Shown here: in pieces, positions 1-64,000 of the stretch | Layout of the letters: each line of letters opens with the position of its first letter | How positions within the stretch are numbered: the first letter of the stretch is position 1 | Assembly: GCA_030428945.1 (NCBI GenBank) | Contig: JAUIEC010000020.1 | Coordinates: 1-64,000, forward strand | DNA from: Phycisphaerae bacterium | Lineage (GTDB): Bacteria; Planctomycetota; Phycisphaerae; UBA1845; Fen-1342 | Reading direction: 5' to 3' | DNA length: 64,000 nt | Made by a program: the position numbers and the translations under genes | The notes under the pieces: generated by a model | Databases searched by the model: none | What the model saw: the letters and a program-made list of their open reading frames with translations, nothing else | What the model was told of the DNA's origin: nothing

Positions 1-30
1 AGAGAGCCAGAATTTAGCTTGTCGCGATGA
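1..30 (+). CDS. Possible 3' end of an upstream operon gene
   Basis: Frame 1 reads nine codons, REPEFSLSR, and stops at 28-30 with a TGA overlapping the ATG of the next gene (ATGA). That overlap is how later genes of this operon are joined, so this may be the tail of an upstream gene. The competing reading is that the helicase expected upstream lies in frame 3 and is cut by the TAG at 15-17. Too little sequence is visible to decide. Confidence 0.3.
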   Translation, partial: REPEFSLSR

Positions 31-380
31 ACGCGGTCATCGCCGCAGAACGGCGGCTCGGTTTCGAGCCTCGAGATGTATCTGATGACAAGTGCGGATA
101 CGACGTGGAGTCGCGCGACCCAAGTCACGACGCGCGGCTGCGCTTTATCGAGGTGAAAGGCCGCGCGAAAGGCGCGGAGACTGTCACCGTAACAAAGAAT
201 GAGATTCTCACCGGGCTCAATAAACCTGAGCAGTTCATTCTCGCGCTGGCCGAAGTTGATGGCGATGACGTAGACGTGTGCTACGTACGACGACCCTTCG
301 GACGGGAGCCAGACTTCGGTGTGACGAGCGTAAACTACAAGCTGGCGGAGTTGGCAGCGCGGGGGGAGCCGCCTAAGTGA
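27..380 (+). CDS. DUF3883 domain protein (nuclease-like fold), possibly split from a helicase
   Basis: The 117-residue product matches the DUF3883 domain I know from the C-terminus of SNF2-type helicases in defence islands. It has the core GYDVESRD, then RFIEVKGR about 15 residues on, a D...E-x-K arrangement like PD-(D/E)XK nucleases, and the typical ending DFGVTSVNY. DUF3883 is usually fused behind a helicase; here it starts at ATG 27 and the same frame has a TAG at 15-17. It may be a stand-alone subunit or the stranded tail of a broken helicase gene. Its TGA overlaps the next gene's GTG, so the two are translationally coupled. Confidence 0.75.
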   Translation: MNAVIAAERRLGFEPRDVSDDKCGYDVESRDPSHDARLRFIEVKGRAKGAETVTVTKNEILTGLNKPEQFILALAEVDGDDVDVCYVRRPFGREPDFGVTSVNYKLAELAARGEPPK

Positions 381-3300
381 TCAAGCCGCCTGACTATTTC
401 GAGGGCATCCGTTCAAGAGCTGCGAGGCGTTGGGAGCAGCTTGAGCACGATCCCGAGCTAGCTGGCCCCTGGCACCAGCTGTTCAAACAGGTCCAAAGCC
501 CCCGCCATGTGATTTCTGAGCTCCTACAAAATGCCGACGATGCAGGCGCCACCGAAGCTTCGGTCGAGATTGAAGACGATCAATTCGTCTTCTCGCACAA
601 TGGCGAGGACTTCATTGAAGAGCATTTTGGCTCTCTGTGTCGCTTTGGCTACTCGAACAAACGTGCCCTCCATACGATCGGATTTCGCGGAATCGGCTTT
701 AAGAGCACATTTAGTCTTGGTGATGAGGTGGAGCTGTTTTCTCCCACACTCGCGATCCGCTTCTGTCGGAAACGCTTCACAGAACCAATATGGATCGAAA
801 GCAGGAAGGACGCTCGGCTAACCACAATTCAAGTCGCAATCAAGGACGCTCACCGTGCGCGGGAGCTTCGCAAGAATCTCAACGAGTGGGTCAAGAGTCC
901 TGCGTCGCTGCTCTTCTTTCGGCACATTCGGTCCCTGCGGATCGGGGAGCAGATAGTACGATGGGATTCGCTTGGTCCCGGGCCAGTACCTGGCTCCGAA
1001 TGGATGGCATCGACCGAGAATGCTGATACCCAGTATTTGCTCATTCGATCTGACGAGCAGGCGTTTCCGAGAGACGCCCTCGATGAGATTCGTCAGGAGC
1101 GAATGGTGGGAGTTGATGAGGAGTCGCCACTTCCTCCCTGCCGCGTCGAGATCGTATTGGGATTTGAAGGTCGACTGTTCGTCGTTCTGCCCACCGGCGT
1201 GAAAACAGAGTTGCCTTTTGCATGCAATGCCCCGTTCATTCAAGACCCCGCCCGTGTAAAGATTAAAGACCCTGAGACATCGCCAACAAACCGTTGGCTT
1301 CTCGGTCGCGCCGGTCAGCTGGCTGCCTCAGCAATGCTGACGTGGCTTGAACATGAGTCAATTGGACATGCGCAGCGGAGCCACGCATACCAACTCCTTC
1401 CTGACGTAGATCGCGATGACAATTCCCTGGAGGGTACGTGCGCAACGCTTTGCGAAGAATCATTCGAAGAGCATATAAGCGAGGCCGCGTTTCTTCTATC
1501 GGAGTCTGGGCACCTCGAAGCCAAGGACAGATGCACGAGTGTCCCAGACGAGCTCCTGGAGGTGTGGTCACAAGAACAGGTCATTGCTCTATTCGCCGGC
1601 AATGACCAGGCAATACTGAGTCGGCATGTCGAGAATGACGCCCGTCAGAAGCTGGTGAATTGGCGGTTTCTTCCCGAGATCGACGTGTCGGACGTTATTA
1701 GCACGCTTGAGTCGGACCACTTGCCACGACCCGAGTCGTGGGCAAAGCTTTTGAGGTTGTGGGCGTTTATTGCGGAAGAGGTTGTTGGGCCATATTCGTT
1801 CAAAAGGCACCGTGGTGTGCGTATTGTGCCTGTCCAAGGCTCAGATGTCTTGTACTCAGCTGACGAGGTCGTAAGACTCGGCGAGAAGAAGCTGCTCCAC
1901 GCCGCAGAGGATTGGCAGTTCTTGGCCAAGTATCTTCTCGTGCTAAACCAAAACTGGCCACGCTATCTTGCAGAACAACGACGGCAGGCCGAGAAAGATG
2001 ACGACGAAGAGCTTCGTGAAGTGGTTGAGTCTTCATATTCAGTCTTAGACTCCCTCAAACTAACTGAGGCAAGTGATGTCGGCCGCGTAGTTGAACAAGT
2101 TGCAGCGAGGTTTTTTGAGGAGGACGATGGCGATCTGACAGATTGCGTGCGCTTTGCTCAGATTGCCGCAACTCTTGGTGCGACCGTTCCCGCAGATTTC
2201 CAATACGTCACGCGAGACGGATACCGAACTCCCGTGAGCGACGTAGTAGCTGTGGATGAGTTGGGCGATCTTGATCAGTACGTACCTGCCGATTGGTATC
2301 GAGACCACGTCTTGGATGCATCCTACACGGCGGACTTCCAGTCATGCGATCGTGAGGAATGGTGGCAATGGGTGCGAATGGGCCGCAGCGGCTTGCTCAC
2401 GTTCCTACCCCTCGCTCAATCACGAGAGAACATCTGGAGCCGGCAGAAGTTGCGGGAGGCCCTGCGAGAAAGGGGGTGTGAGGAAGAGCCATACTACCCT
2501 TACAAGCCCAATCAGTTTCTGATCGAGGATTGGGACTTTGAGGAAGCAGCTTGGAATCACTGGCGCCAATGCTCAAAGGAGTCGGCGGAATTCTGGGGGG
2601 CTGTGTTCAGGCGGATCCTGCAACAGCCGCCATCCTACTACTCCCGAGCGTTGAATGCACGAGCATTGCAGGTCGCCACTACGGGCAGCACACAGCGCGT
2701 CACGAGTGAACCTGTGCTTCCTGCATGGATCGTCAAATTCCGAGGCCTTCCATGCCTTCCGGATACACGAGGCCGTAATCGGTTGCCTGCCGAACTTCTC
2801 AGGCGCACGACTGAGACTGAATCACTCCTTGATGTCGAACCATTTGTGCACGGTGACTTCGATACGGAAACCACAAGGCCGCTCCTCGACCTTCTTGGGG
2901 TAGGAAGCAAACCAACAGGGCCGGACCGCTTGCTCAGCCGCCTTCGTGCTCTGGCAACAGCTGATGATCCTCCCGTCTACGAAGTCGAGAAGTGGTACCA
3001 TCGGCTCGACCAACTGATCGACAAGTGCTCCTCGGACGAGTCGGCGGAGATTCGGACTGCGTTCAACATCGAGAGGCTGATTCTGACCGATGCGGGTAAA
3101 TGGACTCGCGCTGGTGAAGTCTTTCTTGCGGCCGATGATGAAGATGTTCCAGATGTTCCCATCATCCACGCGGCTGTTGGCCACCTGTCACTCTGGCATA
3201 AGGTTGGCGTCGCTGATCGTCCGACGGCCGAGCGGATCATGGACTGGTTGGCGGGCCTGCCTTCCGGGGAGGGCCTCCAAACCGATGAGCTGAGGCGCGT

Positions 3301-4654
3301 TCGATCGCTCCTGCCCCGATACCCGGAACGGATTTGGAATGAGTGCGGCCATTGGCTGAATCTCGAAGGCGAATGGACGCCGACGGAAGAGCTCGGCTAC
3401 TCGCTAACGATGCAGGCTCTCGTTCCTTGGAAGCACCTGTTCAAACCCGTCAAACAGAAAACAGCGGACCTGCAGAAGCTATCCGCGGACGTCTGCCAAC
3501 AGCACCCGTTTTCTACGCTCCGAAGTCTGGCGCACTGTGTCGAAGATCGTTTTCAGGAGCAGCTGTTCGACTTGCCTGAGCCATCTCGAAAGCCCTGGCT
3601 CACGGCTCTGGGCAACGGGCTACGGCGTGTCGAGTTGGACGACGATGGTGAAACATCTCGCGTGCGTCAATTGGCGAACCGCTTGGCTACGACCGGCTGG
3701 CAGGTCGCAACCGGTCTCGAAACTGTACCGTACGTGGATGATACGCCCGCCGGCACGCCACGGCGCATTGACGTGCTCTGGAAGGACGGCTTGCTGTATG
3801 TTGAAGACCGTTCTGCTGCGAAGATGGCTCGGTCAGTTTCCCTGGAGCTTGGGCGTGTCTTCGGCCGACAGGAGATCGCGGACGCAATCAAGCTCTGTTA
3901 CGACCGCTCGCCAGAATTCGTTACGGAGTGTCTCGAAGAGAACTTCACGCTCGCTCCTGCCGCCGAAGTCGAAGCGCTTGCCACAGAACCCGTTCCCGTC
4001 GCGGCTGCATCCACCTCATCGGGAGAACAGCCACACAATGCTGTGGCCGATACCGGCGCAGGCGGCGAAGACCGGACAGAAGCCGAGTTCGATGCAGAGG
4101 CCGCTGGCAGTTTCGGCGATGGCGAGCCCGAGCGGCCGGGCGAGGACCTTGGCGACTCAGCCGACGATTTCGACGACACTTCTCTGGACAACGATGAACT
4201 CGACACCGAGACCGAACACGCCCCCGTCACGCCGCCCAAGCCTCGGTCCGCCAAACCCGCCAAGCCGTCGCTGCTAGAACGGTTCGCACGCGCAGGCGGT
4301 TACGTGAAAGACGGAGATGAGCGGTTCTATCACCCGAATGGGGGATGGATCGAAAGAGTCGGCGGACACACGTTTCCATGGGAACGGCGGTCCGCATCGG
4401 GCGAACTGCTCAGGTGCTACTGGCCCAAGGACCACTGCATTAAACGAGACCCACTTCAACTTGACGCCGACGTTTGGGAGCTCTGCAAAAACCACCCCGA
4501 CAAGTACGCGCTCCTCCTGGCGGATGGCGACGATACACCAATCGAAATCACCGGCGCAAAGCTCACGCAAATGTGCGAGGGTGGAGAGTTGACGCTCTAT
4601 CCGGCCAAGTATCGACTCGTCTACAGCCACGATGTGAAGGGGAGCGACGCATGA
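377..4654 (+). CDS. Very large sacsin-like GHKL (HSP90-type) ATPase
   Basis: A 1425-residue protein with an N-terminal GHKL ATP-binding fold: N-box ELLQNADDAGA (48-58, Asn52 and Asp55), a degenerate G1 box HNGED (74-78) and G2 box GFRGIGFKS (102-110). This order matches sacsin/HSP90-like ATPases found beside restriction-type defence genes. The middle 1000 residues show no motif I recognise. An acidic, low-complexity linker (about residues 1200-1300) precedes a C-terminal globular part. The GTG start overlaps the upstream stop and its own stop overlaps the next ATG (ATGA), so it is an operon member. I infer a conformational switch or sensor role in defence. Confidence 0.85.
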   Translation: MIKPPDYFEGIRSRAARRWEQLEHDPELAGPWHQLFKQVQSPRHVISELLQNADDAGATEASVEIEDDQFVFSHNGEDFIEEHFGSLCRFGYSNKRALHTIGFRGIGFKSTFSLGDEVELFSPTLAIRFCRKRFTEPIWIESRKDARLTTIQVAIKDAHRARELRKNLNEWVKSPASLLFFRHIRSLRIGEQIVRWDSLGPGPVPGSEWMASTENADTQYLLIRSDEQAFPRDALDEIRQERMVGVDEESPLPPCRVEIVLGFEGRLFVVLPTGVKTELPFACNAPFIQDPARVKIKDPETSPTNRWLLGRAGQLAASAMLTWLEHESIGHAQRSHAYQLLPDVDRDDNSLEGTCATLCEESFEEHISEAAFLLSESGHLEAKDRCTSVPDELLEVWSQEQVIALFAGNDQAILSRHVENDARQKLVNWRFLPEIDVSDVISTLESDHLPRPESWAKLLRLWAFIAEEVVGPYSFKRHRGVRIVPVQGSDVLYSADEVVRLGEKKLLHAAEDWQFLAKYLLVLNQNWPRYLAEQRRQAEKDDDEELREVVESSYSVLDSLKLTEASDVGRVVEQVAARFFEEDDGDLTDCVRFAQIAATLGATVPADFQYVTRDGYRTPVSDVVAVDELGDLDQYVPADWYRDHVLDASYTADFQSCDREEWWQWVRMGRSGLLTFLPLAQSRENIWSRQKLREALRERGCEEEPYYPYKPNQFLIEDWDFEEAAWNHWRQCSKESAEFWGAVFRRILQQPPSYYSRALNARALQVATTGSTQRVTSEPVLPAWIVKFRGLPCLPDTRGRNRLPAELLRRTTETESLLDVEPFVHGDFDTETTRPLLDLLGVGSKPTGPDRLLSRLRALATADDPPVYEVEKWYHRLDQLIDKCSSDESAEIRTAFNIERLILTDAGKWTRAGEVFLAADDEDVPDVPIIHAAVGHLSLWHKVGVADRPTAERIMDWLAGLPSGEGLQTDELRRVRSLLPRYPERIWNECGHWLNLEGEWTPTEELGYSLTMQALVPWKHLFKPVKQKTADLQKLSADVCQQHPFSTLRSLAHCVEDRFQEQLFDLPEPSRKPWLTALGNGLRRVELDDDGETSRVRQLANRLATTGWQVATGLETVPYVDDTPAGTPRRIDVLWKDGLLYVEDRSAAKMARSVSLELGRVFGRQEIADAIKLCYDRSPEFVTECLEENFTLAPAAEVEALATEPVPVAAASTSSGEQPHNAVADTGAGGEDRTEAEFDAEAAGSFGDGEPERPGEDLGDSADDFDDTSLDNDELDTETEHAPVTPPKPRSAKPAKPSLLERFARAGGYVKDGDERFYHPNGGWIERVGGHTFPWERRSASGELLRCYWPKDHCIKRDPLQLDADVWELCKNHPDKYALLLADGDDTPIEITGAKLTQMCEGGELTLYPAKYRLVYSHDVKGSDA

Positions 4655-6006
4655 CTCAGCTTGTGGTACCTTCGCATACTCTGACACTCGTAGCTCCCCA
4701 AGGTGTCAGCTCGCTGCCTTTGGTTGAGCTAGACAAGGCCAAGGTAAGGGCGGAACGAAGGCACCTTCAACTTCGAAAGGGATCAAAAAAACGGCGGGAG
4801 GCAGACTGTTCCTACGGAGACTTTGGAAGGAGCCTACGCTTCAATGCCTGGGAGCTATGCCACGCGGCCAAGAAGACGGAGCTTACGCGCACCTTCACTC
4901 AGCTACAGGTTGACACCCTTGGCATTCTGTTTGCGCATGAACATCATTCCCGGTTTGTTTGGGACACGGAAAACCTCCGATGTGCCGACGGCAGCGGCAT
5001 GTGGTTGGAGGACTTCAGCGGAACAGGGCTGGCCGGCCGTGTCGGCGAAGCGCTCGCCTACCTGGCAATGATCAAACTCTGGGGATATGTCTATTGGGAT
5101 CGAATCGCCAGTGTATGGCTAAGAGCCGCCCGCAGCGCTCAGATAGAGCACCGAGATATGGTGCAAGTGGCGCGATACACTGGGAATCTAGTTGGCAACC
5201 TGCCGAGTCTTCAGCCCGATTTCATCTTTGAAAAGTCTGATCGCACCTTGTCACTGATGGAAGCGAAAGGTAGCTTCGTTACACCGGGGAACAATCGCCC
5301 TGACGTAAAGAAAGCCCTTAAGCACGGCCTGGAACAACTCGATGCCTGGGCGTCATTAATTACGCCTGCTCCCAGCAACAGTGTCGCCATCGGCAGTCTG
5401 TTACGCGAAGCTAGCGACCCTTGCGAAGACCCGTCTTTGATGGTGCATGTTGACCCGCCGCCAACGGGCCGCCCCATAATTGACCCAATTGCTTTGCCAC
5501 CGGACGGCCTTAGGCGAGCGAATTACGGGGCATGGTTGGGTCAGATGGGTTTCAGGGGGAGCGGGAGCGCCCTGGCTGACGGCCGTCAGGTCGAAACGCG
5601 TCCGATCGTGCTGCCGGTCGTAACGTTGAACGGGCGGGATTTTGCGCTGAGCACGCAGGGCTGGCGTGTGGACCGACGTTGGCCACGACTGTTTCCTTGG
5701 TGGCATTTTGAATTACTGGAGGACATTCCCCCGGAACTTCGAATCGACCTGATGCGCGATGCAGGGGTCACGGGTTTGTTCGTCTCTGGCTTAGAGGTGA
5801 CGATCCTTAGAGCGGTAAGTGACGCCCTGAGAATGGCATCCTCGCAAGCCTTAATGGAACTGCAGCCAATTGTCGACTTCGACACTCGTGAAGGCCGACA
5901 GCCCGAGGGCTTCTACGGCAGCGTCATGCCTGATGGGAGTTTGCTCGGAATCGTGAGTAGCAATCTCCTTGGCCAACAGTTCAGAACTGAGACATTCGCG
6001 CTATGA
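4651..6006 (+). CDS. PD-(D/E)XK nuclease-like protein of the defence operon
   Basis: I chose ATG 4651, which overlaps the previous stop as ATGA, giving 451 residues; a longer frame back to 4474 lies inside the upstream gene. Residues 187-206 carry the pattern of a PD-(D/E)XK nuclease: LQPD (Asp190), a short hydrophobic strand, then MEAKG (Glu204, Lys206). The N-terminus is basic, with RKGSKKRR around residue 45. No further domain is recognised. In this operon it is the best candidate for the DNA-cutting component beside the methylase. Confidence 0.75.
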   Translation: MTQLVVPSHTLTLVAPQGVSSLPLVELDKAKVRAERRHLQLRKGSKKRREADCSYGDFGRSLRFNAWELCHAAKKTELTRTFTQLQVDTLGILFAHEHHSRFVWDTENLRCADGSGMWLEDFSGTGLAGRVGEALAYLAMIKLWGYVYWDRIASVWLRAARSAQIEHRDMVQVARYTGNLVGNLPSLQPDFIFEKSDRTLSLMEAKGSFVTPGNNRPDVKKALKHGLEQLDAWASLITPAPSNSVAIGSLLREASDPCEDPSLMVHVDPPPTGRPIIDPIALPPDGLRRANYGAWLGQMGFRGSGSALADGRQVETRPIVLPVVTLNGRDFALSTQGWRVDRRWPRLFPWWHFELLEDIPPELRIDLMRDAGVTGLFVSGLEVTILRAVSDALRMASSQALMELQPIVDFDTREGRQPEGFYGSVMPDGSLLGIVSSNLLGQQFRTETFAL

Positions 6007-6042
6007 CAAGGCGGCGCATCTAGTTGAGGATGTGGACGAATC

Positions 6043-7017
6043 ATGGCCAAGAAGAAAAAGACTGCGAAGAAGAAGGCTCGCCGGAATGCTCCTCCAACCG
6101 TAGAGCGCCGGATACTGTTCTACCGGATCGACTGCGGGACTGACGATGCTGGTGAGCCGATCGCCTATGACCCCGGGCCGCCATTGCGCCGAATCAACGG
6201 CCTGCCTTGGACCATGACGGGACGATATCAACCGAACTCAGATGGATCCGTGACGTGCAGTTGGATCGATCGCGTTCAAGCCAACCAGCGAATGCAGCTT
6301 GCGACAGTTCGCCGCACCGCGCTGCCGCTAATGGAAGACGGAAGCGGCACACTGTCGTCCTTGGGAATTCCTGCCAGCGCGGGGCTGGCTGAGATCACGC
6401 ATCTTACGTTTTTTCCATCGAACATCCTTGGCGCCGTCTTCAATTTCTACGGCCCGCGACCTACGCGCCTTGCAAACTACCTCAAGTCAAAGGTGCCCGG
6501 AACTCCTGCTGATCTCACGATCGAACCGCTCATCAAGACCGACGTTGCCGAGGAGCTTGAGCGGTTCGAAACACTTCGACTCGTTGATCTCCGCATCCGG
6601 CCGTCGTACGTCTCGGTGGTCGAAGAGGCTGATGAGAGTCTTGGTGCTGCGTTCGATGCAACCACTAAGGCGGTCACGGACGACCTGCAGGAGGCGCAGA
6701 TCGTTCTCAAAACAGGTCGTAAGCGAGACGCCGATCTCGGAACCTCGATTCGTGGTTTCGTACGGCGGCTGCTGGGTCGCGACGACCTTCACGAAAATGC
6801 CACGCGATTCCAAGTCGGCGGTCTGGACACGGATACGCAGCGAACGGCGGTGGTCGACCTATTGAGCGACAAGCTCGTAAGCACCAAGCGAATCATCAAA
6901 GAGAGTACACGCTCCAGGGCACTGGACAACAACTCGGCTTACAACGCGATACAGCAAGCGTACGACGAACTGAAGGACGAGTTGGAAGCTGCGGCCTCGT
7001 TGGAGGTTGACGATTGA
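6043..7017 (+). CDS. RexA-like protein, proposed sensor of a Rex-type abortive-infection pair
   Basis: The 324-residue product begins with a lysine-rich tail (MAKKKKTAKKKARR). Residues roughly 125-185 resemble the phage lambda RexA core as I remember it: a hydrophobic strand, an FYGP block (FGP in RexA), then an L-x-x-(Y/F)-L helix, a short turn, and IEPL followed by a long region ending in an alternating V/R strand. The C-terminal 60 residues are helical and charged, as in RexA. The next gene overlaps by four bases and encodes a four-helix membrane protein of RexB size, which strengthens the reading. Made by eye, this needs a profile search; otherwise the gene is an unrecognised operon member. 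Confidence 0.5.
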   Translation: MAKKKKTAKKKARRNAPPTVERRILFYRIDCGTDDAGEPIAYDPGPPLRRINGLPWTMTGRYQPNSDGSVTCSWIDRVQANQRMQLATVRRTALPLMEDGSGTLSSLGIPASAGLAEITHLTFFPSNILGAVFNFYGPRPTRLANYLKSKVPGTPADLTIEPLIKTDVAEELERFETLRLVDLRIRPSYVSVVEEADESLGAAFDATTKAVTDDLQEAQIVLKTGRKRDADLGTSIRGFVRRLLGRDDLHENATRFQVGGLDTDTQRTAVVDLLSDKLVSTKRIIKESTRSRALDNNSAYNAIQQAYDELKDELEAAASLEVDD

Positions 7018-7523
7018 GCCGAAGACGCTCTAGTTCGCTTTGCCGCTTCTGGGGCCTGCACTTTCTCTGGTGCGAGCTATTTCTCGTAGGCCTCGCAAGC
7101 GCCGCGTTTGTCGTTTGGTCACTCAAGTACGGTGGTGAGCAACACGTGCTCCAGTTCATGGAGGACCGCCGCGGCACGATCTATGGCGTGCTCGCCGGGA
7201 TCTTCGGCTCTCTACTTGGCTTTGCCATCGCAGCCGAGGCGATTGTGCTGAGCCTGTCGGGCAGCGACAAGTTGTCGATCGTGCGAAACAGCAAACATTA
7301 TCCAACCCTCTGGCGTGTGTTTCGCTGGACGATTCGCACCTTGGCCGTCGCGACGGTTGCCGCACTGATTGCCTTGGTCCTTGACCGCGACAAGGCTCCG
7401 TGGATGTTGTGGTTGTACATCTGCGCCGGGTTCGCGCTGCTGGCTGCGGCACAGTTGGCTCGCACGATTTGGGTGCTCGAACAGGTCGTGAGCGCCGTTT
7501 CCGCCAAGAAGGGAGGCGACTGA
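7014..7523 (+). CDS. Four-helix membrane protein, RexB-like partner
   Basis: The 169-residue product has four hydrophobic segments, at about residues 10-38, 58-80, 100-122 and 130-150, joined by short charged loops, and a small cytoplasmic tail. Lambda RexB, an inner-membrane channel of 144 residues, has the same topology and follows rexA directly. Here TTG at 7014 overlaps the preceding RexA-like gene by four bases. If the analogy holds, the pair would depolarise the membrane when the sensor detects phage DNA-protein complexes. Sequence identity to RexB is weak and this remains an inference. Confidence 0.55.
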   Translation: MSRRRSSSLCRFWGLHFLWCELFLVGLASAAFVVWSLKYGGEQHVLQFMEDRRGTIYGVLAGIFGSLLGFAIAAEAIVLSLSGSDKLSIVRNSKHYPTLWRVFRWTIRTLAVATVAALIALVLDRDKAPWMLWLYICAGFALLAAAQLARTIWVLEQVVSAVSAKKGGD

Positions 7524-7527
7524 GACG

Positions 7528-8184
7528 ATGCCCCTCGCATTGACGCTGCGCCGCCGCAAAGAGGTTAGTCCATTCTTGCGACAACTGTGTCGTGTCGCGA
7601 CAGCACCAGGTGGAGACCGCTTGTTCCTTTGCTCAGGATTCTTCGCTGACTTTGTGCTCGACGATGAGCGTCTGCGAGAGGCGATCAAGCAGGGCTGCCA
7701 GTCCGGATACCTCGTGATGATTGGTGGAATGTTCGAAGATCGAAATGCGCCGGGCACGAAAACTGACAACTACAAGTACTTCATCCAGTTCGCGCAACGC
7801 TTGCGGTCGGACGGTGTGGACGTACGAGCGTACGAATCGACACACCCAAACTGGCACAGCAAGCTCGCTGTTCGGCTTAGTGACTCCAGGCCACTGGCTG
7901 CGATTGTCGGCAGTAGCAATCTCACCCTTCCAGCCCTTCGAGAGGGCGGAGAAAAGTGGAATCTTGAGTCAGATGTCACGATTTGGCTGCCGGAGCTAAA
8001 CAGTCACTTTGAGTCACGCGACAGTGAGCTGGACGCTCGCGAATTCGCGCTTCTCAATCTCGACGAGCGAGACGAGCTTAACGAGGAAGGACGGCTGGCA
8101 GACTTGTTTCAGCTAGTTGTGGACCTAAAAAAGGACAAGCAGTTGCTGAAGATTCCTGAGGATAAGAAAGAGCAACGTCCGTAA
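7528..8184 (+). CDS. Phospholipase D-like (single HKD) protein
   Basis: The 218-residue protein contains one HKD-type motif: His110-x-Lys112 in NWHSKLAV, followed by GSSN (128-131). A single motif suggests a homodimeric PLD-family nuclease, as seen in several defence operons, including DISARM drmC and the DUF1156/DUF499 loci. The C-terminus is acidic then lysine-rich. It starts four bases after the membrane gene stop and ends ten bases before the methylase gene, so it is co-transcribed with both. Substrate is unknown; DNA is likely from context. Confidence 0.78.
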   Translation: MPLALTLRRRKEVSPFLRQLCRVATAPGGDRLFLCSGFFADFVLDDERLREAIKQGCQSGYLVMIGGMFEDRNAPGTKTDNYKYFIQFAQRLRSDGVDVRAYESTHPNWHSKLAVRLSDSRPLAAIVGSSNLTLPALREGGEKWNLESDVTIWLPELNSHFESRDSELDAREFALLNLDERDELNEEGRLADLFQLVVDLKKDKQLLKIPEDKKEQRP

Positions 8185-8194
8185 CCGTTGATCA

Positions 8195-11100
8195 GTGGAG
8201 CAATTCGCCTTGGCTCGACGTAAGAAACTAATCGAAGTCGCCTTGCCGCTGGAGGCCATCAATAAGGAATCCGCGCGCGAGAAGTCGATCCGGCACGGGC
8301 ACCCGTCGACGCTGCACCTGTGGTGGGCGCGTCGGCCGCTAGCCGCATGCCGAGCGGTTCTGTTTGCTCAGTTCGTCGATGATCCTGACTCCGATCCGGC
8401 CTATCGCAAGGCCGATGGTTCGGTCGACGAAGATGCTGCGGGTCTGAAGCGAGCGCAGCTCTTCAACCTGATCGAAGAGCTCGTCAAGTGGGAAAACTCG
8501 AACAACGAACGGGTCATCAACGCTGCTCGGGCCGAGATCGCGCGCTGCGTGGCCAGCTTGCTGATTGAAGAGGGCAAGCTCAGCAAGGACACCATCATCC
8601 ACGGCGACGACGAGGGCCAGCCCCATTCGAAGGGTCCGCTATCAGGGGAGTTTCGGACCGCCTGGGATCTGGTCGTCCACGGCCACGGCGACCTGGACGG
8701 CCTCCAGCAGCGGCGCATGCGATTGTGCCCGCCAGATGTCGTTAATCACTTCCTAGCCACCTACGCACCGCCGGTGCTGGACCCGTTCGCGGGCGGTGGG
8801 AGCATCCCGCTGGAAGCACAGCGGCTCGGTCTACGTGCCTACGCGAGCGATCTCAATCCTGTACCGGTGTTGATCAACAAGGCCCTGATAGAGATTCCGC
8901 CGAAGTATAAGGATCAGCCTCCGGTGAACACAGAGTGGCAAAACAAGTCTTCACAGGAGCAGGCGGTTACATCCTGGGCCAGGGCGGAAGGCATCGCACA
9001 GGATGTCCGGTACTACGGCCGTTGGATGCGCGCTGAAGCTGAAAAACGCATCGCCCACCTCTACCCCGCAGTGAAGATCACGAGCGACTTGGCTAAGGAT
9101 CGGCCTGACCTGCAGAACTACGTAGGTCAGGAGCTGCCGGTAATCTCTTGGTTGTGGGCTCGCACCGTGCCGTCGCCCGATCCCTCTGCCGGCGAGGCAC
9201 ATGTGCCACTCTTGCGGACTTTCATGTTAAGCACAAAGAAGGGTCGCGAGGCATATGCCTATCCGCTGATTGATCGGGATAGCAACTGCTATGAATTCAC
9301 GATAAGGCTGGGCCGCCCGCCGGCCACGTTTGATGCGGACGCCGGAACCGTAAGTCGAAGAGGCGGGAAATGCATTCTGACTAACGCCTCGATGCCTTTC
9401 CCACATATTCGGCAGCACGCCAAACAGGGTCGAATGGGCATTCGTTTGCTCGCCATCGCCGTCTTGGGTAGACGAGAACGGCTGCTCGTCCCGCCGCTTG
9501 TCGAGCACGAGACGGTTGCCCGTTCTGCTGCGCCGGCATGGCGACCGGAGGCACCCATGCCACTCAAACACCGTAACTTCCAACCACCGGTCTACGGCAT
9601 GGAGACCATGGGGGACATATTCACCGATCGCCAACTTGTAGCGCTCAACACGCTTGCTGACACCGTTGGACAAGCAAGACAGAATGTTGCGCAAGATGCC
9701 GCAAACGCCGGCCTATCTGCGACGACGAGTACTGAGTACGCGGATGCTGTCGCAACGTATCTCGCGGAAGCGGTCAGCAAGACAACGGCCTTCCACTGCT
9801 CCCTCGCAACCTGGCGCACGGATGCGATGAAAACCGGACGCGCGTTTGGGCGCCAAGCAATACCAATGACATGGGACTTTGCCGAAGTAAACCCGTTTGT
9901 TGATGCCGGCGGATCGTGGAATGAGTTATTTGAGTCAGCCGAGAAAACTATTCGCGAATTACCTGCTTGTGCTGTAGGAAGCGTACAACAGCGAGATGCT
10001 ACCGCGCCCTTCTTTGCGGACGACATCATCATCTCGACTGACCCCCCGTACTACGACAATGTGGCGTACGCGGAGCTGTCAGATTTCTACTACCCGTGGT
10101 TGCGCCGAACCCTTAGAGGCGTATACCCAGAGCTCTTTGCAACGGTCGCAACGCCAAAAACAGACGAATTGGTTGCTGCTCCGCACCGATACGGTGGGAA
10201 CAAGCGAGAGGCGCGTGACTTCTTCGAAGATGGTCTACGAGAGGTCTTTCGGCAAGCAAAGCGTGCCGCGGCCCGGAGCGCTCCCATCGCTGTCTATTAT
10301 GCATTCAAGCAAGCCGAATCGGCTGAAACGTCGAGTGGTGATGCGGTCGCGTCCACCGGATGGGAGACGATGCTCGAAGGACTCTGTGATGCAGAGTTAG
10401 CGGTTAACGCAACGTGGCCAATGCGCACCGAATCAGTCGTCGGGCTTAAGTCGGTTTTTAATTCATTGGCGTCGTCGATTGTGCTCGCCTGTACGCCAAG
10501 AAGCGAAGATTCCATCATGACGACGCGCCGAGATTTCCTTAACGCCCTGAAGCGGGAACTTCCTGATGCAGTTCGCAAGCTTCGAAGTGGGAACATCGCA
10601 CCAGTCGACTTGGCTCAAGCAGCAATTGGGCCCGGGATGAGCGTCTACAGCCGGTATTCCAAGGTGGTCGAGTCTGACGGATCTAAAATGGTCGTCCGGA
10701 CGGCCCTGGCGCTAATCAACCAAGTGCTGGACGAAGTCCTTGCTGAACAGGAAGGCGAGTTTGACGGTGATACGCGTTGGGCGGTCGCGTGGTTCGAGCA
10801 GTACGGGACGCAGGATGGACCGTACGGAGTGGCGGAGACACTAAGCAAAGCTAAGAACACGTCCGTTCAAGGGCTCGTGGAAGCGGGCGTGATAACCGCC
10901 CGGGGAGGGAAAGTCGAGCTCCTCGCGCGCGACGGCATGCCGGGTGATTGGGACCCGCGGACCGATACTCGCATGACTTGCTGGGAGGCGACGCAGCACC
11001 TCATTCGGCATCTTCAGAATGAAGGCGAGGAGTCTGCCGCGCAGCTTCTAGCACGTCTTGGCGGTGACTACGGCGAGATGGCCCGCGATCTCGCTTACCG

Positions 11101-11239
11101 TCTGTACAGCATCTGCGAACGGAAGGGCTGGGCGCAGGAGGCGCTAGCCTACAACAGCCTGGTCATCGCCTGGAGCGAGATTAGCAGGTTATCACGGTCC
11201 GTTGCGGAAACGAAGCCGACACAAGCTGACCTCTTTTAG
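8195..11239 (+). CDS. DUF1156 domain DNA methylase of a defence operon
   Basis: A 1014-residue protein. The start of the mature domain, REKSIRHGHPSTLHLWWARR (29-48), is the hallmark of the DUF1156 family of predicted adenine-specific DNA methylases. SAM-binding motif I is DPFAGGGS (196-203) and catalytic motif IV is DPPYYDN (616-622). The long spacer between them presumably holds target recognition. GTG 8195 is used as start; the ribosome site is weak. DUF1156 together with DUF499 and a PLD-like protein is a known defence-island combination, so this enzyme probably marks host DNA against the operon's own effectors. Confidence 0.92.
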   Translation: MEQFALARRKKLIEVALPLEAINKESAREKSIRHGHPSTLHLWWARRPLAACRAVLFAQFVDDPDSDPAYRKADGSVDEDAAGLKRAQLFNLIEELVKWENSNNERVINAARAEIARCVASLLIEEGKLSKDTIIHGDDEGQPHSKGPLSGEFRTAWDLVVHGHGDLDGLQQRRMRLCPPDVVNHFLATYAPPVLDPFAGGGSIPLEAQRLGLRAYASDLNPVPVLINKALIEIPPKYKDQPPVNTEWQNKSSQEQAVTSWARAEGIAQDVRYYGRWMRAEAEKRIAHLYPAVKITSDLAKDRPDLQNYVGQELPVISWLWARTVPSPDPSAGEAHVPLLRTFMLSTKKGREAYAYPLIDRDSNCYEFTIRLGRPPATFDADAGTVSRRGGKCILTNASMPFPHIRQHAKQGRMGIRLLAIAVLGRRERLLVPPLVEHETVARSAAPAWRPEAPMPLKHRNFQPPVYGMETMGDIFTDRQLVALNTLADTVGQARQNVAQDAANAGLSATTSTEYADAVATYLAEAVSKTTAFHCSLATWRTDAMKTGRAFGRQAIPMTWDFAEVNPFVDAGGSWNELFESAEKTIRELPACAVGSVQQRDATAPFFADDIIISTDPPYYDNVAYAELSDFYYPWLRRTLRGVYPELFATVATPKTDELVAAPHRYGGNKREARDFFEDGLREVFRQAKRAAARSAPIAVYYAFKQAESAETSSGDAVASTGWETMLEGLCDAELAVNATWPMRTESVVGLKSVFNSLASSIVLACTPRSEDSIMTTRRDFLNALKRELPDAVRKLRSGNIAPVDLAQAAIGPGMSVYSRYSKVVESDGSKMVVRTALALINQVLDEVLAEQEGEFDGDTRWAVAWFEQYGTQDGPYGVAETLSKAKNTSVQGLVEAGVITARGGKVELLARDGMPGDWDPRTDTRMTCWEATQHLIRHLQNEGEESAAQLLARLGGDYGEMARDLAYRLYSICERKGWAQEALAYNSLVIAWSEISRLSRSVAETKPTQADLF

Positions 11240-11257
11240 AATTGACGGGACGAGCAC

Positions 11258-14200
11258 ATGGCGAAGTCAAATCACGCACGCGTCGGCGACGGGTTGGAAT
11301 TGCTCAACAAAGGGCTGAAGCCGTTCGTCGAACGAGAGATGAAGGCCCAATACGCCGACAAGTGGACCGAGATCGTCCAGGGCGTTCTCGATAACAAGAC
11401 GCGCGGCGGCAAGAAGATTCATTGGGACACACAGGCGCTGCTAGCCGTCATGTGGGACCAATGGAACACGGTCTTCCGCAATACGTTGGGACCGGCTGAG
11501 CGATCGCTCGTTTCGGAGCTCCGAGACGTGCGCAACCGTTGGGCGCATCAGACCACGTTCAACAGCGATGACGCGTACAGGTCCCTTGACAGTGTCGAGC
11601 GTCTGCTGCTCGCTGTTTCCGCCGGCGACCAGGCGGAGAAGGCGAACGCCATCAAACACGAGCTGATGCGGACGCGCTACGACCAGCAACGCCGCGACGA
11701 GAAAAAGCGGATGGTCCCGATCGAGGGGCAGCCATCGGGAAACTTGCGGCCGTGGCGCGAGATTGTGGTGCCGCACAAGGATGTGGCCAGCGGCCGCTAT
11801 CAGCAAGCGGAATTTGCGGCTGACCTGTGGCAGGTCTATCAGAACGAAGCGGCCAGCGAGTATCAGCATCCGGTCGAGTTCTTCCGCCGCACGTTTATTA
11901 CAGGAGGCCTTCAGCAGTTGCTTGTCAACGCGTTGCGGCGACTGACCGGGGCCGGCGGCGATCCGGTCATCGAGTTGCAGACGAACTTCGGCGGCGGCAA
12001 GACCCACTCGATGCTGGCGCTTTGGCACATGCTCAGTGGAGCGAAGCCTGGCGATCTTGCGGGTGTGGACCAAGTAATGACCGAAGCCGAGGTCAAAGAG
12101 CTGCCGGAGGGCGTGAAACGCGCCGTCGCGGTGGGCACCAAGATCTCTCCCGGCAAGCCGAGCAAGAAACCCGACGGCACAGTCGTTCACACGCTGTGGG
12201 GCGAAATCGCGTGGCAGCTTGGAGGCAAGAAGGGCTACGAGATGGTGCGTGGTGACGACGAGAACGCCACGAACCCGGGGGACACGCTTAAGGAGCTCTT
12301 CAACAAGTTCTCGCCATGCCTGATTCTCATCGACGAGTGGGTCGCCTATGCACGTCAGCTCCACGAGGGCAGCGAGCTTCCAGCCGGCACCTTCGATACC
12401 CAGTTCACCTTCACCCAAGCGCTGAGTGAGAGTGCCAAGGCTGCGAAGAACACGTTGCTCGTCGTGAGCGTGCCTGCGTCGGACAACGAGATCGGCGGTC
12501 AGTGGGGCCAGCAAGCGCTATCACGCTTGAAGAATGCTCTGGGTCGCGTGGAATCCTCATGGCGACCCGCCAGCCCAGATGAAGGCTTCGAGATCGTGCG
12601 GCGCCGGCTCTTTGAGCCCATTACCGACAGCAAACTGTTTTCCCAGCGCGACCTCGTCGCCCGCACGTTCGTCGACATGTATGGCTCGCAACAGAATGAG
12701 TTTCCATCGGAATGCCGCGAAGCTGAATACGAACGTCGAATCAAAATGGCGTATCCGATACATCCTGAGCTCTTCGACCGGCTTTACAACGACTGGTCCA
12801 CGTTAGACAAGTTTCAACGCACCCGCGGCGTGCTGCGACTCATGGCTGCGGTCATCCACGGGTTGTGGGAACGGCAGGACAGCAACCTGCTCATCATGCC
12901 GGCCAATGTCCCCATCGACGACCCGAACGTCCGGTTCGAATTGACTCGATACCTCGAAGACCAATGGGACGCCGTTATTAGCAAGGACGTGGATGGCGAG
13001 CAATCGCTGCCGTTGGGCTTGGATCGGGAGAACCCGGGCACGCTCGGGCGTTACTCCGCAAGCCGTCGGGTCTCTCGAACGATTTACATGGGATCAGCCC
13101 CCATCCAGAAGGCGGCCAATCGCGGAATCGACGAACGACATGTCAAACTCGGATGTGTGCAGCCTGGCGAAGCGGTTGCGACGTTCGGCGATGCGCTGCG
13201 CCGGCTCACTGACAAGGCGACGTATCTGTACGTCGACGGGAATCGCTACTGGTATTCGACGCAGCCGACAGTGACGCGGCTTTCGGATGACCGCGCAACA
13301 CAACTCCATGAGCACGACGTGATTGACGAGATCGTGAAGCGGTTGCGCAAAGAGGCCGCCTACCGCGGCGACTTCAGCAAGGTTCATGCGTGCGTGTCGA
13401 GTAGCGATGTGCCTGACGATCGGGAAGCACGCTTGGTCATCTTGGGCCCGGAGTTCCCGCACACAAAGAACCAGGAAGACAGCTTGGCCCGCCAGGAAGC
13501 TCACGCGATTCTCGACATGCGCGGCTCCAGCCCGCGCAACTACCGCAACACGCTGGTGTTTCTGGCCGCTGATTCGACTAGGTTGAAGGAGCTGCAGCAA
13601 GCGGTGCGGCACGCACTCGCGTGGAGCTCTATCTGGACGGACCGGGAGCAACTGAACCTTGACAACTTCCAAACGAAGCAAGCTGAGACAAAGTCTCGCA
13701 ACGCTGATGAAACCGTGAAAGCGCGGATTCCCGAAGCGTACCAATGGCTGCTGGCGCCAAGTCAGCCCGACCCCAAGGCTCAGCCGGAGTGGATCGAATT
13801 GCGACAGCAAGGGCAGGAACGGCTTGCTACTCGCGCATCCAAGAAGCTCACGAATGAGGAACTGCTACTTGTGCAGCTCGGCGGAACTCGACTGCGGCTT
13901 GAGCTTGACCGCGTGCCGCTCTGGCGCGGCGACCGCGTCTCTGTCAAACAGCTTCTCGACGACTTTGCGACATACTTGTATCTGCCCAGGCTTCAGAATC
14001 CCGACGTCTTGATTGCTGCAATCCGTGACGGAGTCAGCCGGTTGACGTGGGAGTCGGACACCTTCGCATACGCCGATGCGTGGGAAGCCAAGGGTAGTAG
14101 ATTCACGGGACTCCAGGCTGGCTCAACTATCCGTGTCATTGCAGATGGCGAAAGCATTCTTGTAAAGCCCGCAGTCGCCAAGGCACAGCTGCAAGCTGAC

Positions 14201-14587
14201 GCAGCTCAGGCCGCCACCGCCACGCACTCGGCGGAAGGTGAGATGCAGACCGCTGACGGTCAAGGCGAAGTCACATCGACTACCGGTTCAGGAGAGTCTG
14301 GCGACCGTGGCAGGCCGGAGGGCGATCAGACGACGGAGCCGGTCAAACCAGAGTATCGACGTTTCTACGGATCCGTCAGACTCGATTCCTTGCGAGCTGG
14401 ACGCGACGCGTCTCGCATCGCCGATGAAGTTTTGCAGCATTTGACCAAGCTGGTGGGGGCAGACGTCGAGGTCACGCTTGAAATACAAGCACAGCTTCCG
14501 GAGGGCGTTTCGGATAAGACGGTTCGAGACGTCACTGAGAATTGTCGTACACTCAAGTTCGATCCGTTTGGCTTTGAGGAAGCTTAG
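11258..14587 (+). CDS. DUF499 P-loop ATPase with N-terminal HEPN (Swt1-like) domain
   Basis: A 1109-residue protein. Residues 1-115 form a HEPN-like helical domain with the RNase-type motif RNRWAH (Arg92 to His97). An AAA-like ATPase follows: Walker A GGGKTH (245-250) and Walker B LILIDEW with Asp359-Glu360. DUF499 proteins pair with DUF1156 methylases in defence islands. The C-terminal 150 residues contain a Gly/Ser/Thr-rich linker and a small domain. It is the last gene of the operon; its TAG overlaps by four bases the stop of the convergent gene on the minus strand. The HEPN motif suggests RNA cleavage as one output, but activity is not shown. Confidence 0.9.
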   Translation: MAKSNHARVGDGLELLNKGLKPFVEREMKAQYADKWTEIVQGVLDNKTRGGKKIHWDTQALLAVMWDQWNTVFRNTLGPAERSLVSELRDVRNRWAHQTTFNSDDAYRSLDSVERLLLAVSAGDQAEKANAIKHELMRTRYDQQRRDEKKRMVPIEGQPSGNLRPWREIVVPHKDVASGRYQQAEFAADLWQVYQNEAASEYQHPVEFFRRTFITGGLQQLLVNALRRLTGAGGDPVIELQTNFGGGKTHSMLALWHMLSGAKPGDLAGVDQVMTEAEVKELPEGVKRAVAVGTKISPGKPSKKPDGTVVHTLWGEIAWQLGGKKGYEMVRGDDENATNPGDTLKELFNKFSPCLILIDEWVAYARQLHEGSELPAGTFDTQFTFTQALSESAKAAKNTLLVVSVPASDNEIGGQWGQQALSRLKNALGRVESSWRPASPDEGFEIVRRRLFEPITDSKLFSQRDLVARTFVDMYGSQQNEFPSECREAEYERRIKMAYPIHPELFDRLYNDWSTLDKFQRTRGVLRLMAAVIHGLWERQDSNLLIMPANVPIDDPNVRFELTRYLEDQWDAVISKDVDGEQSLPLGLDRENPGTLGRYSASRRVSRTIYMGSAPIQKAANRGIDERHVKLGCVQPGEAVATFGDALRRLTDKATYLYVDGNRYWYSTQPTVTRLSDDRATQLHEHDVIDEIVKRLRKEAAYRGDFSKVHACVSSSDVPDDREARLVILGPEFPHTKNQEDSLARQEAHAILDMRGSSPRNYRNTLVFLAADSTRLKELQQAVRHALAWSSIWTDREQLNLDNFQTKQAETKSRNADETVKARIPEAYQWLLAPSQPDPKAQPEWIELRQQGQERLATRASKKLTNEELLLVQLGGTRLRLELDRVPLWRGDRVSVKQLLDDFATYLYLPRLQNPDVLIAAIRDGVSRLTWESDTFAYADAWEAKGSRFTGLQAGSTIRVIADGESILVKPAVAKAQLQADAAQAATATHSAEGEMQTADGQGEVTSTTGSGESGDRGRPEGDQTTEPVKPEYRRFYGSVRLDSLRAGRDASRIADEVLQHLTKLVGADVEVTLEIQAQLPEGVSDKTVRDVTENCRTLKFDPFGFEEA

Positions 14588-15231
14588 GATGCTCCATAAG
14601 ACTGCTTGAACGGCGAAACCACCCGCCTACGCAGTCTAAGCACAGTCATCGGAATCTGCACTTTTCCGCTCTGTTTCCTACAGTGATTGACTGCTCGCAG
14701 CAGATTGAGCAACTGCCGCCGAACTGGGGCATACGGCTCAAAGGCCAGCATCCGGAACTCCTGCGTCACTTGGTCCGCCGATCGGCGCGAGGCGAGCTCA
14801 AGGAGGTGCGCCTTGATCCGCACGTAGGTCTCTTGGTCAATCCGAACGGACGCCCGTTCATTGCGGCGGCTAACGCTGTAGCCAGCGTACCTTATCGGTA
14901 CTCGACGTGCGTCCCGAATCTGTCCCGCCTCATCTTCGAAGAATGCATGATTGCCGTGCGTGGCCATCATCAGGAAGACGCGGTTGTGTCGGATGTACTG
15001 CATGTTCGCCAAGCCTGCTTTCTTTCGCCTCACGCGTTCCCAGCGCGGCGTGTCGATGCGGTACTTTTCGATGAGCTTGCGATCGACGCGCCGCGGATCC
15101 TTGTGCGGTGGAATTCGGCCCGCAACATAGAACCAGTACCCGCGAGCCAGGTAGGCGACGGCAACCTGTTGGATGAACCCGGCGACGCTCGTCGCCTCGC
15201 AACGATACTCTTGCCCTTTTCGACTTCGCAT
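14584..15231 (-). CDS. Unrecognised basic protein, module copy 1 (paralogue of 24139-24825)
   Basis: I chose ATG 15231 because it has a purine-rich site (AAGGGGGC) and because homology to the second copy starts there; the frame extends upstream to 15345 without support. The 215 residues share about half their positions with the copy at 24139-24825. Conserved blocks are YRCEATSV, RRKKAG, AN(M/V)QY(I/L)RH, the strand AT-x-G-x-H-x-FF, IRYAGYSVSRR, FEPYAP(V/I)RRQLLN and a terminal RLRRRVVSPF. It is rich in Arg and Lys, so nucleic-acid binding is plausible. It lies downstream, on the same strand, of a 1.18-kb structured RNA, as does the other copy. No known family is recognised. Confidence 0.9.
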   Translation of the reverse strand: MRSRKGQEYRCEATSVAGFIQQVAVAYLARGYWFYVAGRIPPHKDPRRVDRKLIEKYRIDTPRWERVRRKKAGLANMQYIRHNRVFLMMATHGNHAFFEDEAGQIRDARRVPIRYAGYSVSRRNERASVRIDQETYVRIKAHLLELASRRSADQVTQEFRMLAFEPYAPVRRQLLNLLRAVNHCRKQSGKVQIPMTVLRLRRRVVSPFKQSYGAS

Positions 15232-15307
15232 TGCCCCCTTCGAAGGTGCGGGATTGTTCGTCGGCACAATCCCGGAAAAGCCATCGAGAACCTCGCGGCG
15301 CCGGGGA

Positions 15308-15529
15308 CTACGAGTCGCCCCAGCCACAGAACGCGAGCAGGTCACTCAACTCGGCATCGGTCGGCGCCCGTCCGATGCCTTCGACGTAAAGCCGATCGAG
15401 GCGCTTTCGCACCTCGCACGGCAACTCACTTGCATCGACGCACCGCAGCCCGGAGCGGACCAGTTGGTCCACATAGTCCGCGGCCGGGTCGCCGATCACG
15501 TTGCCACTTCGCGTTTGCCACCAACCCAT
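15308..15529 (-). CDS. Small MGWW-type acidic protein between RNA and module protein
   Basis: ATG 15529 follows a clear Shine-Dalgarno GGAGG with eight-base spacing, giving 73 residues starting MGWWQTRSGNVIGD. It has an acidic helix (DPAADYVDQL) and a helical C-terminus containing GRAPTDAELSDLLAFC. I recall short planctomycete proteins beginning MGWW and ending with a similar helix, but know no function. It sits 76 bases upstream of the copy 1 module protein on the same strand. Module copy 2 has no matching reading frame at the same place, so it is probably an accessory. Confidence 0.7.
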   Translation of the reverse strand: MGWWQTRSGNVIGDPAADYVDQLVRSGLRCVDASELPCEVRKRLDRLYVEGIGRAPTDAELSDLLAFCGWGDS

Positions 15530-15600
15530 AACGTCAACCTCCATCGCACATCGTGAACCTCCTTTCGCGCAACGGCCGCACGCCACTCGTGTGCGAGCGT

Positions 15601-15635
15601 GGCGGCGCAACTTGTTTCCCAAGTTGTACGCCGCC
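15601..15635 (-). other. Terminal hairpin of RNA copy 1
   Basis: On the minus strand, GGCGGCG then a TA bulge, CAACTTG, loop GGAAA, CAAGTTG and CGCCGCC form a 14-bp stem. The second RNA copy ends in a hairpin of the same design at 23805-23832, with a bulge beginning TA at the same place and a TGAA loop. This is why I include it in the RNA rather than treating it as an operator. Confidence 0.65.
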
Positions 15636-16776
15636 ACTAATAGAGTGCAGCACTAACGCACAGACTCGAACCTCTGTCGAAAACCCGACGCGTACGCGTC
15701 GACCTCAACAACAGCCCATCGCCACACGCGGCCCGCGCTCCCGCGCAAGCCGCGTGTGACCACGTTTCCACCTCGCCAGAGGACCTATGCGGCGCAGTCG
15801 CACAAGCCGCCGACACAGATGAGCAGATACCCGTCAGCCCTTTCGTCGTCGCAAGGCATCCGGCACCACCCGGACGCGCGAACGGTCCGCCACTGCCCTG
15901 CAGCGGATTCCGTCTCGCCAAGAGCGAGCTTCTACTCAGGCCACACTCCCACTCTGCAGCGTTTGAAGCACGCGGCTGACCAAGCCGCGCACCGGGCACC
16001 ACCCCGGCGGCTGCAGAGCTTCCCGGATTAGCAGCAATCGTTCACCAATCAGTCACGTCGCTAGACCGTGTTACCGGCCGGACCTGCACCGTACGCACAT
16101 GGCTCCCGCCATGGCGCAGTTTCCGCCGCGCTTGCGCGCAGCGATTTCAGCGGGCCGAAACAAGAAGCACCCGCTTACCCGTCAGTGCAGATTTTTCGCG
16201 GTTTGGCACCGTCTCTGATTGGTGTGACCAGCAAGCCCTTGCGGGCCTTTCATGGTTGAGCTTTTCGCCGTCCGCCGTTTCGGCGGATCGCCGGACCCGG
16301 TCAAGGGTCCGGTCCTGGCCGTCGCCGGCTCAGGAACTCCCCACGCTGGCCGAGGTTGAACGAGCCTATCGAGCCTTTCACCCGATTAGGTCCACAACAT
16401 GGCAGACTTCGGCCCGAACCCCCTGGATAGGATTTGGTCTAGGAGACCTCACCTACTTCGACTGCTACGGCCTCGCCAAGCCAAGTACGACTGACCGGAC
16501 GAGGCGTGTCTCCGTCGCCCCATTTCGCAATGTCACTCCCCCCCGGAGCCATATCGGATAGAACTGCAGGATTACTCGGAGTTCCGGATTACTCTGCAGA
16601 GCCTCCGTCGAGCCGGACAAGCGCGTCTCCACGCATCCGGCTCTACGGGTCAGCATCATGGCGGTTGGTGAAGTCCGCCCCCTTAGCCCGACTGGTGAGG
16701 TCGGGTTTGCCGGGTGATGCCGTCCCATCTGTACGGCGTCACGGAACGTGTTGACGTTCGTCGTAACGACGACGGG
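15601..16776 (-). ncRNA. Large structured non-coding RNA, module copy 1 (about 1.18 kb)
   Basis: Read on the minus strand, this gene-free stretch aligns end to end with 22655-23832. Unpaired blocks are conserved (CAACCTCGGCCAG, GCGAAAAGCTCAAC, GAGACGGTGCC, CTAGCGACGTGA, CTAATCCGGGAAG, GACGACGAAAG), while stems between them differ in sequence yet still pair. Examples are the CCCGAC/GTCGGG stem (16687-16705), CCGGACCC/GGGTCCGG (16291-16312), CCGCCG/CGGCGG (16272-16286), the outer stem CTCTGCAGC/GCTGCAGAG (15952-15960 with 16010-16018) and GNRA-capped stems at 16125-16143, 16234-16247 and 16313-16335. The 3' end is a hairpin at 15601-15635. It lies between the cupin gene and the small MGWW gene. 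No Rfam class was recognised by eye. Confidence 0.85.
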
Positions 16777-16786
16777 CCGAAGCCCG
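16773..16786 (-). terminator. Short GC hairpin between cupin gene and RNA copy 1
   Basis: CGGGC-CGAA-GCCCG forms a five-base stem just downstream of the cupin stop at 16791. There is no T-run, so termination here is uncertain and the RNA could be co-transcribed with the cupin gene. Confidence 0.3.
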
Positions 16787-16790
16787 TGAG

Positions 16791-17435
16791 CTATGCGTAG
16801 CGTACTTCGGCCGTCAGGTCACGTGGCCGCCAAACGCAATCAGGAACCGTGTATTGGCGGTCATCATCGAATGCGATCGCCGGGCTGTGATATGAGAGAA
16901 GCAGCAGATCTTCCTTCGGCGCGCTGAAAGTGTGTAGGAGGTGCCGCGTGAACATCAGCACGTCGCCGACATGCACGGAGATGTGCCGCACATCCGAGCC
17001 CGTGAATCGGTCAAGCTGCTCGTTCGAGACATGGAATACGCCGCTGCCAGAGAGCACCACGATCAGCCGGTCGGAATGCTCGTGGGCATGAATCGGCAAA
17101 TCGAGCGTACCTGCCCTGAACCGCAACTTGGCGATGCCATCACAGCGGTCAGGACCGGCAATGTCAGCTCCGAGCCAGAGACCGCCGGCGATGCTGTCCA
17201 CTCCTTCGAATGGGGCCTTCAGGTCGATGGGTCGGTCTCGTTCAGCATGATCGAGCAGCGCGCCCAGCGTCCCTCCGTCCAATGCTCCAAAACGCAACCA
17301 GCGCTTCGCGAAGTGCTCGCCGCCAGCATCGCTCATGAAGAAACCGAGGCTGCGATCCAGCAGCTGAAACAGCTGCATTAGCGGCGACGCGATCGAATCA
17401 CTCTGTCGCCCAACCGGTTTCAACGCCGTAAGCAT
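16791..17435 (-). CDS. Cupin-domain protein
   Basis: ATG 17435 has an ideal ribosome site (GGAGG, seven-base spacing), giving 214 residues; the open frame continues to 17555 without a better start. The centre has the cupin signature: HAHEHSDRLIVVLSG (metal-binding His and Glu positions), then HVGDVLMFTRHLLHTF with the second-motif His. The N-terminal 90 residues are helical. Cupins range from enzymes to sugar or metal sensors, and nothing here fixes the substrate. It is divergent from the membrane-protein gene at 17535 with about 100 bases between them, and RNA copy 1 follows on the same strand. Confidence 0.8.
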   Translation of the reverse strand: MLTALKPVGRQSDSIASPLMQLFQLLDRSLGFFMSDAGGEHFAKRWLRFGALDGGTLGALLDHAERDRPIDLKAPFEGVDSIAGGLWLGADIAGPDRCDGIAKLRFRAGTLDLPIHAHEHSDRLIVVLSGSGVFHVSNEQLDRFTGSDVRHISVHVGDVLMFTRHLLHTFSAPKEDLLLLSYHSPAIAFDDDRQYTVPDCVWRPRDLTAEVRYA

Positions 17436-17534
17436 GGAAAGTCCTCCATTTGGCCGTCCAGCGCGTCGGCCACGCCGCCGCCGCATCCAAATGTTTGGTA
17501 CTTGTACGGTACGCGGAGGTGGCGTCAAGCGCAA

Positions 17535-18140
17535 ATGGCCGAGAACTTTCAACAATCTCAGCGCGGACTCAGGAGCGAGACGCGCGTCCCAATCCTGCTG
17601 GCCGAATACCGGGCGCTGTACGACCTACTCCGCCTACGGCTCGACGCCATGGACCGCCGGGTCCCGCTGGCCGCCGGCACCCTCGGTGCAGTATTGGCCG
17701 GCATACCCACGATGCCACCGACATCACAGGTAGTGATGCTCGTGCTCCACCCGGCGAGCGTGGCTTGGCTGGTCGCCTCGGCAGCCGGACACGCCAGATC
17801 GAAAGAGGACCACCTGCGCCGCATCGCCGAAATCGAGGTTGCGATCAACGAGTTTGTCGGTGCCGAACTCGTCGCGTTTCAATCACGCCACCCTGGTCGC
17901 GGGCGATTTGTCAGCGGCCGCAGCGGCCGCATCAGCGTGCTCGCCACGGCCACGGGATCGCTCGCCGCGCTCCTCTGTTGCGGCGCATTCTTCGAGGCGA
18001 CTCACCCGCCACCGGTCAGCCTTATGGCATATTGGGCGTATCTATCGGGAATCGCGTTCGGCATCGCTGCCACGCTCCTTCGACTTCGGCACTACCGCTA
18101 CGTGAAGGCGCCGCCGGCATCGAGGCTGATTCTGCCATGA
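17535..18140 (+). CDS. Predicted membrane protein, function unknown
   Basis: ATG 17535 gives 201 residues (MAENFQQSQRG...). Hydrophobic stretches at about residues 45-85 and 130-185 suggest four membrane segments in two pairs, separated by a charged helix containing RSKEDHLRRIAEIEVAINEF. The C-terminus is basic. It shares an intergenic region with the divergent cupin gene and is followed by an XRE regulator. I do not recognise the family. Confidence 0.7.
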   Translation: MAENFQQSQRGLRSETRVPILLAEYRALYDLLRLRLDAMDRRVPLAAGTLGAVLAGIPTMPPTSQVVMLVLHPASVAWLVASAAGHARSKEDHLRRIAEIEVAINEFVGAELVAFQSRHPGRGRFVSGRSGRISVLATATGSLAALLCCGAFFEATHPPPVSLMAYWAYLSGIAFGIAATLLRLRHYRYVKAPPASRLILP

Positions 18141-18201
18141 AGAATGAGGGGTTGACTCTGATCCGTTACGTGTTAGCATATAGGTGAACAAGGAGCGGTG
18201 T

Positions 18202-18594
18202 GTGCCAGGAAAGTCGCCTCCATCCGATCTCTCGGGAATCGCCGAAGCCCTACGCCGTCAGCGCGTTCAGGTCCTCCACAAGGGCCTCCGCCAGATGGCG
18301 AAGCTGCTCGATGTGGCGCCGGCGTACGTCACGGATATCGAAAAAGGTCGCCGTGCCCCAGGAGAAGACTTGCTCGTTCGGATGGCGCACCACTACCAGA
18401 TCGACGAAGCCGACCTGCGAACGGCATACGCCAAGGCGGACCCGGTTGTCGACGAGGTCGCCACGCAGGACACCACGACCATACGGAAAGTACCGGAACT
18501 GCTGCGAACGGCGCGCAATCTGACGCCGGAGCAGTGGGACAGGATGATCAAACAGGCGCAGCGCCTCTCCACTCAGAAGAAAAAGGGACAGTGA
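18202..18594 (+). CDS. XRE-family helix-turn-helix regulator
   Basis: GTG 18202 is preceded by AAGGAG with six-base spacing, so I prefer it to the GTG at 18184; 130 residues result. Residues about 10-65 are a Cro/C1-type helix-turn-helix with GLRQMAKLLDVAPAYVTDIE and GEDLLVRMAHHY. The C-terminal 45 residues end in a helical, basic tail. Such genes usually repress element functions near the integrase, and its place just before the excisionase-like and integrase genes fits a switch controlling excision. Confidence 0.85.
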   Translation: MPGKSPPSDLSGIAEALRRQRVQVLHKGLRQMAKLLDVAPAYVTDIEKGRRAPGEDLLVRMAHHYQIDEADLRTAYAKADPVVDEVATQDTTTIRKVPELLRTARNLTPEQWDRMIKQAQRLSTQKKKGQ

Positions 18595-18643
18595 CCCGAC
18601 GCGAACAGTTGCGACGCGCATCCAATTTGGACCGGATGTTCAC

Positions 18644-19000
18644 ATGTACGCGAACACAGAACAATTCAGAGAAGACACGGCTGGTCGCACTGCGATGCCT
18701 GGCGAGTTGTTCGCAATCGATCTTTCTTCGACCAGGTTGGCCCAGGCCGGGCCCGAAGGGTTCATGCCGAACCAGCTTGAGTTGTTCGCTGTTCTGTTAG
18801 CGCTCCTCGATGGAATTGAAGTGGGGAGCGCGTCCGGCGAGTGCATCGTGGTCTCGATGGAATGCGACGACCTCGGCGCAGTCGTGAAGATCATCCATGC
18901 CGAGTTTCCGTTGTTCTTTCAGCGAGTAACGTCGCTCCCCGCGATGCGGAAGTGCCTGGCGTGGCTGGTGGGGATCCGATTCTTGATGTTGACCGCCTAA
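18644..19000 (+). CDS. Small protein of unknown function
   Basis: The frame encodes 118 residues from ATG 18644, with a weak ribosome site. It contains a hydrophobic helical region (LELFAVLLALLDGIEVGS), a CDDLGAVVKIIHAEF segment and a hydrophobic end. It fits between the XRE regulator and the excisionase-like gene on the same strand without overlap, which favours a real gene. No family is recognised, and a long antisense frame at 18797-19348 is judged a shadow. Confidence 0.45.
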   Translation: MYANTEQFREDTAGRTAMPGELFAIDLSSTRLAQAGPEGFMPNQLELFAVLLALLDGIEVGSASGECIVVSMECDDLGAVVKIIHAEFPLFFQRVTSLPAMRKCLAWLVGIRFLMLTA

Positions 19001-19018
19001 CGTGTTTGGAGGCCATCC

Positions 19019-19297
19019 ATGACGCAATTGAATAACTCGTTGCCCGCCGACGCGGTGGCCCACTCTCTGCTTCCGGGGCAGCCGCCGTCGCCATGCCCTG
19101 AGCTTCTCACAGAAGAGGAGGCGATCCGGTACCTGCGATTGGATACGATCGCGGGACTGAGAAACCCCAAGGAGACGCTCGCCCGCTATCGGGCGATGGG
19201 CCAGTTGCGCGGCACGCAGGTGTCCAAGCGAATCTTCTACCGCCGGGTGGAGTTGGATCGTTTCCTGGAGCGAGTGACGGCCGAGAACCCAAGATAG
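19019..19297 (+). CDS. Excisionase-like DNA-binding protein of element A
   Basis: ATG 19019 follows GGAGG with seven-base spacing; 92 residues. The C-terminal 60 residues fit the MerR-type winged-helix used by AlpA and excisionases: LLTEEEAIRYLRLD, then a helix with ETLARYRAMGQL, a strand RIFYRR and a final helix LDRFLERV. It ends 13 bases before the integrase start, so the two are likely co-expressed. It is the natural candidate for the recombination directionality factor of element A. Confidence 0.8.
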   Translation: MTQLNNSLPADAVAHSLLPGQPPSPCPELLTEEEAIRYLRLDTIAGLRNPKETLARYRAMGQLRGTQVSKRIFYRRVELDRFLERVTAENPR

Positions 19298-19310
19298 GAA
19301 TCGGCGAAGG

Positions 19311-20566
<1,256 letters not shown>

Positions 20567-20575
20567 GAGAGCGGT

Positions 20576-20612
20576 TTTTCACTACTTAATCCCGCCCCTT
20601 TTCACTACATTA
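20576..20612. repeat. Putative integrase arm sites, left end of element B
   Basis: Two copies of a TTTTCACTAC-type sequence: TTTTCACTACTTA at 20576-20588 and TTTTCACTACATTA at 20599-20612. Matching units occur inside the right end (54079-54114). Paired repeats at both ends of an element next to its integrase gene are typical arm-type binding sites. Confidence 0.6.
20583..20588 (-). promoter_or_regulatory. Possible -10 box for tRNA-Gly supplied by element B
   Basis: On the minus strand TTAAGT lies 16 bases upstream of the tRNA 5' end. The stranded original promoter at the right junction has the same hexamer 15 bases upstream of its tRNA fragment (54271-54276). No good -35 hexamer is seen here, so this is tentative. 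Confidence 0.35.
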
Positions 20613-20661
20613 GCCAAGGACGGCACCGCCGTGGAGTGCAGTATACCCGGAGGCTAAGCCC

Positions 20662-21879
20662 TTGGCCAAGAGTCGAAGAACCCGAATCCCGAAGCTTCGT
20701 TACACCGCTTTGCGTGGCATCGGTTGGCACGTTGCCTACCGCGACCCGGTGACGGATGCCCCGCGAAAACACAGCTTCGGGCGAGTGCCGGAGGCGGAAG
20801 CCCGCAGGCAATATCGTCTCTGGCTGATTCAGCATTTGCAAGGACAAACTGCCAAACCGGCCCGTGCATCGAACAACGGCAGCGAGACCCTGGAACTCGG
20901 TGTCGTCTGCGACGCGGCTCCAGGGAGTCTGCTGCATATCGCCTCGTCGTGGTTGACGGTCGAGCAGGGACGAATCCGAAAGAGCGACGGGCCGCGTGCT
21001 CGCGGCACGATAAGCGATGCGGTCTATCGCGACCGCCGAAAGCAGTTGCGAGACTTCCTTGAGTTTATGAACGAGCGGCACGGAAGCGGAGCCGTTGGCC
21101 GCATGCGGCTTCGTGATTTGTCGATGGCAGATGTCGAGGAGTTCAATCGAGGAATCGTGCGACAAGGATACTCCGCTTCGCAGGTGAACAAGCGGATGCA
21201 AATCGTGAAGGCCGTCATCGACCGGGCCGGGCGTCCTGAGCATGGTGGCCAGACGTTGCCGTGGAATTGGGATTCTCGCGATACCTCGCACGGCAAGCCT
21301 ACGCAGGTGCGAACGCTTCCATCGCTTGAACATTTGCAAGGCATCATCGCAGAAGGCGAGCTTCGCGAGCGAACGATGATTTGGCTTGCAATCGGCCTCG
21401 GCTTCGGACAGCGAGACCTCGCGGCCCTTCGCGTCGGGCAGATTGATGCGAAGTCATACGACCTTCGCCGTGGCAAAACGGCGATTGAACGTTACGGCGA
21501 AACTCCGCAATTGGTGTGGGCCTATCTGACGGCGTATTTGAAGGCCCATCCTCGGGGTGCGGGCGAACTGATGTTCGTCACGCGAAAAGGGCTTCCGGTT
21601 GTGCATGCAAAGGGCGACTCGGTGCAGCAGTGGTGGCACAAAGCGAGAAAGGCCATCGGCGAATCAAAAGAAACGATGGCGGGGTTCTACGTGCTCCGGC
21701 ATGTTGGAGCGACTGAATTCGGTTCACGTGCGGGAAGCTCAATTGGCGACGTGCGTCGCTGGTTGGGCCATACGGCGAGCTCGCGTGTGGCGGATGTTTA
21801 TATGCGTCCCGTGACGCCGGAGCAACGGAAGCTTGTCGAATGGGTGCGAAAGCGTCTGAATTCAAGCAAGCTTGATTGA
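20662..21879 (+). CDS. Tyrosine recombinase, integrase of element B
   Basis: The TTG start at 20662 follows GGAGG with eight-base spacing, giving 405 residues. Catalytic positions: Arg251 in GQRDLAALR, Arg346 in YVLRHVGATEFG, His370 in WLGHTASSR and nucleophile Tyr380 in ADVYMRP. The histidine usually found three residues before the second arginine is replaced by Tyr343. The N-terminus has an arm-binding-like domain (WHVAYRDP...KHSFGRVPEAEARRQY). It starts 95 bases from the left attachment site and reads inward. It is not closely similar to element A's integrase. Confidence 0.92.
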   Translation: MAKSRRTRIPKLRYTALRGIGWHVAYRDPVTDAPRKHSFGRVPEAEARRQYRLWLIQHLQGQTAKPARASNNGSETLELGVVCDAAPGSLLHIASSWLTVEQGRIRKSDGPRARGTISDAVYRDRRKQLRDFLEFMNERHGSGAVGRMRLRDLSMADVEEFNRGIVRQGYSASQVNKRMQIVKAVIDRAGRPEHGGQTLPWNWDSRDTSHGKPTQVRTLPSLEHLQGIIAEGELRERTMIWLAIGLGFGQRDLAALRVGQIDAKSYDLRRGKTAIERYGETPQLVWAYLTAYLKAHPRGAGELMFVTRKGLPVVHAKGDSVQQWWHKARKAIGESKETMAGFYVLRHVGATEFGSRAGSSIGDVRRWLGHTASSRVADVYMRPVTPEQRKLVEWVRKRLNSSKLD

Positions 21880-21954
21880 TGCCGGTGTTGGGGCATTGGT
21901 CATAGTGACTGGGCAATCTCCACGGATTCGCTTGCTGCTTTTCGCAATGCCGAA

Positions 21955-22179
21955 TCACCGAGCAAGGTCTGCAAGTTCCGGGTGGATGCGGCAACGCAGG
22001 CGAGGCAACTGCTGGGCAAGCCGCTGCTGCTCCCATGCTTCTACGTCACAAATACGAGCATAGCGAACGCGACCACGTTGCTCGAAAGGTAGGTCGCCCG
22101 CGTCCATGGCGGCGACGACCGTCTCGCGACGCATACGCTGCATTCTCCGAATTTGATTAACTGATAGCCAATTCTGCAC
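21955..22179 (-). CDS. Excisionase-like helix-turn-helix protein of element B
   Basis: The frame extends to a TTG at 22209, but GTG 22179 has AGGGG eight bases upstream, giving 74 residues; the start is uncertain. The sequence NQIRRMQRMRRETVVAAMDAG, then a strand RVRYARICDV and a helix VEAWEQQRLAQQL fit the winged-helix fold of Xis/AlpA-like proteins. It converges on the integrase gene with 75 bases between them and would be the directionality factor for element B. Confidence 0.65.
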   Translation of the reverse strand: MQNWLSVNQIRRMQRMRRETVVAAMDAGDLPFEQRGRVRYARICDVEAWEQQRLAQQLPRLRCRIHPELADLAR

Positions 22180-22209
22180 GCCAACGGCCCCTAGCCGATG
22201 GCGAGGCAA

Positions 22210-22654
22210 TTGAGCACGCAGTATCAGGGGGATAAGCGGTCATCTTGCCACCGGCGCAAAGCGTCCGTGGCGTCGATGACATGCTCGTGACCGAAGGATT
22301 TGAACACGAGTATGCAGGTCAAACAACGCGTTGTTGATTGTCCATTTTCCGCCCGTCCATTCCGGCAACCCTTCCCTGTCCCTCAACGGCTGCCGTTCGT
22401 CAACAAGTGACGTGTTTCGGGTGGCCACACTCGCCGACAGATGCGGTCTTTGCCGTGTGACCCTCGCCGGGCTGCGGACGACACAGCCCATTTCTCTCCC
22501 CCGATTCTATCCAGGCGATTGGCCGGGTACAAGAAAAATTCGATTAGCGGCACGGCGTACGCTAGCGTCGTTTCGACGCTTGGCGTTAGCAGCGGCGACC
22601 GAATGGTCGTTCGGATACGCGGTGCATCGCATCGTGGATTGCTGCAAGTCGAGC
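22210..22654. other. Gene-free stretch upstream of RNA copy 2
   Basis: No reading frame here has a believable start or family match, and no homology to the copy 1 flank is seen. It should hold the promoter of RNA copy 2 and perhaps that of the excisionase-like gene. No clear -35/-10 pair was found by eye. Confidence 0.5.
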
Positions 22655-23832
22655 GGGTTGTCAGTAACGGACAACGTTTCTGACGCTTCAGTGACGGGCG
22701 ACGACACCCGGCAAACGTGGCTTAACCACCCACGCTAAGGGATGCAGGAATTACCAACCTGCGAAAGAGCGTTACCTGTAGAGCACAGTGCCGCGAGAGT
22801 GGCTTGCTGTGTTCGAGGAGGGCTCCTGGAAGTAAAGCCCAATTGGGTCAATCTTCAGGTTCTACTCCATGGAATATCGGTGAACGATTGGGCGACGGAG
22901 AAAAACCTCGTCATTGTCGGGCTCGCACACGTGCGAGCTGATGGATGGCGAGGCCGTAGTCGGAGAAGTGGGTGAGCGACGCGAGGTAATCGCGTTGCAA
23001 ATCCCCCCAGGGGGTTCGGACCAAACCGCGGCGATTCGCCCGCGGAAGTCGGGTGAAAGTCTCGTAAGGTTCGTTCAACCTCGGCCAGTGCCGGGAGTCA
23101 GCGTTTGGCGACAAACGCTGCCGGGCTTGTGACCAAGCTCGGGGACCGCATTAAACGTGCGGCTACGAAAAGCTCAACGGTGAAAGGGGCGAAAGCCCTT
23201 ACTGGTAAGTTCATGCGGAGACGGTGCCGAACCGCGAAAACCGCTCGCCTTCGATAACCTGAGCTTCTGGTTTCGTAAGGTGAAATCACGAGCGACATCG
23301 CTCGTGGAAAGTGCAGTCGAACGGGAGTTTGACTGGCATGGCGGGTGGCAGGCCGCAACATAGGGCCTAGCGACGTGAACGCATGAACGTAGACGACTAC
23401 TAATCCGGGAAGGTCTTGAGCGGCCGGGGTGGTTCTCGGTGCGTGGCTTTGGTCGGCCACGTGATTCAAATGCTCAAGACTGGGAGTGGGCCGCAAGTAG
23501 ACAGCCAGGCGGGAGCCTGGGCGGTGTCCGTGGCAAGGCAGTCACGGTCCGTTCCAAGCTCACGGGTGGTCCCCGTGAGCGAGTAGGACGACGAAAGCGG
23601 CGACAGGTTGCGATAGACCTGTCACTGAAGTGTGCCGGCTCCGCCGTTGTGGCGGAGTCGGTCTGCTGGTGCAAGCTGGAACGTGGTCACACGTGCAACG
23701 CCGGGGACGGCGTGGCACCTGTGGCAACGGAATGACAACGAACGAAACGCGTGTGCGTTGGGTTCGTTGAGGTTGTATCGGGTGCAAGGCGTATGAATTG
23801 GCGGGGGCCTATTTGGTTGAAACCAGTGGCCC
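22655..23832 (+). ncRNA. Large structured non-coding RNA, module copy 2 (about 1.18 kb)
   Basis: This aligns with the minus strand of 15601-16776 over its whole length. Shared unpaired blocks include CAACCTCGGCCAG, ACGAAAAGCTCAAC, GAGACGGTGCC, CTAGCGACGTGA and CTAATCCGGGAAG. Stems pair with different bases from copy 1: GTTGTC/GACAAC (22657-22675), CGTGG/CCACG (22716-22734), a nine-pair stem with GCGA loop (23099-23120), GCTTG/CAAGC (23125-23138), CCGCA/TGCGG (23146-23162), a GAAA-capped stem (23185-23200), CACGAGC/GCTCGTG (23287-23306), and GTCTTGAGC/GCTCAAGAC (23413-23421 with 23472-23480) enclosing CGTGGC/GCCACG. It ends with the hairpin at 23805-23832. Conserved GNRA loops suggest tertiary contacts. 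Identity with a known giant RNA class could not be tested. Confidence 0.87.
23805..23832 (+). other. Terminal hairpin of RNA copy 2
   Basis: GGGCC, a TAT bulge, TTGGT, loop TGAA, ACCAG and GGCCC. The design matches the hairpin ending copy 1 (15601-15635): two stacked stems, a bulge beginning TA on the 5' side and a short A-rich loop. The bases of both stems are different. Confidence 0.6.
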
Positions 23833-24138
23833 ACGCAAACGCCTGAACACGTTCTCGCAATTTGAGGGCGTGCGGATGGTGGAGCAACTGAGGCATGAGG
23901 CGATAGCGGGACGGAGACTCCGAATCGAGCGGCAAAATGATTGCCCGATTCGTTGCAGGCTCCGAAGGATAAATGCTGTGATTCCCGCAAGTCGAATATG
24001 CCAGTGAATGCTCCTATCTGGAGCACTGTCGATGGCGAGTCATTCCGCCAGCGAGCAAAGGTCTTTTGAGGCTTCGAGGGGTGAGCCGTAATCACTCCTC
24101 ATTTTTTTTTGTTCAACCTGCACAGCGACAGGGGCAGT
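23833..24138 (+). other. Linker between RNA copy 2 and the module protein gene
   Basis: No MGWW-type gene is found here, unlike copy 1. A 69-codon frame at 23798-24007 overlaps the terminal hairpin and has no family features, so I do not call it. The main recognisable feature is a terminator-like hairpin with T-run at 24077-24110, only 28 bases before the protein gene. Confidence 0.5.
24077..24110 (+). terminator. Terminator-like hairpin and T-run between RNA copy 2 and protein gene
   Basis: GAGGGGTGA and TCACTCCTC pair around a short loop and are followed by ATTTTTTTTT. This is a good Rho-independent terminator on the plus strand. It would end the RNA transcript just before the ATG at 24139, so the protein would be made by read-through, from a second promoter or under attenuation. 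Confidence 0.7.
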
Positions 24139-24825
24139 ATGCGGTATCGTTGCGAGGCGACTTCGGTCGTCGGGTTCATTCAGCAATTGGTCAACTATGT
24201 GACCAATGGCTACATCTATTTCGTGATGGGAACCGTGCCGAAACGGAAGGAGCCGCACGAGCTCGACCGAAAGATGGTCGAGAAATACGACCTGGACATA
24301 CGGGAATGGACCCGTGCCCGCCGCAAAAAAGCGGGACGAGCAAACGTGCAATATCTCCGGCATGGCCGGTTCTTTGTGCTCGTGGCGACGCCCGGCGAGC
24401 ACCTGTTCTTCTGCGAGGAGAACGGGGAGGGGAAGCTCTTCCGCGACGCCCGGCGGCATTCAATCAAATTTGCGGGATACTCCGTAAGCCGTCGTCGGTC
24501 GCACGACGGAAGCTCGTGGCATACGCACGTGCGAATTGACCGCCGGGCATACGCCGAACTCAAGGCGTATCTCGTGGGCCTTGCCCGCAAGCGAACGGTC
24601 GAGAATCTCGCCCGCGAGCTCCGGCTTGTTCAGTTTGAGCCGTACGCCCCGATTCGTCGGCAATTACTCAACATTCTCCGGGCGATGAATCGCGAGCGAA
24701 AGTCACGGGGATTCGAGCCGGTGCCAACTTCGGCCCTCCGCTTTCGTCGCCACGTCGTAAAACCGTTTGATGCGAAGCCAAATCAGGCGGCCGATTCTTC
24801 GGCATCGCCGCGGATGTCGGCGTAG
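24139..24825 (+). CDS. Unrecognised basic protein, module copy 2 (paralogue of 14584-15231)
   Basis: ATG 24139 (MRYRCEATSV) has AGGGG four bases upstream and matches the start of the paralogue; an upstream ATG at 24109 lies inside the terminator T-run. It has 228 residues, 13 more than copy 1 because of insertions near residues 95 and 125 and a longer tail. The conserved blocks are those of copy 1. Arg and Lys are abundant throughout, suggesting nucleic-acid binding. The last 43 bases overlap the end of the convergent hsdR gene. Repeated linkage to the structured RNA suggests a ribonucleoprotein partner; no enzymatic motif is seen. Confidence 0.92.
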   Translation: MRYRCEATSVVGFIQQLVNYVTNGYIYFVMGTVPKRKEPHELDRKMVEKYDLDIREWTRARRKKAGRANVQYLRHGRFFVLVATPGEHLFFCEENGEGKLFRDARRHSIKFAGYSVSRRRSHDGSSWHTHVRIDRRAYAELKAYLVGLARKRTVENLARELRLVQFEPYAPIRRQLLNILRAMNRERKSRGFEPVPTSALRFRRHVVKPFDAKPNQAADSSASPRMSA

Positions 24826-27800
24826 ACCTCGCGAGAAAGATGCTCAGTGACGAGCTTCTGAAAATCCTTATCATTCATGAACTTCGCGAAGAGCTCTTCG
24901 TTCTGCTCCATCCGGTCGATGAACAGCCCTTCGAGTGCCTTGTCAAAAACGAATCGGAAATTCTCGATTGTGTTTGCGACAGCGGCTTGCCGCAGATTGC
25001 CGTCGGCAACGGCTTCTTCGCGTATCTGGTTGAAGAATAACTCGTCAGCCTTGGTGAAGTCGGTTCCGAATCGTTCGTTAATCTGCTCGATGATACTCGA
25101 CAATTCGACCTTTGGGCTCTCGCCCTTGCCTGTTCCGACGGCCGTCGGCCCTTTGACCTCACCACCTTCGCCGGATTCAAGTTTGATGGAGCCTTCGCTG
25201 ATTTTCTGAAGGCGGTAGAACTTGAGAGTGACCTCATCGTCGAATTGATATTGTGGCCCGGTCGCTCGTCGCGGGAGCTTGGACAACAAGAATCGTGCGT
25301 AAGTGTAGAGCTTCTCCAAGTCGGAATCCTGAAACGGGATGACTTGGGAAAGAAACGAATAGAGATTTCGGAAGGCAATCAGCACTCCTCGAAACTCCTC
25401 GCGGTCATCCTCTTCAAGCTCCTTGAATCGCGTAACCGCCAAATCGATGATAGCGTTTATTTTGCCGTGGTCGTTGGGCGTCTGCACGGCCTTCTGCTTG
25501 AAGAACACCTTGCAGAAATCTTCCACCTCACTGCGGTGATAGATATGCTGTTCGTCAAGCTTGGCTTGTAGGTCGTAGAGTTGTCGCGGGTCCGCCTCCT
25601 CGCCGACGTGCGTCACCTCATAGTACGGCTTGAACGCCTCGAAGATTTCATCGGGCTTATTGACAAAGTCGAGAACGAACGTGTCTTCCTTTCCGGAGCA
25701 CGTTCGGTTGAGCCGCGAAAGCGTCTGCACGGCCTGAATTCCGGCAAGCCGCTTATCGACGTACATCGTATGCAATAGCGGTTGGTCGAAGCCTGTCTGG
25801 TATTTCTCCGCGACGATGAGCAAGCTGTATTCGTCCGTCGCGAATTTGTCGGTAAGTTGCTTCTCGGGAAGGGCCTTCCCGTCCTCGCCTCGGTTCATGT
25901 CCGGCTCGGTGTAGCTCACGCCGGTCACGTCGGGGTCTTCGACGGTTCCCGAAAACGCGACAAGCGTTTTGATGTCCGCGTAGCCCTTTTCTCGAATTTG
26001 TTTGTCGAACTCCTGCTTGTAGCGAACGGCATGAATCCGGGAGCCCGTGACCACCATCGCCTTCGCTCGCCCGCCAATCTTATGCCGCGTGAACGTGCGG
26101 AAGTGCTCCAACATGACTTCGGTCTTCTGGGCAATGTTGTGCGGGTGCAAGCTCATGAATCGAGCGAGTGCCTGAGCGGCCTTTCGTTTGTCCACCTCGG
26201 GGTCATCCTCGATGGACTTGATGAGTTTGTAGTAGGTGCGATAGGTCGTGTAATTCTTCAACACGTCGAGGATGAAGCCCTCGTCGATGGCCTGACGCAT
26301 GCTGTAAAGGTGAAACGGGTGCGGCTTGCCGTCGGCCCCGGTCGTGCCGAATACTTCGAGCGTCTTGTATTTGGGCGTCGCCGTGAAAGCGAAGAAGCTG
26401 ATGTTCGGCTGCCGGCCCCGCTTGAGCATCGTCTTGAGGATTTCCTCCTCGTGGTCGGGCAAACCCTCGGCGGCGGCCTGCTCCTTGGCCTGCGCTTTGA
26501 TGCTGTTCGCGGCGAGCACACCCTTGAGTTCGGTTGCACTCTCGCCGGATTGCGAACTATGGGCCTCATCGACGATGACGGCGTAGCGGCGGTCCGGCAA
26601 TCCGCCAACCTTTTCGGTGACGAACGGGAACTTCTGAAGCGTCGTGATGATGATAGGCGTGCCGGACTTGAGTGCATTGGCGAGTTGAGTCGAGTCCTCG
26701 TCTATTTTTTCGACGACGCCCTGGCGGTGCTCGAACTGATAAATCGTGTCCTGAAGCTGGCGGTCGAGCACGACGCGGTCGGTAATAACGATGACCGAGT
26801 CGTAGACCTTCTCATCCTGGTCGTTGTGCAGACTGGCGAGGCGATGAGCCAGCCAGCCGATGGAATTGCTCTTTCCGCTGCCAGCGGAGTGCTGAATCAG
26901 ATAGTTGCTGCCGACACCTCTTTGCCGAGCGTCGGCTTCTAGTTTCCGCACGGAGTCAAGCTGGTGGTAGCGGGGAAAAATCATCGTCTCTTTGCGGATT
27001 TTCCGCCCGCCGACTTTCTTCTCTTCGACTTGCAAGTGGGTGAATCGAGCGAGAATGTCGAGCAGCGAGTCGCGTTGCCACACTCGTTTCCATAGATAGG
27101 CCGTCTTGTAGCCGTTGGGATTCTCCGGGTTGCCGGCTCCCGTGCCATCGCCGAGATTGAAGGGCAGAAAGAACGTCTTCTTTCCGTCGAGCCGCGTGGT
27201 CATGTAGACCTCGTCGGGGTCTACGGCGAAATGCACAAGTGAACGCTTCTTGAACTCGAAGATTCGCTCACGCGGGTCACGGTCGGTGCGGTATTGATGC
27301 TTCGCGTGCCCGACGTTCTGCCCGCTCATCGGGTTTTTGAGTTCCGCCGTGACTACCGGAATGCCATTGAGGCTGAGCACCACGTCAATCGAATTCTCGT
27401 TGCTCGTGCTGTAGTGCAGTTGTCGCGTTACCGTGAGCCGATTGGCGGCGTAGAGCCGAGCCGTGTCGGGGTTCATGCTATGGGCCGGTGCGAAGTAGGC
27501 GACACGAATGAGCTTGCCGAAGCATTTGAAACCGTGGCGTATGACGGCGAGCGAGCCTTGCGAGTCCATCGCCTTGCACAAGTCGTCGAGCACGACGGCT
27601 TCGGTTTCCGTCCCGTGTAGCTTCTCCAAGCTATCCCATGTATCCGACTGGGTTTCTTTGATAAACGGAATGAGGACCGTCGGGTCTATGGCTCGTTCGC
27701 GGTCGAAATTCGTTGGGTCGGTTTTCGAATAGCCAGCAACGTTGAGCAAGTGATGCTCAACGGCGTCTTCAAAGGCGATTTCACGATGGTCAATTGGCAT
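24783..27800 (-). CDS. hsdR: Type I restriction endonuclease subunit R
   Basis: ATG 27800 gives 1005 residues (MPIDHREIAFEDAVEHHLL); an in-frame start at 27902 would run into hsdS. The nuclease motif is Asp139 then Glu153-Leu-Lys155 (TAELKN). The helicase motor follows with Walker A SAGSGKS (Lys310) and DEAH at 411-414, and later SF2 motifs such as YQTGFDQPLLHTMYVDK. The helical C-terminal region for binding the methylase core is present. Its start lies 19 bases downstream of the hsdS stop in the operon recombinase, OLD-like nuclease, hsdM, hsdS, hsdR. It looks intact. Confidence 0.95.
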   Translation of the reverse strand: MPIDHREIAFEDAVEHHLLNVAGYSKTDPTNFDRERAIDPTVLIPFIKETQSDTWDSLEKLHGTETEAVVLDDLCKAMDSQGSLAVIRHGFKCFGKLIRVAYFAPAHSMNPDTARLYAANRLTVTRQLHYSTSNENSIDVVLSLNGIPVVTAELKNPMSGQNVGHAKHQYRTDRDPRERIFEFKKRSLVHFAVDPDEVYMTTRLDGKKTFFLPFNLGDGTGAGNPENPNGYKTAYLWKRVWQRDSLLDILARFTHLQVEEKKVGGRKIRKETMIFPRYHQLDSVRKLEADARQRGVGSNYLIQHSAGSGKSNSIGWLAHRLASLHNDQDEKVYDSVIVITDRVVLDRQLQDTIYQFEHRQGVVEKIDEDSTQLANALKSGTPIIITTLQKFPFVTEKVGGLPDRRYAVIVDEAHSSQSGESATELKGVLAANSIKAQAKEQAAAEGLPDHEEEILKTMLKRGRQPNISFFAFTATPKYKTLEVFGTTGADGKPHPFHLYSMRQAIDEGFILDVLKNYTTYRTYYKLIKSIEDDPEVDKRKAAQALARFMSLHPHNIAQKTEVMLEHFRTFTRHKIGGRAKAMVVTGSRIHAVRYKQEFDKQIREKGYADIKTLVAFSGTVEDPDVTGVSYTEPDMNRGEDGKALPEKQLTDKFATDEYSLLIVAEKYQTGFDQPLLHTMYVDKRLAGIQAVQTLSRLNRTCSGKEDTFVLDFVNKPDEIFEAFKPYYEVTHVGEEADPRQLYDLQAKLDEQHIYHRSEVEDFCKVFFKQKAVQTPNDHGKINAIIDLAVTRFKELEEDDREEFRGVLIAFRNLYSFLSQVIPFQDSDLEKLYTYARFLLSKLPRRATGPQYQFDDEVTLKFYRLQKISEGSIKLESGEGGEVKGPTAVGTGKGESPKVELSSIIEQINERFGTDFTKADELFFNQIREEAVADGNLRQAAVANTIENFRFVFDKALEGLFIDRMEQNEELFAKFMNDKDFQKLVTEHLSREVYADIRGDAEESAA

Positions 27801-27819
27801 AGCACTCAGTCTCCGTCGG

Positions 27820-28662
27820 TTACTCGTCAGCCAAGCCTGCGGCGACAGACATGCCTGCGGCGGCGCCCGGCGAGGTGGCGCTCTTGCTAAGCCTACATAC
27901 ATCTATCTTGCCCGTGACGGCACTACTAACAATCGTCTCTCTTTGCTCCGCCAACAATCGAACGAGTTGCGTTATTAGACCGTCGCCTGAAGTGTCCGCG
28001 GTAAGGCCGGCCACAAGTCGGTCAATCCGCTTTGTTTCACGACGCAAGAAAAGAGCGATTGCCCGTTGCTCCTGTAGTGGAGGTACTGGAAATATCGCAC
28101 TGGAAATGTGGTCTCTCGAAAGACCGAAGCGAGTAATCCCATTGGCTGCTACACGAAATTGGTCGCGAATCGCATGTGAGGCAAATGCACGAAACAGATA
28201 TTCGCCATCCACAACGTCTTCGTATGGTCGAATCTGTGCCAAGTGGTATCCGCATAAGACGCCTTCGAGATTACGGTCTACAAAGGCCGGAACCGCGATA
28301 TCGTCCCACGTCTCAGAGTCCTTCGTGATAAGCACGTCGCCTTTTCGCAGCGAAAATCGACGAATCTCATCTACGGTTGCTGTGGCACGCATGAACTCAA
28401 CAGACTCGGTGATGTACTCGTTGTAATACACGTCCACATAGTTGCAGAGCAAAACGGCTTGCTCATCATCATGACTTTTCTTGTCAACGTTGCTGTTTCG
28501 AATGGACGCTAGGTACTTGAGTTTGCGAATCGTCCAATGCTCCGGTATGTCTCCAAGCCAACGGGCATCGCTCGGGCGACAGGTGGCATATTCAGGGAAG
28601 CTGCGAATTGCCAAAGGCTCGCTTGATGTCGTGGCGGTCACGATGTGCTGAGCCGAACTCAT
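27820..28662 (-). CDS. hsdS: Type I specificity subunit, half-length
   Basis: A 280-residue HsdS with a single target-recognition domain. Features are WLGDIPEHWTIRKLKYLASI at the domain start, the central GDVLITKDSE, and one conserved helical spacer with PPLQEQRAIALFLRRET and IVSSAVTGKI. Ordinary HsdS proteins have two such repeats and around 400 residues or more. A half subunit would have to dimerise, predicting a symmetric recognition sequence. It overlaps the hsdM stop by four bases. Confidence 0.92.
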   Translation of the reverse strand: MSSAQHIVTATTSSEPLAIRSFPEYATCRPSDARWLGDIPEHWTIRKLKYLASIRNSNVDKKSHDDEQAVLLCNYVDVYYNEYITESVEFMRATATVDEIRRFSLRKGDVLITKDSETWDDIAVPAFVDRNLEGVLCGYHLAQIRPYEDVVDGEYLFRAFASHAIRDQFRVAANGITRFGLSRDHISSAIFPVPPLQEQRAIALFLRRETKRIDRLVAGLTADTSGDGLITQLVRLLAEQRETIVSSAVTGKIDVCRLSKSATSPGAAAGMSVAAGLADE

Positions 28663-30713
28663 CCAACGACCTCCTGTAGTTTGTTTAGTAATTGATTTGT
28701 TACGGACGAGATGTCTGCTTCTATCGACTCAATCTTGCGTGGCGGCCTGTACTCATAAAAGTGTGTGCGGTAGTACAGCTCGTACCCGACAATGCCGACT
28801 TGACCGTCTTTCGCGTCCCGCTTGTGTTCGTCAATCCAGGCGTCGGGAACGTGCGGCTTTACCTCGCGGTCAAAGTACTCGCGGATGTCCTCCTTGAAGG
28901 GCACGTTCTCGTAATCGCGAAGCTCCGGGTCGGGTTCGGGGTTGTCGTCCTTGTCCGTGCAAACGTCAGCCGATTCGTCGCGTTCTGAGAGTACGGCGAT
29001 AATCGCCTTCTTGATGGGGGCCGACGCCTTTACATCCGCCGTCTTCAGCACGTCGGTAAGGTCGTCGAGAAACGCCTCGCGATTCTTGTAGACCTTAGAT
29101 GCATCGAGGGTCGCCAGTGCTTTGATGATGGCATCCTGAAGTTCGCGGCCGGCCACGATTTCAGCGTCTGCCGCTTTGGAGCCATTCTTTTTCTTGCTCT
29201 TGGCGAGATTCTGAAACGCCTTCACGTCGCGGAGCGATTCGATTCGCTCGGGCGTGGCTTGAAAGCTCAAACGCAGTGGCCGTTCGACTGTGATTTTGCG
29301 AAAGGCAAAGTCTTCATTATCGAACACCTTTGACCGGCCATTGTTGATAACGCCTCCGTAGAGTTGCGTGATGTCGGCGATGTGGTCGGGCTTGTTGTCC
29401 TTGCCGTCGCCAATCTCATGCCGCTTGTTACCCAGGCTCTTTCGCATCTTCTGGTAGAGGTCCACGGCGTTAATGAGTTGGACCTTGCCGTGACGCTCCT
29501 TGCGTTTGCGGTTGGTAACAATCCAGACGTACGTGAAGATGCCGGTGTTGTAAAAGAGTTGGTCAGGCATGGCGACAATGGCTTCGAGCCAGTCGTTCTC
29601 GATAATCCAACGACGGATTTCGCTTTCACCGCTACCGGCATCGCCCGTGAAGAGCGGCGAGCCGTTGAACACGATGGCGATGCGAGAACCGCCCTGGTCG
29701 GCCGGCTGCATTTTGGAAATCATGTGCTGTAGAAAAAGAAATGAGCCGTCGTTGATGCGGGGCACACCCGCACCGAAACGGCCGTCGAAGCCTTGAGTCT
29801 CGGCCTCCTTGCGAATCTCGTCCTCGTCCGGTTTCCATTCAACGCCGAACGGCGGATTGGCAAGCATGTAATCGAACTTCTCGCGGGGCAGGGCGTCCTT
29901 CGAGAAGCTGCTGCCGAAGGCGATGTGCTCGATGTCGTGGCCTTTGATGAGCATATCGGAGCCGCAGACTGCATACGACTCCTTGTTCCAGTCCTGGCCG
30001 AAGACTTCAAGCTGGGCGTCTGGGTTTAGCTCGCGGAGATACTCGTCGGCAACGGCAAGCATGCCGCCGGTCCCGCACGCCGGGTCATAGAGCGTCTTGA
30101 CGATGCCCTTCTTCGTGAGGATGTCGCCGTCCGGCTCGAAAAGCAGATTGACCATAAGCCGGATGACTTCGCGAGGCGTGAAGTGGTCACCGGCGGTCTC
30201 GTTGGCGGCTTCGTTGAACTTACGGATGAGCTCCTCGAAGATGTAGCCCATGTCCGTGTTTGGAACCACGTCGGGATGCAGGTCGATGTCGCAGAACTTC
30301 GAGACAACGAGAAAGAGCCGGTCGGCCTCGTCGAGCTTGGCAATTTCGGCCTCAAAGCCGAAGTAGTCGATGATTTCGCGAGCCTTGGTCGAGAAGCTTT
30401 TGATGTAGCGGGTGAGGTTGGCGGCGACTTTGTCCGGTTCGCCCTTGAGCTTCTGAAAGTCGAGCCGGCTCGTGTTGTGAAACGGAACCTTGGCGATGCG
30501 ATTCAAAATCGGCTCGACGTTTCCGACCTTCCCGCCTTTGAGGCTCGCCGCCTTGGCGAGCACCTTCTCCTTTGTTGGCTCCAACACACAGTCGAGGCGA
30601 CGGAGAACGGTGAGTGGCAGAATCACGCGACCATACTGAGCGGGCTTATACGGCCCGCGAAGTAGGTCGGCGACCGACCAAATGAAGCTGACTTTATCGC
30701 TGAAGTTGTTCAT
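28659..30713 (-). CDS. hsdM: Type I DNA methylase subunit M
   Basis: A 684-residue N6-adenine methylase. The HsdM N-terminal helical domain comes first, then SAM motif I DPACGTGG (210-217) and catalytic motif NPPF (286-289). It is longer than typical HsdM (about 500-550 residues): the extra length is a C-terminal extension after residue 500 containing a Lys-rich stretch and a helical DVLKTADVKASAPIKK region. It starts 16 bases after the OLD-like gene and forms the core methylase with hsdS. Confidence 0.95.
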   Translation of the reverse strand: MNNFSDKVSFIWSVADLLRGPYKPAQYGRVILPLTVLRRLDCVLEPTKEKVLAKAASLKGGKVGNVEPILNRIAKVPFHNTSRLDFQKLKGEPDKVAANLTRYIKSFSTKAREIIDYFGFEAEIAKLDEADRLFLVVSKFCDIDLHPDVVPNTDMGYIFEELIRKFNEAANETAGDHFTPREVIRLMVNLLFEPDGDILTKKGIVKTLYDPACGTGGMLAVADEYLRELNPDAQLEVFGQDWNKESYAVCGSDMLIKGHDIEHIAFGSSFSKDALPREKFDYMLANPPFGVEWKPDEDEIRKEAETQGFDGRFGAGVPRINDGSFLFLQHMISKMQPADQGGSRIAIVFNGSPLFTGDAGSGESEIRRWIIENDWLEAIVAMPDQLFYNTGIFTYVWIVTNRKRKERHGKVQLINAVDLYQKMRKSLGNKRHEIGDGKDNKPDHIADITQLYGGVINNGRSKVFDNEDFAFRKITVERPLRLSFQATPERIESLRDVKAFQNLAKSKKKNGSKAADAEIVAGRELQDAIIKALATLDASKVYKNREAFLDDLTDVLKTADVKASAPIKKAIIAVLSERDESADVCTDKDDNPEPDPELRDYENVPFKEDIREYFDREVKPHVPDAWIDEHKRDAKDGQVGIVGYELYYRTHFYEYRPPRKIESIEADISSVTNQLLNKLQEVVG

Positions 30714-30729
30714 CCCGTGGGCCGCTCCG

Positions 30730-32784
30730 TCATTGGTCGTTGAATCGTGCGTTTATGGCAGCAAACAGGGCGGACGCACTCTGCCGCGTGTCGTCGGGAA
30801 TGCTCTTTGGGTCCTGGCCCCACGCGGCAACAAGGTTCAACGCCGCTGCGGCTTTGTGCTCGGCACCAAACTTCCCATGGTTCCCTCGCTGAAATGCCTT
30901 CTCGGCCGCTGCGACATTCGTGGGGGCCTTCTCTTCGTCGGAGTTGAATTTGATTTTGTAGCCGCAATCTGTGAGTGCCTTTGCATAAACATCTCTGGGC
31001 ACCAAGTCCTCGATTGTGGCCTTCTCCATTTTTATGGCTGGACCGAGCATCAAGATTCGCGAATCGTCGCCTGCGAAAAGGTCTTTCTGAACACGAGTGG
31101 CAGCCTGCAATCCCTCATTGTCGCTGTCGAGCAACACAAGCAATTGGCGACCGCCGACGCCCGCTGTACCGAACATGATGGAAGCGAGAGGCATGAGCTT
31201 GCTCGTACCACCAGCCGGAATGAGTATCGTATCTGGGTGTAGGTGATTCTTGTCGTCGCCGGGCAAGCAATCATCAAGGGCCTTCAAGAGCCAATAGTCC
31301 GTGATACCCTCTACAATCACCGAGCGTTTCCCAAGAAAAAGCGTCTGGGCAATCGAGTAGCCGACCGCGGCTTGAAGCGGAAATAGAGTGTCCTTGTCCC
31401 CGGTCGGCCGGATATCATTAGATACAACTGTCTTCTGTGGGTCCGGCCCAGAAAGGTGAACAGTCCGGACCCGCTCCAGGTGGTTGCCATCAACCAAAAA
31501 CGGCAAGTGAGTGCTGTAGATGAGTTGGTTCGTCTCAGAAATGCGTTCAAAAAGCTCGATAAGCTTGGCCTGAAGCGTTGGATGTAGATGGAGCCCTGGC
31601 TCATCGAGAAGTAATACCGCTCCCTTGTGGGCCTTTTTCGATTCGACGAGAAACACGAGATAAAATGAAAAGAACCACTGGAGGCCGTGGCTGCGTTCTT
31701 CGAAAGGGATTGGGAATTGGCTGTGGTCGTCGGATACTTTGAGAACAAGGTCCTCGCCGTCCGCGTCGAAATGAAGGTTGTGTCGCTTCTCTGACCACCA
31801 ATCAATCCAGTCGCCGGTCAACCCAAAGGACGCTGAATCTAACAATGCACGTCGCTTTTCCTTGCGTCTTTGAACTACCTCGTCAGCTTCGTTGTTCTCA
31901 CGTGCCTTACCAAGCTGGAGTATTTCGGCTGGGTCGAGATGGCTCCATTCGAATAACGCAGTCTGCGTTCTAGTTTTTTCGTCCGGGTTGCCACGACGTT
32001 GTTGATACTGTGGAAGGTGAATACGGGTCTCAAGCTGCCCATACTCGTCGAAGTAAATGAAAATGGGCATGTTATCAACTACCCATTTCCTCGCTTTCGC
32101 GGACGGGTCACCCTGTTTCGCATTGGCCAGCACCTCGTCAAGAGTCTTTAGTTCCTTTGTGGCGACGTTGACCCGAGATTCATCGCCCGCAAGCCAACTT
32201 GCCGCGGCCGTTTGAAATGACGTGAGACCCTGAACGGTTGTTGGTTCCCAAAGGGGCGATTCCACCTCGATTTTTGCGAGGGCCGCAGTTGCGGCATTAG
32301 TCACGGCATCGGTGTCACCGGCAGCCGCCTTCGTGATTGCGTTCGACACATTCTGGAGAGCGGATGCGGCAGCCGACGAATCCAGGCGAGACTTCGCCTC
32401 CAATTTGTCCTCAAAAGAGACAAGGGCAAACGTCTCATCCTCGCCCTTGTAATAGGTGGTGAACACCACTTTCTTCGGCTTTGCCTTGAAGCTTGGTGGG
32501 AATTGGTTAGCGAGAGCCTTGCTTTCTTCAGACGACAGTTCAAATTCTAGGGATGCGACCTCCTGCGTCTCCTTTCGCTCCCTAGCGTAGCGGTCACGTG
32601 GATAGTCGAGGAGTTTGTCGAATGTCTTGTCGGATACATTCTTGCTCTTCCATAAGGACCGCAAGATGCCGGTCTTGCCGGCTTCGTTTTTGCCGACGAG
32701 GGCAGTTACACACTTATCGACGGGCACCCAATCGGTGTCGTCGATGACTTTGTAGTTTTGCACTCGAAATCGTGTGAGTTTCAT
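30730..32784 (-). CDS. OLD-family-like ATPase/TOPRIM nuclease in the hsd operon
   Basis: A 684-residue protein with an ABC-type ATPase of the AAA_15/AAA_21 kind: Walker A GKNEAGKT (31-38), a long helical insertion, and Walker B with GAVLLLDEPGLHLHP. A TOPRIM nuclease domain follows with VIVEGITDYW and LLVLLDSDNEG, whose acidic residues bind metal. This is OLD architecture, like Gabija GajA, but no GajB-type UvrD helicase is nearby. Its position inside the type I operon recalls restriction-linked ATPase genes of other hsd loci. It probably adds a second anti-phage activity. Confidence 0.85.
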   Translation of the reverse strand: MKLTRFRVQNYKVIDDTDWVPVDKCVTALVGKNEAGKTGILRSLWKSKNVSDKTFDKLLDYPRDRYARERKETQEVASLEFELSSEESKALANQFPPSFKAKPKKVVFTTYYKGEDETFALVSFEDKLEAKSRLDSSAAASALQNVSNAITKAAAGDTDAVTNAATAALAKIEVESPLWEPTTVQGLTSFQTAAASWLAGDESRVNVATKELKTLDEVLANAKQGDPSAKARKWVVDNMPIFIYFDEYGQLETRIHLPQYQQRRGNPDEKTRTQTALFEWSHLDPAEILQLGKARENNEADEVVQRRKEKRRALLDSASFGLTGDWIDWWSEKRHNLHFDADGEDLVLKVSDDHSQFPIPFEERSHGLQWFFSFYLVFLVESKKAHKGAVLLLDEPGLHLHPTLQAKLIELFERISETNQLIYSTHLPFLVDGNHLERVRTVHLSGPDPQKTVVSNDIRPTGDKDTLFPLQAAVGYSIAQTLFLGKRSVIVEGITDYWLLKALDDCLPGDDKNHLHPDTILIPAGGTSKLMPLASIMFGTAGVGGRQLLVLLDSDNEGLQAATRVQKDLFAGDDSRILMLGPAIKMEKATIEDLVPRDVYAKALTDCGYKIKFNSDEEKAPTNVAAAEKAFQRGNHGKFGAEHKAAAALNLVAAWGQDPKSIPDDTRQSASALFAAINARFNDQ

Positions 32785-32828
32785 CCTGTCCTCTCAAGCA
32801 TCAACATCAAACGCTGTGAATACGAATC

Positions 32829-33812
32829 TCAAATCTGAATTCGCTCGACTTCGTCCAGGGTGATTTCATCACCTGTTCGGTCATACAACTTCGTTGTCCT
32901 CGGCGATTCGTGAGCGGCAATCGCCTGAGCGTTTTCGATGCTGCCTCCGGCCTCAAGATATGCGGTGATGCCCGTGGCTCGAAACGTATGACAGCATATC
33001 GAATCAGGCAAGCCGGCCGCCGTAGCTCGTCGCTTCACCATTCGAAGAGCGTCGTCTCGCGTAAGTCTGCGGTCCGTGAGCTTGCGAGACCTGTCAACCG
33101 ACCGAAATAGTGGCGTCTTTCGTTGCTCTCCTATTCCAGCGGCTCGAACGTAGGCGTCGGTGTACTCAACCGCGTTGTGATGGGCGGGCACTTCGTGGAA
33201 TTTCCCGCCTTTCTCGTGCAGCCGAATCATCCACCTGACTCCGATACTGTAGAAATCCGCGACGTTCATGTTCATGACGGCTGAGACGCGAGCGAATGAA
33301 TAGACCATCACTCCAATCAGGGCACGGTCGCGAAGGCCTACAATCGTGCCGGTATCGATGCTGTCAAGCAGCATGCGGCACTGTTCGGCAGTCAAGACTG
33401 GACTCTTGCCCGTCTTGACCACGTATCTCGGCCCGCGGACTGAACCGGCTGGATTTGACCGCATGACCTGCCCGATGACAAGCCAATCGAAGAGCATTCG
33501 AATGGCGGCGAGGTGCTGTTTGACCGTCGGAGCCGAGCGAGCGGAGCCGAGTTCTTCGACATATGCGGCGACGACGATGGGTTCGATGCGTTCCAAGCGG
33601 TCGATGCCCCGTGCATCGCACCAATCCAGGAAGGACCGAACGGCTCGGGCGTACGCCTCTCGCGTATTCGGACTGCGGATATTGGCCGCGAAGAATTCCA
33701 GGAACCGCCGGCTGGCGTCTTCGCCGGCGTCGGCGACAATCGCCGGGACCATCCGAACCGGGCTGGTTTCAATGTTCCGTGACGGCCTTTTTGCGGGCAA
33801 AGTCGAGTTCAT
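32829..33812 (-). CDS. XerC/D-like tyrosine recombinase upstream of the hsd operon
   Basis: A 327-residue recombinase. The N-terminal SAM-like domain contains SPNTREAYARAVRSFLDWC. The catalytic domain has an Arg in FARVSAVM, the strand EKGGKFHEVP with Lys, His-x-x-Arg in CHTFRATG and the end AAHESPRTTKLYDR with nucleophile Tyr; His in the AAHES motif is kept. It is the first gene of the strand that continues into the OLD-like and hsd genes. It could be the integrase of a smaller nested cassette, or could rearrange hsdS; no inverted hsdS fragments were seen. Confidence 0.85.
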   Translation of the reverse strand: MNSTLPAKRPSRNIETSPVRMVPAIVADAGEDASRRFLEFFAANIRSPNTREAYARAVRSFLDWCDARGIDRLERIEPIVVAAYVEELGSARSAPTVKQHLAAIRMLFDWLVIGQVMRSNPAGSVRGPRYVVKTGKSPVLTAEQCRMLLDSIDTGTIVGLRDRALIGVMVYSFARVSAVMNMNVADFYSIGVRWMIRLHEKGGKFHEVPAHHNAVEYTDAYVRAAGIGEQRKTPLFRSVDRSRKLTDRRLTRDDALRMVKRRATAAGLPDSICCHTFRATGITAYLEAGGSIENAQAIAAHESPRTTKLYDRTGDEITLDEVERIQI

Positions 33813-34018
33813 GTCGCGGTTTCTTCCAACCTGTCGATTCAGCGGTTGCCGGCTCGGGAATCCACCCGGCTGGCCGCAATCGAAGCTGCATAACGTCCTT
33901 TATGCTACATCATTATCGGGGCACTTGTACAGCATAAGGTGACCGCGGGCGGGCAAGAACCCGCAATTTTCGGGTGGCCAACTTTGACACCCGGTCAGTT
34001 CGATGCTATTCTTTGGGT

Positions 34019-34399
34019 ATGCCAGCAACAAATGCCAGAAATGTCGCCTTAACCGATGAACAGGACGCCTTAGTCGAGCGGCTCGTGAAGTCCGGCCGCT
34101 ATGCCTCGGCCAGCGAAGTGCTTCGCGACGGCCTGCGGCTCCTGCAACGCGACGAAGAGGCCCGACTGCTCGACAAGTGGCTTGTCGAAGGCCTGACCGA
34201 CGACGAGCAAGCCTCATTGCCGGCGGGACTGCTCGACCGAGCCCGTGAGACCATCCGAGCCAAGGTCCGCGAGGGTCTCGAAGAGGCCCACCGCAGCGAA
34301 TTCGTCGATGGCGAAGAGTTCTTCGCCAAATGGAAAACCCGCTTGGAATCCGCCGCCGCTTCTGAGTCTAAGCAAACTGGTGTAAAACGTCGGGCATGA
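34019..34399 (+). CDS. parD: ParD-like antitoxin
   Basis: ATG 34019 gives 126 residues. The N-terminus is a ribbon-helix-helix: NVALTDEQDALVERLVKSGRYASASEVLRDGLRLL is the standard ParD pattern. The protein is longer than usual ParD (about 80-90 residues), with a charged C-terminal extension that may bind the toxin. It overlaps parE by four bases (ATGA). It is divergent from the recombinase gene. Confidence 0.9.
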   Translation: MPATNARNVALTDEQDALVERLVKSGRYASASEVLRDGLRLLQRDEEARLLDKWLVEGLTDDEQASLPAGLLDRARETIRAKVREGLEEAHRSEFVDGEEFFAKWKTRLESAAASESKQTGVKRRA

Positions 34400-34704
34400 C
34401 CGGCCCGTTTATTCTTACCCCATCAGCAGCACGCGACCTCGATGAGATACTCGAATACGTTCTTGAGCACGGCGGTGCGACTCCGGCACTGCACGTTCAT
34501 GCGTGCTTGCATGAGGGATTTTCCAAGGTCGGTGCCGAACCGGGAATCGGACATATCCGTGATGACCTCGCGGATGAATTGCTCCGCGTTTGGGTGGTCT
34601 TCTCCTACCTCATCATCTATCGCCCCGATACCCAGCCCGTTCAAATAATACGCGTTCTTCACGGTGCCCGTGACGTACCGAGAGTCGTTGAGCGAAGCGA
34701 CTGA
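34396..34704 (+). CDS. parE: ParE-like toxin
   Basis: A 102-residue RelE/ParE-fold protein beginning with the typical AARDLDEILEYVLEHGG and containing EPGIGHIRDDL, a hydrophobic strand VVFSYLIIYR and a final IIRVLHGARDV. ParE toxins poison DNA gyrase. With parD it forms a module that probably stabilises element B in its host. Confidence 0.92.
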   Translation: MTGPFILTPSAARDLDEILEYVLEHGGATPALHVHACLHEGFSKVGAEPGIGHIRDDLADELLRVWVVFSYLIIYRPDTQPVQIIRVLHGARDVPRVVERSD

Positions 34705-34821
34705 GAATTGGTTTACCCACTGACTTCTCAAACCTTCTGGAGAATCATGATTCGCTGGTCGCCGCAGGGATAGAGGGCAATTAAGAATACGTCCGATGTA
34801 TCGAGTAGCGAATGAGTGCTC

Positions 34822-35556
34822 TTAATCAAGCGCCAGCACCGAGGTCCAGTTTGCAACGACTGTTGACTGCACTACCTCCGACTCCACTTTCCAGAATTTA
34901 GCCAACGCTTCAACTGTGTGCTGGATATCCAGCGGTCGTGCCCGCTTCTTATCGACCTTGGCAAACGGCCCATCGGTCTCTGTCAGCACCCGCGACCGGT
35001 CCATCCGAGACACTAGCTTTGTCCCGTTCTTCGATGCCAGCATCGAAGCGTTTATGGAGAAATAGCACCCGTTGTTCTGTGCAGCCTCTAGATGTCCAAT
35101 CGCTCCGGAATACCAGTGAAGAATTGCCGTGCCGCGAAAACCGGTACCGAGCATTGAAACCACATCCGCTTCGGCTCCGCGAGAGTGGATGCTCAGCACG
35201 GTATTACCCTTATTGTCGCACGCCCGGAGTATCCGGGCAAACACGTCGCGCTGAGTGTTATGCGTATCAGAATCTGTGACTCTGTAGTCTAACCCCACTT
35301 CACCAACGAGCCGCGTTGTCTCCAGAAAACGGATTAAATCGTCCACTTGGTGAGCGTATTTCGCTGCGAGTTCTGGATGAAGGCCAACGGCAACCCATAC
35401 GTCGGGTCGCCCGGAAGCGAGCTTACAGCACGCCTCATAGACGAAGGGAGCATTTGTGACGGCAACGATGCCCACACCGGCGGCCGCTGCTCGGGACAGT
35501 TCCTCTGCGGGATCATCGTAGAGGTCTATATGGCAATGCGTGTCGATGTATCGCAT
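34822..35556 (-). CDS. qatD: QatD, TatD-like metal-dependent nuclease
   Basis: A 244-residue TatD-family protein. It begins with the metal-binding DTHCHIDLY (His7 and His9), then AVGLHPE, the glutamate strand LVGEVGLDY, LSIHSRGA and TETDGPF near the end. It is the last gene of a minus-strand operon whose four products match the QatA-QatB-QatC-QatD set of the Qat anti-phage system. It starts three bases after the qatC stop. Confidence 0.92.
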   Translation of the reverse strand: MRYIDTHCHIDLYDDPAEELSRAAAAGVGIVAVTNAPFVYEACCKLASGRPDVWVAVGLHPELAAKYAHQVDDLIRFLETTRLVGEVGLDYRVTDSDTHNTQRDVFARILRACDNKGNTVLSIHSRGAEADVVSMLGTGFRGTAILHWYSGAIGHLEAAQNNGCYFSINASMLASKNGTKLVSRMDRSRVLTETDGPFAKVDKKRARPLDIQHTVEALAKFWKVESEVVQSTVVANWTSVLALD

Positions 35557-35559
35557 GTA

Positions 35560-36873
35560 TCACTCACCGCCATGGACGAACGAGTCCAGTTCGCTCATGC
35601 CTCTTGCGTACACTTCAGCGAATCCGGGGAATTCCTCCTGAGGCAACGGCCCACCTTCGAGTGCATGCAGAATAGGTGGAGCGTTGCTTTCCCGCAGCCT
35701 GTGGAGAGCCATCTTGAGGGCGCGCAGGTCCCTGCCCTTCTTGCCGCCTGGGGTGTCGGTGCGTACATCATGGGTATACTGAGCGTCGTGTGCTTCGAGC
35801 CCCGCAGCGGTCACCGCAGCTCGCCGAATCAGACATGGGAAGCAGTAGCCGCAGTGAGTGCCCGGCGTTGCGCCTTCCCACCGAGAAACCTCGGGATGAG
35901 AGCACGACATCGTGAGGGGCAGCATGGCTTGCAGGGCGACTTCATCTGCAACGCCTTTCAGCATTTCGCCCTTGGTGGCGTGGCGATAGGGCAACTCGAT
36001 TACGACTGGGATGCCGAGCATCGATAGCACGTCTCGCATACCGGCGATGAAGTGCGGATGAGTCGTCCGTGTACTCGAACTCCCCACGCGCGTCCCTGTC
36101 AGCGGAATGTTGAGAGAGATAAGACCGTTTTCCGGAACGACGAGCGGAGCATCATCGCCCAGCACCGAGGCGACGGCGACGCCGAGTGCCAGAAACAGCA
36201 CCGAACGGCTCCGCATGGTGTCCTCACCGTCACCGTCTAGGTGTGGCGGCACAACAAAGAACTGGTGCTTTTGGCACTGGTTAGGAAAGTGCCTACGAAG
36301 TGCATCGTAAGTATCGTTCTGAAACTTCGGTGTCATTCCCCCGCCGTGGTGGCTCACAAAAGCCACCCCCTCACCTGTGCTAAGCAAGTCTATTGCCCCG
36401 ACAAGGGAATCGAGTCCACCGGACAACAAACAAGCGCGCGTCGGGTGTTCCGGATCATCTACTGAAGTAGCCTCGGGCGCAGCACCCGGACGCTCACGCG
36501 TCGAAACTTGCCAAATGTCCCCGGTGAGAAAAGAAAGTGCTGAAGCGAATGTCTTACCGCCGCGGTGCCATCGTCTGCCTTCAAACACTGGAAGGTGCAG
36601 AACGAAATTTCGCAACCACCGGTCATCTGCTGATGCTCGTGGAATGCAGAGATCTGCTAGATATGCGGTCATGGCTCCGTACACGAGATCGTGCACGGGG
36701 GCACCGATTGTCACATCATATGCCTCTTCAGTGTCCGCGATAACGTGCTCTCTTACTCGATGATTCGTTGCTCCTCCAGAGAAGTGTAAAATCAGGCGTC
36801 GATCACTGGCGGTCTCAAGCTCCGGGAGAAAGTTATCCTCTTCACCTATGCGACAGACTACGTGCCACTTCAT
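35560..36873 (-). CDS. qatC: QatC, QueC-like PP-loop protein
   Basis: A 437-residue protein. The ATP pyrophosphatase loop is SGGLDS at 151-156. A cysteine group near residue 370 (THCGYCFPC) resembles the zinc site of QueC, the 7-cyano-7-deazaguanine synthase. Qat systems use such a protein for an unknown nucleotide- or protein-modifying step. Its start overlaps the qatB stop as ATGA, and qatD follows. Confidence 0.93.
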   Translation of the reverse strand: MKWHVVCRIGEEDNFLPELETASDRRLILHFSGGATNHRVREHVIADTEEAYDVTIGAPVHDLVYGAMTAYLADLCIPRASADDRWLRNFVLHLPVFEGRRWHRGGKTFASALSFLTGDIWQVSTRERPGAAPEATSVDDPEHPTRACLLSGGLDSLVGAIDLLSTGEGVAFVSHHGGGMTPKFQNDTYDALRRHFPNQCQKHQFFVVPPHLDGDGEDTMRSRSVLFLALGVAVASVLGDDAPLVVPENGLISLNIPLTGTRVGSSSTRTTHPHFIAGMRDVLSMLGIPVVIELPYRHATKGEMLKGVADEVALQAMLPLTMSCSHPEVSRWEGATPGTHCGYCFPCLIRRAAVTAAGLEAHDAQYTHDVRTDTPGGKKGRDLRALKMALHRLRESNAPPILHALEGGPLPQEEFPGFAEVYARGMSELDSFVHGGE

Positions 36874-37748
36874 GTTCCTGTCTCCAGCATTGCGTAGGCG
36901 TCAGCATACACTCGGTCAACGATTCGGCGTCCATCCCGTCCTGCCCAATCGATATCGATCGCGGTCTTGTCGCCGAGTTCAAGCGACACGCATGATTCGA
37001 CATACGCCTTCACGTCACGCTCAAGCTGAACCGCCGCAGCTTCAGACACCGCTCCCTTTTCGATACTGAGACCGAGTTCATCCAGCCAGCGGTTGTAAAT
37101 GTAGCCGGAGACACTTCGCTTAATCGCCGCCTCGATTGTCGCGCGGTCCATCTGCTCAAGCACGGCCAGATCGCCATCCTCACCGATCACATTCTCGTAC
37201 AGGTATTCGAGGACTCCGATTGTGGCGCAACGTGCGGCAGCCTCTTCCTTGGTTGCCCCGGAAGGAGCGAGTGCGTCAACCAATCGGGCGAGAACGCGTT
37301 CCGCCGATTGCCCAACAGTGTCTCGTAAGCCGATGGATTCGAGCGCTTGACGGACGCCCGATTGAACAGCCGACTGAAGGAAGCTCCCGATGCTCCGTGA
37401 CGTGGACCTTCCTGAAGTCGCAGAGGACGCGGCCTTCCTGGACCCACCTTTTGCTCGTACATAGCCCGCGCCCGCTGATTTGAGTTTTGCTGTGCGCCCA
37501 CCTGACGTTGCGTACCGAGTCATACCCGATTTTGCTAACCGCCAGTTTGAGGGAGGAGTAGGCGGTTGAGTCTGGCCGCCGTCGGACAGCGTCTCATTGC
37601 CTTCGGTGGCATCACCCGGCGAGGCGTCAGTATCGCCACCTTCTGCGCCATCATTTGGCGAAACGCCACCGTTGCCGTCACCTGTCGCCCATGACGGCAA
37701 GAGGCCAGGGCCATCGCCGGGGCCGGAATGCGAGCTCGATGTTCCCAT
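36870..37748 (-). CDS. qatB: QatB
   Basis: A 292-residue protein with a Gly/Asp/Ser-rich disordered N-terminus (about 1-75), a Lys/Arg-rich segment with GAGYVRAKGGSRKAASS, then a helical domain containing RQALESIGLRDTVGQSAERVL. This matches the QatB family by context and composition. It starts within the qatA stop (TAATG) and ends in an ATGA overlap with qatC, so all four genes are coupled. Confidence 0.85.
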   Translation of the reverse strand: MGTSSSHSGPGDGPGLLPSWATGDGNGGVSPNDGAEGGDTDASPGDATEGNETLSDGGQTQPPTPPSNWRLAKSGMTRYATSGGRTAKLKSAGAGYVRAKGGSRKAASSATSGRSTSRSIGSFLQSAVQSGVRQALESIGLRDTVGQSAERVLARLVDALAPSGATKEEAAARCATIGVLEYLYENVIGEDGDLAVLEQMDRATIEAAIKRSVSGYIYNRWLDELGLSIEKGAVSEAAAVQLERDVKAYVESCVSLELGDKTAIDIDWAGRDGRRIVDRVYADAYAMLETGT

Positions 37749-39682
37749 TATTTCGAGCCTCCGTCGATTCGCTTGAGTACTCCATCTGCTGCTGTTGCCA
37801 GCCTCTTATTCGTACCCTTCGCCCACTGCGCTATGACGGTCCGAGCGGACACGACAAACTCCGTGTCACGCACAGCCTCAAGCAATCTCGGGGGTGTCCA
37901 GAGCGGGAGTTGATGCACGGGCCGTCCGCCAATGAACGTGATCACGTCTGCTATGAGGTCGTGCCGTGCCTTACAAGCCTCAAGCAGCAACGAAAACGCT
38001 GATCCGTCCGCCCCAAGATCTTCCTCGGAACGCGCTCGATCGAAGAGCTCCGCGACTACAGAAGAAGCCTCGGCTTGCGACAGTCCTGATAGTTCGCCGA
38101 TGCCGGTTTTTCTCACAGCCTCACTCTGACTTAAGAGCTTTCGATACACGTCGCGTGCAGCCGGTCCCATGCGCTGGACCTGCTGCCCATGGTCGGTCAG
38201 AACGTCGCGAGAGAAGTAAAAGTACGGCGCAAGGTCCGTATCGTCGAATGCTGGCTCAAGTTTCAGCCACTCCGTGGCGACCTGGTCTTTTCGCCACACG
38301 TCGAGCCGTGCATCAGCTTTTGAGTCTACCGGCTTCTTCGCTTCATCCTCGTCGGTTGCTGAATCCACGAAGCCAATCGCTTCCCTTTGCAGGGCGAGAA
38401 TCGGTTCAGGCCGTCCGTGCCCTTCGGCTTGCATGTCACCGAGCTGTCGAAAGAGTTCCGGCTTCAGGTACTCCAGGATCATGAGCTTGGCGAGCAGCCG
38501 TTTGCTCAATCGGACCCCGCGCGATTCGGCCATACCGAGCCTCATCATGAGCATGTTAAGGAACCGCTTGCACTGTCGAGGATTGCCGTTAAGTCCGCGT
38601 CCGAGAAGCGGCCCAATCTGGGCGGCAAGAGCGAGCCCTTCAGCTAGGGACTCGGACGCGTCGATTTTCAACTCGCCAAGAGCGTCCTCACCAAATGGGA
38701 CTCCGGAAACCGAACGCTCGGGAGCCCGAAACCACTTCATGGACTCTTCGATGGTCTCACCATCGTCTTCCGCATGCACGAAGAGCAACGCGATATACGA
38801 CTGCACCTCGGACCTGCTGAGTGCTGGAATTCGCACGGGATACTGAATCAGCTTCTCAAGATAGTCACGTCCTACATCGGCCCGTTCACCGGGAAGTTCT
38901 GGAAACCGTTCTCGAACCGCATACTGAACGAGTCGTTCATCCGCTCCGACCACAAACGCCACGCTTCCAACGGACAGGAACAGCTTAATTGCCTCTAGCG
39001 TCTGAATAACTGTTGGTGGCAAGCAGCGGTCCAGGTCGTCGATGATCACGACAAGCCGGTCAATCTTGGCTTCAGCGAGTAGCTCGCGGAAATCCTCTCG
39101 AAAACCGATCACGTTTCGATTGAAGGTCTGTTCCTTGCTCTCACGAAGATAATCATCAAGCTTTCCCTCATCGAGCTTCTCAAGTCCCTCTCCGGCCTTC
39201 TTTGCCAGCTCGCCGAGGTCAGGAGCGGCGGCAAGCAATGCAAGTGGCGGCCCTCCGGCTGCGAACGCAGCACCGAGCTTAAGCGTCGTTCCGGCGACGC
39301 GCAGCCAGTTGATGCGTCGGAATAGGCGCACCGCGAGCTTCTTCATGCTCGCTGACGTGCATCGCTTCTCGACAAGCTCGGCTACGAGCCGCTCCATGAG
39401 CGATGCCTTTGCTTGGTCGTATCCCTCAAAAAGCCACCCGTTAAACCAGAGCACGAGTGTATCTTCGTCCTCTTCGAGGCGCTTTGATGCCATCTTGAGG
39501 ACGCTCGTCTTGCCGCTGCCCCAATCACCAAACACCCCGATTGTGGCGGGAAGCAGGTGCCCAGATTTCACGAGCCTCTCGACCGCATCGACGAGGTGCG
39601 TAAATCCCAGCAGGTCAACCTCGGTCTCCGCGTCAGACCAAAGGCTGAATAGGCTCGCATTGTTCTCATTGTTGGAGGTCAT
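37748..39682 (-). CDS. qatA: QatA, KAP-family P-loop ATPase
   Basis: ATG 39682 gives 644 residues; an open extension to 39763 is unsupported. KAP NTPase features: Walker A GDWGSGKTS (52-60), the hydrophobic insertion around residues 125-150 (GTTLKLGAAFAAGGPPLALL) expected of KAP proteins, and Walker B VVIIDDLDRCLPPTV. It is the first gene of the qatABCD operon, preceded by a 470-base gene-free leader. The ATPase presumably controls the system after phage sensing. Confidence 0.93.
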   Translation of the reverse strand: MTSNNENNASLFSLWSDAETEVDLLGFTHLVDAVERLVKSGHLLPATIGVFGDWGSGKTSVLKMASKRLEEDEDTLVLWFNGWLFEGYDQAKASLMERLVAELVEKRCTSASMKKLAVRLFRRINWLRVAGTTLKLGAAFAAGGPPLALLAAAPDLGELAKKAGEGLEKLDEGKLDDYLRESKEQTFNRNVIGFREDFRELLAEAKIDRLVVIIDDLDRCLPPTVIQTLEAIKLFLSVGSVAFVVGADERLVQYAVRERFPELPGERADVGRDYLEKLIQYPVRIPALSRSEVQSYIALLFVHAEDDGETIEESMKWFRAPERSVSGVPFGEDALGELKIDASESLAEGLALAAQIGPLLGRGLNGNPRQCKRFLNMLMMRLGMAESRGVRLSKRLLAKLMILEYLKPELFRQLGDMQAEGHGRPEPILALQREAIGFVDSATDEDEAKKPVDSKADARLDVWRKDQVATEWLKLEPAFDDTDLAPYFYFSRDVLTDHGQQVQRMGPAARDVYRKLLSQSEAVRKTGIGELSGLSQAEASSVVAELFDRARSEEDLGADGSAFSLLLEACKARHDLIADVITFIGGRPVHQLPLWTPPRLLEAVRDTEFVVSARTVIAQWAKGTNKRLATAADGVLKRIDGGSK

Positions 39683-40150
39683 TTGTTCATCCCTGCCACA
39701 CGTCGGCGCTTCAAACTCTATTCTTGCGGCAATGGGCGATATGGTCGCACGCACCGCCAGCATTTACAACGCTTAAGGTTCTCCTTGTGCGCTGTTGCCA
39801 CTCGCCACTGGCGAAAAACACACGTCGCCTTCGCGCTCTGCCGTATAAAGCCCGTCGTCCTCGGCTCCTCGCCCCGCGGAGGCCGAAGGCCCTTGGGAGC
39901 CGAGACGCACGGGCGTCGGCAGAGCATCGGGCCGCCATCACGGCCCTGCCGGTAATGCTCCCGAGTCTGAGGCTTCCTCAGCTTGAATGGTCGAAGCGTT
40001 GCCTCGATGTTCATCGAGCAGATCTGAAGCCCGGCCAATGCCCTGTCCGGGCGGAGGCATAACGCGGGGGAACCAGCGTCCCCACGTTCCCCCGAAGCCC
40101 CCTTCGTTCCTTCTTTCCCCTCCCCTGGCGACTGCGTTTCGTAGCGGGCA
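39683..40150 (-). other. Gene-free leader upstream of the Qat operon, hairpin-rich
   Basis: No convincing gene is seen. Several GC hairpins occur, the best being GGGGGAAC/GTTCCCCC (40066-40093), followed on the minus strand by further palindromes near 39870-39960. It separates the vWA gene from qatA on the same strand and may hold the Qat promoter or a structured leader RNA. Confidence 0.45.
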
Positions 40151-40957
40151 TTAACGACGGGGCAGAGACGGACGCGGCGTGAGTTCCAATAGCGGTCGTC
40201 GTGCAAGACGGACAAAATGGCGAGTGAGCTCCTGCGGCTCGCCGACCCAGCGGTAGCGTTTCTCGGTGCCGGTTTCGTTCCATGATGCGATTTCCATCAT
40301 GAGTTCTTCGTCAACGCTTTGCGGTGTTCCCGCACAACCGACGCATTCGATAACTGCAAACTCCTTTAGGTTCTCGGCTATCTCAATGGGATTCGGCCCG
40401 TTGTTGTGGCCGTCAGAGAGCATGACGACCTGACGGTAACGAGGCGGAGATTGAGTCTTGGGAAAAAGTTTTTCCGCGGCCTGGAGTGCGGCCGCGAAAC
40501 CCGTGCCCCCATACGCTTCAAGGCTTTCGATGGCGTTAATGATATGTTCGAGTTGGCGAACCGGAAGCAATTCGCACGCGATGCGTGCATTGCTTTCGTA
40601 GGCGATGACGCCGAGAAATGCATTGGGCGTGGACTCCGCCAATGCGATAGCAAATTCGCGTGCGGCCGCCTGGGCCGCTGCAAGTCGGCTGGGTTTCCAG
40701 TCGAAGGTCTTCATGGACGAGGAAACGTCCAAGACCAAGACACATTCTCTGACCGCGTCGAAATCGTCCTCTGGGATTTCCACATCTTCTTCAAGCGGCA
40801 GCCGAGGGGATTCCGTACCTGATGGAAGCTGCGGCTGGCCTCGTTGGGGAGCCTGGTGCTTCTTTGCCAACGCACGGGTTGCACCCTGGAATACGTCGGT
40901 GAGCAACCCCTCAATTTTCTTTGCGAATTGGTCCAGGCTCAAAGGTGCGACTCCCAT
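40151..40957 (-). CDS. von Willebrand factor A domain protein
   Basis: A 268-residue protein. The metal-ion-dependent adhesion site is complete: DVSSS (Asp77, Ser79, Ser81), Thr in EAYGGTGF and Asp in MLSDGHN. The N-terminal 65 residues contain a Pro/Gln-rich linker. No MoxR ATPase, kinase or phosphatase partner of the kind found in ternary vWA systems is adjacent. It may belong to element maintenance or to defence next to Qat; function is unknown. Confidence 0.88.
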   Translation of the reverse strand: MGVAPLSLDQFAKKIEGLLTDVFQGATRALAKKHQAPQRGQPQLPSGTESPRLPLEEDVEIPEDDFDAVRECVLVLDVSSSMKTFDWKPSRLAAAQAAAREFAIALAESTPNAFLGVIAYESNARIACELLPVRQLEHIINAIESLEAYGGTGFAAALQAAEKLFPKTQSPPRYRQVVMLSDGHNNGPNPIEIAENLKEFAVIECVGCAGTPQSVDEELMMEIASWNETGTEKRYRWVGEPQELTRHFVRLARRPLLELTPRPSLPRR

Positions 40958-41063
40958 GCAAGAGCGTCACGCATTCCGCGACACCGAAAAAGCCCGCTGC
41001 CGAATGGTAACGGAGCGTTATGTCAAAGGTGCCCCGGCATAGCCGGGGCGGGGAAAGCGGGTG

Positions 41064-41360
41064 TTAAGGCATCTTGCCGAGACGACGAAAACCGTTGCCC
41101 AGGACGAGATGGGCGTAACCATCTGGTGTCACGATGATGTCACCAACGGACGTTGAGCGGAGTTCAAGACCAATAGCGTAAACGCCTTTGTTCTCAAACC
41201 AATGTATGTCCGTGTGGTTGGTCAACATGAACACCTTGTCGAGGTCAGTGGTTGCGACTTCGGCGACAAGCCGATACGTTTTCCATCGTGTTCCATAACG
41301 ACGGTGTGGACGACTGAATTCAGGGTCCACGCGGTGGTACACCAAGCTCTTCTTTCTCAT
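41064..41360 (-). CDS. Small conserved-type protein of unknown function
   Basis: ATG 41360 is preceded by GGAGG with five-base spacing, so I prefer it to ATG 41372; 98 residues. It is rich in His, Tyr and Arg near the start (RVDPEFSRPHRRYGTRWKTY) and mostly strand-like afterwards (YAIGLELRSTSVGDIIVTPDG). A GC hairpin lies just past its stop (about 41031-41049). No family is recognised; the good ribosome site argues that it is real. Confidence 0.7.
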   Translation of the reverse strand: MRKKSLVYHRVDPEFSRPHRRYGTRWKTYRLVAEVATTDLDKVFMLTNHTDIHWFENKGVYAIGLELRSTSVGDIIVTPDGYAHLVLGNGFRRLGKMP

Positions 41361-41683
41361 GACATCCTCCATGCATTTGCGTCACTAAACGAGCCGCCGG
41401 CCACAAGGGCCGAACAAACTCGCAAAATGCCGCGGTGCCGGAGGGGCCAAGCGAAGAAGCCCGCCTTCCCGTTTGTGCTCGGTTGCACGAGCCGCATGAA
41501 GCGACTCGCGTCCCCGGAGCACGGCGGGGACTCCATTTGAAAACCCAAATGGAAAGGTGAAAATCTCGCGTAATTCCAATGGATTATACCGGCGAGGTGG
41601 GCCGACTTGAATGAAGAACGTGGAAAATTCAGGAGGGGGCAACCGCCGCAGCCGCGACGGTCGAAGCTTGCAACGCCGCAGGG
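41361..41683. other. Gene-free stretch with hairpins upstream of the small gene
   Basis: No gene is supported. CCATTTG/CAAATGG (41533-41552) forms a clean hairpin in an A-rich setting, and CGCCGCAG/CTGCGGCG (41673-41693) straddles the ardC stop and could terminate ardC transcription. Confidence 0.45.
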
Positions 41684-42484
41684 TTACTGCGGCGTGCGGT
41701 CGCAAACCGCTTCGATGATGGCGGAGGCGGTTTTCTGGATGCGGTCCAGTGACGCTGCAAGCGTGGCTTTGTCGCCGGCGTAAAGCTGGATGTAATCGGC
41801 GGCGGCGGAGTTGGTGTCGAGCCCTACGGCTTGACACACGACGAACGCGACTGCTTCGGCTTCGGTTTCGCGAACCGTCTTGGACGGTCGCTGTGTCGCG
41901 TCGCCCTTGTGAAGCATCTCGTGGGCGAGTTCATGAGCGAGCGTGGAGAATTCCGCGGCGGGCTCAAGACCTTGAACGAGTTCGATGCTTCCGCCCTTGG
42001 AGACGCCATCGGCTCCGTAGAGCGTTTCGACGTATTCGAGCGTAATGCCTTGCTGCTGGACGAAGTCCTTGAGTCGGTCGGTGTGGCCATTCGGGTTTCC
42101 GCCAACGTGTGCGAATTCGGGCAGCGGTTCGCCGTCGGTCTGCGACACGTCGAACACGTAGGCGGCACGGAAGCGAAGGATGCTCGCGTCTTCACCGTTC
42201 TCGCCTTGCTCCTTCGCCTTGATTCGCATCGGAGCGATGATGACGATGCCCTTCTCGCCCTTCTTTACGAAGCGGCTGAATTTCTGCCAGCCCTTGAAGC
42301 CGGCGACGTGCGTCGCATCCGGCTTCTGCGAGGCGATGAGCATCACGTTGCCGAAGCTGTAATTGTAGAAGCGGCCCATCGCGGCAAGATACGCGGTGAG
42401 GTTCTCGCTCTTGCCCTGCTCCAAGGCCTGATTGAGTTGTTCGAGCGCTTCGTCTGCGAGTTTCTTGGCTTGTTCTGCTTTCAT
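41684..42484 (-). CDS. ardC: ArdC-like anti-restriction protein
   Basis: ATG 42484 with an AAAGGAG site gives 266 residues; the upstream open frame to 42763 is non-coding leader. The N-terminal ssDNA-binding domain matches ArdC, including SFGNVMLIASQKP and GFKGWQKFSRFVKKGEKG. The C-terminal zincin-like domain has HELAHEML (His184, Glu185, His188) and a downstream glutamate helix ETEAEAVAFVV. ArdC proteins protect incoming mobile DNA from restriction, which fits early expression after transfer. Confidence 0.92.
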   Translation of the reverse strand: MKAEQAKKLADEALEQLNQALEQGKSENLTAYLAAMGRFYNYSFGNVMLIASQKPDATHVAGFKGWQKFSRFVKKGEKGIVIIAPMRIKAKEQGENGEDASILRFRAAYVFDVSQTDGEPLPEFAHVGGNPNGHTDRLKDFVQQQGITLEYVETLYGADGVSKGGSIELVQGLEPAAEFSTLAHELAHEMLHKGDATQRPSKTVRETEAEAVAFVVCQAVGLDTNSAAADYIQLYAGDKATLAASLDRIQKTASAIIEAVCDRTPQ

Positions 42485-42875
42485 GATTTTCTCCTTTCGG
42501 TTTGCGAAGAAGGGACCGTCCCTTCGCAAGCGGATGAGGGACGGCCCGCCGAGCCGAAAGGAGTTGGCGAAGCAACACGTGGGCGGCGGTTGCAGCGAAC
42601 AGGCAGCGGCCGTGACAGGTTCCGCCGAAGGCGGACGCGAAGCGTCCTGGCCGCGGCCCGATGCGGAAGCGGAGACCGTGAGCGAAGCGAAAGCCCACGA
42701 GTTGCGAGCCGGAAGCATGCAGAACAAGGTCGGAGGGTCGACAAAGAACTCAAGGCAGGTCAATGAGCATGATTGAGAGAGGTCTCAAAGAGCGAGGAAA
42801 GGGAAACAAAATGCGGGTATCATTGCGGAAATAGAGGACATGCGGTGATGCGGTAGCAAATCAGGGAGATGCGGT
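42485..42875. other. Gene-free stretch upstream of ardC
   Basis: No gene is supported. On the ardC strand the leader folds into hairpins, notably at 42502-42529 around the repeat GCGAAG-AA-GGGAC/GTCCCTTCGC, and TCCGCCGAAGGCGGA near 42621. It must contain divergent promoters for ardC and the gene at 42876. A single-stranded promoter of the kind known for ard genes on plasmids is possible but not shown. Confidence 0.4.
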
Positions 42876-43580
42876 GTGGCGAAGGAAGAACGCAAAATCG
42901 TGAAGCGGGCGGCGGAGGTCGTTTTGTCGGCTGGCGAACGCATAGCGATTGCAGTGCGGTCAGGCCTTCAACTGATACCTTTCGGAGTGGGGAGTGCAAT
43001 TGAGACTTGGTACTTCGGTACCATAGACGCCCGAAGGCTAAAACGAATAGATGAATGGATTAGTGTGTTGAAGACGGACCTCGGACTGTTAGAGGACGAG
43101 TGCCGCAGCGTTCCAGAAACATTTTTCGAGTCCGACGAGTTCGCGTACTTTCTAGAGGGCACGATTCGGCGAGTTAGTTTTGAGGTGGCGGAAGAGAAGC
43201 TGGCGGCGTTGAGGGGCGTGCTTGTAAGTGTGGTGGTTGGGAACCCAAGTTTGGAATTCGACAAAAAAAGTTCGTTTCTGAAGACAGTAGATGTCATGGA
43301 GGGCGTGCACTTGTCTGTGTTGCAGCTACTCGCCTCGCGACGACTCGAAGAAGGACAGGAGTTCGTCGGGTACCCGGAAATCTGTGGGGTCTTGGGGGCA
43401 ACGAAGGAATCGGACATCAATTTTGTTTACTCGGCCCTAGATACACTGGCAAATCGAGAATTCGTTTTGAGCGGCCCCATTCCACTTGAGCAAGACGGGC
43501 GATTGGTAAAGGCGAAACAAGCGTTTCGATGTACCGAGTTGGGGGCGGAGTTCCTAGCCTTCATTCGTCTGCCCGCCTGA
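42876..43580 (+). CDS. Hypothetical protein, unknown function
   Basis: The GTG start at 42876 follows GGGAG with seven-base spacing; 234 residues. The N-terminal 50 residues contain an amphipathic region (SGLQLIPFGVGSAIETWYFG) and are followed by helices (RRLKRIDEWISVLKTDLGLLEDE). The C-terminal half resembles a winged-helix module (LQLLASRRLEEGQEFVGYPEICGVLGA). Base composition is lower in GC than neighbours, suggesting a separate origin. No family is recognised. Confidence 0.8.
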   Translation: MAKEERKIVKRAAEVVLSAGERIAIAVRSGLQLIPFGVGSAIETWYFGTIDARRLKRIDEWISVLKTDLGLLEDECRSVPETFFESDEFAYFLEGTIRRVSFEVAEEKLAALRGVLVSVVVGNPSLEFDKKSSFLKTVDVMEGVHLSVLQLLASRRLEEGQEFVGYPEICGVLGATKESDINFVYSALDTLANREFVLSGPIPLEQDGRLVKAKQAFRCTELGAEFLAFIRLPA

Positions 43581-43591
43581 GGCGATAGCAA

Positions 43592-43627
43592 GAAAAAATG
43601 CCCGCCTATCGAAACCGACAGGCGGGC
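43592..43627 (-). terminator. Terminator between convergent genes
   Basis: GCCCGCCT (43600-43607) pairs with AGGCGGGC (43620-43627). On the minus strand it is followed by TTTTTTC, fitting termination of the gene at 43637-43867; on the plus strand it is followed only by GAGAAAAAG. Confidence 0.7.
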
Positions 43628-43636
43628 GAGAAAAAG

Positions 43637-43867
43637 CTACTCGTCACGCGGCTCCGTGTAAATCCACGTGTGAGCCTGGTCGAGCACTTTCGCTACGAGC
43701 GGAAGGTCCTCGCGACCGAAGCTGTCGGACTCCTTCCAATCGTCGCCGTCCTTGTAGAGGCGTCGCACCTGAACGTTGTGCCGAACGCCGGACTCGGTTT
43801 TGTTGGCCCAGATGGTCGCCTTGATGCGGCCGAGTCGAATCTCGTTTGCGGGTTTCTGTTTCGCCAT
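43637..43867 (-). CDS. Small conserved planctomycete-type protein
   Basis: ATG 43867 follows GGAGG with six-base spacing; 76 residues. The sequence runs EIRLGRIKATIWANKT, NVQVRRLYKDGDDWKESDSFGREDLPLVAKVLDQAHTWIY in two pieces, a strand-rich single-stranded-DNA-binding-like pattern. I recall many short planctomycete proteins of this type on mobile elements, but no assigned function. It ends at a good terminator. Confidence 0.85.
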   Translation of the reverse strand: MAKQKPANEIRLGRIKATIWANKTESGVRHNVQVRRLYKDGDDWKESDSFGREDLPLVAKVLDQAHTWIYTEPRDE

Positions 43868-44426
43868 TTTTGAATCCTCCAAGTTAAAGGGTTTCGTTTG
43901 TCCATTCACTCGAAGGCTGATGGACAACGTAAACCCGAGACGGAGGAGAGCCGCGAGTCGAACGGCGGCGTGCCGCCCGACAAAAAGCAAGGCGAATGAA
44001 TGCGTAGCCGTCACGCCCCGCGTGGCAGAGCGTTGCGATGGCGGGCAATCGAGAGCCCGAGACGGTGGCGGAATGGCGAAGAACACGCGTAAAGAACGGG
44101 GCTGCGTTAAGGCGGCTGGGCCAAAAATTCCGGTGGACGTGACCCGTGCAAACGACGTTAACCGGCGAGAATTGGATGCGTGACCAATGGTCGCGAATTT
44201 CGCTGGGGTTCTGCTTAGCGATGGCCGGGGCCGTGGATACAATGGAGCGGCTGGAGGAACGAGTTTTTCCAACCTGCCCTTTTGGTTTGAAAAAGGGGTC
44301 CTCGCGTGCTCCGAGGGCGGTCCACGCTGGTTGCAAAGGCGGGCGTGTTTGGTTGTCGGGCCTTGTCCACTTCGTTACGGCGAAGTGGGTTTAGCTTAAT
44401 AACAACCAAACATGGAGGGACTTGCC
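43868..44426. other. Gene-free stretch between two small genes
   Basis: No gene is supported. A hairpin CCACTTCG/CGAAGTGG followed by GTTT (44367-44392) lies just upstream of the small membrane-protein gene, and short inverted repeats occur near 43960-43975. It should hold divergent promoters. Confidence 0.4.
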
Positions 44427-44639
44427 ATGGGCAACCTCATCCGCATCGGCACCTGGAGTTGGCCAGACCCGAGCACAAAAAAGCAGAGAAAGAAGAAACC
44501 AAAGCGTTCTAGCGGCTACGACCGTCAGAAGATTTGGATTCACCCAACTCTGCGAGCCTCGATTTTGCTGTTCTTCAGGATAGCAATCTTGGCAGCGATG
44601 TTATACGGCTTCTACGATTACGGTCGCAGAGCAATGTAA
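44427..44639 (+). CDS. Small single-span membrane protein
   Basis: ATG 44427 has GGAGGG seven bases upstream; 70 residues, MGNLIRIGTWSWPDPSTKKQ onward. A very basic stretch (KKQRKKKPKR) precedes one membrane helix (ASILLFFRIAILAAMLYGFY), so the N-terminus should be cytoplasmic. A strong terminator follows directly, supporting an expressed single-gene unit. Function unknown. Confidence 0.75.
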   Translation: MGNLIRIGTWSWPDPSTKKQRKKKPKRSSGYDRQKIWIHPTLRASILLFFRIAILAAMLYGFYDYGRRAM

Positions 44640-44647
44640 CAACGCGG

Positions 44648-44680
44648 GGGCACGTCGAAAGACGTGCCCTTTTTTTCTTT
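44648..44680 (+). terminator. Rho-independent terminator
   Basis: GGGCACGTC-GAAA-GACGTGCCC followed by TTTTTTTC: a nine-base perfect stem with GAAA loop, just after the small membrane-protein gene. Confidence 0.92.
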
Positions 44681-44711
44681 ATCGCACACGTCGAGACCAA
44701 AGGTCAAGAAA

Positions 44712-46079
44712 TCACGGCGAGAGCATTCCCTCTTCGACCATCAACGAGCCATATTTGCGAAGCAATGTTTGAGCTCGTTTGATAAATTCAATGCGTTCAC
44801 CGTTGAGTCGCGGGCTAAGTGGCAAGCTGGGTTCGTAGTATCCCCGCCAAATCGGTCGGTCGCCGCGGGTGGAATTATGGGTGCCTCCTCCGGCCGCAAT
44901 GGTGCACATTTTATGAATTCCCTCCATTGAGTCATCGAGAGCACCGAAGCTAACGATGGCAGAGAAAGACATGGGTCGCTTCTCGGTGCGGGTGAACCAT
45001 CGGTCTCCGCCAAAAGACGTGTATCCGGGCGTGATGAAAGGTGTGAGAACCGATTTGATTTCGCGGAGGTCGTTTTGCATGGCGGCCTTCAACTCATCGC
45101 GACGAGCTTGAGACTCAAGGAGGTCCTGTTTTCTTTTAGCGGCCACGCGAGCGAGTTCGGCCTTCGTGTCCGCCAGTTGAAGGTCTTGCTGTTGTTTTTC
45201 ACGGACGAGTTCGGCTTCTTTATCAGCCAAGGCGATTTCACGACGCTTGTCAGCCTTGAGTTTTTCGGTCTGTTTGCGATAGAGTTCCGCTTCAAGTTCG
45301 CCCATTGACGCAACGCGTTCAGACTCGGCGTCTTCGAGCATTTCCGCAATGCGAGCCGCATGCTCGGCATCCTTGTGCTTGCGAATATCATCAATCGCAA
45401 CTCGCAGAGTGCGATTGGCGGGAGCGGCTGCGGTCGAGGTTGCGACAAGTCCTTCGATGCCTTTTCGCCTCTGCTGGATAAATGTGAGGGCCTGTTGCAA
45501 ATCATCACGAAGAGCCTTGTAGAGTTCAATTACTGCGGGACTTGGGTGACTTGACTTTGCCAATTTTTCCAAGCGAGTGGTGAAGCGTTCGGGCTCGAAC
45601 GCCGGGTCGGTCATGTAAGTGTCGGGGAGCCAATTTGCTTGAACACGGGTGACGACGGCGTCGTTGGCAGCAAGGCGTCGACCGGCTTCGTTGTCGAGAA
45701 GGGGCTGAATCCGCTGACTCCAGGCGGCCCGCTCCCCGGAGAGTTGTGCGATTAACATGGCGGTGGAGTCATGCAACGTCTGAGCTTCGGCAGAGCGAGC
45801 ACCAAGAAGAGCTTCCTTGTTGGCAAATTCATTGCTGACGGTGTCCATGGCATCGAGCTTGACTTGTAGGTCTTGGATATCTCGCGTGAGGTCGTGCCGG
45901 GCCGCGAGTTCGGACTTGACCTGCTCGGGGTTGGCGGCGGCTGCCGTGCCGCCACTTGGCCAAAATAACCATACGGCGAAGATGACGACGAGAACTACGG
46001 GAGCCAGATAGAGTGCGAGCTTGATTCGCGAGCCACTGGCATCAAAAAAAGGTCGTGAGTCAGTTTTGAGGTCGTTCAT
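44712..46079 (-). CDS. Membrane-anchored coiled-coil protein downstream of the coupling ATPase
   Basis: A 455-residue protein. One membrane helix at about residues 20-42 (IKLALYLAPVVLVVIFAVWLFW) is followed by a long coiled coil, densest at residues 225-340 with repeated Lys/Glu/Gln runs such as AELVREKQQQDLQLADTKAEL, and a small C-terminal domain. It is the last gene of the mobilization operon, 18 bases after the coupling ATPase stop, with GGAG at its own start. A scaffold role in DNA transfer is plausible but unproven. Confidence 0.8.
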   Translation of the reverse strand: MNDLKTDSRPFFDASGSRIKLALYLAPVVLVVIFAVWLFWPSGGTAAAANPEQVKSELAARHDLTRDIQDLQVKLDAMDTVSNEFANKEALLGARSAEAQTLHDSTAMLIAQLSGERAAWSQRIQPLLDNEAGRRLAANDAVVTRVQANWLPDTYMTDPAFEPERFTTRLEKLAKSSHPSPAVIELYKALRDDLQQALTFIQQRRKGIEGLVATSTAAAPANRTLRVAIDDIRKHKDAEHAARIAEMLEDAESERVASMGELEAELYRKQTEKLKADKRREIALADKEAELVREKQQQDLQLADTKAELARVAAKRKQDLLESQARRDELKAAMQNDLREIKSVLTPFITPGYTSFGGDRWFTRTEKRPMSFSAIVSFGALDDSMEGIHKMCTIAAGGGTHNSTRGDRPIWRGYYEPSLPLSPRLNGERIEFIKRAQTLLRKYGSLMVEEGMLSP

Positions 46080-46097
46080 GGTTATCTCCTGCCTTCG

Positions 46098-48938
46098 TTA
46101 CGGGAGCAGCTTGGGGTCGTCGACGATTCGCGGGTCAGGCCCGCTCGCATCGTCGTCATCATCGTGAATCACGGGGTCGTAGTCGTCGGCCACGGTAGAG
46201 CTTCGTTGCGACAATCCGGGAACGAAGGCTCCAGGGGGCGGTGCGGGCCAATCGGCATCCTGCATCCTTTCGTAGTCCTCTTCCATGAATCGCCAATCAG
46301 ATTTTACCAAGAACGGCATGCCGCCGAATTGAGCAAAACCCTTGGAAGGGGTCACTTTGACGATGCTCAATCGCTCATCATCGCTTGCTTGGAGAATATC
46401 GTTGGTTCGCAGCCGCGGTCCGACTTGTTCGGAATAAGTTCTCGTGCGGCTTGTCCGTGATGAAGAACCGCCGGCCGACGAGGTCGTCGATACTGAGCCC
46501 AAATAATCAAGGGTCTCTCCGGACGCCGCCGAATAATCGGCTTGGTCTCGACTATCAAAGATTGAGAACACCTGTTTGAAGTTGGTGTTATTCACAAGCG
46601 TATGCGTCAGGTCTAAGTCATTCGTTTTCAAGGCTTGCATGCCTTGATTCGCGAGGATGACACCAATTCCATGAGAGCGTGCCATTTGCAAGACTCGCTC
46701 GACGTTCTTGGCAACGATGTTCTGAAATTCGTCGATGAAGACGAAAACCTGCTTGCGATGACGTCGCGGCGTGTGCGTCGCCTGTTGTAGCAGTGCTTGA
46801 AGTGCGAGCCGTCCGATTTCGGGGGCTGCCATCTGGCCAGATGTCGAAGGGAGATTGAAGTATACGACCTGTGGTTTGCGGACAACGGATGCGAAGTCGA
46901 TTGAAGCATCGAGAACTTCTTTCGGCTGCGTAGAATTGCGTGGCGAGATATTCAGTGGTTCGACACTGGCCAATCGCTTGACGACCGCCTGGATGTGGGA
47001 GGCGGCGTTCCATAATTCAGGATGTCCTTGATACGCTCGGCGGTCGTCGAGAAGTTGGCACAGTTCGCGAAATGACTGCACGTTGGGGTTGCGTTCAAGA
47101 CACTGAAATAAAACGTCGACGTTGGCACTGGTAAAATAACCCTTGCCAAAATCCGTCCCGTACTGAAGCCCAAGGGCGTTGGTGAGAACATCAGCCATCT
47201 GAAATGTGGAGAGTCTTGCCGCCGTGAACTGTGAAAAGGGATTGAATGCGAAAGTGCTGTGTGCGATGCGATTCGTGAACCATTTGAAAGAGAGTCCGTT
47301 CGGGGAATGCCTGCGTGCGTTGCCAGCTTCGGTCCTTGCCACTTCAAAAAGACCCTGGTCGTCGCCTTTCAGGTCAAGAATAACAACCGAGGAATCACCG
47401 AAGCGAATCAACTGGGAAACGAGATTGACGAAACCCAAGGAAGTTTTGCCGGTGCCCGTGGCCCCAAGAATGTGTGCGTGGTGGGTGAATACTTTCCGCG
47501 GGACAAGCACCGGGGCACCAGTGGCTGCAACATGGCCGACGAAAATACTTTTGTTCGCTGTTGAATTCGGCGATTGATGAATGTCATTGACGATGGTGTC
47601 CCAACTGGGCGACGTGCCGTCGGGTCCAGTGGCAGCGGGGAAGCGTCTCGCGGTCTCTTCAAGAAACGCGGAAACGCGTGCCGTTGTGGCAAAACACAAA
47701 GCGAAGAAAAACACGAGCGGGCCGAGAATCGAAAATATGACGGACGCCAGTAGGTAGTAAAGTGAAGCGTCGTCTTTGGTGTACCCGTAGCCAAATGCGG
47801 CGAGCATCCAACCCCCGGTCGGTTTGGCGACCGAACGGTCAATCCGGACGGTTGTACGCCGGTCGCGAAGATTCATTTCAGCCTCTTTGTATCGTTTCTT
47901 TGCATCCGGTGCGAGGCGTCCGTAGGCCAGTTTCTCGCTTGGTGTGAGCGATTGGACAAAAGCTTCTTCCGTCAGTGTCGCTAAGAATGGTGCGTCATCA
48001 TCTGGAGTCTGTTGCGTGATGTTTTGGAAGAAAACGGCTTCAGGCTGGTTGACCGGAAAGTAGTTGGTGATGCGGAGCACCGCAACCGAAAGCAATACCA
48101 GAGCCGCCGTTCCCATTCCCGAGCGTTGCTTGTAGTTGCCGGATGGGCTTGCGAAAACGCCCGGTCCCTTGACTTGGTCAAGGTTGTAGGTGAACCAGCT
48201 AAGCATCGCCTGGAAGGAAGCGACACAGGTCGTCGAAACGGGAAGGAGCACATCTCGCTTGACCCGGTACATGTGGACGAGACCAAAGAGGAATGGCGTG
48301 CAAATCACAAAGAGCGTTGCGAGGAGCAAGCTGAGACCACCGGCGTAGTGGCGATAGTCGGTGGCAAGCAATCGTTGTTTCGTAAGGACCACGAGAAAAA
48401 AGGCGGCGACAAAAACGAGAATACTGCGGCGGTATTCGGTGGTGGCCCGCGTGTTCCACAGCTTGCGAAGCTCATCGGCGATGGGACGTGGGAAAGGCGA
48501 TGTTGTGCGGTAGTAGAGCCAGTGCGTGGCAATGGAATCAGCGACAAGGGCGGTGGCTGACATTGCGAGAAGCAGAAACAGATAATCGCTCTGGATGATG
48601 AAAGCGAGAAACCAAACAGCCGGGCCAGCGACGAGAACCATTATCCGAACCAAGTTCGAACGTTTGACGAGGAAGCAGTAGAGAAACCCAATCATGCCGA
48701 TGAACATGACGGTCGGGAGCATGGTGTCGAGAAAAACGAAACGGGTGAAGAACGGCAAGACGATGCTAACGAGGATGCCGATGAGAGCGAGTCGCAAGAT
48801 GAAGGTCGTGGCGTGCTCGACATTCTGGCTGGTGGTTGAGCCGCGAATGACGTGTTCAATTCCGATGTCGGAATAGTCCGGCATGCGGTCGTGGTTGGTT
48901 GGGTCGCCAACATTATTGGGCGGAATATTGTCACGCAC
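46098..48938 (-). CDS. VirD4/TraG-type coupling ATPase with enlarged membrane domain
   Basis: A 946-residue protein starting at GTG 48938. Hydrophobic segments fill much of the first 420 residues: at least four helices before residue 170, more around 170-260 and another near 400. The ATPase follows: Walker A GATGTGKTS (Lys498), VVILDLKGDD, Walker B VFVFIDEF and the conserved NNTNFKQVFSIFDSRDQAD region of type IV coupling proteins. The C-terminus is acidic and Pro/Asp-rich. It would pump the transfer complex. It overlaps the upstream gene by eight bases. Confidence 0.9.
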   Translation of the reverse strand: MRDNIPPNNVGDPTNHDRMPDYSDIGIEHVIRGSTTSQNVEHATTFILRLALIGILVSIVLPFFTRFVFLDTMLPTVMFIGMIGFLYCFLVKRSNLVRIMVLVAGPAVWFLAFIIQSDYLFLLLAMSATALVADSIATHWLYYRTTSPFPRPIADELRKLWNTRATTEYRRSILVFVAAFFLVVLTKQRLLATDYRHYAGGLSLLLATLFVICTPFLFGLVHMYRVKRDVLLPVSTTCVASFQAMLSWFTYNLDQVKGPGVFASPSGNYKQRSGMGTAALVLLSVAVLRITNYFPVNQPEAVFFQNITQQTPDDDAPFLATLTEEAFVQSLTPSEKLAYGRLAPDAKKRYKEAEMNLRDRRTTVRIDRSVAKPTGGWMLAAFGYGYTKDDASLYYLLASVIFSILGPLVFFFALCFATTARVSAFLEETARRFPAATGPDGTSPSWDTIVNDIHQSPNSTANKSIFVGHVAATGAPVLVPRKVFTHHAHILGATGTGKTSLGFVNLVSQLIRFGDSSVVILDLKGDDQGLFEVARTEAGNARRHSPNGLSFKWFTNRIAHSTFAFNPFSQFTAARLSTFQMADVLTNALGLQYGTDFGKGYFTSANVDVLFQCLERNPNVQSFRELCQLLDDRRAYQGHPELWNAASHIQAVVKRLASVEPLNISPRNSTQPKEVLDASIDFASVVRKPQVVYFNLPSTSGQMAAPEIGRLALQALLQQATHTPRRHRKQVFVFIDEFQNIVAKNVERVLQMARSHGIGVILANQGMQALKTNDLDLTHTLVNNTNFKQVFSIFDSRDQADYSAASGETLDYLGSVSTTSSAGGSSSRTSRTRTYSEQVGPRLRTNDILQASDDERLSIVKVTPSKGFAQFGGMPFLVKSDWRFMEEDYERMQDADWPAPPPGAFVPGLSQRSSTVADDYDPVIHDDDDDASGPDPRIVDDPKLLP

Positions 48939-49692
48939 GGCTTAGTCCCTCCAGCAACGGCACTAGGTCGGGGCACACCTTGACTCGAAACTTGACCGGC
49001 CAGCGTTCCTGGATCAGTCCTTTGACTGGATGGCGTCGGTTCTTCAACTCTGCCTCTATCTGTGCCTTTCGTTCCGGTCGCAGGGTAACGATGCTGATGA
49101 GATATTGGTCATTCAAGATGAGCCGGCGAAGGGCGGGAACGCGAAGCCGCTTGGCGATGTCATTCGCACAGTGACTTACGATGCGGCTTATCGTGGTGTT
49201 GAAATCGACACGGATGGAAGCCAGACGCTTGCGTGTGTCTTGCCGGTCCCAGTAATAGCGGGTGCTATCAATGCCTCGCTGCTCACCCTCCAGAAAATCG
49301 GGAAAGGATTGCTGGAGCTCATCTCGTGTAATTCGCTCACGAGTTCTTCCCATGAGTCGGCAAAAGAAAAGGGTGCCGTAATCGTTGGCGAGGGCCTGCA
49401 TGCCCAACGCCTTGCACCACCGTTCAGTCGAAAGCTGATACATGCGGGCCGCATTGCGGCCGAGCATGAAGTAAATCCGCTTGTCTAGCAGGCGGTAAGG
49501 AGAGAGATATTCTCGCTCACGGAGGCGTGATGTGACCTTGGTGATGGCATTGAGAGGGAGGCCACGAAATCCAGGGAGCGTGGCGAGAGCTTCCGGGACC
49601 GTAATACGGTAACGTCGGACATGTTCCAAGAGTTCGATATCACGGGGTTGAAGGTCCCTAGGCTTGGCCGTTGTGGCGAGATTGGTCACCAT
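48931..49692 (-). CDS. Replication-relaxation-like protein 2
   Basis: I place the start at ATG 49692, overlapping the upstream gene's stop by seven bases, giving 253 residues. The open frame continues to 50523, but that part is a shadow of the upstream gene. The N-terminus is winged-helix-like: DLQPRDIELLEHVRRYRITVPEAL and then TSRLREREYLSPY. This matches the replication-relaxation family (PF13814 type) found beside coupling ATPases on mobile elements. The C-terminal half is basic. Probably a relaxosome component. Confidence 0.75.
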   Translation of the reverse strand: MVTNLATTAKPRDLQPRDIELLEHVRRYRITVPEALATLPGFRGLPLNAITKVTSRLREREYLSPYRLLDKRIYFMLGRNAARMYQLSTERWCKALGMQALANDYGTLFFCRLMGRTRERITRDELQQSFPDFLEGEQRGIDSTRYYWDRQDTRKRLASIRVDFNTTISRIVSHCANDIAKRLRVPALRRLILNDQYLISIVTLRPERKAQIEAELKNRRHPVKGLIQERWPVKFRVKVCPDLVPLLEGLSRA

Positions 49693-50312
49693 AGCTCGTA
49701 GGCCAACCCTTCTCGCTCGCAATGTTCGTGAAAAGCCTGAACGCGTTCCGCGGGGTAGGCTCCCCCAAATTCGATGACTCGGGCAACCGTCGAGCGGTCT
49801 TCCCGGAGGATAAACGCATCGGGATTCTTCTCGCCGGTGGAGTGTTTGTGGCCGGCATCCTCCCCCACCCACCGAGCGGCCAACTCGGGTTCGTGTTGCC
49901 AGTATCGAAGGTACACCGCAGAGACGCCAAGGTCGTGGTCTACCTGAAGGGGCTGAGGGATGGCCCCCGTCCGGCGAGTGCCGAAGAGGTTGCCCGTTCG
50001 ACGGGTCGCGAGGTAGAGCGTCGTGGTGCGAGGCGGGATGGTCCAGCGGTTTTGAAGCGACCATGCGACGGCTCCATATCGCGGCGGCGGCTGCGAGGGC
50101 TGCCAAGTAACAACGGGCTCCATTGTGCCGGGCAATGTTCGGGCGGTGACGCGGACTGAGGATACCAGGCCAACTTTCCCCAAACGAGCGAGGCGGCGAC
50201 GAGCGGTCGATGCGTTGTTCCACATTGTGCCTGCGAGTTGTCGCACCGAAAACAGTCGGACTCGCATGGCCAGTGCTTGAAGCACCTGTTCGTCTCGCTC
50301 GGTTAATTGCAT
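49686..50312 (-). CDS. Replication-relaxation-like protein 1
   Basis: A 208-residue protein. The N-terminal winged helix reads MQLTERDEQVLQALAMRVRL, FSVRQLAGTMW and TARRRLARLGKVGLV. The C-terminal half has conserved HDLGVSAVYLRYW and a nuclease-like ending: NPDAFILREDRSTVARVIEFGGAYPAERVQAF, with Asp and Glu in PD-(D/E)XK-like spacing but Phe-Gly-Gly where Lys is expected. It heads the transfer operon and overlaps its neighbour by seven bases. Likely binds the transfer origin. Confidence 0.78.
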   Translation of the reverse strand: MQLTERDEQVLQALAMRVRLFSVRQLAGTMWNNASTARRRLARLGKVGLVSSVRVTARTLPGTMEPVVTWQPSQPPPRYGAVAWSLQNRWTIPPRTTTLYLATRRTGNLFGTRRTGAIPQPLQVDHDLGVSAVYLRYWQHEPELAARWVGEDAGHKHSTGEKNPDAFILREDRSTVARVIEFGGAYPAERVQAFHEHCEREGLAYELW

Positions 50313-50489
50313 CGAGTTTGCCTGCTCGCTTTGCTGGGACTACAGGATACCGGGCGACGAGTCGGCGTACAAACCGGTCGCGAACACTGTACCGGAATAC
50401 CCGGCAGCTTCGTGAGACGTAAAGCGATGCCGGGAAATGAGTTGTCGGTGGAGCACTGGCACGTTGAACGGCAGGTGAGTGTGTAGGTA

Positions 50490-51290
50490 TGGGTGCCGCG
50501 GGCGAGCGAAGCGAGCCCAGCATGAGGACCGCCGTTCAGGCGGTCCGAAGGGCGGAGCGTTCAGCGGAGCCCAAGGCCTGCACCCGGCCCAAGCCGGGTC
50601 AGGCCAGTGCGAGCGGCCCAGCGAGCACGCGGTGCGTACAGCACCGCAAGGCCCGTCCAGGGCCAGCCGCCGTTCAGGCGGCTTGGGGGAAAACGGTGGT
50701 TGGGGTGCGAGGGATGTCCCGCGGAGGTCAGTCGCTTCAAGTAGGGTCTCGGCCGGAGCGGGAATCCCGAGCGGGGAGGCATATCCTGGCCGAAGGTCGG
50801 GAATGCCGGGTGGGTGAAGGCGGGACGGTCTTCCCGGCTTGCACTTGAGGGAAACCGTTCCGACTGAACAAAAGGCTACGGTCGGCAATTTCCGGGTGCG
50901 GAATGCCGAGCTTGCCGAGCGACAGCACTGCCTCGCCGAAGGCGAGACCGAATAAGAGACGGCGGAGGGTTGCGGTGGGTTGGTGGTGTGGCGTCGGCGG
51001 GTGCTGTGGCTGGGCGGGGTGAGCGAACGGCAGGATCTCCCAGGTGCGAGAGCGTCGGGGGAATCCGGCCGTGAGCGGAAGAATGCCGAGGCTTTTCCCG
51101 TTTCGTACGGGAAAGCCGAGACCGCTCCCCCATCGAAATCGGTCGGAGCGTGATTCAGTTCTTGGTTGGATAAGGCGATAGAGCGTTCCCGCGTTGCGGG
51201 GCATTGGATGGGGACACGGACAAATAACCGTGAGAGCCCGTTACGGGATTCTGAGGGGTGGTTCTGAACGGCCCCTGGAATCCTAGTCGT
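50490..51290 (+). ncRNA. Hairpin-dense gene-free region, candidate structured RNA or transfer origin
   Basis: About 0.8 kb without a believable gene. The left part is a run of stems: 50500-50518, 50526-50546, 50550-50572, 50575-50605, 50607-50628, 50629-50647, 50650-50664 and 50665-50683, five of them closed by pentaloops of form GTNCA. Further stems follow, such as TCGGCC/GGCCGA around 50742-50786, GCCTCGCCGAAGGCGA near 50930 and GGCTTTTCCCGTTTCGTACGGG near 51090. Loops are A-rich on the plus strand, favouring that strand as RNA. It does not resemble the 1.18-kb RNA module. Being upstream of the transfer operon, it could also contain oriT. Confidence 0.55.
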
Positions 51291-51678
51291 TGATGGGAAA
51301 TCCGTTGCGTGAGAGCCATTCCGCCAACGCGTGTTCGACGATGTCCTGCTGGGTCCACGGGAATTGGCGAAGGGGCTTGCGAGCCGCGGCGGCTTGCTGA
51401 AGACGTTGAAGAATCGCCGGGCGAATGCGGTGCGTGAGCGTCGCGAAGCCGAAGGGTTCGGCCATCGGCTGAGCGGTCGGCGTTGGTGCCGGCGACTGTT
51501 GGGCCGGCTTAGTGCGAGGTGTGCGTCGTCTTGGAGCGGCCTTTTGTTGCGGGGCCGCCTCCGCCTCGGGCACCGGCTTCGGCAGCGGTGCCGGTTCGGG
51601 TGGCGAGTCGTTTTCGAGGAACGACCTTTGCTCCTCGCTGAGCGTTTGGACGATGCTTAGTCGGGCTGGCTTTGACAT
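51283..51678 (-). CDS. Small basic protein, ParA partner candidate
   Basis: ATG 51678 has GGAGG nine bases upstream; 131 residues. The first 25 residues are followed by a long Pro/Ala/Lys-rich linker and then a helical C-terminus (RIRPAILQRLQQAAAARK, QDIVEHALAEWLSRNGF) resembling a ribbon-helix-helix or partition adaptor. It lies directly after parA, whose coding region overlaps it by about 170 bases in another frame. This fits a ParB-like centromere-binding partner, though no ParB motif is seen. Confidence 0.65.
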   Translation of the reverse strand: MSKPARLSIVQTLSEEQRSFLENDSPPEPAPLPKPVPEAEAAPQQKAAPRRRTPRTKPAQQSPAPTPTAQPMAEPFGFATLTHRIRPAILQRLQQAAAARKPLRQFPWTQQDIVEHALAEWLSRNGFPIND

Positions 51679-52306
51679 ATCTGAGAACCTCCTCAATGAG
51701 TCCGTGCATTTCTGCGGCTGCCTTCTTGGCGGACGCACCGAGACGCCAAACAACGGTTCGCTGACCTGGGGCATCTGCGAATGCGGCTCGAAGGCGAAGT
51801 GCTTGCTTCGCCACTGGAAAGCCAAGGCAGTGTTGGGCTTCCCTCGCCTCTCGCACGAGCCGTTGCCGTTCGTTCGCCGGCAACCGGTTGAAGACCACAA
51901 GTGCGTCAGGCTTGCCATCGCGAACGGCTTGAGCGTTCTTGATGATGCGAATCGCGGATTGTGTTGATTCCATTTCGGGCACTGTGGCCCCGCACGGAAT
52001 CAAAGCGAGGTCCGCAAGTAGCAAGATGCATCGCGTAACGTCGTCGAGATTTGCTGGTGCATCCGCGACGACGAAGTCGTGCGTGGCGAGGAGTTCCCTC
52101 GCCCGCTCAAGAATCTCGTCGGGCTCGCGTAGCGTCGCCAGTTCAATTGACTCGTCCACGTGCGGAATCCACCGCGTGGCCGTGCCCTGGCGGTCCGCAT
52201 CAATGAACGCAACGCGATGGCCAAGTTCGCTGAGCCGAACGGCGAGGTGGACGGCAAGCGTACTCTTGCCTACCCCACCCTTCTGATTGGTGACGGCGAT
52301 AAACAT
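51509..52306 (-). CDS. parA: ParA-family partition ATPase
   Basis: ATG 52306 starts MFIAVTNQKGGVGKSTLAV, the deviant Walker A of ParA/MinD ATPases; 265 residues. Walker A-prime FIDADRQGTATRW and Walker B DFVVADAPANLD follow. The last 50 residues are basic and unlike ParA, and they overlap the downstream gene in a different frame. ParA on an integrative element suggests the excised form is partitioned, perhaps as a replicating plasmid. Confidence 0.92.
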   Translation of the reverse strand: MFIAVTNQKGGVGKSTLAVHLAVRLSELGHRVAFIDADRQGTATRWIPHVDESIELATLREPDEILERARELLATHDFVVADAPANLDDVTRCILLLADLALIPCGATVPEMESTQSAIRIIKNAQAVRDGKPDALVVFNRLPANERQRLVREAREAQHCLGFPVAKQALRLRAAFADAPGQRTVVWRLGASAKKAAAEMHGLIEEVLRYVKASPTKHRPNAQRGAKVVPRKRLATRTGTAAEAGARGGGGPATKGRSKTTHTSH

Positions 52307-52545
52307 AGTCTGACTATGCCGCACCGCTTCGAATGCTGGCAATCGAAAACTTGCAACCTTGCAAACTGGTAAGCTGACAATTTGCATGCATGTATGTCTG
52401 GTTGTTTACAAGCTCACAAACTTTCAAGCTGACAAGCTTGCGTATTGAAAGCTTGCAAATTGCTTGCAAACAGCATGCTTTCGCGATGTTCGCGGCTGAC
52501 GTATGGTGAGGTGCTTACTTTAAGAACGTTAAAGTCGCAGCACGT
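52307..52545. promoter_or_regulatory. AT-rich repeat region between parA and initiator-like gene
   Basis: The hexamer TTGCAA occurs at 52351, 52359, 52453 and 52464. The decamer AAGCTGACAA occurs exactly at 52371-52380 and 52426-52435, and several ACAAGCT/AAGCTTG inverted copies lie between. The stretch is strikingly AT-rich for this window. It lies between the divergent parA and the initiator-like gene, as origins and partition sites often do. Which role the repeats play is not resolved. Confidence 0.6.
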
Positions 52546-52584
52546 TCTGCGAAATTCCAGGGGAGGGAAGCGAGCGGGCACAAA

Positions 52585-52613
52585 AAAAGCGACCAATAAA
52601 GGGTCGCTTTTTC
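52585..52613 (+). terminator. Bidirectional-type terminator hairpin
   Basis: AAAAAGCGACC and GGGTCGCTTTTT pair around AATAAA. Runs of A before and T after the stem would allow termination on either strand. It lies inside the 490-base region between parA and the initiator-like gene, so a short transcript such as a control RNA may end here. Confidence 0.75.
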
Positions 52614-52793
52614 GAGGAGCCAAAGCTGAATGCCAAAATCGAACGGAACCAGACTTTAGCTTGAAGACCTGAACACCTTCAACCTACCTCATTCGGTTCC
52701 AATCGGTCAATGGCAATCATTCGGGCTCAACAGGAGACTTGCGTCTTGCGTTAGGCGTTGTGTTCGTCGGTTTGCTGAACCGAACGAGGAGCC

Positions 52794-54068
52794 ATGGGCC
52801 ACACTGAGGGAAGGGGAACAAAAAGCACCCGCTGGTTGCGGGATTACTACGACGTGCGGACTTTGAGTCCTGGGGGATTCGTCTTTCTCGCACCCGAGCA
52901 ATTGCTTCTACCGTATTGGGCGAGGCGAAGCGGGCGAATCAGCCCGCTCGCGTTTCGGCTTTATTATGCGGCGGTGGAAATCGCAAAACGCAGAAAGGGG
53001 ACGAATACGCCGGGGAAGTTGAACAGTCTGCAAGAAGCCTGTGAGCTTGTGGGTTCGACCTGCACGGCGAGCGTGCGGCGTGCTGCCCGTGAGCTTGTGG
53101 CAAGCGGCCTGTTGCGTTGGCGACGCGATTCAATCGAGTTCGCGACGGAAGGCGAAGCCGGCGGCCTTGGGTGCATGGACGAGTATTGGGAATTCAAGGA
53201 CCGCGTCGGGGCTTGTGCGAGACGCAAGCTCGCAGTGCCGATGTCTCGACGTGTGCTCACGGCGATTGCTCGGGGTGATTGGGATTGCATCGGTGCGACG
53301 GCGGTTGTGTTCGCGGTATCGCTTCGCTGCTTGCGAAGACGCCGCGTCAACGGCTGTCATGTGACGGTGTCCGGCGGTTTGTGTTCGACGGCATGGGTGG
53401 CTTCAGCATTCGACGTGGGTCATTCCACGGTGAAGCGATGGATGTCGAACCTGGGGCAAGGGGAGAATCCGTGGCTGAAGCGATTGCCGACAAAGCAATG
53501 GGTTCAACAACGGTGGGGAGCTCGCACGTTGATCAACTTGGATTGGCTCGCTGATGGATGCAAAGTGAGACCCCTGCGGACGAAAACACGGGTGCAAATG
53601 AGACCCCCATATAGAGACAAGGACCTTTCTTCGAAAGTACCTAAGAACCAGGACCCCCGGCGAGCCGGTCCCTTTGGTTTTGAGGAGAAACGGGAAAAAC
53701 GATGGCGGATTGCTCCGTCAGAACTGCAAACACTCTCGGGTGTGCTCGCGTGTTACGAGCGGGCGAGCGAGTCGGGGCTGCTCGTCGGTGTCGAGGCTCC
53801 GCGAGAAACGTTCGTCGCTGGTGCGATACGAGCACGGCGACTTGTCGCACGACAAGGCGGCTGTGCCGCGAAGTTGTTCGCGTGGATGGTGCATCGTCGC
53901 ATGTGGCACTTCCTCAAGTGGGAAGAGGAGCGAGACGCGTCGAAGCGATTGCGAGGGGTCCATCGGCAAGCCGGACGAGGCGAAGATGAACGGGGCAATC
54001 CGGGGTGCATCGCGAACGTCGTGAGTGAGGTCATGAGCGAGCTTGTGACCGTGAAAGCGGCTGCGTGA
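52794..54068 (+). CDS. Replication-initiator-like winged-helix protein
   Basis: A 424-residue basic protein. The N-terminal half looks like a winged-helix DNA-binding domain: SPLAFRLYYAAVEIAKRRKG, then ACTASVRRAARELVASGLLRW in short form, and a second similar unit with CSTAWVASAFDVGHSTVKRWMSNL. The C-terminal quarter is helical and Arg-rich. Its position opposite parA across an AT-rich repeat region suggests plasmid-type replication initiation. It may instead be a transcriptional regulator. It is the last gene before the right attachment site. Confidence 0.65.
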   Translation: MGHTEGRGTKSTRWLRDYYDVRTLSPGGFVFLAPEQLLLPYWARRSGRISPLAFRLYYAAVEIAKRRKGTNTPGKLNSLQEACELVGSTCTASVRRAARELVASGLLRWRRDSIEFATEGEAGGLGCMDEYWEFKDRVGACARRKLAVPMSRRVLTAIARGDWDCIGATAVVFAVSLRCLRRRRVNGCHVTVSGGLCSTAWVASAFDVGHSTVKRWMSNLGQGENPWLKRLPTKQWVQQRWGARTLINLDWLADGCKVRPLRTKTRVQMRPPYRDKDLSSKVPKNQDPRRAGPFGFEEKREKRWRIAPSELQTLSGVLACYERASESGLLVGVEAPRETFVAGAIRARRLVARQGGCAAKLFAWMVHRRMWHFLKWEEERDASKRLRGVHRQAGRGEDERGNPGCIANVVSEVMSELVTVKAAA

Positions 54069-54078
54069 CAAAAATATC

Positions 54079-54114
54079 TTTCACTACATAAGCGGGCGAA
54101 ATGGCACTACTTAG
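54079..54114. repeat. Putative integrase arm sites, right end of element B
   Basis: TTTCACTACATAA (54079-54091) and GCACTACTTAG (54104-54114) repeat the CACTAC core of the units inside the left end (20576-20612). Each end has one CACTACTTA and one CACTACAT-A unit. Confidence 0.6.
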
Positions 54115-54218
54115 GGCCAAATTTGTCCCGTCTGGCGGTCCAGGAAAATTGCTGTAAGTTGTTTTCTGATAGCCGTTTGTGAAGATGTTGTAGATTGTGA
54201 AAATCGAGCTTTGACGTT

Positions 54219-54255
<37 letters not shown>

Positions 54256-54270
54256 AGACGCAATATAAGT

Positions 54271-54299
54271 ACTTAACGCCGAATCAGCGTCCTCGTCAA
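54271..54299 (-). promoter_or_regulatory. Stranded original promoter of tRNA-Gly
   Basis: On the minus strand TTGACG (54294-54299) and TTAAGT (54271-54276) are 17 bases apart, and the tRNA fragment begins 15 bases after the second hexamer. This looks like the native tRNA promoter, now separated by element B from the intact gene 33.7 kb away. Confidence 0.5.
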
Positions 54300-54466
54300 G
54301 CTTCCGTTGCCTCTGACGGCGATTTCGGAGACTGCCCGGCTCGAATGGCCGGCTTCTCAAGCGGGAACAACCACGCCGTGGCAGGGCCCGGCGGACGGAG
54401 CTTGTCCTTGAAGGCCCGCGGGTGTGCGCTTACGTTCTGGCGTGCAGCACCAGGAAGGAACCCAGC

Positions 54467-55003
54467 ATGCAGAATAGCGGGAAGCGAACAGGCAAGTCCG
54501 CTGCGGCCAGGAAGAAGACGGCGAAGACGTCGGCGTCACGCAAGAAGCAACCGGCCGCCAGGCGGGCCGCTGCGTCAGCCAGGCCGCGTGGCGGGTCCGT
54601 CGGGTCGTCGGACCAGGTGAGCGCATCCAGGCGCATCGACGAGTACATCAGCGGGCTGCCCGACTGGCGAGGCGAGCGTCTGGGGGAGATCCGCGCTCTC
54701 ATTCATGAAGCGGATCCGGACGTGGTCGAAGAGTGGAAGTGGATGGGCAGCCCGGTCTGGTCGCACGACGGAATCTTCGTCGTCGGCAACGCGCACAAGG
54801 AAAAGGTGAAACTCACCTTCGCACAGGGGGCCCGGCTCGCTGACGCCGGGAAGCTCTTCAACGCGGGACTGGGCGGGAACCGGTGGCGGGCCATCGACCT
54901 GTACGAAGGAGACAAGGTGCCGAAGGCCGCGTTCAAGGCGCTGATCCGCGAGGCGGTGGCCTGCAACATCAAGATCAGGGCGGCCAAGAAAAGCCCACGG
55001 TGA
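54467..55003 (+). CDS. DUF1801 domain protein
   Basis: ATG 54467 has AGGAAGGA seven bases upstream; 178 residues. The first 50 residues are a Lys/Ala/Arg-rich tail resembling histone H1-type tails. The rest matches DUF1801: RIDEYISGLPDWRGERLGEIRALIHEADPDV, EEWKWMGSPVWSHDGIF and KVKLTFAQGARLADAGKLFNAGLGG, each seen here in sequence. The family is structurally SRPBCC-independent and of unknown role. This is the first backbone gene right of element B. Confidence 0.88.
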   Translation: MQNSGKRTGKSAAARKKTAKTSASRKKQPAARRAAASARPRGGSVGSSDQVSASRRIDEYISGLPDWRGERLGEIRALIHEADPDVVEEWKWMGSPVWSHDGIFVVGNAHKEKVKLTFAQGARLADAGKLFNAGLGGNRWRAIDLYEGDKVPKAAFKALIREAVACNIKIRAAKKSPR

Positions 55004-55484
55004 ATGGTTGGCCGGCGAAGTAGGTGTCTTCCCGCGACCGACGCGGATGTGGGCTTCTACAGGTGGCCTCGACGCCGAGCGTTTCGTTGACGTAACGCGT
55101 CACCTTGCCGGCGAAAGGGCCCTTGCAGCCGTTGTACCACTTACAACGCCCAGCAACCTATGCGATGTTATCGTGCGTTTTTCGCTTCCGGCCAGCCACC
55201 TGACTCTCGCACGCGGCCGCATGGACCGCTGAACTCCACTGCCCGGACGAGATCCAAAGATCACACCAGGGACGGTGCCCGGGCGCGAGTGGTTTCGCGG
55301 TCGCGCGCATTCGCCGGGGCAGCGCCTCGCTCCGGCCGCGCTTGGAACCCGCCCGTACGGGCCGTATCATCCGCGAGTCCAGGCTGCGGCCGGCAGCGGG
55401 CGCCTGCCCGGCGAACCATTCCCGGCGAACATCCGAGCGGCTGGCAGTCCCGGCCGAACAATCCGAAACCGAGGAGTCCTGTCG
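55004..55484. other. Gene-free stretch before the dipeptidase gene
   Basis: High-GC sequence with open frames in several directions but no frame with a family match or ribosome site. It contains a good ribosome site only at its end (GAGGAG before 55485) and no clear promoter hexamers. Confidence 0.45.
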
Positions 55485-56714
55485 ATGCGCATGTCCGCCA
55501 GATCACTCTGCATCGCCGTTGTGCTGTCGTGCGGCGGCATCCTGTTCGGCTGCGCAGCGGACGGGCCGGTCACGCTGACAGAGCGGGCCCGGCAGATTCA
55601 CGCGGCCGGGATCGTTGTCGACGGCCACAACGACCTTCCCTGGCAGGTACGCGAGAAGGCCGATTCATCGTTCGACGATCTCGACCTCTCCCGCCGCCAG
55701 GACAGCGTGCAGACCGACATCCCTCGGCTGCGGGCCGGCGGCGTCGACGCCCAGTTCTGGGTCGTCTACGTGCCCGCCGAGACCGACGGCACCGGGCTGG
55801 CCGCCGCCCAGGCCCGCGAACAGTTCGCCCTGATTCACGAGATGATCGCGCGCCACCCGGACGACCTCGAACTCGCCCGCACCGCGGCCGACATCGAGCG
55901 GATCGTCGGCGGCGGCAGGATCGCTTCGCTGATCGGCGTCGAAGGCGGACACATGATCGAGCAGGACCTGTCGCTGCTGGCCGAGTTCCATGCCCGCGGC
56001 GCCCGGTACCTCGGCCTGACGCACTCGGCGACGATCGACTGGGCCGACTCGGCCACCGATGAGCCGCGCAGCGGCGGCCTTTCGCCGTTCGGCGAGGACG
56101 TCGTCCGCGAACTGAACCGGCTCGGCATGCTGGTCGACCTCGCGCACGTCTCGCCCGACACGATGCGCGACGTGCTGCGGGTCACGACCGCGCCCGTGAT
56201 CTCGTCGCACTCCGGCGCGTACGCGGTCGCGCCGCACAGCCGCAACATTCCGGACGACGTGCTGCGTGGCATCCGCGACAACGGCGGCCTCGTGATGGTC
56301 GTGTTCTTCTCGGGCTACGTCGATCCGCAGGCCGCCCGCATCATGGCCCGCAATCTCGAGACGCGCCGTGAACTGCGGCAGCAATACCCTGACGAGGCGG
56401 ACTACCAGGAGGCCTGGCGACGGTACCGTGACGCCCGGCCGATTCCGGCAGGCACGGTTCGTTCGCTGGTCGATCACATCGACCATATCGTCAGCGTCGC
56501 CGGCATCGATCATGTCGGGCTCGGCAGCGACTACGACGGGGCCGGCCTCTTCCCCCGGCAACTCGAGGACGTGTCGGGCTTCCCCTACATCACCCAGGAA
56601 CTGCTCAACCGCGGCTACGGCGAGGCCGACATCCACAAGATCCTCGGCGGCAACCTGCTGCGGGTCATGCGGGAAGCCGAGCAGGTAGCGGCCCAGGCGG
56701 CGATCGACGGATGA
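55485..56714 (+). CDS. Membrane dipeptidase (renal dipeptidase family) lipoprotein
   Basis: ATG 55485 follows GAGGAG with eight-base spacing; 409 residues. A lipoprotein signal ends at LFGC (Cys23), so the enzyme should be anchored outside the cytoplasmic membrane. Metal ligands of peptidase family M19 are visible: DGHNDLPW (His48, Asp50), the glutamate in VEGGHMI, and His in GLTHSATIDWADS and SSHSGAYAV. The end has GLGSDYDGAG. M19 enzymes hydrolyse dipeptides, including those with C-terminal D-residues. It overlaps the next gene by four bases. Confidence 0.93.
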   Translation: MRMSARSLCIAVVLSCGGILFGCAADGPVTLTERARQIHAAGIVVDGHNDLPWQVREKADSSFDDLDLSRRQDSVQTDIPRLRAGGVDAQFWVVYVPAETDGTGLAAAQAREQFALIHEMIARHPDDLELARTAADIERIVGGGRIASLIGVEGGHMIEQDLSLLAEFHARGARYLGLTHSATIDWADSATDEPRSGGLSPFGEDVVRELNRLGMLVDLAHVSPDTMRDVLRVTTAPVISSHSGAYAVAPHSRNIPDDVLRGIRDNGGLVMVVFFSGYVDPQAARIMARNLETRRELRQQYPDEADYQEAWRRYRDARPIPAGTVRSLVDHIDHIVSVAGIDHVGLGSDYDGAGLFPRQLEDVSGFPYITQELLNRGYGEADIHKILGGNLLRVMREAEQVAAQAAIDG

Positions 56715-58273
56715 GCCGCTGCCTCTCCGCACGCGCGATCGCCGCGGTTCTGTGGGCATTGACCCCGGCCGTCCTCGCCACGCCACCCGCGCCGGGCTAC
56801 GACCTGCTGATCGAGGGCGGGACACTGATCGACGGAACCGGACGGCCGCGACAGCCCGGCAACGTGCTGGTCCGGGACGGACGCATCGTCCGCATCGGCC
56901 GCTTTGAACCGCCCGCCGAACAGGTTGCCCGCCGCATCGATGCCCGCGGCAGGATCGTCTCGCCGGGCTTCATCGACACGCACGCCCACGGCGACCCGCT
57001 TTCGGATCACGCTTTCGACAACTTCCTGGCCATGGGCGTGACGACGGTCTGCCTCGGGCAGGATGGGAGCAGCCCGTCCGACCTCGCGGACTGGATGGCT
57101 CGCGCCGCCGTGGCCGAACTCGGAACGGATGTCGCCATGTTCATCGGGCACGGCACGGTTCGCGACCACACGGGTGTCGGGCTTCAGCCGAACCCGACCG
57201 AAGCGCAGTTGGCCGCCATGCAGGGCCTGGTCGACGAGGCGATGAAACGGGGCTGCTTCGGCCTGACCACCGGCCTGGAGTACCAGCCGGGCTCCTTCGC
57301 GGATGTCGATGAACTGGCCCGGCTCGCCGAACCGGTCGCCCGCGCCGGTGGCCTGGTGATGAGCCATCTGCGAACCGAAGACAACGACGGGATCGCGGCG
57401 GCGCTCGATGAACTCCTCGAACAGGGCCGTCGCGCCGGCTGCCCGGTGCATGTGTCACACATCAAGGTGATCTACGGGCAGGGGGCACCCCGCGCGGCCC
57501 GCCTGCTTGCTCGCATGGCCGACGCGCGCCGACAGGGACAGCGCGTCACCGCCGACCTCTACCCGTACCAGGCCAGCTACACCGGCATCGCGCTGCTCTT
57601 TCCCGAGTGGGCCAAACCGCCCCACGACTACGCCGACATCGTCCGCACCCGCCGGGCCGACCTGGCCGACTTCCTGCGTCGCAAGGTCGCGGCACGCAAC
57701 GGCCCGCAGGCCACGCTGCTGGGAACGGGGACGTGGCGCGGCCTGACCCTCGCGCAGGCGGCCGACCGTGTCGGCAAGCCGTTCGAAGACCTGCTGATCG
57801 ATGACATCGGCCTGTACGGCGCCGACGCCGCCTACTTCGTCATGGATCGCGACCTGCAGGAGCACCTGCTGGCCGACCCGTTCGTGATGATCTGCTCGGA
57901 CGGAAGCCCGACCACCAGCCACCCCCGCGGCCATGGCGCCTTCGCACGCATCATTCGCCGCTACGTCCAGGACGAGGGCCTTCTCACGCTGGAGGCCGCC
58001 ATCCACAAGATGACCGGTCTGCCGGCCGAAACGATCGGGCTCGACCGCCTGCGCCGCGGCCGACTGGCGGAGGGCTGGGCCGCGGACATCCTGGTGTTCG
58101 ATCCCGCCCGGGTCCGCGACAACGCCAGCTATGAACACCCGCATGCCGTGGCGACCGGATTCGACGCCGTCATCGTCAACGGCCGCCTCGTGCGGGCCGG
58201 CGAGGGGAGCGTCGCCCGCCCGGCCGGACGCCTGCTGCGGCGGGCCGGCAGCGATCGCCCGTCCGGCGAGTAA
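56711..58273 (+). CDS. N-acyl-D-amino-acid deacylase-type amidohydrolase
   Basis: A 520-residue protein with a probable signal peptide (SARAIAAVLWALTPAVLA). The amidohydrolase fold begins YDLLIEGGTLIDGTGRPR, then GFIDTHAHGDP with metal ligands His91 and His93. Further motifs are LTTGLEYQPG, MSHLRTED and CSDGSPTTSHPRGHG. This pattern is typical of D-aminoacylase family members. It starts within the dipeptidase stop (ATGA). Together they could take peptides with D-residues to free amino acids outside the cytoplasm. Confidence 0.92.
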   Translation: MSRCLSARAIAAVLWALTPAVLATPPAPGYDLLIEGGTLIDGTGRPRQPGNVLVRDGRIVRIGRFEPPAEQVARRIDARGRIVSPGFIDTHAHGDPLSDHAFDNFLAMGVTTVCLGQDGSSPSDLADWMARAAVAELGTDVAMFIGHGTVRDHTGVGLQPNPTEAQLAAMQGLVDEAMKRGCFGLTTGLEYQPGSFADVDELARLAEPVARAGGLVMSHLRTEDNDGIAAALDELLEQGRRAGCPVHVSHIKVIYGQGAPRAARLLARMADARRQGQRVTADLYPYQASYTGIALLFPEWAKPPHDYADIVRTRRADLADFLRRKVAARNGPQATLLGTGTWRGLTLAQAADRVGKPFEDLLIDDIGLYGADAAYFVMDRDLQEHLLADPFVMICSDGSPTTSHPRGHGAFARIIRRYVQDEGLLTLEAAIHKMTGLPAETIGLDRLRRGRLAEGWAADILVFDPARVRDNASYEHPHAVATGFDAVIVNGRLVRAGEGSVARPAGRLLRRAGSDRPSGE

Positions 58274-58335
58274 CGCACGCGAATCGCCGAAACCGCCGGA
58301 CCGTCGGGGCGGGATCGAACGCGCCGGCGCGTTCG

Positions 58336-59574
58336 CTACGACCCGCCGGCCGCAAGCGGGTGCGTCATCACCACGCTCGACGGAATCGGCGGGTATCCGA
58401 TCGTCAGCCGGTGCGTCTCGAAGTCGTCGCCTTGCAGCCCGACCTGGTCGAGCGCGTATTCGATCAGCTCCGCGTATCGCGGAACGCCCGACGTCGCCAG
58501 CGCTGTCGTCCCTGTCCCCAGGTATTCCGGCGTCTCGCGCAGCGGCATCCGGTCGTGGTCCTCGAGTTCCGCCGGGTCGCGCATGAACACATCGCTGTAC
58601 ATCCCCGCCTCCGGACGGATCGGACCGTACAGGTCCCGATGCACGATCCAGTCGAACAGCAGCGACGCGGTCGGCGTTCGCACCCGCGCCATCACCGCCG
58701 CCTGGCGATGCGCCTCGTCCCGGAAGCGCGGCTCGGCCGCCCGGACGATCTCGCCGGTCAGGCAGGTGAACATCCCCGTATTGCCCAGCCGCTCCTCCGC
58801 CAGCAGGTGCTCGACCAGACCGCTCACCCGGCGAACCGTCCGAAAGGCCGGCAGGGGGTCGGAACAGAACCGGCGAATCAGCGGCAGTCCGTCGCCCGGC
58901 CGACATTCCGGATCCAACGGCCGCCGGTCAAAGTCCGTCCGCATCCGGCCGTCCGCGTCGATCGAGTGCATGCTCGTGATCCGCCACGGCACGCTGGTTC
59001 GGATCCGCCGGACATCGACGTAACCGACCAGCGAGATCGCGTCGACCTGCCGACCGTCCGCCGACGGCCACAGGATGTAGGTCCGCAGGTGCGTGCGGGC
59101 GTGCACCCCGAAGACATAGCTCAGGTGCTCGAACGCACCCCGCCGGTGCAGCAGGTCGGCCTCGGCACGCCGCGTCTTCGACTGGCCCGTCGTCAGCATG
59201 TTGAACGACTTGCGATCCCCGGCGTGAATCCGGACGAACTCGCGCAGCGCGACGAACGCCTCTTCGACCTCGGCGATATGCGCCGCCGCAACCCGCTTGC
59301 GCTTGGCGGCCCGCAGCAGAATCTGCACGCCGCGGGTCCCCGGCAGATGCTGGGCGGCCCGGAACGGGTCGTCCCCTTCGATCGCCTTCGATACCTTCCA
59401 CGCCAGCCCGTTGTCGACGTTCAACGCCTTGGCCAGCTCGGCCGGACGGGCGATGTTCTCACCCGGAACCGATTGAACCACCGCGGTCAGGGCCCGTCGA
59501 ACCCGTTGCAGCACCTGCTCGGCACCCGCCTCGAAGGCCCGCGGGTCACGCTTGGTCTTCTCTCGTACCACCAT
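58336..59574 (-). CDS. Conserved-type protein of unknown function
   Basis: ATG 59574 gives 412 residues; an in-frame GTG at 59610 is also possible. The N-terminal 100 residues look like a helix-turn-helix (ARPAELAKALNVDNGLAWKVSKAIEG), followed by a mainly strand region with no motif I know. A longer plus-strand frame covers the same DNA, but the minus reading has the protein-like pattern. It converges on the amidohydrolase gene over a GC palindrome (58318-58335). Confidence 0.75.
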   Translation of the reverse strand: MVVREKTKRDPRAFEAGAEQVLQRVRRALTAVVQSVPGENIARPAELAKALNVDNGLAWKVSKAIEGDDPFRAAQHLPGTRGVQILLRAAKRKRVAAAHIAEVEEAFVALREFVRIHAGDRKSFNMLTTGQSKTRRAEADLLHRRGAFEHLSYVFGVHARTHLRTYILWPSADGRQVDAISLVGYVDVRRIRTSVPWRITSMHSIDADGRMRTDFDRRPLDPECRPGDGLPLIRRFCSDPLPAFRTVRRVSGLVEHLLAEERLGNTGMFTCLTGEIVRAAEPRFRDEAHRQAAVMARVRTPTASLLFDWIVHRDLYGPIRPEAGMYSDVFMRDPAELEDHDRMPLRETPEYLGTGTTALATSGVPRYAELIEYALDQVGLQGDDFETHRLTIGYPPIPSSVVMTHPLAAGGS

Positions 59575-59636
59575 GTGTCTGCTCTGCTCCAACAGCGAAT
59601 GCCCCGCCACGAACGGGGCGGCTCCTCGTGCGCCGC

Positions 59637-62039
59637 CTACCGCCCCAGACGGTACGGCACGCCGCTCTCGTACATCTTCCGGCGCTCCTCCAGGTCCGCG
59701 ATCCGCGCCGCGTCCGCCAGCTCCAGCGCCGCCTTCATCACGTCAATCGCCTCGTCGAAACGACCCAGCTCCGCCAGCGCCGCCGCCCGCGTGTCCAGCA
59801 GGTTCGCGTCGGGATGCGCTGCCTGTTCCGCCGCGCGCGTCACGATCCGCAGGGCGGCCGCACCGTCCCGCACGTCGGCATCCGGGCAGGTCGCCAGCAG
59901 CCACGCCAGGTCATTCGCGTAACGCCGGTTCTCCGGGGCCGCCGCCGCGGCGCCGCGCAGGGCCTCGGCCGCCGCCGCCCAGTCCTCGGCCCGCAGACGC
60001 GCGAAACCGAGGATGTGCCAGGCCCGGTCGCGTTCCGGCGCCAGCCCGACCACGCGCTGCAGGGCGTCCATCGCCTCGGACCCGCGCCCCGCCCGCAGAA
60101 GCGCCTCGGCCTGCAGTTCCAGCAGGGCGACGTTCTCGGGCTGCGCGGCCAGTACCCGGTCAAGGGCCGCCGCGGCCTCCTCCGGACGGTCCGCCTCGAG
60201 CAGCACCCGCGCCAGCCGGGCCGCGATATGCGCGGCACCGGGCGAGATCCGCTGCGCCGCGCGGAACTGCGCCAGCGCCTCGTCGATCCGCCCCAACCGG
60301 TACAGCGCCAGTCCGTACGCTTCGTGCGTCGCCGCCAGGACCGGCTCAACGTCAAGCGCCTGCCGCAGGATCGCCGCGGCTTCCTCGTTCCGGCCAAGCT
60401 CGATCAGCGACAGCGCGTAGTTCGTCAGCGTTGTGCCGTTGTCCGCTTGCAGTTCCACCGCCCGGCGGTAGTGCGGCAGCGATTCCTCGTGACGCCCGAG
60501 CCGCGCCAGGGCCAGCCCCAGGTTGCCGTACACCCACGGCATCGCCGCGTTCGCTCCGCGCAGTTCGATCACCTCTTCCAGGTCCCGCACCGCCTGCGGA
60601 TAGTTCTGCAGGATGATCTGCCGCAGGGCGGACTGCATCCGGTCGACTTCCGCGCTGTGTTCGTGCGTATCCGGCAGTGTCTCCGCCAGCCGCAGCAGCT
60701 CCAGCTCGCTCCGCGCGCCCCCGGCATGCTCGTCGCCCCCCAGGTAACCCAGCGACTGCAGCCGCGCAATCTCCGCGGCACTCGCCTCGCGCGTCGCCGC
60801 CGTGCGCGTCACCACCTGCGGCGCTTCCGTGATCAGGTCCTCGAGCGCGGCCCGCAGGGCGGCCGCCCGGTCCGGCTCCGCCGCCGCCAGGTTCCTGAGC
60901 TCTTCCGGATCGCTGCGCAGATCGAACAACTGCGGACTGCCCGCATGCACGTACTTCCAGCCTGCCTGCCGCACCGCCCGTGGCGCGGCGTAGCCCCAGT
61001 TGTGGTAGGGCATCATCGACTCGCTGTACGCCAGCCGTCCGTCATCGTCCACCCGCCCCTCCAGCAGCGGCACCAGGCTGACCCCCTCGGCATCCGCCAG
61101 CGGCGGCAGAGCGAGCAGATCAAGCACCGTCGGCGCCAGGTCCGCCAGCCGCACCTGCCCCGGAACCCGCCGACCGGCCGGCAGCCGACCCGGGTACCGC
61201 CAGATCATCGGCACCGCCATGGTCGCGTCGTAGACGTGAACCCCGTGCGTCCGCTCTCCGTGCGCGCCGAGCGATTCGCCGTGGTCGGCCACCAGGATCA
61301 CCAGCGTGTCACGATCCAGCGATCGCGCCGCCAGCGCATCGAGCAGGCGCCCGACCTGCCTGTCGACGAAAGCGATCTCCGCCAGGTACGGGTCGTCGAT
61401 CGCCGCCGCCACCTCCTCCGGCGCCTGGTACGGGAAGTGCGGATCGTACATGTGCACGAACAGGAAGAAACGCTCGTCGCGGTGCGCATCCAGCAACCGG
61501 ATGGCACTCTCGCAGACCTCGTCGCCACGTCGCTCGGCAATCCCGATCACGCCTTCGCCGACCGTCACGTCGTGGTACACGTCAAAGCCCTGGCCGAGTC
61601 CGTACTCGTGGTTCAGCACGTACGCCGCCACCTCCGCCAGCGTCGCGAATCCCGCCCGGCCGAGGACTTCCGGCAGGGTCACGTTGTCCGCGTGCAGGTG
61701 AAAGTGACCATTGTCGCGGGCGCCATGCACGTAAGGCTGCGTGCCGGTCAGCATCGTCGCATGCGACGGCAGCGTCAGCGGGGCCGCGGCCGTGCACTGC
61801 GTGAACAGCACACCCTCGGCCGCAAGCTGGTCGATCCGCGGCGTGACCTGCGCCGGATGCCCGTAGCAGCCCAGGTGGTCCGCCCGCAGGGTGTCGATCG
61901 AGATCAGCACCACGTTCGTCGGCGCCGACCCGACTGCCGGCGAACGCCCGCCGACTGCGGCGGGCCGGCCGCTCCGCCACATCAGCAGGCCGCCCACCAG
62001 GACGCCCGCAACCACCAGCATCGACAACGCGTTCCGCAC
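59637..62039 (-). CDS. Membrane-anchored sulfatase-like (alkaline phosphatase superfamily) protein with TPR repeats
   Basis: GTG 62039 is preceded by GGGGAG with eight-base spacing, giving 800 residues; the frame remains open to 63068 but that part underlies the PEP-CTERM gene. One membrane anchor lies at residues 5-20. The catalytic domain has NVVLISIDTLRADH (Asp49, Thr50) and PLTLPSHATMLTG. In this second motif the formylglycine Cys of true sulfatases is Thr89 and the usual Arg is His93, so a phosphodiesterase-like hydrolase is more likely. DHGESLGAH completes the metal site. Residues about 490-790 form tetratricopeptide repeats. Confidence 0.9.
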   Translation of the reverse strand: MRNALSMLVVAGVLVGGLLMWRSGRPAAVGGRSPAVGSAPTNVVLISIDTLRADHLGCYGHPAQVTPRIDQLAAEGVLFTQCTAAAPLTLPSHATMLTGTQPYVHGARDNGHFHLHADNVTLPEVLGRAGFATLAEVAAYVLNHEYGLGQGFDVYHDVTVGEGVIGIAERRGDEVCESAIRLLDAHRDERFFLFVHMYDPHFPYQAPEEVAAAIDDPYLAEIAFVDRQVGRLLDALAARSLDRDTLVILVADHGESLGAHGERTHGVHVYDATMAVPMIWRYPGRLPAGRRVPGQVRLADLAPTVLDLLALPPLADAEGVSLVPLLEGRVDDDGRLAYSESMMPYHNWGYAAPRAVRQAGWKYVHAGSPQLFDLRSDPEELRNLAAAEPDRAAALRAALEDLITEAPQVVTRTAATREASAAEIARLQSLGYLGGDEHAGGARSELELLRLAETLPDTHEHSAEVDRMQSALRQIILQNYPQAVRDLEEVIELRGANAAMPWVYGNLGLALARLGRHEESLPHYRRAVELQADNGTTLTNYALSLIELGRNEEAAAILRQALDVEPVLAATHEAYGLALYRLGRIDEALAQFRAAQRISPGAAHIAARLARVLLEADRPEEAAAALDRVLAAQPENVALLELQAEALLRAGRGSEAMDALQRVVGLAPERDRAWHILGFARLRAEDWAAAAEALRGAAAAAPENRRYANDLAWLLATCPDADVRDGAAALRIVTRAAEQAAHPDANLLDTRAAALAELGRFDEAIDVMKAALELADAARIADLEERRKMYESGVPYRLGR

Positions 62040-62206
62040 CGGTCCAACTCCCCGCAGTTCGGCAGCGCGGGGCAGGGGCCGCCACGCCGCCAGGGTCGAC
62101 GATGATCCCGGGCAGGGACAAAACACCCCGCCCACCGAACGTAGTCTCCCACAGCGAGAATAACGGCACCAGACGGGCGGTCCGTACGTTTTTAAAAATT
62201 TTTTTA

Positions 62207-62235
62207 TTGACACAGGCCACGCATTTCTCAACGAT
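62207..62235 (+). promoter_or_regulatory. Putative promoter of the PEP-CTERM gene
   Basis: TTGACA (62207-62212), 17 bases, then AACGAT (62230-62235), preceded by an A/T run of about 20 bases that could act as an UP element. The -10 match is weak. It lies 60 bases before the gene start. Confidence 0.45.
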
Positions 62236-62294
62236 GTTCGAAACACGACCGGATCACGTACAGGTCCGGACGCCTTTCCCAGGAGGAGAACATC

Positions 62295-62795
62295 ATGAAA
62301 CGTCTGGCAATCCTGGCGGCATTCGCCTGTGCCACCCCGGCTTCGTTCGCGGACTTCGACGGACCCTACGCGCCCGAGAACTGGACACTGGTCAACCCGG
62401 CCGATTCGCTCGGCACGCTCGATGTCAGCACCATGTACATCCAGGGAATCAACAGCAGCTTCTACACCCCGGCGCCCTACACCGCCTACTACGGAATCAA
62501 GGCCGCCGCCGACCAGACCCTGACCCTCGACTACAACTTCGGCACCAACGCGTTCCCCAACGGCGACTGGTTCTACTACGAAGTCAACGGCAGCAAGACC
62601 GTCGTCACCAACTCGCCCGCTTCCGGCTCGCTCTCGATCCCCGTCTCCTTCAACGATGACGTCGCCTTCGGGGTCGAGTCGGCCGACAACCTGTTCGGGG
62701 CCGCCTACGTCACCATCACCAACTTCGCCTACGTCCCCGAGCCCGGCACCCTGATGCTCCTGACGCTCCCGTTGCTGGCGCTGCGACGTCGCTGA
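62295..62795 (+). CDS. PEP-CTERM secreted protein
   Basis: ATG 62295 has a strong AGGAGGAG site; 166 residues. A signal peptide (MKRLAILAAFACATPASFA) leads into a strand-rich domain resembling an extracellular beta-sandwich. The C-terminus has the sorting signal: VPEPG, a hydrophobic helix LMLLTLPLLAL and a final RRR. PEP-CTERM proteins are processed by exosortase and common in planctomycetes. It is divergent from the sulfatase-like/TPR gene. Confidence 0.93.
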   Translation: MKRLAILAAFACATPASFADFDGPYAPENWTLVNPADSLGTLDVSTMYIQGINSSFYTPAPYTAYYGIKAAADQTLTLDYNFGTNAFPNGDWFYYEVNGSKTVVTNSPASGSLSIPVSFNDDVAFGVESADNLFGAAYVTITNFAYVPEPGTLMLLTLPLLALRRR

Positions 62796-62937
62796 CGTCC
62801 TCCCTCCCGGCAGCGCTGAGCGGCGGCCTCCGGCACGGGTGCCGACCGCTCGCGCTGCTACGTTGCAACCCTGAAGCGGACGCCGCGCCCCCGATCGCGG
62901 GTACCACCGTGATTCGGACCTGATACGGAGCACTCCG

Positions 62938-64000
62938 ATGACTCGAGCGCTGTGTGCGCTGCTCGCGATCGCCGCCGGAATCACCGCGGCCGCCCACGCC
63001 GGCGAGATCGACACCGACCTCGCCAACGTGCTGGCCGTCGCCGATCCCAACGAATCCGTCTCGGTCATCGTGCATCTGCACGACCCGGTCGACCTGGACG
63101 CGCTCGGCAGTCAACTCGCCGCCGAGTCCACCCGGCGACCCACCCGCGCCGAACGTCATCGGCGGGTCGTCACCGCACTGCTCCAGCGCGCGGCGCTGCA
63201 GGCCGAACTGCGGGCCACCCTGGCCGATCTCCACGCCTCCGGGGCCGTCGACGACTTCCAGCCGTTCTGGATCATCAACGGCATCCGCGTCGAGGCCCGC
63301 CCCGATCAGATCGAGCAACTCGCCGCCCGCGACGACGTGCGCACCGTCTTCTTCGACTACCCGATCGAACTGATCGCACCGCTGCAGCCCGACCCCAAGC
63401 CGGTCGCCGCCAGGTCCGGCACGCTGATCGAACCCGGCATCCTCGCCGTCCGCGCGCCCGAGGTCTGGGCCGAGGGCATCACCGGGACCGGCGTGCTGGT
63501 GGCTACGCTCGATACCGGTGTCGACGGGACCCACCCCGCACTGGCGGACCGCTGGCGCGGCAACGACCCGGCCTACGCCGGCCACCCCGGCTGGGCCTTC
63601 TTCGATCCCGTCACCAACTGGACCTTCCCCCAGGACGCCGGCCTGCACGGCACCCACACGATGGGAACCGTCTGCGGCGGCGCCCCCGGCAACCAGATCG
63701 GCGTCGCGCCCGGCGCCGAGTGGATCTCCGCCGCTGTCATCGACCGGATCAGCGGCACGCAGACCGTCTCCGATGCGATCCTCGCGTTCCAGTGGATGCT
63801 CGATCCCGATGGCAACCCCAACACGAGCTGGGACGTCCCGCAGGTCTGCTCCAATTCCTGGGGCATCGCCACCGGGCACAACCTGCCACCCTACAGCATG
63901 CCCTGCGACGGCTCCTTCTGGAGCTTCATCGACGCCAGCGAAGCCGCCGGTACCGTGCAGCTCTTCTCCGCCGGAAACGAGGGACCCTTCGGCAACTCCC
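62938..64000 (+). CDS. Secreted subtilisin-family serine protease (3' end outside window)
   Basis: ATG 62938 opens a frame that runs off the right edge (354 codons seen). A signal peptide (TRALCALLAIAAGITAAAHA) and a propeptide of about 140 residues precede the catalytic domain. Asp192 lies in VATLDTGVDGTHP, His237 in GLHGTHTMGT and the oxyanion Asn347 in SAGNEG. The catalytic Ser should lie beyond the window. The order and spacing fit the S8 family. Confidence 0.93.
   Translation, partial: MTRALCALLAIAAGITAAAHAGEIDTDLANVLAVADPNESVSVIVHLHDPVDLDALGSQLAAESTRRPTRAERHRRVVTALLQRAALQAELRATLADLHASGAVDDFQPFWIINGIRVEARPDQIEQLAARDDVRTVFFDYPIELIAPLQPDPKPVAARSGTLIEPGILAVRAPEVWAEGITGTGVLVATLDTGVDGTHPALADRWRGNDPAYAGHPGWAFFDPVTNWTFPQDAGLHGTHTMGTVCGGAPGNQIGVAPGAEWISAAVIDRISGTQTVSDAILAFQWMLDPDGNPNTSWDVPQVCSNSWGIATGHNLPPYSMPCDGSFWSFIDASEAAGTVQLFSAGNEGPFGNS

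Follow-up and report, generated by a model that had tools for sequence, protein, structure and literature searches.

Two predicted circularly permuted group II ribozymes with co-oriented AcpG-family genes in a Phycisphaerae genome

Introduction

Circularly permuted (CP) group II RNAs are defined, in the main text of Roth et al. (2021, PMC8637638), by a domain order in which D5 and D6 precede D1. A linker, 15–86 nt long in the published examples, separates a 3' splice site (3'SS) ending in NU from a 5' splice site (5'SS) GGGCG, and the branch-point adenosine is bulged (PMC8637638). The class, still little understood, is predicted to excise tiny RNA circles, one of 32 nt in the species that carries pPNAP05. 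A protein termed AcpG, of unknown function and without detected homology, is encoded near these RNAs frequently but not obligatorily, in mixed orientations and with absences (PMC8637638). That text leaves open both the nature of AcpG and a possible dependence of CP ribozymes on a protein.

Here we analyse a 64,000-nt stretch of a Phycisphaerae bacterium genome (GCA_030428945.1, contig JAUIEC010000020.1, positions 1 to 64,000; hereafter the window) that holds two diverged copies, A and B, of a structured RNA (Table 1). The best explanation of the whole is very probably a CP group II ribozyme followed by a co-oriented gene for its partner AcpG. As in the published T-large RNAs, the order is D5–D6–linker–D1, the splice motifs are GGGCG and NU, the branch adenosine is bulged, the linker is short, no reverse transcriptase (RT) lies inside and acpG is nearby (PMC8637638). 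The window RNAs differ in being about 1.18 kb long, against about 0.9 kb for those in the published text, and in belonging to a clade of Planctomycetota, a name absent from the main text of PMC8637638. At the loci examined, AcpG is almost always encoded downstream and co-oriented, in contrast to the published arrangements.

Two diverged copies of a structured RNA

Aligned end to end (22655–23860 of the plus strand against 15561–16790 of the minus strand), the two copies are identical at 708/1161 columns (61%), in agreement with the first-pass annotation, which had described an end-to-end match of two diverged copies. That annotation had also seen selection on RNA structure, and this is fully borne out. 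When further homologues are aligned (22–26 sequences, from relatives in the same family and order as the source genome), covariation is strong, and 102 of 150 predicted pairs have changed on both sides (18/30, 29/52, 32/45 and 23/23 in the four segments). Of the stems quoted originally, GTCTTGAGC/GCTCAAGAC lies in a 10-pair helix with both-sided changes at nine pairs in the family alignment, and CGTGGC/GCCACG overlaps a 6-pair helix in which all six pairs have changed in this way.

Shuffle and slide controls were applied to one segment of the four, the D1 core, where 98.2% of cells pair, compared with 80.8% after shuffling and 32–42% when the partners are slid. The covariation score of this segment is 0.525, against 0.188 in shuffled and 0.06–0.08 in slid alignments, and is reached by none of 500 shuffles. 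The pairing signal of the RNA far exceeds chance. Conservation is weak over the 3' 200 nt (copy A). The reported absence of a conserved frame holds within the RNA, where none was seen; a conserved reading frame does follow 3' of each copy (Table 1).

Circularly permuted group II architecture

The Rfam family for group II intron domains V and VI (RF00029) matches the two copies at 45.6 and 44.6 bits, above its gathering cut-off of 40. The matches start 124 and 131 nt from the 5' ends of the two copies, placing D5–D6 near the 5' end, and D1 lies downstream in both. Because D5–D6 sits upstream of D1, the class-defining order, both copies are, as judged from sequence, CP group II ribozymes, a known class. 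With RF00029, a recognised group II family, matched above the cut-off in both copies, the initial proposal of an unrecognised giant RNA class on the scale of GOLLD, ROOL or OLE is not upheld. GOLLD, ROOL and OLE are large structured bacterial RNAs, and none of them has an Rfam match in this region; Rfam holds no model that matches the whole RNA.

Table 1 Features of the two elements, in window coordinates
Feature	Position	Strand	Basis or remark
Copy A, CP group II ribozyme	22655–23832	+	Outer ends from first-pass annotation; whole-length alignment
Domain 5, copy A	22781–22814	+	AGC triad, GNRA-type loop, 2-nt bulge; RF00029 alignment
Domain 6, copy A	22817–22868	+	Predicted branch point is the unpaired invariant A 22864
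3'SS AU, copy A	ends 22870	+	Splice motif
Linker, copy A, predicted 19-nt circle	22871–22889	+	Rule in main text of PMC8637638
5'SS GGGCG, predicted D1 start, copy A	22890–22894	+	Aligned sequences, 26/26
D1 core, copy A	23068–23230	+	Covariance model R1, 52 pairs
Candidate EBS1 loop GGTTTC, copy A	23269–23274	+	Weak, post hoc
AcpG-family protein, copy A side	24139–24825	+	228 aa from ATG
Copy B, CP group II ribozyme	15601–16776	-	Whole-length alignment to copy A
Domain 5, copy B	16610–16643	-	RF00029 alignment
Domain 6, copy B	16555–16607	-	Predicted branch A 16559
Linker, copy B, predicted 32-nt circle	16521–16552	-	GGGCG begins at 16520
D1 core, copy B	16203–16366	-	D1 model match
Candidate EBS1 loop TGTTTC, copy B	16157–16162	-	Pairs 6/6 with linker end GAAATG
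AcpG-family protein, copy B side	14584–15231	-	215 aa from ATG; ORF open from 15345

The unpaired D6 adenosine, the predicted branch point, is invariant in 19 of 19 sequences, and GGGCG is present in all 26 sequences aligned at the 5'SS, two others having been set aside. Linkers of relatives measure 13–40 nt where they are unambiguous; in the subclade formed by L023, L025, L026, L028 and their kin, the linker is either very short or about 100 nt, depending on the GGGCG chosen. At a fixed register, the candidate EBS1 and the linker end (IBS1) form 4.5 of six pairs on average, modestly above the 4.07 of shuffled data, and 1.5% of 5000 shuffles reach 4.5; this test used a position picked post hoc and omitted four rows sharing the linker of L014 and two more repeats. 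The copy A candidate forms 4/6 pairs with its linker end. A position-free, optimised EBS scan did not rise above shuffles.

Canonical group II introns (RF00029) have D5, D6 and D1-type folds in common with the window RNAs, and probably the chemistry, whereas here the order is swapped, the splice sites are internal, GGGCG replaces GUGYG and no RT lies inside. The canonical D1–D6 order with a GUGYG 5' end is absent from both copies. The source genome contains three CP RNAs of this kind. Because its three RF00029 matches all lie in CP elements and its RT domain lies elsewhere, no ordinary group II intron was found in the source assembly (94.7% complete; 150 of 226 first-look RF00029 candidates scored). 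The single RVT_1 match of this genome is on another contig (G000:C7:34330-34965, L054), and D4 holds no RT ORF. The L054 ORF encodes a 545-aa reverse transcriptase with RVT_1 as its sole Pfam match.

Relatives of the RNA and distance from published members

Two covariance models were built from this clade, R1 for the D1 core and R2 for the stretch from D5 to the 5'SS. R2 lies upstream of R1 on the same strand, 95–261 nt away, at 37 of 40 loci searched, about half of them having supplied training sequences. R2 also matches pPNAP05, a plasmid with a published CP RNA (45.2 bits, E 4.6e-11), where it gives a linker of 32 nt, in agreement with the published prediction. It has no match to the Thermus CP RNA on pTT8, in which a motif search located the D6 end, a linker and GGGCGAC. 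With filters off, R1 reaches at best 10.1 bits on pTT8 and 15.0 bits on the first 40 kb of pPNAP05, the latter away from the RNA, and we take both as noise. Because R1 matches neither RNA, the D1 of this clade is far from those of pTT8 and pPNAP05.

By blastn the RNA is matched in 27 of 61 genomes, its own included, and by an R1 scan with strict filters in 7 of 294, again including its own; both counts are lower bounds. A blastn search of the RNA against plasmids gave no match. Two loci (L069 and L079) have a D1 core and acpG and no D5–D6 detectable even with filters off; these are presumably decayed or split elements.

A near-constant partner gene

Gene calling and clustering identified one protein family at 24 of 34 element loci and at none of 20 control stretches drawn from 11 of the same genomes. 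At the 23 loci with model coordinates the gene lies downstream on the same strand, 710–1537 nt past the D1 core, and both window copies are followed by a co-oriented member. The gene was missing from ten loci in this first survey (L059, L061, L062, L072–L075, L080, L082 and L086), in part through a limit of the method, because L059 meets a contig end and L161, apparently the same locus as L080, has the protein.

The association also holds when approached from the protein. A scan of a genome collection of 84,980 species with one peptide pattern yielded 82 loci, of which we kept 80, 12 of these being probably contigs already in the set. R2 is found upstream on the same strand at 67 of the 80 loci, and R1 on the same strand at 67 (one weak match). 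Where at least 1700 nt of upstream sequence is available, R2 is present at 64 of 66 loci, and both loci that lack it (L184 and L187) encode fragmentary proteins. The distance from the 5'SS to the protein gene is 837–5720 nt (median 1066). Titles of the 80 loci include Phycisphaerae, Gemmataceae, Isosphaera, Verrucomicrobia, Acidobacteria, Nitrospira, Nitrospinaceae, Thermoleophilia, Bdellovibrionales and Saprospiraceae, taxa that come mostly from metagenome bins, where misbinning is possible. The class is now found in genomes labelled as several phyla unnamed in the main text of PMC8637638. RNA and protein distances are correlated across 46 loci (Mantel r 0.35, above all 1000 permutations), a moderate value that would suit either an RNA and protein that do not always move together or saturated distances. 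What is new is this near-constant partner gene of the RNA in the loci examined.

On pPNAP05, the protein encoded next to the RNA is a match to the family (hmmsearch E 3.7e-7; hhalign probability 84.5, E 6.9e-6). When this protein was aligned with plasmid relatives, of which four had been found using the window protein, the resulting alignment matched the window family at E 2.6e-39 and the Thermus AcpG (TTHC007) at E 8.3e-14. By this profile-only link, the partner protein is a member of the AcpG family. Used as a single sequence, TTHC007 failed to match either the window family or the pPNAP05 protein, and its search of 61 genomes gave no match.

Among 53 matching plasmid records we inspected 13 loci. 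At 11 of these R2 matches no more than 1.3 kb from the gene, in two cases across the start of the circular record. RNA and gene are co-oriented at five (two cyanobacteria, a planctomycete, Planococcus and Pseudoalteromonas) and divergent at six in other Proteobacteria, an E. coli plasmid included; the Novacetimonas (L206) and Thermus (L190) loci had no R2 match. The class thus also occurs on small plasmids, E. coli's among them, some of which may be in the data supplement of PMC8637638. The E. coli plasmid with the AcpG relative and divergent CP RNA match is pFHI_NMBU_11_03 (L195); in total the protein is present in 10 plasmid records of E. coli. On a Calothrix plasmid (L204), one acpG is preceded by a pair of same-strand R2 matches separated by about 2 kb.

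Predicted fold of AcpG

Searches with 51 members against Pfam and PHROGs, with three against NCBIfam and with a profile against PDB sequences gave no convincing family match; a single member matches Pfam HIND (E 2.6e-4). AlphaFold models of the two window members have pLDDT values of 94.7 and 92.6 and were compared with 350,542 PDB chains using Foldseek. For the first model, six of the top seven places go to entries for group II introns or G2L4 RT, and the other, the sixth, to a viral RNA polymerase (best match E 1.0e-3, TM 0.47, rmsd 7.1). The top eight for the second are all bacterial RT entries, from retrons, group II introns, G2L4 and DRT9 (best E 1.2e-3, TM 0.22–0.36, rmsd 8–18), with Prp8 and spliceosome entries lower in the list (E about 0.9–1.8). 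The matched chain in each entry is taken to be the RT, as the entry names suggest.

Because the two models agree and the gene adjoins a group II ribozyme, AcpG is likely to be related to RTs and group II maturases, each single score being weak. With these proteins and Prp8 it would share a palm-and-thumb-like fold and the setting beside a group II ribozyme; unlike group II maturases and RTs, it has only about 215–228 aa, a YADD string in 0 of 51 members and no sequence-level match that we could find. A conserved β-hairpin (consensus QYLRHGRFFVLLATH) may occupy the place where YADD would be. In the parts of the literature available to us, we found no report that identifies AcpG with reverse transcriptases.

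A sizeable minority of our confidence goes to AcpG being unrelated to RTs, with fold matches that reflect chance or a generic architecture and a different role, for example in DNA binding or island regulation. Neither Foldseek search has a PDB match counted at E ≤0.001, the RT matches span TM values of 0.22–0.47 (query) and rmsd values of 7–18 Å, diguanylate cyclases also figure in the second list, and the sequence databases offer no convincing family. Such a coincidence would have to place RT-kind polymerases first for models of two different members, and beside a group II ribozyme. We lean towards AcpG being a stripped-down, catalytically dead descendant of a group II RT, retained as a dedicated maturase, in which case CP ribozymes would be two-part RNA–protein machines for back-splicing. 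We think it reasonably probable that AcpG acts as a maturase, one that binds the ribozyme and stabilises it.

Genomic setting

Both copies lie within a mobile defence region with TmtA-like, Hma, integrase, type I restriction and OLD/AriA-like ATPase genes. A TmtA-like gene followed by HmaB and HmaC homologues (377–14587) forms an Hma-type defence system that adjoins copy B, and a cupin-domain gene (16791–17555) is directly upstream of that copy. Between the two copies, a tyrosine integrase gene (19311–20566) overlaps at its 3' end a tRNA-Gly(CCC) of the opposite strand, an arrangement typical of island attachment. Beyond copy A, positions 24783–33812 hold the genes of a type I restriction system whose specificity subunit is short (280 aa), the OLD/AriA-like ATPase gene and a second integrase gene. 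Neighbouring families that recur, at up to six of the 34 surveyed loci, include tyrosine integrases, helicases, an IrrE-type peptidase, a helix-turn-helix protein and a cupin family, the last at six (for example L058:8273-9046). A search with the Hma protein gave HmaB relatives at three loci (L045–L047) on contigs classed as viral.

This setting, with Hma, type I restriction and integrase genes around both window copies and with relatives near integrases or on plasmids, would suit an RNA–protein pair that serves plasmids or integrative elements as a cargo or maintenance module, in defence, interference or stabilisation, with splicing as one step. We consider such a module rather unlikely, a location on mobile islands being typical of selfish cargo too. 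The reading we prefer overall is still a ribozyme accompanied by a degenerate maturase, located in the window on mobile defence islands.

Discussion

The sequences show the RNA structure, the domain order, the splice-site motifs, a near-constant association with the protein gene at the examined loci and the homology to AcpG; catalysis by the ribozyme, its co-transcription with acpG and the maturase role we infer. As in the published class, the usual group II active site would be assembled from D5–D6 and D1–D4. The bulged D6 adenosine (22864 in copy A) would attack before GGGCG (22890), generating a T-shaped, 2'-5' branched RNA, and the freed 3' end would then attack past AU (22870), so that the linker comes out as a small circle of 19 nt from copy A or 32 nt from copy B. 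Specifically for this clade, with acpG located 3' of the RNA and in the same orientation, co-transcription of the two would make the branched product the 5' leader of the acpG mRNA; back-splicing would leave this mRNA with a branched leader and free the small circle. AcpG, as a maturase, would bind and stabilise the ribozyme; encoded by an mRNA with a ribozyme leader, it could both assist its own ribozyme and be regulated by it.

It is highly improbable that the RNAs are functionless remains of ordinary group II introns whose fragments came by chance to stand in swapped order: domains of group II type with no reverse transcriptase inside, and two loci with D1 and no D5–D6, would fit such remains, but the same order recurs at 37 of 40 loci, compensatory changes run throughout, and splice motifs and a protein partner have been kept. 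Least probable of all is an unrecognised giant structured RNA class, to which the length of about 1.18 kb, the strong covariation and the lack of an Rfam model for the whole RNA would lend themselves, against a D5–D6 that matches RF00029 and splice motifs, domain order and partner gene that fit a CP group II ribozyme.

The near-constant pairing of RNA and protein gene, together with the fold hypothesis, makes both questions left open by Roth et al. experimentally testable. Should AcpG prove to be a dead RT, it would join Prp8 as a natural example of a group II maturase whose polymerase activity was lost and whose splicing role was kept, and CP ribozymes would be a bacterial parallel to Prp8 with the RNA core of the spliceosome, as specialists in back-splicing.

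Methods

The full alignment excludes duplicates (L001, L002 and L032), a fragment (L029) and two short sequences (L011 and L016). L017 and L027, in which the 5' half is unaligned, were left out of the segments, and the long-linker sequences L023, L025, L026 and L028 out of segment A1. Near-duplicates were dropped from segments A5 (4 of 26) and A6 (3 of 22). Three rows with local faults were kept, namely L005 and L030, poorly aligned where D5 begins, and L022, which is out of register in A3. Of the pairs that RNAalifold proposed in segment A1, we did not adopt the four that join the 5' stem to GGGCG.
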